Positions 1-37,066 of a stretch of DNA of 37,066 nucleotides are shown piece after piece (the stretch's first letter is position 1; each line of letters begins with the position of its first letter). The stretch is from Pseudacidovorax intermedius (GTDB lineage: Bacteria > Pseudomonadota > Gammaproteobacteria > Burkholderiales > Burkholderiaceae_C): assembly GCF_001476815.1 (NCBI RefSeq), contig NZ_LDSL01000079.1, forward strand, positions 1-37,066. The letters run 5' to 3'. The notes beneath the pieces are model-generated. The model was not told the origin of the DNA. It searched no databases and was given only the letters and a program-made list of their open reading frames with translations. The position numbers were made by a program, and so were the translations under genes.

Positions 1-1
1 G

Positions 2-370
2 CTGCGCGCCCTGCGGCTGCATGCCGGCCCGGCGCCCGTCCACCTGCAGCGGGTGCACCGGCCCGCCCCCGGCGTGCCCGTGGGCGAGGACGACGCGCCC
101 TTCGAGGCCGGCTTCGCCACCGCCTGCCGCGAACTGGCCCCGCGCATGGTGCTGGCCCTGGGCCCCCTGGCCGCCCAGCAGCTGCTCGGCGGCCAGCCGC
201 TCGGCCGGCTGCGTGCGCAGGTCGGCAGTTGCGGCGACGGGCCCACCGCCGTGGTCGCCAGCTATGCGCCGGCCTACCTGCTGCGCAGCCCCGCCGACAA
301 GGGCCGCGCCTGGGCCGACCTGTGCCTGGCCGCGGCCGAGTTCGACCGGCTGGCCGCAGCGCATCCCTAG
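2..370 (+). CDS. Uracil-DNA glycosylase-like protein, C-terminal part (5' end outside window)
   Basis: The frame is open from the left edge and stops at 368-370, so only the last ~122 residues are present. The run [13 protein letters not shown], then [22 protein letters not shown], is the C-terminal signature of family 4/5 uracil-DNA glycosylases, which remove uracil from DNA in the cytoplasm. The usual motif there is HP(S/A)YLLR. Here the histidine position is alanine (codon gcg at 266-268), so this copy may be inactive or altered. The N-terminal iron-sulfur cysteines and the first catalytic motif lie outside the window. pyrF follows 11 bases downstream. The family assignment is good; activity is uncertain. 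Confidence 0.7.
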
Positions 371-381
371 AATCCCGCCCC

Positions 382-1209
382 ATGTCTTTCCTCGACCAGC
401 TGCAGGCCGCGCAGCGCCAGAACCGTTCCCTGCTGTGCGTGGGGCTGGACCCGGAACCCTCCCGCTTTCCCGAGGGCATGAAGGGCGACCCGCGCCGCAT
501 CTACGACTTCTGCGCCGCCATCGTCGAGGCCACGGCCGACCTGGTGATCGCCTTCAAGCCGCAGATCGCCTACTTCGCCGCCCACCGTGCCGAGGACCAG
601 CTGGAGCGGCTGATGGCCCACATGCGCGCCGTGGCGCCGCAGGTGCCGGTGATCCTGGACGCCAAGCGCGGCGACATCGGCTCCACCGCCGAGCAGTACG
701 CGGCCGAGGCCTTCGAGCGCTACGGCGCCGACGCGGTGACGCTGTCGCCCTTCATGGGCTTCGATTCCGTCTCGCCCTACCTGCGCTACCCGGACAAGGG
801 CGCCTTCCTGCTGTGCCGCACCAGCAACCCGGGCGGCGACGACCTGCAGAGCCAGCGCCTGGCCGACGTGCCGGGCCAGCCCCTGCTGTACGAGCACGTG
901 GCCGCGCTGGCGCAGGGCCCGTGGAACCTCAACGGCCAGCTGGGCCTGGTGGTGGGCGCGACCTATCCGCAGGAGATCCGCCGGGTGCGCGAGCTGGCGC
1001 CGACGGTGCCGCTGCTGATCCCGGGCGTCGGCGCCCAGGGCGGCGATGCGGTGGCCACGGTGCGGGCCGGCTGGCGCGCGGACGCGCCGATCGTCGTCAA
1101 CTCCTCCCGCGCCATCTGCTACGCCAGCAGCGCCGCCGACTTCGCCGCCGCCGCCCGCCGCGAGGCCGAACGCACGCGCGACGTGCTGGAAGCGGCGAAG
1201 CAGGGCTGA
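382..1209 (+). CDS. pyrF: Orotidine-5'-phosphate decarboxylase
   Basis: This protein of 275 residues decarboxylates OMP to UMP, the last step of de novo pyrimidine synthesis, in the cytosol. The catalytic signature [10 protein letters not shown] lies at about residues 93-102, with the Asp-Lys pair of the active site intact. [12 protein letters not shown] near residues 19-30 and the length fit the longer type-2 (mycobacterial-like) PyrF family. The ATG at 382 was chosen because it begins the family N-terminus MSFLDQL. No Shine-Dalgarno sequence precedes it. A TAGAAT hexamer at 368-373, overlapping the stop of the preceding gene, could be a -10 box that gives a nearly leaderless message. The gene ends at a repeat shared with a convergent neighbour. 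Confidence 0.95.
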
Positions 1210-1235
1210 GGGCACGGCGAGCGGGGTTCGCGTCC

Positions 1236-1265
1236 CGGCTTCGACAGGCTCAGCCCGAACGGTCG
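1236..1265. repeat. Repeat A copy 1 (short interspersed hairpin repeat)
   Basis: The core TTCGACAGGCTCAGCCCGAA can fold as TTCG..GGCT-C-AGCC-CGAA. The same core appears at 32944-32973 and, inverted and slightly diverged, at 30929-30955. It sits in the pyrF 3' region, directly before repeat B copy 1. Confidence 0.8.
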
Positions 1266-1296
1266 AGTTGGGCGGTCACAACCGCAAGGGTTGAAC

Positions 1297-1414
1297 GGCC
1301 GCGGAGCAGGCCATGCCAGGGCACCCACGGAACTGGCTTTGCCAGCCGTGGGGTGCGCCCCCCTCCAAGCCGAAGGCGACAGAGAGGGGGGAGCCGCGCA
1401 AGCGGCATGGGGGG
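1297..1414. repeat. Repeat B copy 1, intergenic hairpin element between convergent genes
   Basis: The element starts with GGCCGCGGAGCAGGCC, continues with a long hairpin at 1319-1360 (GCACCCACGG / CCGTGGGGTGC outer stem, CTGGC-ttt-GCCAG inner stem), and ends in C-rich and G-rich tracts. Related copies lie at 9693-9814 (inverted) and 11738-11853. It fills the gap between convergent pyrF and the EAL gene, so it may terminate transcription from both sides. No U-tract is present. Confidence 0.85.
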
Positions 1415-1416
1415 TG

Positions 1417-2985
1417 TCAGCTCATGAACAGCTGCCGCGCATCCAGGGGCTTGCCGAACAGCCAGCCCTGAGCCAGCGCGTCGGGCGCCAGGGTGTGGAA
1501 GTAGGCCGCCTGCTGCTCCTCCTCCACGCCCTCCACCACCATCGTCAGGCCCAGCACCTCGGCCATCACCACGATCTGCGGTGCGATGGTGTCCTGGTCG
1601 CTCTGGTCGTGCAGCGCCTGCATGAAGGTGCGGTTGATCTTGATGGCGTCCACGCGCAGCCGCGACAGGTACGACAGGCTGGAATAGTCGGTGCCGAAGT
1701 CGTCGATGTAGACCTTGTGCCCGGCCTCGCGCACGCGGGCGATGGCGCGGCTCAGCTCGCGGCTGTTGTCGGTGGTGCGCTCGGTCAGCTCCAGGCCGAT
1801 GCTGCAGGCCGGCAGGCGCGCGGCCTGCAGCCGGGCGCTCAGGTAGGGCAGGAAACCGCCGTCCAGCAGGTCGTCGGCGGAGACGTTGACCGTCACCTGG
1901 AAGTCGGGCCGCCGGCGCAGTTCGTCGCCCAGGTCCTCCAGCACGCGGCTGATCACGAAGCGCGTGACCTGGCCGATCATGCCGTTGCGCTCGGCCTCGC
2001 TGATGAAGGCATCGGGGCTCACGCGCTTGCCGGTGGCGTCGGTCCAGCGCAGCAGTGCCTCGGCGCCGACGCGGCGGCGGTCGGACAGCCGCACGATCGG
2101 CTGGTAGACCACGCGCAGCTCGCCGCCGCGCATCGCCAGCATCAGCTGCCGGCTCAGCGAGCGCGAGCGGCCCAGGAAGGCGCTGAAGGCGAAACCGCCG
2201 GTCAGGCCCAGCAGCAGGCCCAGGCCGATCATCTCGGGCAAGGTGCGCGAGTCCCACAGGCTGGGCGACTCGCGCAGGTCGGCCACGATGCAGCCGGTGT
2301 AGGGCAGGGTGCAGCGCACCTCGTAGGCGCGGCCGTTGAAGGTCAGGGCGCTTTCGCCGCGCGGCAGGCGCTCCAGCCCCTGCAGGCTGGCGGTGTTGGT
2401 GAACATCACCCGTGCCGCCTCGCCGTTGTCCACCACCAGGGCGAAGTCCAGCCGTGGATCGACGGCGTCCACGAAGGCACGGCCGTGCACCGAGACCATG
2501 GCCTCGCCCTCGCGGAACACCATGAGGCGGCTGCCCGGCACGCCCGGCTGCGGCACGGCCAGCGAGATGCGCCGGCCATTGCGACCGATCAGGTCGACGC
2601 GCGGGGCCTCCACCGGCGGGTCCACGGGGCCCCCGACCGAGCTGCACACGACGCGGCCGTCGTCCAGCCGGGCGGCGGTCTTGATGAAGCGCGCGCCGAG
2701 CACGAGGGCGCGCAGCGCGGCCACTTCCTCCGGGCTGCAGGCCGCCGGCATGGCGTTGATGAGTTCCAGCCGCTCGCCCACCTCGTCGTTGATGAGGCGC
2801 GCCGTCTCGACATAGCGGTCCGCCAGTTCGCCGGCCCTGGCCGCCCGCTCGCGCTGCAGCGACAAGGCGCCGAAGCCGAGGCACAGGCCCACGGCCAGCA
2901 ATGCCCCGGCGGACATGCAAAGGACGTGGCGCGTCAACGGCTTTCGGAACATGGGCGCGAACAGGGGGGATGGGCGCAGGTCCAT
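1417..2985 (-). CDS. Membrane-bound CSS-motif/EAL domain c-di-GMP phosphodiesterase
   Basis: The protein has about 522 residues. A membrane segment lies near residues 20-43, followed by a periplasmic CSS-motif sensor domain with Cys83 and the CSS triad at 114-116. A second membrane segment lies near 245-265, then a C-terminal cytoplasmic EAL domain. The EAL catalytic set looks complete: EALLRW, NVSADDL, ELTERTT, IDDFGTDYSS, AIKIN, EGVE and QGWLFGKP. It should hydrolyse c-di-GMP. In known CSS-motif proteins such as E. coli PdeC, redox chemistry of the periplasmic cysteines tunes activity. There is no GGDEF domain. The start is uncertain: ATG 2985 is used, ATG 2952 (511 residues) is equally possible, and neither has a clear ribosome site. 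It lies 101 bases downstream of the IclR gene on the same strand. Confidence 0.88.
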   Translation of the reverse strand: MDLRPSPLFAPMFRKPLTRHVLCMSAGALLAVGLCLGFGALSLQRERAARAGELADRYVETARLINDEVGERLELINAMPAACSPEEVAALRALVLGARFIKTAARLDDGRVVCSSVGGPVDPPVEAPRVDLIGRNGRRISLAVPQPGVPGSRLMVFREGEAMVSVHGRAFVDAVDPRLDFALVVDNGEAARVMFTNTASLQGLERLPRGESALTFNGRAYEVRCTLPYTGCIVADLRESPSLWDSRTLPEMIGLGLLLGLTGGFAFSAFLGRSRSLSRQLMLAMRGGELRVVYQPIVRLSDRRRVGAEALLRWTDATGKRVSPDAFISEAERNGMIGQVTRFVISRVLEDLGDELRRRPDFQVTVNVSADDLLDGGFLPYLSARLQAARLPACSIGLELTERTTDNSRELSRAIARVREAGHKVYIDDFGTDYSSLSYLSRLRVDAIKINRTFMQALHDQSDQDTIAPQIVVMAEVLGLTMVVEGVEEEQQAAYFHTLAPDALAQGWLFGKPLDARQLFMS

Positions 2986-3086
2986 CCCATCAACAAAAGT
3001 AAACGAAAGTGGCGAGTATCGCTGCCGCCACGCCGTGGGGACATGCGGGACCACCCACCGCGGTGGGCGGCCGTTGCGACGGCGCC

Positions 3087-3947
3087 TCAGCCACCGGCGC
3101 CGGGCCGCGCCCCCAGCCGGGCCGAGATGCCCGCGGCCGCCTCGCGCAGGCTGCGCGCCAGGCTGCCGTCGGGCCGGGTGTCGAACACGGCCGAGGCGCC
3201 GATGGCGGTGAGCGCGAGGGCGATGCGCCCCGCGGCATCGAACACCGGCGCCGCCATGGCGCTGATGCCCGGCAGCACCTCGCCGTCGGAGCGGGACAGG
3301 CCGTGCGCACGCACCGCCTGCAGCTGCTGCGCGAAGGCCTGCCAGTCGGGCAGGGGCGGCGGCACGGGCATGCCGGCTTCGCCGGCGGCGGCGCCCTGCC
3401 GGGCGCGGGCGCGCTCGGCCTCCAGCGCGGCGCGGACCACGGCCTCGTCGAGGTAGGCGCCGAAAAGCCGGCCCGAGGCGGTACCGGCCAGCGAGAACAC
3501 CGTGCCGTGCCGCATCGCCACGTGCACGGCCGCCGGCGACTCCGCGGTGCGCACGATGGTGGCGCCGCGCTCGCCCCACACGGCCAGCGCGAAGGTGTGG
3601 CCGGTGCGCCGGGCCAGCGCCTCGATGACCGGCGTGGCCAGTTGCACGGGATTGGTCTGCGCCATGGCGATCAGCCCCAGTTGCAGCGCCAGCGGGCCGA
3701 GCTGGTAATGGCCGGTGGCTGGGTCCTGCTCGACCAGGCCCAGCCGGCCGAAGCTCACCACATAGGGATGGGCCTTGGCCGGCGTCATGCCGGCCTCCTG
3801 CGCCAGCGCCTTCAGCGGCAGCGGCGTGCCGCGGTGCACCAGGGCCTGCAGCAGCTGCCCGCCCACCTCGATGCTCTGGATGCCGCGCTGCGCCGCGCGT
3901 TCACTGCCCTTGTCGCTGCCCGTCTCGCTGCTGTCCTGGTCGGCCAT
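3087..3947 (-). CDS. IclR-family transcriptional regulator, probable homogentisate operon regulator
   Basis: This 286-residue protein has an N-terminal winged helix (LPLKALAQEAGMTPAKAHPYV) and a C-terminal effector-binding IclR domain (GISAMAAPVFDAAGRIALAL). It is divergent from hmgA with a 185-bp gap that holds two palindromes. In Pseudomonas the homogentisate operon is controlled by the IclR-type HmgR, so a matching role is inferred here from position. I chose the ATG at 3947 because the N-terminus then begins just before the conserved domain and has a purine-rich AGGCAGG upstream. In-frame ATGs at 3998 and 4061 lie further up and would run over the candidate operators. The product is cytosolic and DNA-binding. 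An alternative role for the downstream EAL gene cannot be excluded. Confidence 0.85.
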   Translation of the reverse strand: MADQDSSETGSDKGSERAAQRGIQSIEVGGQLLQALVHRGTPLPLKALAQEAGMTPAKAHPYVVSFGRLGLVEQDPATGHYQLGPLALQLGLIAMAQTNPVQLATPVIEALARRTGHTFALAVWGERGATIVRTAESPAAVHVAMRHGTVFSLAGTASGRLFGAYLDEAVVRAALEAERARARQGAAAGEAGMPVPPPLPDWQAFAQQLQAVRAHGLSRSDGEVLPGISAMAAPVFDAAGRIALALTAIGASAVFDTRPDGSLARSLREAAAGISARLGARPGAGG

Positions 3948-4029
3948 CGCCCGGCTGCCTGCCTTCCCGCATTCGCGTTCGTTGATGTGCGCGGCCATTA
4001 GACATGAACGGATCGGCGGCCTACACTGC

Positions 4030-4065
4030 ATGGCGGTTCGCCATAGTCGAATCGATTCCATTAAA
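4030..4065. promoter_or_regulatory. Candidate IclR operators and hmgA promoter
   Basis: Two perfect palindromes sit in the gap between the IclR gene and hmgA: ATGGCG-gtt-CGCCAT at 4030-4044 and GAATCGATTC at 4049-4058. A loose sigma-70 match, TTCGCC (4037-4042) and ATTAAA (4060-4065) with 17 bases between, overlaps both. This geometry fits control of hmgA by the divergent regulator. Palindromes are seen directly; binding is inferred. Confidence 0.5.
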
Positions 4066-4132
4066 ACTAACTGGAGCCAACCCGCGACCGCGTGCCTGTG
4101 CCCGCCGGCCGCCCGCCCCGCAAGGACCCGCC

Positions 4133-5458
4133 ATGCCTGCCACCGACACCTCCCCGCTGCGTTACCAGAGCGGCTTCGGCAACGAATACGCCACCGAGGC
4201 CGTGCCCGGCGCCCTGCCGCAGGGGCGCAACAGCCCGCAGCGCGCGCCGCTGCACCTGTACCCGGAGCTGATCTCCGGCACCGCCTTCACGGCGCCGCGC
4301 CACGAGAACCGCCGCAGCTGGCTGTACCGCCGCCAGCCCAGCGTGGTGGCCGGCCGCTACGCCGCCTGGTCGCAGCCGCTGTGGACCACCGGCGGCGACC
4401 GCGAGCGCGCCCTGGCGCCCGAGCCGCTGCGCTGGCATCCGATTCCCTTCGAGGCCGGCGCGGACGCCGACTTCGTGGAAGGCATGCGCACCCTGGCCGC
4501 CAACGGCGATGCCGATGCGCAGACCGGCGTGGCCGCCCATGTCTACCTGGCCACGAAGTCGATGGACCGCCGCGCCTTCGTCAATGCCGACGGCGAGCTG
4601 CTGGTGGTGCCCCAGCAGGGCCGCCTGCGCATCACCACCGAGCTGGGCGTGCTGGACGTCAAGCCGGGCGAGATCGCCGTGCTGCCGCGCGGCCTGGCCT
4701 TCAAGGTGGCGCTGCCGGACACCGAAGCCGGCGCCGGCCCGTCGCGCGGCTACGTGTGCGAGAACTACGGCGCGCAGTTCCGCCTGCCGGAGCTGGGCCC
4801 GATCGGCTCCAACGGCCTGGCCAATCCGCGCGACTTCCAGGCTCCCGTGGCCGCGTACGAAGACGCCGCCGGCCCCTACGAACTCATCAAGAAATTCGGT
4901 GGCCGCTTCTGGCGCGCCCCGGCCAGCAACACGCCCTTCAACGTGGTGGCCTGGCACGGCAACCTGGCGCCGGTGAAGTACGACACGGTCAACTTCATGA
5001 CCATCGGCTCGATCAGCTTCGACCATCCCGATCCGTCCATCTTCACCGTGCTCACCTCGCCCAGCGACACGCCGGGCACCGCCAACTGCGACTTCGTGAT
5101 CTTCCCGCCGCGCTGGCTGGTCATGGAGGACACCTTCCGCCCGCCCTGGTACCACCGCAACCTGATGAGCGAGTTCATGGGCCTGGTGTACGGCGAGTAC
5201 GACGCCAAACCGGGCGGCTTCAAGCCCGGCGGCGCCAGCCTGCACAACGCCATGGTGCCGCACGGGCCCGACGAAGAGGCCTTCGAGAAGGCCTCCAGCG
5301 CCAAGCTGCAGCCGCAGAAGCTGGACAACACGCTGGCCTTCATGTTCGAGAGCCGCTACCGTTTCATTCCCACCGCCTTCGCGATGGAGACCGCGCCGCT
5401 GGATCAGGACTACGCCGATTGCTGGGCGGGCCTGAAAGACCAATTTCAAAAATCATGA
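4133..5458 (+). CDS. hmgA: Homogentisate 1,2-dioxygenase
   Basis: This non-haem Fe(II) enzyme of 441 residues opens homogentisate to maleylacetoacetate in tyrosine and phenylalanine catabolism. The iron ligands are visible at His341 (WYHRN), Glu347 (MSEFMG) and His377 (VPHGPD), with spacing that matches the human enzyme. The N-terminal [19 protein letters not shown] is a family hallmark and the length is normal. The ATG at 4133 follows AAGGAC at 4122-4127 and was preferred over an open frame extending to 4004. Its stop codon overlaps the next start as ATGA (5455-5458), so the following Bug gene is translationally coupled. Regulation by the divergent IclR protein is likely. Confidence 0.97.
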
Positions 5459-6432
5459 GACATCCCCTCCTCACCCGCCGAGCGGCCCTGGCGGCCACGG
5501 CCGCCCTGGCCCTGCCGCTACTCGCCCAGGCGGCCGACTTCCCCTCCAAGCCGATCCGCTTCATCGTGCCCTACACCGCCGGCGGCACCACCGACCTGGT
5601 AGCGCGCACCGTCGGCCAGCGCGTGGCCGAGAAGCTGGGCCAGCCGGTGGTCATCGACAACCGCGGCGGCGCGGGCGGCAACATCGGCATGGACGTGGTG
5701 GCCAAGGCCCCGGCCGACGGCTACACCATCGGCTTCGGCGCCATCTCGACCAACGCGCTGAATCCGCACATCTACAAGTCGGTGCCCTTCGACCCGCGCA
5801 AGGACTTCACCGCCATCGGCCTGCTGGGCACCTCGACCATCGTGCTCGAAGTGCCGGCCAGCTCGCCGATCAGGTCGGTGCCCGAGCTGATCGCCGCCGC
5901 CAAGAAGACGCCCGGCCTGCCCTACGCCACGGCCGGCGCCGGCACCTCGATGAACCTGGCCGGCGTGCTGTTCGCGCAGATGACGGGCACCCAGCTCACA
6001 CACGTGGCCTACAAGGGCAGCGGCCCGGCCATCACCGATCTGCTGGGCGGCACGGTGGGCGTGATGTTCGACAACCTGCCGGCCTCGCTGCCGCACATCC
6101 AGGCCGGCAAGCTGCGCGCGCTGGCGGTGGCCGGGCCGACGCGCTCGCCTTCGCTGCCCGACGTGCCGACCATCGCCGAGACGGGCCTGAAGGGCTATGC
6201 GCTGGAGCCCTGGTTCGGCGTGTACGGCCCGGCCCACCTGCCGCCGGCCATCGTCAGGACGCTCAACCAGGCCTTCGCCGAAGCCCTGGCCGAACCCGCG
6301 GTGCGCGACAAGCTGCTGCAGGCCGGCTTCACGCCGCGCGCCAGCACGGCCGAGGAACTGGCCGCGCTCACGCAGTCCGAATACCAACGCCTCGGCGAGG
6401 TGGCCCGCAAGGCGGGCATGACCGCCGACTGA
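5455..6432 (+). CDS. Bug-type tripartite tricarboxylate transporter substrate-binding protein (copy 1)
   Basis: This exported binding protein has 325 residues. Its signal peptide contains a twin-arginine-like [17 protein letters not shown] run and a cut after LLAQA. The TctC/Bug fold follows, with [13 protein letters not shown] near residue 38 and [16 protein letters not shown] near 160. It should bind a carboxylate ligand in the periplasm. It lies inside the homogentisate operon, overlaps hmgA by four bases, and is 26 bases from fahA, so the ligand is plausibly an aromatic acid feeding homogentisate. No TctA/TctB partner is encoded in the window. There is no ribosome site of its own, which supports coupling to hmgA. 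Confidence 0.92.
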
Positions 6433-6458
6433 CACCCGCACCACCTTCTTCTTCTGCC

Positions 6459-7730
6459 ATGACCCTTCTCGACAAGACCCACAACCCCCACCTGCGCAGC
6501 TGGGTGGAATCCGCCAACGTGGCGGGCTGCGACTTCCCGATCCAGAACCTGCCCTTCGGCCGCTTCCGCCGTGCCGGCGGTAGCGACGCGGCCCTGCGCA
6601 TCGGCGTCGCCATCGGCGACCAGGTGCTGGACCTGCGCGCCGCCGGCCTGGTGGACCACGACGACATGAATGCGCTGATGGCCGCCGCGCCGGCCGAGCG
6701 CGCGGCGCTGCGCCAGCGCCTGTCCGACGGCCTGGCCCAGGGCAGCACGCAGCAGGCCGCCTGGGCCGCGGCGCTGGTGCCGCAGTCGGCCTGCGAACTC
6801 GCGGTGCCGTGCAAGGTGGGCGACTACACCGACTTCTACACGAGCGTGCACCACGCCACCAACATCGGCCGCCAGTTCCGCCCGGACAACCCGCTGCTGC
6901 CCAACTACAAGTGGGTGCCCATCGGCTACCACGGCCGCGCCAGCTCGATCATTCCGAGCGGCACCGCCTTCCGGCGCCCGCGCGGCCAGACCAAGGCGCC
7001 CGACGCCGCCGAACCCAGCTTCGGCCCCTGCAAGCGGCTGGACTACGAGCTGGAACTCGCCTGGTTCATCGGCCAGGGCAATGCGCTGGGCGAGCCGGTG
7101 GCCATCGACCAGGCCGAGGACCACCTGTTCGGCGTCGCCCTCTTCAACGACTGGTCGGCGCGCGACATCCAGGCCTGGGAATACCAGCCGCTGGGGCCCT
7201 TCCTGTCGAAGAACTTCGGCTCCACCGTCTCGCCCTGGATCGTGACCATGGAGGCGCTGGCGCCCTTCCGCGCACCCTTCACCCGGCCCGAGGGCGACCC
7301 GCAGCCGCTGCCCTACCTGGACGGCGCCGCCAACCGCGCGCACGGCCAGATCGACATGCAGCTGGAGGTGCTGATCCAGACCGCGAAGATGCGCGCCGAC
7401 GGCCAGGCGCCCACGCGCCTCTCCCTCGGCAAGCTCAAGGAGGCCGCCTACTGGACGCCCGCACAACTGGTGGCCCACCACACGGTCAACGGCTGCAACC
7501 TGCAGCCCGGCGACCTGATGGGCTCGGGCACGCTGTCGGGCCCTTCGCTGGACACCGCCGGCTCGCTGGCCGAAATGAGCGTGGGCGGCAAGCAGCCCAT
7601 CACCCTGCCCAACGGCGAGCAGCGCACCTTCCTGCAGGACGGCGACACGCTGATCCTGCGCGGCTGGTGCGAGCGCGAAGGCGCGGTGCGCATCGGGCTG
7701 GGCGAGGCGAGCGGGACCGTGCTGGCCTGA
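6459..7730 (+). CDS. fahA: Fumarylacetoacetase
   Basis: This cytosolic protein of 423 residues hydrolyses fumarylacetoacetate to fumarate and acetoacetate, the last step of homogentisate breakdown. Active-site segments match the animal enzyme: DYTDFYTSVHHATNIG (Asp125, His131), LDYELELAWF (two Glu metal ligands) and FNDWSARDIQ (Asp). A FAH N-terminal domain precedes the C-terminal beta-rich catalytic domain. It lies 26 bases after the Bug gene in the hmgA operon. The maleylacetoacetate isomerase needed between HmgA and this enzyme is not encoded in the window. A strong terminator follows. Confidence 0.97.
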   Translation: MTLLDKTHNPHLRSWVESANVAGCDFPIQNLPFGRFRRAGGSDAALRIGVAIGDQVLDLRAAGLVDHDDMNALMAAAPAERAALRQRLSDGLAQGSTQQAAWAAALVPQSACELAVPCKVGDYTDFYTSVHHATNIGRQFRPDNPLLPNYKWVPIGYHGRASSIIPSGTAFRRPRGQTKAPDAAEPSFGPCKRLDYELELAWFIGQGNALGEPVAIDQAEDHLFGVALFNDWSARDIQAWEYQPLGPFLSKNFGSTVSPWIVTMEALAPFRAPFTRPEGDPQPLPYLDGAANRAHGQIDMQLEVLIQTAKMRADGQAPTRLSLGKLKEAAYWTPAQLVAHHTVNGCNLQPGDLMGSGTLSGPSLDTAGSLAEMSVGGKQPITLPNGEQRTFLQDGDTLILRGWCEREGAVRIGLGEASGTVLA

Positions 7731-7768
7731 GGTCGGGCGGTCCGCGAGTGGCCTGCGTGCCGCCCGCC

Positions 7769-7817
7769 CCAAGAAGAAGGCCCTGCCCGCATTGCTGCGA
7801 CAGGGCCTTCTTCTTGG
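7769..7817. terminator. Bidirectional hairpin terminator between fahA and the convergent Bug gene
   Basis: A perfect 17-bp inverted repeat, CCAAGAAGAAGGCCCTG (7769-7785) and its complement (7801-7817), encloses a 15-base loop. The AAGAAGAA/TTCTTCTT outer stem supplies U-rich tails in both directions. It separates two convergent genes. Confidence 0.85.
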
Positions 7818-7845
7818 CTGTCGCCGTCCGCGCCCGGACCGGGTC

Positions 7846-8817
7846 TCAGTCCACCTTCGCGCCCGAATCCTTCACCAGCTTGCCCCAGCGCGGGATGTCG
7901 TCGCGGATCAGCTTGGCGAAGTCGGCGGCGCTGCTGCCCTGCACGTCGGCGCCCTGGCCGGACAGCTTCTGCTTGAGCGTGGGATCCTGCAGCGCCTTGT
8001 TGATGTCGGCGTTGAGCTTGGCCACGATGTCCTTGGACAGGCCGGCCGGGCCGAGGATGCCGAACCAGGTGATGGCTTCGAAGCCCTTGTAGCCGGACTC
8101 GGCCACGGTGGGCACCTGCGGCAGGTCCGCGGCGCGCTGCAGCGAGGTCAGCGCCAGCGGATGCATCTTGCCGGACTTGATGTGCGCCTGGAGCGTGGGC
8201 ACCGACGACACGTACAGCTGCACCTGGCCGCTGATGACGTCGGTGATTCCCTGGGCCGCGCCCTTGTACGGGATGTGCGTGAGCTTGACGCCCGCCGCCT
8301 TCTGGAAGGACTCCATGGCCAGGTGCGACACCGTGCCGTTGCCCGACGAGGCGTAGTTGATGCTGTCGGGCTTGGCGCGCGCCGCCTTCACCAGGTCGTC
8401 CAGCGTCTTGAAGGGCGTGGCGGTGCCGGCCACGATGACGAGCGGCGAGGTCGCGACCAGGCTGATCGGCGTCAGGTCCTTCAGCGGGTCGTAGGGCAGC
8501 TTGGTGTAGAGCGTCGGATTGATCGCCAGGTTGCTGGTCTGGCCCAGCACCAGGGTGTAGCCGTCGGGCGCGGCCTTGGCGGCGGCATCCACGCCCAGGT
8601 TGCCGCCGGAGCCCGGTTTGTTGTCCACCACGAAGTTGTAGCCGTAGCTGGTGAGCTTGTTGGTCAGTTCGCGGGCAATGATGTCGGTGCCGCCGCCGGC
8701 CGGAAAGGGCACGATCAGCCGGATGGGCCGGGACGGCCAGGTGTCGGCCTGGGCCGCGGTGGCGGCAAGGAGGGATGCGGCGGCGAACGCCAGCGCGGCG
8801 CGGCGGGATGTCTTCAC
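7846..8817 (-). CDS. Bug-type substrate-binding protein (copy 2), divergent from an IclR gene
   Basis: This periplasmic binding protein has 323 residues, with a signal peptide KTSRRAALAFAAASLLAATAAQA and a Bug domain (PFPAGGGTDIIAR; YASSGNGTVSHLAMESF). The start is the GTG at 8817, preceded by GGAG eight bases upstream; no ATG fits. It is transcribed away from the IclR gene at 8927. Its promoter (TTGTAT, 17 bases, TAGAGT) and upstream palindrome are nearly identical in layout to those of the amidohydrolase operon at 17700. It is therefore probably the uptake or sensing component for the same substrate. The ligand is unknown. Confidence 0.92.
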   Translation of the reverse strand: MKTSRRAALAFAAASLLAATAAQADTWPSRPIRLIVPFPAGGGTDIIARELTNKLTSYGYNFVVDNKPGSGGNLGVDAAAKAAPDGYTLVLGQTSNLAINPTLYTKLPYDPLKDLTPISLVATSPLVIVAGTATPFKTLDDLVKAARAKPDSINYASSGNGTVSHLAMESFQKAAGVKLTHIPYKGAAQGITDVISGQVQLYVSSVPTLQAHIKSGKMHPLALTSLQRAADLPQVPTVAESGYKGFEAITWFGILGPAGLSKDIVAKLNADINKALQDPTLKQKLSGQGADVQGSSAADFAKLIRDDIPRWGKLVKDSGAKVD

Positions 8818-8866
8818 GGGTTTGTCTCCGACTGTGTGTTGAACGCAGGAATCGCGTCCCGGCCGC

Positions 8867-8914
8867 ACTCTAGGTTCGAGTTTCAATGCATACAATGTCG
8901 TTTCGCTCAGCGAA
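8867..8914 (-). promoter_or_regulatory. IclR-type operator and sigma-70 promoter for the Bug gene at 8817
   Basis: Read on the minus strand: a palindrome TTCGCT-g-AGCGAA (8902-8914), -35 TTGTAT (8890-8895), a 17-base spacer and -10 TAGAGT (8867-8872). The palindrome centre lies about -48 from the expected start, a typical activator site. The palindrome is also 12 bases before the ATG of the divergent IclR gene and just after a TACAAT (8891-8896), a position suited to autorepression. The same plan recurs at 17745-17792. Confidence 0.7.
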
Positions 8915-8926
8915 CCGAGGTCCGAC

Positions 8927-9691
8927 ATGCGCAACGAATCCACCCCAACAGAAGCGACCGAAGCACGTGGTGATGGCGGCGTGATCGCCGTCACGCGCGC
9001 CCTGTCGCTGATGGAAGCCTTCGAGGTGGGCGAATCCGCCCTCACCCTGGCCGAGCTGAGCCGCCGCAGCGGCATGCACAAGACCACCGTGCTGCGGCTG
9101 GCGCGCACCCTGGCGCAGTCGCACTACATGGTGCAGACCGACGCCGGGCAATGGCGACTGGGGCCGGCAGCCGGCTGGCTGGGCGCGCGCTACCAGGCCG
9201 GCTTCGACGTCAACAACGTGGTCGAACCGGCGCTGCACGAGCTGGTCAAGCTCACGGGCGAAAGCGCGTCTTTCTACGTGCGCGAGGGCGACATCCGGGC
9301 CTGCGTGGCGCGGGTGGAAGGGCCGCAGTCGGTGCGGCACCACGTGCGCATCGGCGCACGGCTGCCGCTGGACCTGGGCGCGCCGGGCCGGGTGATCCTG
9401 GCCTTCAGCGGCGCACAGGGCGAGCCCTACGAGACCATCCGCACCTGCGGCTTCCACATGTCGCTCGGGGAGCGCGAGGCCGACGTGTCCAGCGTGGCCG
9501 CACCGGTGTTCCGCACCGGCTGGCACCTGCTGGGGTCGATGTGCATCTCGGGCCCCAGCTCGCGGCTCACGAAGGAGCGGCTGGAGAAGTACGCGCTCAG
9601 CGTGGTGGCGGCGGCCAACCAGCTGTCGTATGCGCTCGCGGGCGGGCGCTCGCCGGCCACGCCGCCCGTCGTGTCACGCTGGCATCCTTGA
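8927..9691 (+). CDS. IclR-family transcriptional regulator
   Basis: This cytosolic DNA-binding protein of 254 residues has an N-terminal helix-turn-helix, LTLAELSRRSGMHKTTVLRLA, at about residues 44-64. An IclR effector domain follows (VARVEGPQSVRHHVRIGARLPL and SSVAAPVFRTGWHLLGSMCIS). The ATG at 8927 follows CGAGG at 8916-8920. The gene is divergent from a Bug gene. The palindrome between them recurs before the operon at 17700, so this regulator is the best candidate to control both, and probably itself. It differs clearly in sequence from the IclR protein next to hmgA. The effector is unknown and is presumably a substrate or intermediate of the 9.8-17.7 kb pathway. Confidence 0.92.
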   Translation: MRNESTPTEATEARGDGGVIAVTRALSLMEAFEVGESALTLAELSRRSGMHKTTVLRLARTLAQSHYMVQTDAGQWRLGPAAGWLGARYQAGFDVNNVVEPALHELVKLTGESASFYVREGDIRACVARVEGPQSVRHHVRIGARLPLDLGAPGRVILAFSGAQGEPYETIRTCGFHMSLGEREADVSSVAAPVFRTGWHLLGSMCISGPSSRLTKERLEKYALSVVAAANQLSYALAGGRSPATPPVVSRWHP

Positions 9692-9692
9692 A

Positions 9693-9814
9693 GGCACCCC
9701 CCATGCCGCTTCGCGGCTCCCCCCTCCCTTGCGCCTTCGGCTTGGAGGGGGGCGCACCCCACGGCCTGGCAAAGCCAGTTCCGTGGGTGCCCTGGCATGG
9801 CCTGCTCCGCGGCC
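9693..9814. repeat. Repeat B copy 2 (inverted) between convergent genes
   Basis: This is the inverted form of the element at 1297-1414. It holds the same hairpin (9752-9791: outer stem GCACCCCACGG / CCGTGGGTGC, inner stem CTGGC-aaa-GCCAG) and the same G-rich and C-rich flanks. It lies between the convergent IclR and SMP-30 genes and may act as their shared terminator. Confidence 0.85.
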
Positions 9815-9838
9815 TTCCGTAACCTCTCGCGTCGGCGC

Positions 9839-10753
9839 TCAACGCCGCGCCAGCGGCAGGCCCGGCACGTCCATCTCGGCGGTCATCACGCGGCCATGGG
9901 TGGAATCGGTGACGAAGAGCGTGCGTCGCTGCGGACCGCCGAAGGCGAGGTTGGTGATGGAGGCGCCCGCGGGGCCGCGCAGCACCTGCACCGGCTCGGC
10001 CCTCGTGTTGAGCACCCACAGGTAGCCCAGGCCCGGGTTGGCCACCAGCACGCGGCCCTGCGCGTCCACGGCCAGGCCGTCGGGGCCGCTCGGGCCATAG
10101 GAGGTGAAGAACTGGCTCACCTTCGAGACGCTGCCGTCCACCAGCAGCGGCACGCGCCACACGCAGTTGCCGCGCGTCACGGCCAGGTACAGCACCTTCT
10201 CGTCGGGCGACAGCGCCACGCCGTTGGGGCTGGGGATGTTGCCCAGCAGCTGGTCCAGCCGGCCCTCGGGCGTGAGGCGGTAGAGCCGGCCGGTGGGGTC
10301 GTGCAGGCCGGTCTGGCCCTGGTCGGTGAAGTACAGGTTGCCGGCGCGGTCGAACACCAGGTCGTTCACGCCCTTGAAGCGCTCGCTGTTGCGCCGCGCC
10401 AGGAAGGGCGACACGCGGCCGCTGGCCACGTCCAGCTGCATCAGCCCGTTCTTGTAGTCGGTGATCAGCAGAGTGCCGGCGTCCAGGAACTTCATGCCGT
10501 TGGGCTCGCCGTCGTACTCGGCCACCAGCGACCAGCGGCCCTGCGGGTCGACGCGAAAGATGCGGCCCCAGGGAATGTCGGTGACGTAGAGATGGCCGTC
10601 GTCACCCACCACCGGGCCTTCGAGGAAGGAGTCGGTGGGCGTGCCGCCGCGGTTGGCGTCGGCCCAGTCGCTGCGGCGCGGGCGGCGGAACTCGTCGGGC
10701 ATGGCGCTGAACAGCGAGAGTTCGCGCACCTGAGGCGGTTGGAGAAGGAACAT
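9839..10753 (-). CDS. SMP-30/gluconolactonase/LRE family protein
   Basis: This protein of 304 residues has a six-bladed beta-propeller lactonase fold. Likely divalent metal ligands sit in FLEGPVV (Glu), GVNDLVFD (Asn), IPSPNGVALSPD (Asn) and GPDGLAVD (Asp). Relatives hydrolyse sugar-acid or other lactones. There is no obvious signal peptide, so it is probably cytosolic. It is the last gene of the leftward cluster, 13 bases after the amidohydrolase stop, and the two are surely co-transcribed. The ATG at 10753 is the first in frame after that stop. The substrate is not known. A lactone formed in the same pathway as the two LigI-like hydrolases is the simplest idea. Confidence 0.87.
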   Translation of the reverse strand: MFLLQPPQVRELSLFSAMPDEFRRPRRSDWADANRGGTPTDSFLEGPVVGDDGHLYVTDIPWGRIFRVDPQGRWSLVAEYDGEPNGMKFLDAGTLLITDYKNGLMQLDVASGRVSPFLARRNSERFKGVNDLVFDRAGNLYFTDQGQTGLHDPTGRLYRLTPEGRLDQLLGNIPSPNGVALSPDEKVLYLAVTRGNCVWRVPLLVDGSVSKVSQFFTSYGPSGPDGLAVDAQGRVLVANPGLGYLWVLNTRAEPVQVLRGPAGASITNLAFGGPQRRTLFVTDSTHGRVMTAEMDVPGLPLARR

Positions 10754-10766
10754 GGTTCTCGTTCTT

Positions 10767-11669
10767 TCAGGTGAAAGGCAGGGGGCCGAAGTCGTAGAGC
10801 TTCGCCGGGTTGTGGACCACGATGCGCGCAATGCGCGCCGCATCGCCCTCGCACCATCGGCCGAGCAGGTCGACCAAGGCGGCATCGTCCACGCTGCCCG
10901 GCGTCTCGGTGGTGTGAGGCCAGTCGCTGCCCCAGACCAGGCGCTCGGGCGCGCGGCGCACCAGCGCCTGGCCGGCGGCCACGGTGTCGTCGTAGCCGGG
11001 GCCACCGACGGCCGAGCGCATGTAGGCACCCGAGAGCTTGACCCAGGTGTTGCCGCCATCGAGCAGGCGGCATAGCAGGTCGAAGGCTTCGCCGTTCGCG
11101 CCCTGCGCCGGGTCGAGCCGCGCCATGTGGTCCACCACCAGCGCCACCGACAGCCCGCGCAGCAGCCCGGCCATGGCCAGCAGCTGCTCCGGATGCACGA
11201 AGACCTGGATGTGCCAGCCCAGCGGCGCGACCTTGGCCGCCAGCGTGGCGAGCATGTCGGGCGTGGTCGTGCCCCAGGACTGCGGCGTCACGAAGTTGAC
11301 GCGCAGACCCCGCACACCCAGGCCATGCAGCCGCTGCAGCTCGGCCGCGTCCACGCCCGCCTCGACCACCGCCACGCCGCGCGCGGCCTCGCCCATCTGC
11401 GCCAGCGCGTCGAGCGTGCAGGCGTTGTCGGTGCCGTAGGTGGAGGGCGTGACGACCACGGCGCGCTGCGTGCCGATGCGCGCCTGCAGCTGCCGGTAGG
11501 CGGCCACCGGCGCATCGGGCGGCTGCCGCTTCCAGTGCGTCGACGGCGGGAAGCGCGGGTCGAAGATGTGCATGTGGCTGTCGCAGGCCCCGGCAGGCAA
11601 TGCGACGCCCGGCCGCGCAACGCCGGCCGAATGGGGCACCGAATGCAGCAGTGGCAGCGGGGCGACCAT
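10767..11669 (-). CDS. LigI-like amidohydrolase family protein (copy 2)
   Basis: This metal-dependent TIM-barrel hydrolase of about 300 residues carries the N-terminal metal motif CDSHMHIFDPRFP, then VVTPSTYGTDN, VVDHMARLD, and the C-terminal WGSDWPHT with the catalytic or metal Asp. These match 2-pyrone-4,6-dicarboxylate lactonase (LigI) and related lactone hydrolases and isomerases (COG3618). A paralogue with the same motifs opens the operon at 17700. The start is uncertain. ATG 11669 is used because the frame above it runs into repeat B; ATG 11729 would add 20 residues. A 191-base gap with the repeat separates it from the upstream Bug gene, so it may have its own promoter. The substrate is unknown. 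Confidence 0.85.
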   Translation of the reverse strand: MVAPLPLLHSVPHSAGVARPGVALPAGACDSHMHIFDPRFPPSTHWKRQPPDAPVAAYRQLQARIGTQRAVVVTPSTYGTDNACTLDALAQMGEAARGVAVVEAGVDAAELQRLHGLGVRGLRVNFVTPQSWGTTTPDMLATLAAKVAPLGWHIQVFVHPEQLLAMAGLLRGLSVALVVDHMARLDPAQGANGEAFDLLCRLLDGGNTWVKLSGAYMRSAVGGPGYDDTVAAGQALVRRAPERLVWGSDWPHTTETPGSVDDAALVDLLGRWCEGDAARIARIVVHNPAKLYDFGPLPFT

Positions 11670-11737
11670 GTCAGTGGTCCACCGCGCCGACGCGACACCC
11701 GCATGGCAGGAAACCGGCGCCACACTCATGATCGAAT

Positions 11738-11853
11738 GGCCGCGGAGCAGGCCACGCCAGTGCACCCGCGGAACGGGCTTGGCCCGGCCGCCGGGTGCGC
11801 CCCTTGAGGGGGATGGGACTTCCACACGCAGTGAGGAAGTCCAAACGGGGTGG
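11738..11853. repeat. Repeat B copy 3 (diverged)
   Basis: This copy keeps GGCCGCGGAGCAGGCC and the hairpin, but several stem bases have changed in pairs: inner stem CGGGC-ttg-GCCCG instead of CTGGC-ttt-GCCAG, and outer stem CCCGCGG instead of CCCACGG with its partner changed too. It lies directly downstream of the Bug stop at 11861 and upstream of the amidohydrolase start. Confidence 0.75.
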
Positions 11854-11860
11854 TCTCATT

Positions 11861-12838
11861 TCAATCCAGCTTGATATCGCCCTTGCGCACCACCTCGCCC
11901 CACTTGGCGTCTTCCTTCTTCAGGAAGTCGGCGAAGGCGGTGGGCGTGGAGCCGATGGGCTGCGCGCCCAGGTCCTTCATGCGCTGCAGCACCTCCTCGT
12001 CCTTCAGCACCTCGGCCAAGGCCTTCTGCAGCTTGTCGGCGATGTCCTTGGGCGTCTTGGCGGGCAGCAGCATGCCGTTCCATTCATAGGCCTCGTAACC
12101 CGGCACCACGGTCTCGGCCACGGTGGGCACGTCGGGCAGGCGCGGCGAGCGCTGGGGCGAGGTCGCGGCCAGGGCGCGCAGCTTGCCGGACGACACCAGC
12201 GGATAGCTGGCCGCCACGGTGGCGAACATGAAGTCCACCTGGCCCGCCATCGTGTCGGTGATGGCCGGGCCGCCGCTCTTGTAGGGCACATGCACCATGT
12301 CCAGCCCCAGCTTCTGGCGGAACAGCTCGGCCGCCAGGCGCTGCACCGTGCCGGCGCCGCCCGAGGCGAAGTTGATCTTGTGGGGCTGGGCCTTGGCCGC
12401 GGCCACCAGGTCCGCCACCGTCTTGTACGGCGAATCGGCCTTGGTGATCAGCATGTTGGGCATGGTCAGCACCAGCGACAGCGGCTGCAGCGCATCGGCC
12501 GCATAGGGCAGGCGCGGGAACAGGTGCGGGTTGATGGCGTAGGGCGTGGCGTCGTAGAGCACGGTGTAGCCATCGGGCGCGGCCTTGGCCGCATAGGCGG
12601 CGCCGATGGTGCCGCTGGCGCCGGCGCGGTTGTCCACGATCACGCTGGTGCCCAGTTTCGGGCCCAGCTTGGCCGCGATCACACGCGCCATGGCATCGGC
12701 CGCGCCGCCGGGGGCGTAGGGCACGACGATGGTGATCGGGCGCTCGGGATAGGCCGCGTGGGCGGCGAAGGCCGCCGTCGCCAGGCTGGCGACGAGCAGG
12801 CGACGGATCAACGAGAACTTGGAAGAGGCCACACGCAT
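11861..12838 (-). CDS. Bug-type substrate-binding protein (copy 3)
   Basis: This periplasmic binding protein of 325 residues has a signal peptide ending AAFAAHA and Bug signatures PYAPGGAADAMAR and FASGGAGTVQRLAAELF. The ATG at 12838 has CCGGAG five bases upstream. It follows another Bug gene (start 13967) in the same direction with a 142-base gap. That gap holds two hairpins without U-tracts (GGCGGCC-tgcac-GGCCGCC at 12906-12924, then a GGGTC/GACCC stem). Two adjacent, non-identical binding proteins suggest two related ligands rather than a recent duplication. No transport membrane subunits are nearby. Confidence 0.92.
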   Translation of the reverse strand: MRVASSKFSLIRRLLVASLATAAFAAHAAYPERPITIVVPYAPGGAADAMARVIAAKLGPKLGTSVIVDNRAGASGTIGAAYAAKAAPDGYTVLYDATPYAINPHLFPRLPYAADALQPLSLVLTMPNMLITKADSPYKTVADLVAAAKAQPHKINFASGGAGTVQRLAAELFRQKLGLDMVHVPYKSGGPAITDTMAGQVDFMFATVAASYPLVSSGKLRALAATSPQRSPRLPDVPTVAETVVPGYEAYEWNGMLLPAKTPKDIADKLQKALAEVLKDEEVLQRMKDLGAQPIGSTPTAFADFLKKEDAKWGEVVRKGDIKLD

Positions 12839-12905
12839 ATCTCCGGAGTCATGGGTTGGAAGGAAAAAGAGGGGCAGCACGGACGGCTGCCTTCATCGAA
12901 GCAGG

Positions 12906-12940
12906 GGCGGCCTGCACGGCCGCCGGGTCGGTGACCCCGG
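12906..12940. other. Tandem hairpins between two Bug genes
   Basis: GGCGGCC-tgcac-GGCCGCC (12906-12924) is followed by a GGGTC-ggt-GACCC stem (about 12925-12937). There is no T-tract on either strand. These could stabilise or partly terminate the transcript between the Bug genes at 13967 and 12838. Confidence 0.5.
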
Positions 12941-12980
12941 CGCTGTCGCCTCGGTCGCGCCGACGCCGGGGCCCGCGGGC

Positions 12981-13967
12981 TCACTCGGGCTTGAGGTCGA
13001 GTTCGCGCGCGAGCTGGCCGTAGGCCTTGACCTCGCGCGCCAGTTGTTCGCCGAAGTCGGCGCCGCACACATGCTGGCTTTCCATGCCCAGGCCGCGCAG
13101 CTTCTCCTGCGTGGCGCCCTGGCGCACGAAGTCCTGCGCGGTCTTCTGCAGCAGCGCCAGCACCGCGGGCGGCGTGCCGGCCGGCGCCAGCAGGCCGTAC
13201 CAGGCGTCGGCCCGGTAGCCCTTGACGCCCGCCTCGTCGAAGGTGGGCACCTGCGGCAGCAGGGGCGAGCGCTGCGGCGCGGCCACGGCCAGCGCCGTGA
13301 GCTTGCCGGCCTGGACCTGCGGCAGCACCGAGCCGAGGGTGGCGAAGGAGCTGTCCACCTGGCCGCCCACGAGGTCGGTGACGGCCTGCGCCGCGCCCTT
13401 GTAGGGGATGTGGTTCATGCGCGTGCCAGTCAGCCGCGTGAACTGCTCGCTGGCAAAGTGGCCCGAGCTGCCGGCGCCCGGGGTGGCATAGGTGCGCTGG
13501 CCCGGCGCGGCCTTCACCTGCTGCAGGAAGGTGGCCAGGTCGGGCACCTTCATCGACGGGCCCACCACCAGCACCGTGGGGCTCACCGCCAGGCTGCACA
13601 CCGGCGCGAAGGAGCGCACGGCGTCGAACTTGACGCGGCTGCTGTAGAGCGCCGGGATCATGGTGTGGTTGGTGGCGCCCAGCAGCAGCGTGTAGCCATC
13701 GGCCGGGGCGCCGGCCACGGCTTCGGCCGCGAGGATGGTGTTGGCGCCCGGCTTGTTGTCCACCAGGAAGGGCTGGCCCAGCGTGCGCGCGGCGTAGTCC
13801 GCGAAGCCGCGGGCCACCACGTCGGTGGGGCCGCCGGCCGAGAAGCCAACCACCAGGCGCACGGGCTTGGCGGGATAGGCGGGCGCCTGGGCATGGGCGG
13901 TGGGTACCAGGCCGGCGAGGCCCAGCAGGGCGGCGGCGAAGAGGCCGCGCGGAAGGCGATGGGTCAT
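12981..13967 (-). CDS. Bug-type substrate-binding protein (copy 4)
   Basis: This protein of 328 residues has a signal peptide LFAAALLGLAGLVPTAHA with a cut before QAPAYPAKP. Its Bug signatures are GFSAGGPTDVVARG and YATPGAGSSGHFASEQF. The ATG at 13967 has AAGGAG nine bases upstream. It lies downstream of the dehydrogenase gene with a 124-base gap containing a CCCCTC/GAGGGG hairpin at 14025-14042. Two cysteines (VCSLA and VCGADF) are unusual for an exported binding protein of this family and could form a disulfide. The ligand is unknown. Confidence 0.92.
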   Translation of the reverse strand: MTHRLPRGLFAAALLGLAGLVPTAHAQAPAYPAKPVRLVVGFSAGGPTDVVARGFADYAARTLGQPFLVDNKPGANTILAAEAVAGAPADGYTLLLGATNHTMIPALYSSRVKFDAVRSFAPVCSLAVSPTVLVVGPSMKVPDLATFLQQVKAAPGQRTYATPGAGSSGHFASEQFTRLTGTRMNHIPYKGAAQAVTDLVGGQVDSSFATLGSVLPQVQAGKLTALAVAAPQRSPLLPQVPTFDEAGVKGYRADAWYGLLAPAGTPPAVLALLQKTAQDFVRQGATQEKLRGLGMESQHVCGADFGEQLAREVKAYGQLARELDLKPE

Positions 13968-14024
13968 GGTCGTTGTCTCCTTCTTGATGGATCGGTCTGT
14001 CATTGCGGACGTCTGACTCCCTGT

Positions 14025-14042
14025 CCCCTCGCGGGAGAGGGG
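14025..14042. other. Hairpin CCCCTC-gcggga-GAGGGG in an intergenic gap
   Basis: A six-base perfect stem lies between the dehydrogenase stop (14092) and the Bug start (13967). No U-tract follows on the minus strand. It may be a processing or partial termination site that sets different levels for enzyme and binding-protein parts of the transcript. Confidence 0.4.
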
Positions 14043-14091
14043 CTCGCCGCCGCCGCGCCCTCGGGCAGCTCGGCAGCGTGGCAAGTCCGGC

Positions 14092-15006
14092 TCAGCCGCG
14101 CGCGAGCACGGCCAGCAGGTTCTTCGCTGCCGCCACACCCATGTTGATGTAGGCGTCGCTGGTCACGCCGCCGATGTGCGGGCTCAGCACGATGCGCTCC
14201 TGGCCCTGGAAGGGGTGGTCGGCCGTCATCGGCTCGACCGCGAAGCTGTCCAGGCCCGCACCGGCCACCTGGTCCGAGCGCACGGCGGCCAGCAGCGCCG
14301 CCTCGTCGATCAGGCCGCCGCGCGCGGTGTTGACGACGATCACGCCGCGCTTGCACTGCGCCAGCGTCTCGGCGTTGAGCATGCCGCGGTTCTCGTCGGT
14401 CAAGGGGCAGTGCAGCGAGATCACGTCGGCCTCGCGCCAGATCGTGGCAAGGTCCGCGCTCTGGATGTAGTCGGGCAGGTTTTTGGCGAAGGGGTCGAAT
14501 CCGATCACCCGCATGTCCATCGCATGCGCCATGCGCGCGAAGCGCTGGCCGATGGCGCCCAGGCCCACGACGCCGACGGTGCGGCCGCCCAGTTCCAGGC
14601 TCTTGTGCGTGGCCTTGTCCCAGTGGCCGGCGTGCATGCGCGCATCGAGCGGCACCACCGACTTGGCGCAGGCCAGCATCAGGGCCAGGGCCTGCTCGGC
14701 CACGGCCGCGGCGTTGGCGCCCACGGCGGCCACCACCTCGATGCCGCGTGCCTTGGCCGCCACCTTGTCGATGGTGTCGGTGCCGCTGCCGTGCTTGGAG
14801 ATGACCTTGAGCGAGGGTGCCGCGTCCATCACCGCCACGCCGACCTTGCCGTAGCGCACGATGATGGCCACCGGGTCGTGGCGCCGGCACAGCGCGATGA
14901 GGTCGTCCTCGGTCGGCGCCTTGCCGGCGTAGACCACTTCCATGTTGTTCAGCAGGGCCAGGGCCTGCGGTGCGAGGTCCGCACCCGTGACAAGGACGGT
15001 GCTCAC
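14092..15006 (-). CDS. D-2-hydroxyacid dehydrogenase (SerA-like)
   Basis: This NAD-dependent D-isomer-specific 2-hydroxyacid dehydrogenase of 304 residues has a dinucleotide motif GVVGLGAIGQRFARM near residue 146. The catalytic triad is visible as Arg (VNTARGGLID), Glu (DSFAVEP) and His (LSPHIGG). It would interconvert a D-2-hydroxyacid and a 2-oxoacid in the cytosol. It lacks the ACT domains of long SerA enzymes, so a catabolic role is more likely than serine synthesis. The start is the GTG at 15006, which overlaps the stop of the RraA-like gene as GTGA and has AGGA six bases upstream. It is translationally coupled to the aldolase gene, so the two probably act on consecutive intermediates. 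Confidence 0.9.
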   Translation of the reverse strand: MSTVLVTGADLAPQALALLNNMEVVYAGKAPTEDDLIALCRRHDPVAIIVRYGKVGVAVMDAAPSLKVISKHGSGTDTIDKVAAKARGIEVVAAVGANAAAVAEQALALMLACAKSVVPLDARMHAGHWDKATHKSLELGGRTVGVVGLGAIGQRFARMAHAMDMRVIGFDPFAKNLPDYIQSADLATIWREADVISLHCPLTDENRGMLNAETLAQCKRGVIVVNTARGGLIDEAALLAAVRSDQVAGAGLDSFAVEPMTADHPFQGQERIVLSPHIGGVTSDAYINMGVAAAKNLLAVLARG

Positions 15007-15689
15007 AGTTCCTCGCCTTCCTTCAGCACGCCGGCCGCACGCAGGGCGGCGGGCAGCCACTTGGAAGCGGTGTCGCCGCGCGAAATGGCATCCAGGCGCG
15101 CGGCCTCGTCGGCCACCTTCTTGTCGGCCAGGGCCAGCATGGCGGGCGCCTTCTCGCGCTCGATCACCACCACGCCGTCGGCATCGCCCACCACCAGGTC
15201 ACCGGGGTTGACGCTGGCGCCGCCGGCCGAGATGGGGTGGTTGATGCGGCCGGGCACGAACTTGGTGGGGCCGGCCGGGTTGAAGCCGGCGCTGAAGACC
15301 GGGAAGTCCAACTCCAGCAGCTCCAGCTTGTCGCGGATGGCGCCGTCGACGATCACGCCGGCCAGGCCGCGCTTCTTGCAGGCGCTGAGCATCAGCGTGC
15401 CCATCAGGGCGGCCGTCTGGTCGCCCTTGCCGTCGATCACCAGCACATCGCCCGGCTGGGCCAGCGCGATGGCGGCGTGGATCATCAGGTTGTCGCCGGG
15501 GCGTACTTCGACGGTGAAGGCCGGGCCGGCCACGGCCATGCTGTGGTGCACGGGCGCGACGCGCGCGCTCATGGTGCCGCGGCGGCCGGCCACGTCGGCC
15601 AGGATGGCCGCCTGGAAAGTCGCGGCCTTGGCGACCACTTCGGGGGAGACGCGCTCGATGTCGCGGACGATGTCAGGGAGTTGGCTCAT
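15003..15689 (-). CDS. RraA-like 4-hydroxy-4-methyl-2-oxoglutarate / 4-carboxy-4-hydroxy-2-oxoadipate aldolase family protein
   Basis: This protein of 228 residues has the class II aldolase signature of the RraA/HMG-CHA family: GDVLVIDGKGDQTAALMG and RGLAGVIVDGAIRDK, with the substrate-binding Arg-Asp pair. Catabolic members split a 4-hydroxy-2-oxo acid to pyruvate plus oxaloacetate or a second pyruvate. The RNase E inhibitor RraA shares the fold. The catabolic setting and the coupled dehydrogenase favour an aldolase. It lies 47 bases after the Bug stop at 15737. A GTGA overlap links it to the dehydrogenase. The exact substrate cannot be read from sequence. Confidence 0.85.
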   Translation of the reverse strand: MSQLPDIVRDIERVSPEVVAKAATFQAAILADVAGRRGTMSARVAPVHHSMAVAGPAFTVEVRPGDNLMIHAAIALAQPGDVLVIDGKGDQTAALMGTLMLSACKKRGLAGVIVDGAIRDKLELLELDFPVFSAGFNPAGPTKFVPGRINHPISAGGASVNPGDLVVGDADGVVVIEREKAPAMLALADKKVADEAARLDAISRGDTASKWLPAALRAAGVLKEGEEL

Positions 15690-15736
15690 GGCGTTGGCTC
15701 GGTTCGGAAGAGATGAAGAAGGAAGGAGAAGAGGGA

Positions 15737-16723
15737 TCAGTCGGCCTTGATGCCGCCCTTGCGGATGACCTCGGCCCACTTGGCGGAGTCGGACTTCTGC
15801 AGCGCGCCCAGCTGCGCGGGCGTGCCACCCACCAGCGTGATGCCAAGCTTGTCGGCCAGGGCGACCACATCGGTCGTCTTGAGGGCGGCGTTGATGTCGC
15901 GGTTGAGGCGATCCACGATGGACGCCGGCGTGCCGGCCGGCGCGAAGACGGCCTGCCACTGCTCGACGACGAAGTCCTTGATGCCGGCCTCGACCATGGT
16001 GGGAACGTCGGGCAGGGCCTTGAGGCGCGCGGCCGAGGTGACGGCCAGAGCACGCAGCCGGCCCGACTGCACATGGGGCAGCGCGGCGGCAGCGGGCGCG
16101 AACATGAAGTTCACCTGCTCGCCCAGCGTGTCCTGCAGCGCGGGGGTGTCGCCCTTGTAGGGAACGTGGATGAAGCGCGTGCCGGTCTGCTGCGCCATCA
16201 GCTCGCCCTGCATCTGCAGGATGGTGCCGGTGCCGCCCGAGGCGAAGGCCAGCTTGCCGGGCTGCGCCTTGGCCGCGGCCAGCAGCTCGGCCACGCTGCG
16301 GTAGGGCTGGTTCGCGCCCACCACCAGGATGTGCGGAATGGTGCCGATGGTGATCACCGGCGCGAAGCCGCCGATGGGGTCGTAGGGCAGCTTGCCCATC
16401 AGGTGCGGCGCGATGGCCTGCGGGCCGATGGAGGTGCCCAGCAGCGTGTAGCCGTCGGGCGCCGACTTGGCGACATAGGCCGCGCCGATGGTGCCGGTGG
16501 CGCCGGCGCGGTTGTCCACGATCACGTTGGTGCCCAGCGTGCCGCCGAGCTTCTGCGCCACGGCCCGGCCGAGCACGTCGGTGCTGCCGCCCGGCGGATA
16601 GGGCACCACCCAGGTGATGACGCGGCCGGTGGGCCAGTCGCCCTGGGCCAGGGCACCGCCGGTGGCCAGCAGGGCGGCAGCACCGGCGATGAGAGAGCGG
16701 CGGGTGAGGAAGGTCGGGTTCAT
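15737..16723 (-). CDS. Bug-type substrate-binding protein (copy 5)
   Basis: This protein of 328 residues has a twin-arginine-like signal peptide (TRRSLIAGAAALLATGGALA) and Bug signatures PYPPGGSTDVLGR and FASGGTGTILQMQGELM. The ATG at 16723 overlaps the stop of the preceding amidohydrolase as ATGA and has AAGGAG about 11 bases upstream. It is the second gene of the operon that starts at 17700. That position, and coupling to a lactone-hydrolase-like enzyme, make it the most likely dedicated binding protein for the pathway's entry substrate. Confidence 0.93.
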   Translation of the reverse strand: MNPTFLTRRSLIAGAAALLATGGALAQGDWPTGRVITWVVPYPPGGSTDVLGRAVAQKLGGTLGTNVIVDNRAGATGTIGAAYVAKSAPDGYTLLGTSIGPQAIAPHLMGKLPYDPIGGFAPVITIGTIPHILVVGANQPYRSVAELLAAAKAQPGKLAFASGGTGTILQMQGELMAQQTGTRFIHVPYKGDTPALQDTLGEQVNFMFAPAAAALPHVQSGRLRALAVTSAARLKALPDVPTMVEAGIKDFVVEQWQAVFAPAGTPASIVDRLNRDINAALKTTDVVALADKLGITLVGGTPAQLGALQKSDSAKWAEVIRKGGIKAD

Positions 16724-17700
16724 GTGTCTTGGTCTCCTTGGGATTCGATGGAAGGGCCGAAGTCGTACAGCGCGGCCGGGTTGTGGACCAGCACCTGGGC
16801 GAGGCGCTCGCCGCCGCCGGTCCACTGCGCCAGCCGGTCGAGCTGGCGGGCGTCGTCGGGCATCGGCTGCAGGCCGGCCGACGCGGTGGCATGGGGCCAG
16901 TCGCTGCCCCAGACGACGCGTTCGGGCGCGGCGTCGAGGAAGCTGCGGGCCAGGTCGTCCAGCGCCGGGTCGTCGGTGCTGTGCGTGGGGCTGACGAGGT
17001 AGCCGCCGGACAGCTTGATCCACGCACGCCCGCTGCGCAGCAGCGCCAGCACCACGGCATGGGCAGGATGGCGGCCGGCGTCGGCCGGCGACAGCCGCGC
17101 GAAATGGTCGAAGACCAGCGGCACGGGCAGGTCCGACAGCCGCGCGGCCTGGGCCGCCAGCAGGTCGGCCGGCATCAGCAGCTGCAGGTGCCAGCCCAGC
17201 GGCGCGACGCGGCGCGCGAGGGGCACCAGCATGTCGGCATGCAGGCCCACGCCCAGCGACAGGTTGAGCCGCACGCCGCGTACGCCCTGGGCGTGGAGTT
17301 GCGCGAGGTGCGCGTCGGATTCGCTGCCGTCGATGACGGCGACGCCCCGCGCCTGCGCGCCCAGAGCGCGCAGAGCGCGCAGCGCCGCGAGCATGGGGCG
17401 GTTGTCCGCACCGTAGGTGGAAGGCGTGACCAGCACGGCGCGCTGCAGGCCGGTGCGGCGCTGCAGCCGGCGGTAGTCGTCGACGCTGGCGTCGGGCGGC
17501 AGCAGGCGGGCGCCGGGCACGGCCGGGAAGCGGCTGTCGTAGACGTGCACGTGGCAGTCGCAGGCGCCGGCGGGCACCGCGACGGCGGGCGGCTGCGTGC
17601 CCCTGCTGAACGGAACGGATGACGCCTGCGCACCCATCGCCTCGGCTCCACCCGCGAGGGGCGGCCGTCCGGTAGGCAGCGTGGGCAAGGTCGAGGGCAT
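16720..17700 (-). CDS. LigI-like amidohydrolase family protein (copy 1)
   Basis: This protein of 326 residues has the motifs [33 protein letters not shown] and WGSDWPHA. They define the same metal-dependent family as the 2-pyrone-4,6-dicarboxylate lactonase LigI and match the second copy at 10767-11669 segment by segment. The ATG at 17700 has GGAG eight bases upstream; ATG 17637 is a possible shorter start. It is the first gene after the promoter with TAGAGT at 17745-17750, so it is probably the regulated lead gene of the leftward operon. It overlaps the Bug gene by four bases. It is likely a cytosolic lactone hydrolase. The substrate is unknown. Confidence 0.88.
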
Positions 17701-17744
17701 CCGGTCGTCTCCGAAGGCGGCGTCTTCGCGCCGCGATGGGCCGG

Positions 17745-17792
17745 ACTCTAGAAGCGCGTTGCGCTATTCACAATGCCGGTTCGTTCAACGAA
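17745..17792 (-). promoter_or_regulatory. IclR-type operator and sigma-70 promoter for the amidohydrolase operon
   Basis: Read on the minus strand: a perfect palindrome TTCGTT-g-AACGAA (17780-17792), -35 TTGTGA (17768-17773), a 17-base spacer and -10 TAGAGT (17745-17750). Offsets between palindrome, -35 and -10 are identical to those at 8867-8914, and the flanking GGCCGnACTCTAG is shared. The predicted transcript starts near 17738, giving a leader of about 38 bases. Confidence 0.72.
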
Positions 17793-18017
17793 ACACGTTG
17801 TGGTGGGTGAAACGCCGCCTTCGCGGTGCGCCCGTCGTGCGTCCGGCATGTCCCACAGGCACGCAGGCGCTGCGCCGTCGCCCGGCTGGTCCTTGCACCG
17901 AGCGCGAGCCCCCTGGGGCGCCCTTCACAGTGGCCCCACTGCCGCCGCATGCCCTGTCACGCCCCTCTTTCTCTTTCACCCAGGCGGCCCATCCCCACGA
18001 ACCCCACGGAGCAGCCC
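17793..18017. other. Leader region of the rightward molybdenum hydroxylase operon, no gene seen
   Basis: Together with 17701-17792 this is the only stretch of more than 300 bases without a gene. It lies between divergent start sites. I see no convincing coding frame with a ribosome site, no strong hairpin and no clear sigma-70 pair for the rightward genes. The IclR palindrome at 17780-17792 could serve both directions. Upstream in-frame ATGs (for example near 17949) lack ribosome sites. Confidence 0.5.
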
Positions 18018-18611
18018 ATGGCCCCCAGCCCGAAATCCCCGCCGCTGCGCGACCGCGCGCCGGAATCGCCCGCCGGCGGCAGCGCCGCCACCGCCGCCCT
18101 GCACGGCACGGTGCACCTGACGGTCAACGGCGAGGCGCGCAGCCTCACCGTCGACAACCGCACCACCCTGCTCGATGCGTTGCGCGAACACCTGCACCTG
18201 TGCGGCACCAAGAAAGGCTGCGACCACGGCCAGTGCGGCGCCTGCACGGCGCTGGTCGACGGCCGGCGCATCAACACCTGCCTGAGCCTCGCCGTGATGC
18301 ACGAGGGCAGCGAGGTCACCACCATCGAAGGCCTGGGCACGCCCGAGGCCATGCACCCCATGCAGGAGGCCTTCGTGCGCCACGACGGCTTCCAATGCGG
18401 CTACTGCACGCCGGGCCAGATCTGCTCGGCCGTGGGCGCCCTGCGCGAACTGCGCGACGGCGTGCCGAGCCACGCCAGTGCCGACCTGCAGGCGCAGCCC
18501 CTGCTGTCGCCCGACGAGATGCGCGAGCGCATGAGCGGCAACATCTGCCGCTGCGGCGCCTACAGCAACATCCAGCAGGCCATCGCCGAGGCCGCGGAGG
18601 CCACCCGATGA
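18018..18611 (+). CDS. 2Fe-2S subunit of a PaoABC-like molybdenum aldehyde dehydrogenase
   Basis: This protein of 197 residues has two [2Fe-2S] sites. The plant-type N-terminal set is [21 protein letters not shown] and the C-terminal set is CGYCTPGQ...CRCGAY. It passes electrons from the molybdenum site to FAD. The ATG at 18018 follows GGAG at 18008-18011. E. coli PaoA carries a Tat signal; here the N-terminus ([20 protein letters not shown]) has no twin-arginine or hydrophobic stretch, so the complex is probably cytosolic. The stop overlaps the next start as ATGA. Confidence 0.93.
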
Positions 18612-19567
18612 AAGCCTTCAGCTACGAACGCGCCGCCACGCCCGAGGCCGCCGTGGCCGCCCTGGCCCGCACGCCGGACGCCCGCTTCATCGCCGGCGGC
18701 ACCAACCTGCTGGACCTGATGAAGCTGCAGGTGGAAACGCCCACGCACCTCGTCGACATCAACGGCCTGGGCCTGGACCGCATCGAGCCGACCGAGGACG
18801 GCGGCCTGCGCATCGGCGCGCTGGTGCGCAACACCGACCTGGCGGCCGACGCCCGCGTGCGGCGCGACTACGGCGTGCTGTCGCGCGCGCTGCTGGCCGG
18901 TGCCTCGGGCCAGCTGCGCAACAAGGCGACCACGGCCGGCAACCTGCTGCAGCGCACCCGCTGCCCCTACTTCTACGACACCGCCCTGCCCTGCAACAAG
19001 CGCGAGCCCGGCACCGGCTGCGGCGCGCTGCAGGGCTACAGCCGCCAGCTGGCGGTGGTGGGCGGCAGCGACCAGTGCATCGCCACCCATCCCGGCGACA
19101 TGTCGGTCGCGCTGCGCGTGCTGGACGCCACCGTGGAGACGGTGCAGGCCGGCGGTGGCCGGCGCACCATTCCCATCGCCGACTTCCACCGCCTGCCGGG
19201 CAACACGCCGGAGCGCGACACCGTGCTGGCGCCCGCCGAGCTCATCACGGCCGTGACGCTGCCGGCCCCCGTGGGCGGCACGCACGTGTACCGCAAGGTG
19301 CGCGACCGCGCCTCCTATGCCTTCGCACTGGTGTCGGTGGCCGCCATCGTGCAGCCCGACGGCACCGGCCGCGTCGCCCTGGGCGGCGTGGCGCCCAGGC
19401 CCTGGCGCATGGAAGCGGCCGAGGCCGAACTGCCGAACGGCCCGCAGGCCGTCGCCCAACGCCTGTTCGCCGACGCCCATCCGCGCCCCGACAACGCCTT
19501 CAAGCTGCCCCTCGCGCAGCGCACCCTGGCGGCCGCCCTGGCCGACGCGAAGGAGATGCAGCCGTGA
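18608..19567 (+). CDS. FAD (and probable 4Fe-4S) subunit of a PaoABC-like aldehyde dehydrogenase
   Basis: This protein of 319 residues has a FAD-binding N-terminal domain ([14 protein letters not shown]) and a C-terminal CO dehydrogenase-flavoprotein-type domain. The Cys-rich insert [22 protein letters not shown] resembles the insert that holds a [4Fe-4S] cluster in E. coli PaoB, a trait that separates this group from ordinary xanthine dehydrogenases. The ATG at 18608 overlaps the preceding stop, and its own stop overlaps the GTG of the large subunit, so all three subunits are translationally coupled. Confidence 0.92.
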
Positions 19568-21777
19568 AATTCGATCCCTCCACCACCGCCGTTCCGGGCG
19601 AGCAGCTGCGCCACGTGGGCCAGCCCACGCACCGCGTGGACGGTCCGCGCAAGACCACCGGCACCGCGCCCTACGCCGGTGAATGGCATCCCGACTTCGA
19701 CGCCCACGTGCGTGACGCGGCCTACGGCTGGGTACTGGGCGCCGGCATCGCCAAGGGCCGCATCGCCGGCATGGACCTGGACGCGGCGCGCGCGGCGCCG
19801 GGCGTGCTGGCGGTCGTCACCGCCGAGGATGCCGGTGCGCTCGACAAGTCCGAGCGCAACACCGCCAGGCTGCTCGGCGGCCCCGCCATCGACCATTACC
19901 ACCAGGCCATCGCCGTGGTCGTCGCCGAGACGCTGGAACAGGCCCGCGCCGCTGCCGCGCTGGTCCGCGTTCGCTACGAGACGGCGCCCGGCCGCTTCGA
20001 TCTGGCCGCGGAGAAGGACAGTGCCGAGCTGGCCGGCGACGACGCCAAGACGGAGGTCGGCGACTTCGACAGCGCCTTCGCCTCTGCGCCGGTGCAGCTC
20101 GACGCCACCTACACCACGCCCGACGAATCGCACGCCATGATGGAGCCGCACGCCACGCTGGCCGCATGGCAGGGCGACCGGCTCACGGTGTGGACCTCGA
20201 CGCAGATGGTCGACTGGTGCCGCACCGACCTGGCCGCCACGCTGAAGATGGACAAGGCCAAGGTGCAGGTGCGCTCGCCTTTCATCGGCGGCGGCTTCGG
20301 CGGCAAGCTCTTCCTGCGCGCCGACGCGCTGCTGGCGGCGCTGGCGGCGCGCGCGGCCGGGCGCCCGGTGCGCGTGGGGCTGCACCGCCCCCTGATCGCC
20401 AACAACACCACCCACCGCCCCGCCACCATCCAGCGCATCCGGCTGGGCGCGGGCAAGGACGGGCGCCTCACGGCCATCGCGCACGAGAGCTGGTCCGGCG
20501 ACCAGAAGGACGGGCAGCCGGAAACCGCCGTCAACCAGACCAGGCTGATCTACGCCGGTGCCCACCGCCGCACCGCCATGTACCTGGCCGAGATGGACCT
20601 GCCCGAAGGCAACTCCATGCGCGCCCCTGGCGAAGCGCCCGGCATGGCAGCGCTGGAAGTCGCCATGGACGAACTGGCCGAGCTTCTGGGGATGGACCCG
20701 GTCGAACTGCGCCTGCGCAACGACACCGACGTGGACCCGGAACATCCCGAGCGCCGCTTCACCCAGCGCCGCCTGGCGAACTGCCTGCGCGACGGCGCCC
20801 AGCGCTTTGGCTGGGACCAGCGCCCGGCCAAGCCCGGCCTGAAGCGCGAAGGCCGCTGGGCCATCGGCATGGGCATGGCCGCCGCCTTCCGCAACCACAT
20901 GCTGATGAAGTCCGCGGCCCGCGTGCGCCTCTCGCCCGACGGTGGCGTCACGGTCGAGACCGACATGACCGACATCGGCACCGGCAGCTACACCATCCTG
21001 GCCCAGACCGCAGCAGACCTGGTGGGTGTGCCGCTGGACCGCGTGGAGGTGAAGCTGGGCGATTCGGACTGGCCCGTCTCCGCCGGCTCCGGCGGCCAGT
21101 TCGGCGCCGCCAATGCCACGGGCGGGGTGTATGCCGCCTGCGTGAAGCTGCGCGACACCATCGCCCGCAAGCTGGGCCTGGACGCCGACGGTGCCGAGTT
21201 CGTGGACGGCCAGGTCCGCAGCGGCGGGCGCAGCGTGGCGCTCACCGAGGCGGTCGAGGACGGCCAGCCGCTGATGGCCGAGGACGGCATCGAGTACGAC
21301 GAATCGCTGTCCAAACAGTGGCAGCACTCCACCTTCGGCGCCCACTTCGTCGAAGTGGCGGTCCACGTGGACACGGCCGAGATCCGCGTGCGGCGCATGC
21401 TGGCCGTGTGCGCGGCCGGCCGCATCCTGAACCCGGTCACGGCCCGCAGCCAGGTGATCGGCGCCATGACCATGGGCGTGGGCGCCGCGCTGATGGAAGA
21501 GCTGGCCGTGGACACGCGCCTGGGCCTCTTCGTCAACCACGACCTCGCGGGCTACGAGGTGCCGGTGCATGCCGACATCCCCGACCAGGAGGTGGTGTTC
21601 CTCGACGAGCCGGACGGCATGGCCTCGCCCCTGGCCGCCAAGGGCATCGCCGAACTGGGCCTGTGCGGCGCGGCGGCGGCGGTCGCCAATGCCGTCTACA
21701 ACGCCACCGGGGTGCGGGTGCGGGACTATCCGGTCACGCTGAACAAGCTGATCGCGCAGTGGCCGGCGGCGGCGTGA
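19564..21777 (+). CDS. Molybdopterin-binding catalytic subunit of a PaoABC-like aldehyde dehydrogenase
   Basis: This protein of 737 residues is close in length to E. coli PaoC. Motifs for the molybdenum-cytosine-dinucleotide site include [30 protein letters not shown] and the catalytic glutamate segment [12 protein letters not shown]. It should oxidise an aldehyde, possibly aromatic, to the acid. The start is the GTG at 19564 (GTGA overlap with the FAD subunit); the open frame continues far upstream but the family N-terminus begins here. The maturation factor PaoD/XdhC is not in the window. The gene ends 63 bases before the convergent fic gene. A small hairpin CAGCGC-ca-GCGCTG at 21797-21810 lies between them. 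Confidence 0.93.
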
Positions 21778-21796
21778 GGTGCCGGGAGGGAGCGTG

Positions 21797-21810
21797 CAGC
21801 GCCAGCGCTG
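21797..21810. terminator. Possible weak hairpin between paoC-like and fic genes
   Basis: CAGCGC-ca-GCGCTG forms a short perfect stem in the 63-base gap between convergent genes. The loop is only two bases and no T-tract follows, so function as a terminator is doubtful. Confidence 0.3.
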
Positions 21811-21840
21811 TGCTGTCTGCTCCTGCCATTCGACAGACCC

Positions 21841-23040
21841 TTATTCAGTGACAGCCGCCGCAGCCTCCGGATAGAGGCTTGGAAAGAGGATGTTCAGCGC
21901 GTGCAGCGGGAAGGCAAGCCGCAGCGCGCCACGATGGCCTTCGCTCTCCAGCAGCCCATCCTTGAGGAAGCGCGAAATCACTTTGCGGGCTGTGCGCTCT
22001 TCCAATCCCGTCATGCGGCTGAACTCGCCGCGCGACAGGGTTCCAGCGGCGGCGAGCATCCGGAGCGGCAATACTGCTTCTTCGCGGTACTCGGTCGAAT
22101 CACCACCCGCTCGTCGCACCAGCACCCAGGCTTGAAGGCGTTCCCGCAAGCGATCCAGGTCCAGCATATGCGCCATGAAGCCGATCTGGTCCGCGCAGAC
22201 TTCGAGGAAGTAATTGCACCAGTCCCAGAGTGCCTTCTCGCTGAGATTGCCGCGACCGTCCAGGTCGCCCTGACGCATGGCGTCAGCGCCGTCGAGCATC
22301 AGGTAGTAGCGGTCCCGGTCCCGCGCCAACCCCCGATTGACCGACCAGAGTCCTCCGCTCAGAAGAAACAGGGCGCAGTGCGTCTGCAGGCGTACCGCAC
22401 GGCCGTTGCCATCCTCGAAGGGGTGGGTCCACATCATCCGGTGATGGGCGGCGGCCACGGTGTAGAGCAGCGCATCGACGCCTTTCAGGCGGCCATACAC
22501 CTCGTCCATCCGCTCGAGAAACAGCGGAACTGAAGACCAGGTCGGCGGCTGGTGGCGGCCAACGGCCACGTCGTGCCGGCGAAGTTCGCCGGGCAGGATC
22601 TCGCGGCCATCGTCGGTACGCCGGTCCGCCGCCGGAAGTCGCTCGTAGAGCTGGCGATGGGCCAGCTGCACAAAGCCGCTGGACAGCGCCTGTGCCTCTG
22701 CGCTCACCAGCGGCTCGAGCGCCCGCTCGGCCTCGATGTGCGCCAGCGCCAGCCGCTGCCGCCGCGCCACATCGGGTGTCGCTGAAAAGTCCTGCCGAAG
22801 CGCCTGTTCGATGTGGGCGGGATGTGTGCTCTGCCCCTCGATCCGGTTGGAATAGTACGAGTTCATGGATCGCACGATCTCGCGCAGACCAGCCCGCACC
22901 GGCTCGCTGGCCGCGGCCTTGAGGGCGGCCGACTTTTCGAATACCTCCCGTGTCCGCTCCCGAAGCAGGTCCAGCCTTTGGGCGGGAACCAGCGGCTCGA
23001 ACTGATGCGGCTGGTCGAAGACAGCGATGCGATTAGACAC
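21841..23040 (-). CDS. Fic family protein with N-terminal inhibitory helix and C-terminal winged helix
   Basis: This protein has about 399 residues. The Fic core HPFEDGNGRAVR is complete, so it should transfer AMP (or another nucleotide part) to a hydroxyl of a target protein. An (S/T)xxxE(G/N) inhibitory motif, SNRIEG, sits near residues 64-69. This marks a class II Fic protein held inactive by its own N-terminal helix. The C-terminal ~110 residues contain a winged-helix-like segment (GTLSRGEFSRMTGLEERTARKVISRFLKDGLL). The start is GTG 23040 or TTG 23043, with GGAA just upstream. Base composition is visibly less GC-rich than its neighbours, and it stands alone between convergent and tandem genes, so acquisition by transfer is plausible. 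Confidence 0.9.
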   Translation of the reverse strand: MSNRIAVFDQPHQFEPLVPAQRLDLLRERTREVFEKSAALKAAASEPVRAGLREIVRSMNSYYSNRIEGQSTHPAHIEQALRQDFSATPDVARRQRLALAHIEAERALEPLVSAEAQALSSGFVQLAHRQLYERLPAADRRTDDGREILPGELRRHDVAVGRHQPPTWSSVPLFLERMDEVYGRLKGVDALLYTVAAAHHRMMWTHPFEDGNGRAVRLQTHCALFLLSGGLWSVNRGLARDRDRYYLMLDGADAMRQGDLDGRGNLSEKALWDWCNYFLEVCADQIGFMAHMLDLDRLRERLQAWVLVRRAGGDSTEYREEAVLPLRMLAAAGTLSRGEFSRMTGLEERTARKVISRFLKDGLLESEGHRGALRLAFPLHALNILFPSLYPEAAAAVTE

Positions 23041-23067
23041 CAAGAATTTCCGGTTCAGTTTCCGCTC

Positions 23068-23098
23068 ATTCTATGAATATGTCATTGAATGACAGCAA
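23068..23098 (-). promoter_or_regulatory. fic promoter with palindromic operator
   Basis: On the minus strand there is a TTGCTG (23093-23098), a 19-base spacer and a TAGAAT (23068-23073). The perfect palindrome TGTCATT-c-AATGACA (23080-23094) fills the spacer, a classic place for a repressor. The nearby sequence is AT-rich against a GC-rich background. Confidence 0.55.
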
Positions 23099-23167
23099 CT
23101 TATGAATCAGACGGCCAAATCGCGATTCCGGTTCTTTTTCCGGCTCTTTCTCCGGTGGCCCCAGCCG

Positions 23168-24525
<1,358 letters not shown>

Positions 24526-24529
<4 letters not shown>

Positions 24530-26445
24530 GGTTCGTCGCGGGGGGCGGAAGCGCTGGCGGAGGGATCGGCGTCGGCGGCGGGCAGTTCGATGACGAAGGC
24601 GGCACCGGCGCCCTCGGGCATCTCGCCGGGCCGGGCCAGGCGCAGGCTGCCGCCGAAGGCCTGGATGATATGGGCCGACATCATCAGCCCCAGGCCCAGG
24701 CCGCGGCCGGCGGGCTTGGTGGTGAAGAAGGGCTCGAACAGCCGCGCCTGCGCCGCGGGCGGGATCGACGGGCCGCTGTTGGCGACGACGATGCGGCAGA
24801 GGGCGGCGCCATCGGCCATCCCAGGGGCCCCGTCGTTGCCGAGGGGCGCGGCGGTGGGCACGCACTGCGCCGCCACGCCGATCCACCGCGTGCCGGCGGG
24901 CACCTCGGCCAGCGCATCGGCCGCGTTGCCGACGAGGTTGGCCAGCACCTGCACCAGGCGCGTCTCCTCGGCCATCACGGCCAGCGCGGCGGGCACGGCG
25001 CCGGTGCGCAGGTCCACGCCCAGCTCGCGCAGGCGGGGCGCATGCAGCAGCGCGGCCTCGCGCAGGGCGCGCTCCAGCAGCACCGGCACCGGCGGATCGG
25101 TGCGCTTGTGGGCAAAGACCTTGAGCTGCGCCGTGAGCCGGCCGAGCCGGTTCACCAGTTGCGCGATGCGCCCGAGGTTGGCGCGCGCATCCTCGGTGCG
25201 GCCCCGCTCGAGCAGGAGCACCGCGTTGTCGGACAGGGTGTTGAGGGCCGCCAGCGGCTGGTTGAGCTCGTGCACCATGCCCGCCGACATCTGGCCCAGC
25301 ACGGCCAGCTGGCCGGCATGCACCAGCTCGGCCTGGGCGGCGCGCAGCTCGGCGGTGCGCTCCTGCACGCGGCGCTCGAGGGAATCGTTGGCGGCCTGCA
25401 GGGCGGCCCGGCTGGCCAGCTGCTGGCGCACCAGCCGGCGGCGCTGGCGCATCACCAGCAGGCCCAGCAGCAGGGCGGCGGCGGCCAGCGCAGCACCCGC
25501 GCCGGCGGCGGCGGCCACGGCCCGCACGGGCCCCTCGTCGCTCAGCAGCACCAGGCGCCAGCGGCCGGCATCCAGGCGGTGCACGGTGGCGGCGTAGATG
25601 CGGCCATCCAGGCGCACCTCGCGCACCGGGCCGGGCTCCAGCGGGCCGGCGCCCGCCAGGCGCCACGGCAGCGGCGTGAGCGCGGCGTCGCCATAGCGGC
25701 GCGACGTGGCCGCCTCGGCCCGCTCGGCCGGCGACAGCGGCGCGATGGGGCGGTACTTCCAGTCCTCGCGCGAGGCCAGGATGGCGACCTGGTGCTCGTC
25801 CAGCAGCAGCATCTCGCCGGGCAGCTGGCGCCAGGCCAGCGCCGCCGGCCGCAGGTCGATCTTGACGGTGGCCACGCCGCGCACCGGGCCGCCGCGCGGC
25901 AGCGCATAGGCCAGGTAGTAGCCGGGCACGCGGCTGGTGACGCCGATGCCGTAGAAGCGCCCGCGGCCGCCGGCCAGCGCCTCGCGCAGGTAGGGCCGGT
26001 ACGACAGGTTCTGGCCGGCCGGCGAGCCGAGCTGGCCGTCGTCGCTGGCGGCGGCGGCCACGCCGCCGGGTTCGAGCACGTAGAGCGTCTCGGCCCCGGC
26101 GATGGCGTTGAGCGCATGCAGGTAGTGGCTGGCCTGGGCACGCAGCGCCGGATCGAAGGGGCTGGCCAGCAGCTGCTGCACCTGGGGCGAGGTTTCCAGC
26201 AGCGCGGGCAGGTAGTCGAAGCGCGCCAGCTCGGCCTCGATGCGGCTGACCTCCATGTCCAGCCGGTGGTCGGCCGCCTCGCCCAGGCGGTCCAACCCGA
26301 TGCGCAGCGCCAGCGCATAGGCGCCCCAGGCGGCCAGCGCCACCAGGGCGAGCACGGCCAGCGCCGGCCCGAGGCGCGCGCGCGCCGCCGCCGTCGGTGC
26401 AAAAGAAAAAGGGGCGCGTCGCGCCCCCGAAGGATGTGGTGCCAC
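24526..26445 (-). CDS. dctB: C4-dicarboxylate transport sensor histidine kinase
   Basis: This protein of about 639 residues has a membrane segment near residues 25-50 and a periplasmic double-PAS-like (dCache) sensor region. A second membrane segment lies near 305-325, then a coiled coil (DSLERRVQERTAELRAAQAEL), the H-box AGMVHELNQPLAAL, the N-box LANLVGNAADAL and a glycine-rich GRGLGLGLMMS ATP lid. It senses C4-dicarboxylates and phosphorylates DctD. The start is a problem: no ATG is available and GTG 26445 is the only upstream start in frame, but the dctA terminator then lies within the first 20 codons and no ribosome site is visible. A near-cognate start after the terminator is possible. 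Confidence 0.9.
26401..26427 (-). terminator. Rho-independent terminator after dctA, overlapping the predicted dctB start
   Basis: On the minus strand, GGGGCGCG-ac-GCGCCCC is followed directly by TTTTTCTTTT (26401-26410). It is the strongest intrinsic terminator in the window. It lies about 110 bases after the dctA stop and inside the first codons of the dctB frame. A further GC-rich inverted repeat (about 26465-26505) precedes it. Confidence 0.85.
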
Positions 26446-26535
26446 GGCCCGAGTATGGCCGTGGCGCGCCGGCCGGTGCCGACGAAGAGGGGCGCCGGCC
26501 GGCCCTCAGGGGCCGCGCCGGTCCACCGGTGGTAC

Positions 26536-27879
26536 TCAGGCCTTGGCGGGGAAGGGCGCGGTCTTGGCGTCCAGCACCTGCTCGGGCGCGTCGGCGTCCA
26601 GCACCGTTTCGTTGTCCAGCACCTTCTGCATGCGGCCCTCGTCCAGATCGCCGGTCCACTTGCCGACCACCACCGTGGCCACGGTGTTGCCGATCAGGTT
26701 GGTCAGGGCGCGGGCCTCGCTCATGAAGCGGTCGATGCCCAGGATCAGCGCCAGGCCGGCCACCGGCACGTGGCCCACGGCCGACAGCGTGGCCGCCAGC
26801 ACGATGAAGCCGCTGCCGGTGACGCCGGCGGCGCCCTTGGAGGTCAGCAGCAGCACCAGCAGCAGCGTGACCTGGTGCGTGATGTCCAGCTGGGTGTTGG
26901 TGGCCTGCGCGATGAACACGGCCGCCATGGTCAGGTAGATGGAGGTGCCGTCCAGGTTGAAGGAGTAGCCCGTGGGCACCACCAGGCCGACCGTGGACTT
27001 GCGCACGCCCAGGTTCTCCAGCTTGGCCATGATGCGCGGCAGCGCGGCCTCGGAGCTGCTGGTGCCCAGCACGATCAGCAGTTCTTCCTTGATGTACTTG
27101 ATCAGCTTCCAGATGCCGAAGCCGTGCAGCCGCGCCACGATGGCCAGCACCACGAAGATGAACAGCAGGCAGGTGGCGTAGAAGGTGCCCATCAGGAAGG
27201 CCAGCTGCTTGAGCGAGCCGACGCCGTACTTGCCGATGGTGAAGGCCATGGCGCCGAAGGCACCGATGGGGGCGACCTTCATGATGTAGCCGACGATCAC
27301 GAAGAGCACGTGCGAGGACTTCTCGATCAGGTCGAACACCAGCGTGCCGCGGCCGCCGAAGCGGTGCAGGGCGAAGCCGAACATCACGGCCACCAGCAGC
27401 ACCTGCAACATCTCGCCCTTGGCGAAGGCGTCCACCACGGTGGTGGGGATGATGTTGAGCAGGAAGTCGGTCGTGCTCTGCATCTTGCCCGGGCCGGTGT
27501 AGGCGGCGATGGCCTTGGTGTCCAGCGAGGCGGGGTCGACGTTCATGCCGACGCCGGGCTTGACGACGTTGACGATGATCAGGCCGAGGATCAGCGCCAC
27601 GGTGCTCATGATCTCGAAGTACAGCAGGGCGTAGCCGCCGGTCTTGCCGACCTTCTTCATGTCTTCCATGCCCGCGATGCCGACCACCACGGTGCAGAAG
27701 ATGATCGGCGCGATGATCATCTTGATGAGCTTGATGAAGCCGTCGCCCAGCGGCTTCATGTCGGTGCCGAGCGCGGGATAGAAGTGGCCCAGGAGCACGC
27801 CGATGACGATGGCGACGATGACCTGGAAATAGAGGGACCGGTAAAGCGGCTGGCGGCGGGCGGGTGTCGGGTCTTGCAT
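26536..27879 (-). CDS. dctA: C4-dicarboxylate/proton symporter
   Basis: This inner-membrane protein of 447 residues belongs to the dicarboxylate/amino acid:cation symporter family. It imports succinate, fumarate and malate. Typical segments are [21 protein letters not shown], the serine-rich re-entrant loop [12 protein letters not shown], and [15 protein letters not shown] in the transport core, together with many hydrophobic helices. The ATG at 27879 has AGGAG five bases upstream. A consensus sigma-54 promoter lies 63 bases upstream, in line with control by DctB/DctD encoded just downstream. The homogentisate and gentisate modules both yield fumarate, so co-location is sensible. Confidence 0.96.
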
Positions 27880-27941
27880 GCGGGCTCCTGGGGTGTCTCC
27901 GTGGCGGGAATGGGCGCCATCGTTGGCGGCCGCTTCTTAGC

Positions 27942-27956
27942 GCAAGGAGGGTGCCA
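27942..27956 (-). promoter_or_regulatory. Sigma-54 promoter of dctA
   Basis: On the minus strand the site reads TGGCACCCTCCTTGC. It has the GG and GC elements 10 bases apart and matches the TGGCAC-N5-TTGC consensus exactly. Transcription should start near 27930, giving a leader of about 50 bases. The AT-rich run at 27975-28010 just upstream would suit IHF bending. Confidence 0.85.
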
Positions 27957-28057
27957 GCCCGGACGGGCCGCGGAGGCAATGCAAGTTGTTGTTTTTGAAG
28001 GTCTTTTTCCAGGCCATCGGCTCGTGGTTCGGCCGCTGCCGGACTGGCCGCGGCAGG

Positions 28058-28079
28058 GGCGTCCGGCGCGCCGGACGCC
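28058..28079. promoter_or_regulatory. 22-bp perfect palindrome upstream of dctA, possible DctD enhancer or thioesterase terminator
   Basis: A GGCGTCCGGCG half-site is followed by its exact complement with no spacer. The centre is about 139 bases upstream of the predicted dctA start, which is right for an enhancer of a sigma-54 activator. It is also 36 bases after the stop of the thioesterase gene, but lacks a U-tract on the minus strand. Confidence 0.45.
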
Positions 28080-28114
28080 ATGTCCCGGGAAAACCCTAGG
28101 GGCTCGGCGGCCGC

Positions 28115-28594
28115 TCAGTCCGCCGAACCGCTCAGGCTGGGCGCCGGCGCGTGGCTCACCTGCCGCGCCGCTTCCAGGTGGGCGCGGGCGCGTTCGGCCA
28201 GGGCGATCTCGCCCGGCGTGGCCGGCTGGAAGGAATCCACCACCAGCGGCCGGCCATGCGAATCGACCGCCACGAAGACGATCAGGCATTCGGTGGTGCG
28301 CACCATCTGCCCGCCCTTGAGGTCGCCGCTGCGCACCTCCACCGAGATGTTCATGCTGGTCTTGCCGGTGTAGGCCATGCGCGCCTCCACCTCGACCAGG
28401 TCGCCGATCATGATCGGCCGGTGAAAGCGGATGCTGCCGATGAAGACGGTGACGCAGTAGTTGTGCGACCAGCCGGTGGCGCAGGCATAGCCGGCCTCGT
28501 CGATCCACTTCATCACTGTGCCGCCGTGCACCTTGCCGCCGAAGTTGACGGTGCTGGGTTCGGCCAGGAAGCGCAGGACGATGGAGGAGGACAT
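28115..28594 (-). CDS. Acyl-CoA thioesterase (hotdog fold, YciA-like)
   Basis: This protein of 159 residues carries the single hotdog domain of the YciA/BFIT group. NFGGKVHGGTVMKWIDEAGYACA contains the helix with the catalytic Asp, and SIRFHRPIMIGDLVEVEARMAYTGKTSMNI covers the beta-sheet. It should hydrolyse short- or medium-chain acyl-CoA esters in the cytosol. It starts with ATG 28594 and has only a weak ribosome site. It lies 36 bases downstream of the LysR stop on the same strand, so the two may share a transcript. No link to the neighbouring catabolic genes is evident. Confidence 0.88.
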   Translation of the reverse strand: MSSSIVLRFLAEPSTVNFGGKVHGGTVMKWIDEAGYACATGWSHNYCVTVFIGSIRFHRPIMIGDLVEVEARMAYTGKTSMNISVEVRSGDLKGGQMVRTTECLIVFVAVDSHGRPLVVDSFQPATPGEIALAERARAHLEAARQVSHAPAPSLSGSAD

Positions 28595-28630
28595 GGCGGC
28601 GAGTCTCGAAGGTGACAGTGGGGAGGCGCA

Positions 28631-29539
28631 TTATCCCGGCGCACCGCCGCCGCCGAACAGCTCGGCCAGCGTGCGCCGCAGCCAGGCATTGCCGTCGTCG
28701 GCATGGAAGCGCGCATGCCAGTGCTGCTTGACCGCATAGGCCGGCAGGGCGAAGGGCGGCTCGATGATGCGCACCGGCTCCTGCGTGGCCAGGATCTGGC
28801 CCAGCACGCGCGGCACGATCACCACCAGCTCGGTCTGCGCCACGATGCGCGCCACGCCCAAAAAGCTCGACAGCCGCACCGCCACCTTGCGCTCGATGCC
28901 GGCGCGGGCGATGGTCTTGTCGACGATGGCATGGCCGGTGCCCGACGAGGCGATGACCGCATGCGGCTCGGCCGCGAAGGCCTTGCGGGTGAGCTTGCTG
29001 CCGATGCGCGGATGGTCCTTGGCCACCAGGCAGACGAAGTTCTGGCGGAAGAGCGTCTGGCCGTAGAAGCCGGCCTCCAGCTGCGGCATGAAGCCCACGG
29101 CCAGGTCGACCTCGCCGTCCTCCAGCCGGCGGGCGCTGGCGGCGGAGACGATCTCGGTCTCCACCTGCACGCCGGGCGCCTCGCGGCCCAGGTGGTCCAG
29201 CAGGCGCGGCAGCAGCACCACCTCGCTGATGTCGGTCAGGCAGATGCGGAAGCGCCGCGTCGCCGTTGCCGGGTCGAAGGCCGCGCGGCTGGCGCGGGCC
29301 TGCTCGATCTGCGCCAGCGCCTCGCGCAGGGCGGGCTGGATCTTCTGCGCATGCGGCGTGGGCTGCATGCCCAGGGCCGTGCGCTCGAACAGCCGGTCGT
29401 CGAAATGCGCGCGCAGCTTGTTGAGCGCGGTGCTGGCCGCCGCCTGCGCGATGCCCAGGCGCTCCGCCGCCTTGGAGACGCTGGCGGTCTGCCAGACTTC
29501 GTCGAACACCTTGAGCCATTCCAGGTCCAGCTTGGACAT
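28631..29539 (-). CDS. LysR-family transcriptional regulator, probable gentisate pathway regulator
   Basis: This protein of 302 residues has an N-terminal winged helix (EVWQTASVSKAAERLGIAQAAASTALNKLR, written here in two parts: EVWQTASVSKAAERLG and IAQAAASTALNKLR) and a LysR substrate-binding domain. The pattern resembles the NahR/NagR/DntR branch, which answers aromatic acids. It is divergent from the 3-hydroxybenzoate monooxygenase gene across a 124-base gap with several palindromes, the standard layout for a LysR regulator and its target. The ATG at 29539 precedes MSKLDLEWLKVF. The effector is probably 3-hydroxybenzoate or gentisate, by inference. Confidence 0.9.
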   Translation of the reverse strand: MSKLDLEWLKVFDEVWQTASVSKAAERLGIAQAAASTALNKLRAHFDDRLFERTALGMQPTPHAQKIQPALREALAQIEQARASRAAFDPATATRRFRICLTDISEVVLLPRLLDHLGREAPGVQVETEIVSAASARRLEDGEVDLAVGFMPQLEAGFYGQTLFRQNFVCLVAKDHPRIGSKLTRKAFAAEPHAVIASSGTGHAIVDKTIARAGIERKVAVRLSSFLGVARIVAQTELVVIVPRVLGQILATQEPVRIIEPPFALPAYAVKQHWHARFHADDGNAWLRRTLAELFGGGGAPG

Positions 29540-29547
29540 GCGCGAAT

Positions 29548-29644
29548 CCCCACTATCGAAAAACGCGATGCCGAGTATCCGCCACAGTGCTTGAAGCAAT
29601 AGTGGGGGCTGCCAACAATCCGCAGCATTGACAGGCATCAATGC
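29548..29644. promoter_or_regulatory. LysR/monooxygenase divergent control region
   Basis: There are three inverted repeats in 97 bases. CCCCACTAT (29548-29556) pairs with ATAGTGGGG (29599-29607). TGCTT-g-AAGCA (29588-29598) is a LysR-box-like palindrome. GCATTGA-N6-TCAATGC spans 29625-29644. These are candidate regulator contact sites. No clear sigma-70 pair was assigned. Confidence 0.5.
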
Positions 29645-29663
29645 AGAACAGCCGGAGACAGGC

Positions 29664-30893
29664 ATGGCATCCCCCGCATCCCCACGCGCATCCGTTTCTT
29701 CCTCGTCCACGCTGCCGGTGCTGGTGGCCGGCGGCGGCATCGGCGGCATTGCCGCCGCGCTGGCGCTGGTGCGCCGCGGCTTCGACGTGATGGTGCTGGA
29801 GCAGGCTGGGCAGCTGGGCGAGATCGGCGCTGGCATCCAACTGGGGCCCAATGCCTTCGCGGCCTTCGACGCGCTGGGCATCGGCGAGATCGCCCGGGCC
29901 CGTGCCGTCTACACCGACGAGATGGTGATGCACGACGCGCTGGACGAGACGCTGGTGGGCCGCATTCCCACCGGCGAGGCCTTCCGCCAGCGCTTCGGCA
30001 ATCCCTATGCCGTGATCCACCGCGCCGACGTGCACGGCTCGCTGCTGGAGGGCGCCCGCGCCACCGGCCGCATCGAAATCGCCACCGCCACGCAGGTGCA
30101 GCGCGTGGCGCAGGACGACGAGGGCGTGACCGTGGTCAGCAGCGACGGCCGCAGTTTTCGCGGCTGCGCGCTGATCGGCGCGGACGGCGTGAAGTCCGCC
30201 GTGCGACGCCAGTACGTGGGCGACGAGGCCCGCGTGTCGGGCCACGTGGTCTACCGCGCCGTGGTGGACCGCGCCGACTTTCCGCCCGACCTGCAATGGA
30301 ACGCCGCCAGCATCTGGGTGGGGCCCAACTGCCACCTGGTTCACTACCCGCTGCGCGGCGGCGAGCAGTACAACGTGGTCGTCACCTTCCACAGCCGCGA
30401 GCAGGAGGAGTGGAGCGTGCGCGAGGGCAGCCGCGAGGAGGTGCAGAGCTACTTCGAGGGCATCTGCGCCCGCGCCCGCCAGCTGATCGACCTGCCCCGC
30501 GACTGGAAGCGCTGGGCCACCGCCGACCGCGAGCCCATCGGGCAGTGGGTCTTCGGCCGCGCGGCCCTGCTGGGCGATGCCGCCCATCCCACACTGCAGT
30601 ACCTGGCGCAGGGCGCCTGCATGGCGATGGAAGACGCCGTGACACTGGGCGAGGCCCTGCGCGTGCACGACGGCCAGTGGGACAAGGCCTTCGCCCTCTA
30701 CCAGCGCTCGCGCGTGGCCCGCACCGCCCGCGTGGTGCTGTCGGCACGCGAGATGGGCCGCATCTTCCACGCCAAGGGCGTGGAGCGCCTGGTGCGCAAC
30801 GACCTGTGGAAGGGCCGCTCGCCGGAGCGCTTCTACGACGCGATGGAGTGGCTGTACGGCTGGACCGCCGCCACCTGCTTGTCTGCCGATTGA
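29664..30893 (+). CDS. 3-Hydroxybenzoate 6-monooxygenase (FAD-dependent)
   Basis: This group A flavoprotein hydroxylase of 409 residues has a dinucleotide motif [19 protein letters not shown] near residue 22, a DG motif [13 protein letters not shown], and the FAD-binding [22 protein letters not shown]. The last segment is characteristic of enzymes that convert 3-hydroxybenzoate to gentisate with NADH and O2 (NagX and related proteins). A salicylate hydroxylase is the main alternative; the gentisate enzymes downstream favour the first. The ATG at 29664 has GGAG six bases upstream; an ATG at 29628 in frame lacks one. Confidence 0.85.
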
Positions 30894-30928
30894 CGGCAGC
30901 GTCTTCGTTCGCACCGGGTCACCCCACA

Positions 30929-30955
30929 CCGTTCGCGCTGAGCCTGTCGAAGCGC
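30929..30955. repeat. Repeat A copy 2 (inverted)
   Basis: GTTCGCGCTGAGCCTGTCGA is the reverse complement of the repeat A core with one change. It lies in the 101-base gap between the monooxygenase and fumarylpyruvate hydrolase genes. Confidence 0.7.
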
Positions 30956-30994
30956 CGCCCCCACCTCTTCACCCGACCAACCGCCCAACCACCC

Positions 30995-31696
30995 ATGACC
31001 GACTACCTCTGGACCCCACCCCCCGTCGCCTCGCTGCCCGTGCGCGGCGACAGCCGCCGCCTGCCGGTCAACCGCCTCTTCTTCGTCGGCCGCAACTACC
31101 ACGCCCATGCGGTGGAGATGGGCCGCCCGGTCGACAAGTCGGTGGAGCAGCCCTTCTACTTCACCAAGGCCCCGTCCACGCTGGTCGAGTCCGGCGCCAC
31201 CGTGGCCTATCCGCCCGGCACGCAGAACTTCCATTTCGAGATGGAACTGGTCGTCGTCATCGGCGCCGCGGGCTTCCGCGTGCCGCGCGACGACGCCGGC
31301 CGCCTCGTCTACGGCTATGCCTGCGGCCTGGACATGACCCGCCGCGACCTGCAGCTGGTGGCGCGCGACAAGGGCCGGCCCTGGGACCTGGGCAAGGACG
31401 TCGAGCAGTCCTCCGTCTGCTCCGAGGTCGTGCCGATGGCCGGCACCGTGCTGTCGCAGGGCGAGATCGCGCTGCAGGTCAATGGCGAGACGAAGCAGAA
31501 GTCCGACCTCGACAAGCTGATCTGGAACATCCCCGAGCTGATCGAGGACCTGTCGAAGTACTACCACCTGCAGCCCGGCGACCTGATCTACACCGGCACG
31601 CCCGAAGGTGTGGGTCCGGTCCAGAGCGGCGACCGCATCACGGGCAACGTGCAGGGCGTGGGCGAGATCGCCCTGTCCATCGGCCCCGCGGCATGA
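30995..31696 (+). CDS. Fumarylpyruvate hydrolase
   Basis: This FAH-family enzyme of 233 residues splits fumarylpyruvate into fumarate and pyruvate. The metal-binding acidic residues lie in [13 protein letters not shown] and [28 protein letters not shown] and [12 protein letters not shown] match the NagK-type branch, and the length is typical. The ATG at 30995 has no visible ribosome site. The gap to the monooxygenase contains repeat A, so an internal promoter or read-through is needed. It lies between the monooxygenase and dioxygenase genes of the gentisate route; maleylpyruvate isomerase is not in the window. Confidence 0.9.
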
Positions 31697-31758
31697 TGGC
31701 GGCCGGCGCGCACTGACTGCCCCAACCCGGCGCAAACCCGACAGGAGACACGCATTCC

Positions 31759-32901
31759 ATGGCTGCCGTGATCGACACCCTTCCCTCCCCCGTACGGCTG
31801 CAGGCCGTGGCCGCCCCCGGCCAGCCCGAGCCCACGTCCGCCCTGAGCCAGCTCTACCGCGGCTTCGAGGAGGAGCTGCTGGTGCCCCTGTGGACGCAAA
31901 TCGGCAGCCTGATGCCGCCGCATCCGCGCAGCAAGGCGGCGCCGCACCTGTGGCGCTGGGCGCGGCTCAAGCAACTGGCGGCCGAGGCCGGCAACCTGGT
32001 GCCGGTGGGGCGCGGCGGCGAGCGCCGGGCCATCGCCCTGGCCAACCCGGCACTGGGCGGCCAGCCCTATGCCACGCCCACGCTGTGGGCCGCCATCCAG
32101 TACCTGATGCCGGGCGAGCATGCGCCCGAGCACCGCCACACGCAGAACGCCTTCCGCTTCGTGGTCGAGGGCGAAGGCGTGTGGACCGTGGTCAACGGCG
32201 ATGCGGTGCGCATGGCGCGCGGCGACTTCCTGCCACAGGCGGCCTGGAACTTCCATGCCCACCACAACGCCGCCACCGAACCCATGGCCTGGATCGACGG
32301 GCTGGACATTCCCTTCGCCTACTACACCGAGTCGCAGTTCTTCGAGCATGGCCGCGAGCAGCTGAGCGAGGCCGAATGCGGCACGCCCGCGCGCTCGCGC
32401 TCCGAGCGGCTATGGGCCCATCCGGGCCTGCGGCCCCTTTCGCAGGAAGCCGACACGCCCGCCACCCCGCTGCTGGCCTACCGCTGGGCCGACACCGACC
32501 GCGCCCTGGCCGACCAGCTCGAACTGGAAGACGAAGGCCACCCCGGCGTGCTCAGCCCCGGCCATGCGGCCGTGCGCTTCACCCACCCGGGCACGGGCCG
32601 CGACGTGCTGCCCACGATGCGCTGCGAGATGCACCGCGTGCGCGCCGGCGGCCGCACGCGCACTTGGCGCGAAGTCGGCGGCTCGGTGTACCAGGTCTTC
32701 GACGGTACCGGCAGCGTGACGGTGGGCGACAAGGCCTGGCGCGTGCAGCGCGGCGACCTCTTCGTCGTGCCCTCCTGGCAGCCCTTCTCGGCCACGTGCG
32801 ATGCGCACGCCGCCTCGCTCGACCTGTTCCGCTTCGGCGATGCGCCGATCTTCGAGGCGCTGAACCAGTACCGCATGCAGGTCGACGACCTGGCCGTCTG
32901 A
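31759..32901 (+). CDS. Gentisate 1,2-dioxygenase
   Basis: This bicupin Fe(II) dioxygenase of 380 residues cleaves gentisate to maleylpyruvate. The N-terminal cupin has the iron ligands in EHRHTQNAFRF (His125, His127) and a later His in the WNFHAHHN segment. WIDGLDIPFAYY is conserved in the family. The second cupin (residues ~270-370) lacks the metal set, as is usual. The ATG at 31759 has AGGAGA at 31742-31747. It lies 62 bases after the hydrolase gene and is probably co-transcribed with it. Repeat A copy 3 follows. Confidence 0.93.
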   Translation: MAAVIDTLPSPVRLQAVAAPGQPEPTSALSQLYRGFEEELLVPLWTQIGSLMPPHPRSKAAPHLWRWARLKQLAAEAGNLVPVGRGGERRAIALANPALGGQPYATPTLWAAIQYLMPGEHAPEHRHTQNAFRFVVEGEGVWTVVNGDAVRMARGDFLPQAAWNFHAHHNAATEPMAWIDGLDIPFAYYTESQFFEHGREQLSEAECGTPARSRSERLWAHPGLRPLSQEADTPATPLLAYRWADTDRALADQLELEDEGHPGVLSPGHAAVRFTHPGTGRDVLPTMRCEMHRVRAGGRTRTWREVGGSVYQVFDGTGSVTVGDKAWRVQRGDLFVVPSWQPFSATCDAHAASLDLFRFGDAPIFEALNQYRMQVDDLAV

Positions 32902-32943
32902 GCGCCAGGCTCTTCAGGCAGAACGTCGACCCGCGCCTGCCCC

Positions 32944-32973
32944 CGGCTTCGACAGGCTCAGCCCGAACGGTCG
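32944..32973. repeat. Repeat A copy 3
   Basis: This copy is identical to copy 1 over CGGCTTCGACAGGCTCAGCC and the following CGAACGGTCG. It lies between the gentisate dioxygenase and the next Bug gene. Confidence 0.8.
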
Positions 32974-33050
32974 GGGGTCGACAGACCGCATGGCGCCTGC
33001 GCCGGCCCTAACCCGCTTTCCCATTCCCGCCAACAACACCGGAGACATCC

Positions 33051-34022
33051 TTGAAATTCCTTCTCCCCGCCCTGGCCGCCGCTTTCGCTGCCTCAACGAC
33101 CTTCGCCCAGACCGCCACCGACTACCCCACCAAGCCGGTGACCATCGTCACGCCCTTCGCGGCCGGCAGCGGCCCAGACGCCGTGCTGCGCCTGGTCAGC
33201 GACAAGCTGGGCAAGCTGTGGAACCAGCGCGTGACCATCGACAACAAGCCCGGCGGCGGCGGCTTCATCGCCATCGACGCGGCCCGCCGGGCACAGCCCG
33301 ACGGCTACACCCTGATCCAGTTCGACAGCGAGCACTTGGCCGCGCTGCCGCACCTGTACAAGACGCGCCACTTCGTGACGCTGCAGCACTTCGACCCGGT
33401 GGCCGCGCTGTTCCGCACGCCCTTCTTCGTGGCGGTCAGCAGCGAGTCGAAGTGGAAATCGATGGCCGACCTGATCGCCGAGGCCAAGGTGAAGCCCGGG
33501 CAGATCACCTACGGCTCCTGGGGCGTGGGCAGCCCCGGCCACCTGGGCGGCCAGCAGCTGGACGCGCTGACCGGCACGCAGATGAACCATGCGCCCTACC
33601 GCGAGGTGTCGCAGCTGTATGCCAACGTGGGCACGGGCGAAGTGCCGTGGGCCTTCGCCAGCATCCCGTCCAGCCAGGGCATCTACAGGGCCGGCAAGCT
33701 CAAGTATCTGGCCGTGGCCGCGAAGAAGCGCGTGCCCCAGATGCCCGACGTGCCCACCATGGCCGAGTCGGGCGGACCAGCCGAGCTGGAGGTCAATTCC
33801 TTCGTGTCGCTGCTGGCGCCCAAGGGCGTGCCGGACGCCATCAAGAAGAAGATCAACGCCGACGTCGCCAAGGTGATCGCCGATCCCGAGATCCGCGCCC
33901 GCTTCGACACCTTCGCCTTCGAGCCGCTCGCCTGGTCGCCGGAGGAGATCGCACGGCAGGCCGAGATCAAGTCCAAGGTGTACGGCGAGCTGGTGCGGCG
34001 CGGGAACATCAGCCTGGATTGA
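33051..34022 (+). CDS. Bug-type substrate-binding protein (copy 6)
   Basis: This protein of 323 residues has a short signal peptide (FLLPALAAAFAASTTFA) and a Bug domain with PFAAGSGPDAVLRLV and YGSWGVGSPGHLGGQQL. The start is TTG at 33051 with GGAGA at 33041-33045; no ATG is available. The first loop (GSGPD in place of the usual GGxxD) and PYREVSQLYANV in place of PYKG are different from the other copies, so it probably binds a different ligand. It follows the gentisate module, and an aromatic acid ligand is plausible but not shown. Confidence 0.9.
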   Translation: MKFLLPALAAAFAASTTFAQTATDYPTKPVTIVTPFAAGSGPDAVLRLVSDKLGKLWNQRVTIDNKPGGGGFIAIDAARRAQPDGYTLIQFDSEHLAALPHLYKTRHFVTLQHFDPVAALFRTPFFVAVSSESKWKSMADLIAEAKVKPGQITYGSWGVGSPGHLGGQQLDALTGTQMNHAPYREVSQLYANVGTGEVPWAFASIPSSQGIYRAGKLKYLAVAAKKRVPQMPDVPTMAESGGPAELEVNSFVSLLAPKGVPDAIKKKINADVAKVIADPEIRARFDTFAFEPLAWSPEEIARQAEIKSKVYGELVRRGNISLD

Positions 34023-34094
34023 GTTGGCGAGCAAGCGCCGCGCAAGCCCCCTAGACTCGGCGCCTCCCTCCCTTTCCGGCACCTGACCGATCCC

Positions 34095-35075
34095 ATGTCG
34101 ATTGCACGCAGAACCCTTCTCGCCACCGCCTGCGCCCTGCTGGCCGCCGGCAGCGCGCAGGCCCAGAGCGCCAGCCCCGGCGGCGCCTGGCCCACCAAGC
34201 CGATCCGCCTGGTGGTGGGCTTTCCGGGCGGCTCCACGCCCGACATTGCCGCCCGCGTGCTCGCCGAGCCGCTGGCCCGGGCCCTGGGCCAGCCGGTGGT
34301 GGTGGACAACAAGCCGGGCGCGTCCGGCAACATCGCGGCCGACACCGTGGCCAAGGCCACCGACGACCACACCCTGGGCATCGTCATCAACGGCAACCTC
34401 ACGTCGTCGAAGATGCTCTATGCCAAGCTGCCCTACGACCCGGCCAAGGACTTCAGCTACCTGTCGCTGATCGCCACCGCGCCGCTGGTGCTGGTGGCCA
34501 GCAACGACATTCCCACGGGCAAGGACTTCCTGGCCGCGGCGCACGCCTCCGGCACGAAGTGGAACTACGGCTCGGTGGGCGTGGGCTCGGTCGGCCACCT
34601 GGGCATGGAACTGCTCAAGAACCGCATCCCCGGCATGGACGCCACGCACGTGCCCTACGCCGGCAATCCGCAGGTGGTGACCGCCATGATCGGCGGCCAG
34701 GTGCAGCTGGCCCTGGTGCCCCCGGCCATCGCCATTCCGCAGGTCAAGGCTGGCAAGCTCAAAGCCATCGGCCTGACCAGCGGCCGCAGCACCCTGGCGC
34801 CGGAGTACGCGCCCCTGGCCGACCTGGGCGTGCGCGACTTCAACCTGGAGGTCTGGACCGCCCTGCTCGGCCCCGCCAGCCTGTCGCCCGCCGCCAAGGC
34901 GCGCATCACCCAGGAAATCGCCACGATCATGAAGAACCCCGAGGTGCGCCAGCAGCTCTTCGACAAGGGCTGGCAGCCGGTCGGCACCTCGCCCGAGGGC
35001 ATGCGCCTGCGCGTGCAGGACGAGGCGGCGATCATGAGCAGGATCATTCAGGCGCGGGGGATCAAGCTGCAGTGA
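34095..35075 (+). CDS. Bug-type substrate-binding protein (copy 7)
   Basis: This protein of 326 residues has a signal peptide (ARRTLLATACALLAAGSAQA) and Bug signatures GFPGGSTPDIAARVL and YGSVGVGSVGHLGMELL. The ATG at 34095 lies 72 bases after the stop of the preceding Bug gene. A CTAGACT at 34051-34057 could be a -10 region, but no matching -35 was found. It closes the gentisate-linked cluster before the toxin-antitoxin pair. The ligand is unknown. Confidence 0.91.
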   Translation: MSIARRTLLATACALLAAGSAQAQSASPGGAWPTKPIRLVVGFPGGSTPDIAARVLAEPLARALGQPVVVDNKPGASGNIAADTVAKATDDHTLGIVINGNLTSSKMLYAKLPYDPAKDFSYLSLIATAPLVLVASNDIPTGKDFLAAAHASGTKWNYGSVGVGSVGHLGMELLKNRIPGMDATHVPYAGNPQVVTAMIGGQVQLALVPPAIAIPQVKAGKLKAIGLTSGRSTLAPEYAPLADLGVRDFNLEVWTALLGPASLSPAAKARITQEIATIMKNPEVRQQLFDKGWQPVGTSPEGMRLRVQDEAAIMSRIIQARGIKLQ

Positions 35076-35083
35076 ACGGCGCC

Positions 35084-35114
35084 TTGGCAGGGATTTCTTG
35101 CCAATTTTTGCCAA
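35084..35114. promoter_or_regulatory. Phased repeats upstream of the toxin-antitoxin pair, likely operator
   Basis: TTGCCAA occurs at 35098-35104 and 35108-35114, exactly 10 bases apart, and the inverted half TTGGCA lies at 35084-35089. One-turn phasing suits a ribbon-helix-helix antitoxin that binds as stacked dimers. Confidence 0.6.
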
Positions 35115-35133
35115 AGCATGCAGAGTACGCCGC

Positions 35134-35385
35134 ATGAGCACCATGAACATCTCCCTGCCCGACAGCCTCAAGGCCTTTGTGGATGCGCAGGTCGGGGAAC
35201 GCGGCTTCGGCACCAGCAGCGAGTACGTGCGCGAACTGATCCGCCGCGATCAGGAGCGGATGCGACTGCGCGCTCTGCTGCTGGCCGGTGCGGAATCGGC
35301 GCCCGGCGAGGTGGTCACGCCCGCCTATTTCGATCGCCTGCGCGTGCGGGCGGGTGGCAAGAACAAGGCCGCTCGCGTCCGATGA
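35134..35385 (+). CDS. ParD-family antitoxin
   Basis: This protein of 83 residues has the N-terminal ribbon-helix-helix MNISLPDSLKAFVDAQVGERGFGTSSEYV (strand MNISLP, then two helices), followed by a basic C-terminal tail that would wrap the toxin. The ATG at 35134 gives the usual ParD N-terminus; the frame is open further up only with a TTG at 35098, which overlaps the phased repeats. Its stop overlaps the toxin start as ATGA. It should neutralise the toxin and repress the operon through the repeats. Confidence 0.92.
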   Translation: MSTMNISLPDSLKAFVDAQVGERGFGTSSEYVRELIRRDQERMRLRALLLAGAESAPGEVVTPAYFDRLRVRAGGKNKAARVR

Positions 35386-35720
35386 AGTCCAAGCCGGTCG
35401 TTCCACGCCAGGCCGCCCTGCGCGACGTGGACGACGCGGTGGACTGGTATCTGCGTCAGGACGCGCCGCCGGCCGCACTTGGATTCATCGACGAACTCGA
35501 GCGCGCCTATGCCCACATCGGCCGCCATCCTGCGACCGGTTCACCGCGCTATGCACACGCGCTTGACCTTCCTGGCTTGCGCTTCTGGCCTCTCAAGCGC
35601 TTCCCTTACCTCGTGTTCTACGTGGAGCATGCAGACCGCATCGACGTCTGGCGCGTGCTCGCCAGCGATCGCGATCTGCCCACCTGGCTGCGCGAGACGC
35701 AAGGACCAGAGCACACGTGA
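35382..35720 (+). CDS. ParE/RelE-family toxin
   Basis: This basic protein of 112 residues has the ParE fold pattern: QAALRDVDDAVDWYLRQDAP (helical hairpin), GSPRYAHALDLPGLRFWPLKRFPYLVFY, written in parts as GSPRYAHALDLPG and LRFWPLKRFPYLVFY, and the final strand IDVWRVLASDRD. ParE members poison DNA gyrase, while RelE members cut mRNA. The partner and sequence favour ParE, but the target is not proved. It is translationally coupled to the antitoxin. Codon use is somewhat less GC-biased than in the catabolic genes. Confidence 0.88.
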   Translation: MKSKPVVPRQAALRDVDDAVDWYLRQDAPPAALGFIDELERAYAHIGRHPATGSPRYAHALDLPGLRFWPLKRFPYLVFYVEHADRIDVWRVLASDRDLPTWLRETQGPEHT

Positions 35721-35777
35721 ATCGACGGCCAGACTGATGCGCAGTCTCGAGGCCACGCCCGAGCAACGACGAACGAC

Positions 35778-37066
35778 ATGACGACCAGTCCAGAACTCAT
35801 CCACGAACCCGCCCGCACCCTCCCCGTCTTCGGCGAATGGGACGTCGTGGTCGTCGGCGGCGGCCCGGCCGGCATCGCGGCGGCAGTGAGCGCCGCGCGG
35901 CAGGGCGCGCGCACGCTGCTGGTGGAACGCTACGGCTTCCTCGGCGGCATGGGCACGGCCGGCGGGGTGACCAACTTCGCGGGCCTCTATGGCCGGCGCG
36001 GCGGCGAGATGCAGCTGCTGGTGCGCGGCGTGGCCGACGAACTGCTGGCGCGCATCGACGCGCTGGGCGGCCTCAACCGGCCGCAGGACGGCATGCAGGG
36101 CCGCATCCGCGTGCGCTCCTACGACACCTCGGCCTACAAGTGCGCCGCCGACCAGATGCTGGCCGATGCGGGCGTGGACCTGCTCTTCCACGCCTGGGCC
36201 GCAGCCGTGGTGCTGGACGGCGCGCGCATCGCCGCGCTGGTGGTCGAGACCAAGTCCGGCCGCCAGGCGATCCGCGCCGCGGCCTTCGTCGATGCCAGCG
36301 GCGATGCCGACGTGGCGGCCTTCGCCGGCGTGCCCTTCGAGGTCGGCGATGGGCAGGGCAGCGGGCTCTTCCCCACCACCATGTTCCGCGTCGGCCAGGT
36401 CGATGCGGAGCCGGCGCTGGAAGCGGTGGGCGAGTTCAAGGCCATCAACGACTGGATCGAACGCGTCAAGGCCGCCAAGCCCGGCGAGTACCGCTTCGCG
36501 CGCGAAGGCGCGATCCTGCGGCCCAACATCGACCCGCGCGAATGGCGCGCCAACGTCACGCAGATCCGCAATGCCGAAGGCCGTGCGATGAACGGCGTGG
36601 ACGCGCGCGAGCTGAGCGCGGGCGAGCTGGAGGGCCGGCGGCAGGTGGCCGAGTTCCACCGCTTCCTCAAGGCCGAGATCCCGGGCTTCGCGCAGTCGGC
36701 CATCGTGGAGATCGCACCCCAGGTGGGCATCCGCGAGACCCGGCGCATCCGCGGCCTCTACGCGCTGGCCGGCGAGGACATCCTGGGCTCGGCGAAATTC
36801 GACGACGTGATCGGCCTGAGCGCCTGGCCGATGGAGCTGCATGCGGACGGCCGCATCGAGTGGGGCTTTCCGCGCGACGCCGACAACGCCTACCACCACC
36901 TGCCGTGGCGCATGCTGGTGCCGCTGGGCGTGGACAACCTGCTGGTGGCCGGCCGCTGCGCCAGCATGACGCACGAGGGCCAGTCAGCCGCCCGGGCCAG
37001 CGGCGGCTGCTTCGCGATGGGCCAGGCGGCCGGAACTGCGGCGGCGCACCTCGGCACGGGCCGCTT
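35778..37066 (+). CDS. FAD-dependent oxidoreductase, N-terminal part (3' end outside window)
   Basis: At least 429 residues are present and the frame is open at the right edge. A Rossmann motif WDVVVVGGGPAGIAAAVSAARQG lies near residue 21 (core GGGPAGIAAA). VERYGFLGGMGTAGGVTNF is typical of the FAD_oxidored family (PF12831), and late segments LLVAGRCASMTHEGQSAARA and SGGCFAMGQAAGTAA complete the FAD-binding fold. The reaction is unknown; relatives are often linked to catabolic clusters and Bug genes. The ATG at 35778 is 57 bases after the toxin stop. No clear ribosome site is seen. Confidence 0.85.
   Translation, partial: MTTSPELIHEPARTLPVFGEWDVVVVGGGPAGIAAAVSAARQGARTLLVERYGFLGGMGTAGGVTNFAGLYGRRGGEMQLLVRGVADELLARIDALGGLNRPQDGMQGRIRVRSYDTSAYKCAADQMLADAGVDLLFHAWAAAVVLDGARIAALVVETKSGRQAIRAAAFVDASGDADVAAFAGVPFEVGDGQGSGLFPTTMFRVGQVDAEPALEAVGEFKAINDWIERVKAAKPGEYRFAREGAILRPNIDPREWRANVTQIRNAEGRAMNGVDARELSAGELEGRRQVAEFHRFLKAEIPGFAQSAIVEIAPQVGIRETRRIRGLYALAGEDILGSAKFDDVIGLSAWPMELHADGRIEWGFPRDADNAYHHLPWRMLVPLGVDNLLVAGRCASMTHEGQSAARASGGCFAMGQAAGTAAAHLGTGR

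Follow-up and report, generated by a model that had tools for sequence, protein, structure and literature searches.

A conserved putative tandem operator beside an IclR-family regulator gene and at the head of a detached catabolic operon in Pseudacidovorax intermedius

Two putative promoters with the same tandem operator

The analysed stretch of Pseudacidovorax intermedius DNA (37,066 nt, here called the window) carries one tandem operator at two promoters, the first in the intergenic region between the substrate-binding protein gene Bug1 and the regulator gene iclR, the second at the head of a detached catabolic operon. Judged from the sequence, it is likely that the iclR product binds this operator at both places and thereby controls Bug1 together with the detached operon.

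Both sites are read on the minus strand. Site 1 (8914-8867) has the form TTCGCTGAGCGAA-ACGACA-TTGTAT-N17-TAGAGT and site 2 (17792-17745) the form TTCGTTGAACGAA-CCGGCA-TTGTGA-N17-TAGAGT. The common plan is palindrome-N6-TTGT..-N17-TAGAGT with equal spacings, and the letters of both sites thus bear out the identical architecture claimed in the original prediction. Each palindrome is perfect, and the arm letters differ between the sites. The further claim that the bases between the elements are mostly different was only partly right, because the two 48-mers share 33 of their 48 bases, compared to 22/60 and 17/60 in the flanks, and a spacer half-site occurs at the same phase in both (GAAAC / GCAAC). 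Likewise, of the flanking sequence said to be shared, TAnAGT is conserved, whereas the flank beyond it is weakly conserved in the profile.

The palindrome first noticed is the middle box of three that lie in phase (A-19-B-20-C), with box C overlapping the -35 element and the spacer. Such tandem IclR operators are an already known type, to which the present sites add a further case; for group 1 of the family, a second site at 18-22 nt has been described (Suvorova and Gelfand, 2021, PMC8222616). The 17-bp group 1 palindrome GKTYCRYW3RYGRAMC is matched at 16 of 17 positions by box B of site 1 (8900-8916, minus strand, GGTTCGCTGAGCGAAAC, including the palindrome 8902-8914) and equally by box B of site 2 (17778-17794, minus strand, GTTTCGTTGAACGAACC, including the palindrome 17780-17792). 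By this consensus the two boxes B rank top in the whole window, all else reaching at most 14.

The group 1 tandem spacing is present as well, with boxes A and C centred 19 and 20 bp away, as deduced from phase conservation. By score alone the tandem boxes are weak, except box A of site 1 (8919-8935, minus strand, GTTGCGCATGTCGGACC), which covers the iclR start codon, matches the consensus at 14/17 and keeps its phase across genera. Box A of site 2 (17797-17813, minus strand, GTTTCACCCACCACAAC, 12/17) and boxes C of site 1 (8880-8896, minus strand, ATTGTATGCATTGAAAC, 11/17) and site 2 (17758-17774, minus strand, ATTGTGAATAGCGCAAC, 12/17) are placed by phase conservation, because scores of 11-12/17 do not stand out from background. 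The phase is conserved in the detached elements for box A of site 2, together with the right half for box C of site 1, and also for box C of site 2. The phase counts comprise 65 iclR-adjacent and 16 detached elements, drawn from two locus collections in which the same genomes recur, copies among the 65 being merged only if they differed at no more than 20 positions. The search pattern contained the right half of box B and box C, so the counts for these are not independent; it did not contain the left half of box B or any of box A, which recur in phase among relatives.

We infer putative promoter elements from conservation and spacing, as a sigma-70 consensus scan of 7800-9900 gave 0 promoters (mean of shuffles 0.1). 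At site 1, the candidate -35 TTGTAT (8890-8895, minus strand) is conserved 17 bp from TAnAGT, here the candidate -10 TAGAGT (8867-8872, minus strand); at site 2, the corresponding hexamers are TTGTGA (17768-17773, minus strand) and TAGAGT (17745-17750, minus strand).

The regulator and its orthologues

The iclR gene (8927-9691, plus strand) encodes a protein of 254 aa, which belongs to the IclR family by the Pfam domains HTH_IclR (42.2 bits, cut-off 22) and IclR_C (80.1 bits, cut-off 24). It scores below the curated cut-offs for the PcaR/PcaU/PobR subfamily TIGR02431 (103.4 vs 284.75) and for BhcR NF045644 (106.5 vs 350). A frameshift was suspected, as the NCBIfam matches mostly end near residue 162, but the idea was dropped because the reading frame stays open throughout and is covered by the alignments with orthologues.

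Searches of the own genome and of relatives tie the element closely to this regulator. The full architecture with up to 3 mismatches occurs at 2 places in the own genome, which are sites 1 and 2 (control 0). The core element was found upstream of 38/38 iclR orthologues (61-100% identity), 35 times exactly and 3 times with one mismatch, and 0/100 shuffles matched as well in each orthologue region; among lower-identity homologues, it was seen upstream of 0/32 (those fetched out of 63). The exact element with TAnAGT is present in 29 of the 38 orthologue genomes and missing in 9. Within the genus, all 11 genomes with an orthologue carry exactly two exact sites, and 0/4 genomes without an orthologue carry any. 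A scan of 299 genomes of the family gave 33 exact matches spread over 29 of them, against 0 for the reversed control, and every match lies at the orthologue locus or the adjoining detached operon. The recognition helix reads H(K/N)TT in 76/76 readable orthologues, and HKPT in six paralogues of 52-54% identity, where the site is absent. The 9 genomes without the exact element count against the proposed scheme, and so do the orthologues L136 and L141, where the element persists with neither Bug1 nor the operon close by. The co-occurrence of element and orthologue supports the claims of an IclR-type operator and of a small regulon of two promoters. The palindrome is conserved in orthologous regions.

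The idea that both palindromes arose by chance, or that one promoter was recently copied from the other, can draw on the bare palindrome TTCGNTNANCGAA, which occurs at 6 places in the own genome, 4 of them besides sites 1 and 2 (reversed control 1). Against it stand the in-phase conservation across genera, the specificity for the iclR orthologues and the lack of any likeness between the sites outside the element, where a recent simple duplication finds no support and the earlier view that the sites are no simple duplicates agrees with the letters. The match of the element to sites 1 and 2 is not chance, as the conservation and the genome, orthologue and family counts refute this, and we regard the whole idea as practically dismissed; an old copying event may nevertheless lie behind the two sites. 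It is also very improbable that another IclR protein binds the operator instead, for example the one encoded beside hmgA (3087-4061). This second iclR-type gene is only 5 kb away, but the element tracks the orthologues of the 8927-9691 gene, always beside them, and the hmgA-side gene is found in just 7 of 40 named loci (20-kb loci, E 1e-15).

The detached operon as a natural test of co-regulation

Bug1 (7846-8817, minus strand) encodes a TctC-type substrate-binding protein by Pfam; it starts with GTG after GGAGACAAACCC, and its orthologues are divergent from iclR. The operon, also on the minus strand, begins with an Amidohydro_2 protein (16720-17700, Pfam; ATG after GGAGACGACCGG; nearest solved structures LigI-type), followed by a TctC/Bug protein (15737-16720, start approximate, Pfam), an RraA-like aldolase (15003-15670, start approximate, Pfam RraA-like; nearest solved structure 3noj) and a D-2-hydroxyacid dehydrogenase (14092-15060, longest frame; Pfam, solved structures). 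Two further TctC/Bug proteins (12981-13950, start approximate, and 11861-12880, longest frame; both Pfam), a second Amidohydro_2 protein (10767-11650, start approximate; Pfam, LigI-type structures) and an SMP-30/gluconolactonase-like protein (9839-10650, start approximate; Pfam SGL, beta-propeller lactonase structures) complete it. Both amidohydrolases fall below the curated cut-off of 500 for 4-sulfomuconolactone hydrolase NF042924 (167.6 and 133.2). The Mo-hydroxylase-type genes from about 17826 on the plus strand were rejected as members of the regulon and lie outside the conserved unit, because they were seen in only 4 (L057, L059, L060 and L061) of the 9 other same-genus loci that reach past the operon head (L056-L064).

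In most relatives a single operator serves the Bug gene and the operon jointly. Loci with a detached operon, like the present one, have a further operator at the operon head in 15/15 cases that could be followed, a count which represents one or few events because the split loci share descent and are essentially one clade. Hence the split loci provide a natural test of co-regulation: once the operon has moved away from the promoter of the Bug gene, its new head carries an operator copy of its own. The conserved operator at both promoters supports co-regulation of Bug1 and the operon, so uptake protein and breakdown pathway are probably switched together. In this respect the linkage predicted originally, i.e. 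one regulator for binding protein and pathway, is supported, whereas the argument from an activator position for switching them on fails, as discussed below.

Activation or repression

We propose that the iclR product would bind as two or more dimers, possibly as a tetramer, on one helix face of the three 17-bp boxes within the two promoters. At site 1 it would control Bug1, at site 2 the detached operon, and a substrate-derived effector would switch both promoters jointly. The palindrome centre of site 1 lies 19 bp upstream of the iclR ATG, which is spanned by box A, in agreement with the earlier remark on its closeness to the iclR start; this suits autoregulation, and because the operator covers the start, we propose that the regulator limits its own synthesis.

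The sign of control is less clear. The palindrome had been assigned to an activator position near -48, which fails, since the centre of box C falls near -28 and the box covers the -35 element and the spacer at both promoters; hence operator position cannot separate activation from repression. A plain repressor, which in the form bound to box C blocks the -35 at both promoters until an effector releases it, could well be the case, though we would rather not bet on it. It would fit this overlap and also the example of PheR of Sphingobium, an IclR-family protein that represses from +23 to -21 and needs GCAACG (PMC13273656), a hexamer present at site 2 in box C plus its next base. On the other side, the poor -35 is kept as TTGTA/TTGTG across genera, more usual for helped promoters, and PcaR is cited as acting from -35 and -10 in both activation and repression (PMC8222616), so an overlap with the -35 does not decide the sign. 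We lean slightly towards effector-dependent activation of Bug1 and the operon with autorepression, to which we give about an even chance.

Comparison with known systems

Our literature searches found, judging by titles and the beginnings of abstracts, no paper on this locus, and the excerpts of PMC6449761 contain no treatment of this IclR group. Beyond consensus and spacing, the sites resemble the group 1 operators in PMC8222616 in that one lies 19 bp ahead of the regulator start and the regulated operons adjoin the regulator gene; unlike these, there are three successive boxes, the last of which, box C, is fused to the -35 (ATTGT). PcaU/PobR-type control, as presented in the same paper, likewise combines an iclR-type gene divergent from a catabolic target, a shared operator and an extra box beyond one palindrome, but the extra element there is an external direct half-site repeat, and the regulator studied here scores below the cut-off for that subfamily. 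PheR shares the control of uptake and catabolism, yet protects a single 44-bp region over the start site (PMC13273656). TphR of Comamonas (terephthalate), called an activator in PMC11683335, is similar as an IclR protein with a Bug-type partner, and its motif TTGCGCATAGCGCAA (Table 1 of PMC8222616) agrees with the core of site 2 box C, TTGTGAATAGCGCAA, at 13/15 positions by eye, a likeness confined to some site 2 copies and compared by motif alone. The present analysis defines an exact operator for an IclR orthologous group that has no name so far and occurs in many genera of a single family, and it links the regulator to an uncharacterised lactonase/aldolase/2-hydroxyacid dehydrogenase pathway.

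One base that differs between the operators

Much more tentatively, we suggest that a single base marks the job of an operator, a doubtful reading which includes a switch based on a shared hexamer. Beside iclR the operator reads ATTGTA, so that the plus strand of site 1 box C ends in TACAAT, which could serve iclR as its -10. A single hexamer would in that case do double duty, as the -35 of the target promoter and as the iclR -10; the face-to-face promoters would be mutually exclusive and box C would be the switch between them. A -35 fitting such an iclR promoter was not seen by eye. Detached operators, without iclR to drive, read ATTGTGA. The base is A in 69/71 distinct iclR-adjacent elements and G in 16/16 detached elements; these stem from the two locus collections with shared genomes, and copies were treated as one only when identical over the 126-nt context. 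Against this reading, 15 of the 16 detached copies probably share one origin, only L145 being independent, and the two iclR-adjacent elements with G (L133, L136) both belong to the split clade.

The two putative operators and their genomic background

The two putative operators in the window were re-extracted and read, on the minus strand, TTCGCTGAGCGAA-N6-TTGTAT-N17-TAGAGT at 8914-8867 (site 1, between the binding-protein gene Bug1, 7846-8817 minus, and the IclR-family gene iclR, 8927-9691 plus) and TTCGTTGAACGAA-N6-TTGTGA-N17-TAGAGT at 17792-17745 (site 2, at the head of the operon, 9839-17700 minus). The palindrome/-35/-10 spacings originally given are correct at both sites. The two 48-mers are identical at 33 of 48 positions, the flanking 60 bases at 22 and 17. 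The proposed genome-wide pattern search was run on the own genome, which comprises 5.55 Mb in 295 contigs. The bare palindrome occurs there at 6 places (reversed control 1) and the full architecture, if up to 3 mismatches are allowed, at 2 (control 0); a 16-genome search with a shorter core at 1 mismatch gave one extra match there (C260:272). Among 100 genomes, the full architecture matched in 12, i.e. the own genome, 10 others of the genus and one of another genus, with 1 control match overall.

Conservation with the regulator

The 8927 protein was searched in 299 family genomes and matched at 1e-40 in 67; the best 38 rows (61-100% identity by tblastn) were taken as orthologues. The 14-position core precedes all of them, 35 without and 3 with one mismatch, and none of 100 dinucleotide shuffles per region equalled the real match in any of the 38 regions. 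As a control, 32 of the 63 lower rows (38-54% identity) were fetched; the core was absent before all 32, the best case showing 3 mismatches (L105, 1/100 shuffles as good). In the genus, 11 of 15 genomes possess an orthologue (87-100%), and each of these 11 has two perfect matches to core plus TAnAGT and no more; the 4 genomes without it have none. Allowing 3 mismatches added 4 genus matches, which are noise since the reversed control gave 6. The exact pattern occurs at 33 places in 29 of the 299 family genomes (control 0), by coordinates 29 before orthologues and 4 as detached copies of the genus, i.e. away from iclR; it is missing in 9 of the 38 orthologue genomes. The recognition helix is H(K/N)TT in all 76 orthologues where it could be read; in the six paralogues of 52-54% identity it is HKPT.

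In Polaromonas sp. P2-4 (L158), the iclR alignment falls into two pieces, as if a frame change interrupts the gene, and the adjoining element is intact. Upstream of IclR homologues of approximately 39-43% identity (L091, L099-L103), visual inspection showed an inverted repeat of like class but different sequence (GTTCTATCTTACAGAAC is an example), as though every IclR subgroup had a spelling of its own.

Conservation with the operon

We compared 40 named loci from Pseudacidovorax, Xenophilus, Variovorax, Ramlibacter, Caenimonas, Hylemonella, Polaromonas, Pseudorhodoferax and unclassified assemblies. One of them (L159) holds a 47% homologue without the site; in the other 39 the element adjoins iclR, exactly in 29 and with 1 mismatch in 10. 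In 21 of the 39, the operon, recognised by RraA and 2-hydroxyacid dehydrogenase genes (the short L151 lacks the dehydrogenase), lies behind the iclR-side operator with Bug1 in between, except in L134. One of these, L145, also carries a Bug-Bug-amidohydrolase module that stands apart and is preceded by an element with 1 mismatch (L145:1402, plus strand), a detached operator outside the clade of split loci.

A further 16 loci share the window's arrangement, in which iclR separates Bug1 from the operon. These split loci show a second exact element at the operon head in all 15 that could be followed to it (13 within the named loci, 2 via the longer loci L057 and L060 on the same contigs); L125 and L126 are near-identical strains. 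The sixteenth, L130, stops at the contig end, and a different contig of the same genome, G012, holds another exact element. Since the split arrangement needs 2 changes on the iclR tree (0/500 shuffles as low), one or few splitting events are indicated rather than 15.

The remaining 2 of the 39, L136, which falls inside the split clade, and L141, keep element and iclR (L136:9933, L141:9945) with neither Bug1 nor the operon nearby; the genes downstream encode a metallo-beta-lactamase-fold protein and one like glucose/sorbosone dehydrogenase. The regulon may have been rewired here or be in decay. The -10 position in L141 reads AACAGC.

Genes of [2Fe-2S] and molybdopterin-binding hydroxylase type (window 17826-21777, plus strand) diverge from site 2. 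They are probably outside the regulon, because 4 of 9 other same-genus loci have them.

Three-box anatomy

As a test independent of the original pattern, we scanned the window with the published 17-bp form of the IclR group 1 consensus, GKTYCRYW3-4RYGRAMC (Suvorova and Gelfand, PMC8222616). Only the two palindromes scored 16/17; every other place scored 14 or less. Half-sites in phase flank the palindrome (box B), giving three boxes per operator. Read towards Bug1 or the operon, box A is centred 19 bp upstream of box B and box C 20 bp downstream of it. After removal of near-copies, 65 iclR-adjacent elements were compared; allowing one mismatch, the left half of box A was found in 59, its right half in 52 and the left half of box B in 59. 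The corresponding counts for 16 detached elements are 15, 12 and 16. The search pattern contained none of these three halves, but it did contain the right half of box B and that of box C, so that the counts for those two (65/65 and 16/16) are not independent. This selection cannot have concealed many exceptions, because all 38 orthologues examined are preceded by the element. By score alone, box A of site 1 (14/17) stands out in the window scan; box A of site 2 (12/17) and the boxes C (11 and 12) do not. Tandem sites 18-22 nt apart are described for 94 orthologous groups and tied to tetramer binding (PMC8222616).

Sign of control

The left half of box C coincides with the ATTGT of the putative -35. 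Assuming a start approximately 7 bases after TAGAGT, the box centres would lie near -67, -48 and -28. The argument for activation drawn from the position near -48 is thereby weakened. IclR proteins are described as repressors, activators or both (PMC8222616), TphR as an activator (PMC11683335) and PheR as a repressor whose binding site overlies its promoter (PMC13273656). Agrobacterium PobR combines autorepression and activation from one shared intergenic site (PMC12285266), where it is annotated as AraC-type and hence does not belong to the IclR family. For the 8927 regulator we lean slightly towards activation with autorepression.

Elements beside iclR and detached elements differ in the base that follows ATTGT: 69 of 71 distinct copies of the first kind have A, and 16/16 of the second have G. 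Common descent may explain part of this pattern, because both iclR-adjacent exceptions with G, L133 and Pseudorhodoferax L136 (same genome as L107), belong to the split clade; the detached copy of L145, outside that clade, also has G. On the plus strand ATTGTA reads TACAAT, a fair match to a -10, placed such that iclR would start at the palindrome; no fitting -35 was found by eye, and an iclR promoter here is a tentative, rather unlikely reading.

Function of the operon and its neighbourhood

Among solved structures, LigI-type 2-pyrone-4,6-dicarboxylate hydrolases rank first for both amidohydrolases, which fall short of the only NCBIfam model listed, and 4-carboxy-4-hydroxy-2-oxoadipate aldolase ranks first for the RraA-like protein. 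Together with the SMP-30-type lactonase, the 2-hydroxyacid dehydrogenase and four Bug proteins including Bug1, these matches make it likely that the system takes up and cleaves a carboxylated lactone or hydroxy acid, which may derive from either an aromatic compound or a sugar acid.

The adjoining region 3087-7730 is a homogentisate cluster with its own IclR gene, a second and different one (3087-4061, minus strand) divergent from hmgA (4004-5458); hmgA and fumarylacetoacetase (6459-7730) score above the NCBIfam cut-offs, and a Bug-like frame lies between them.
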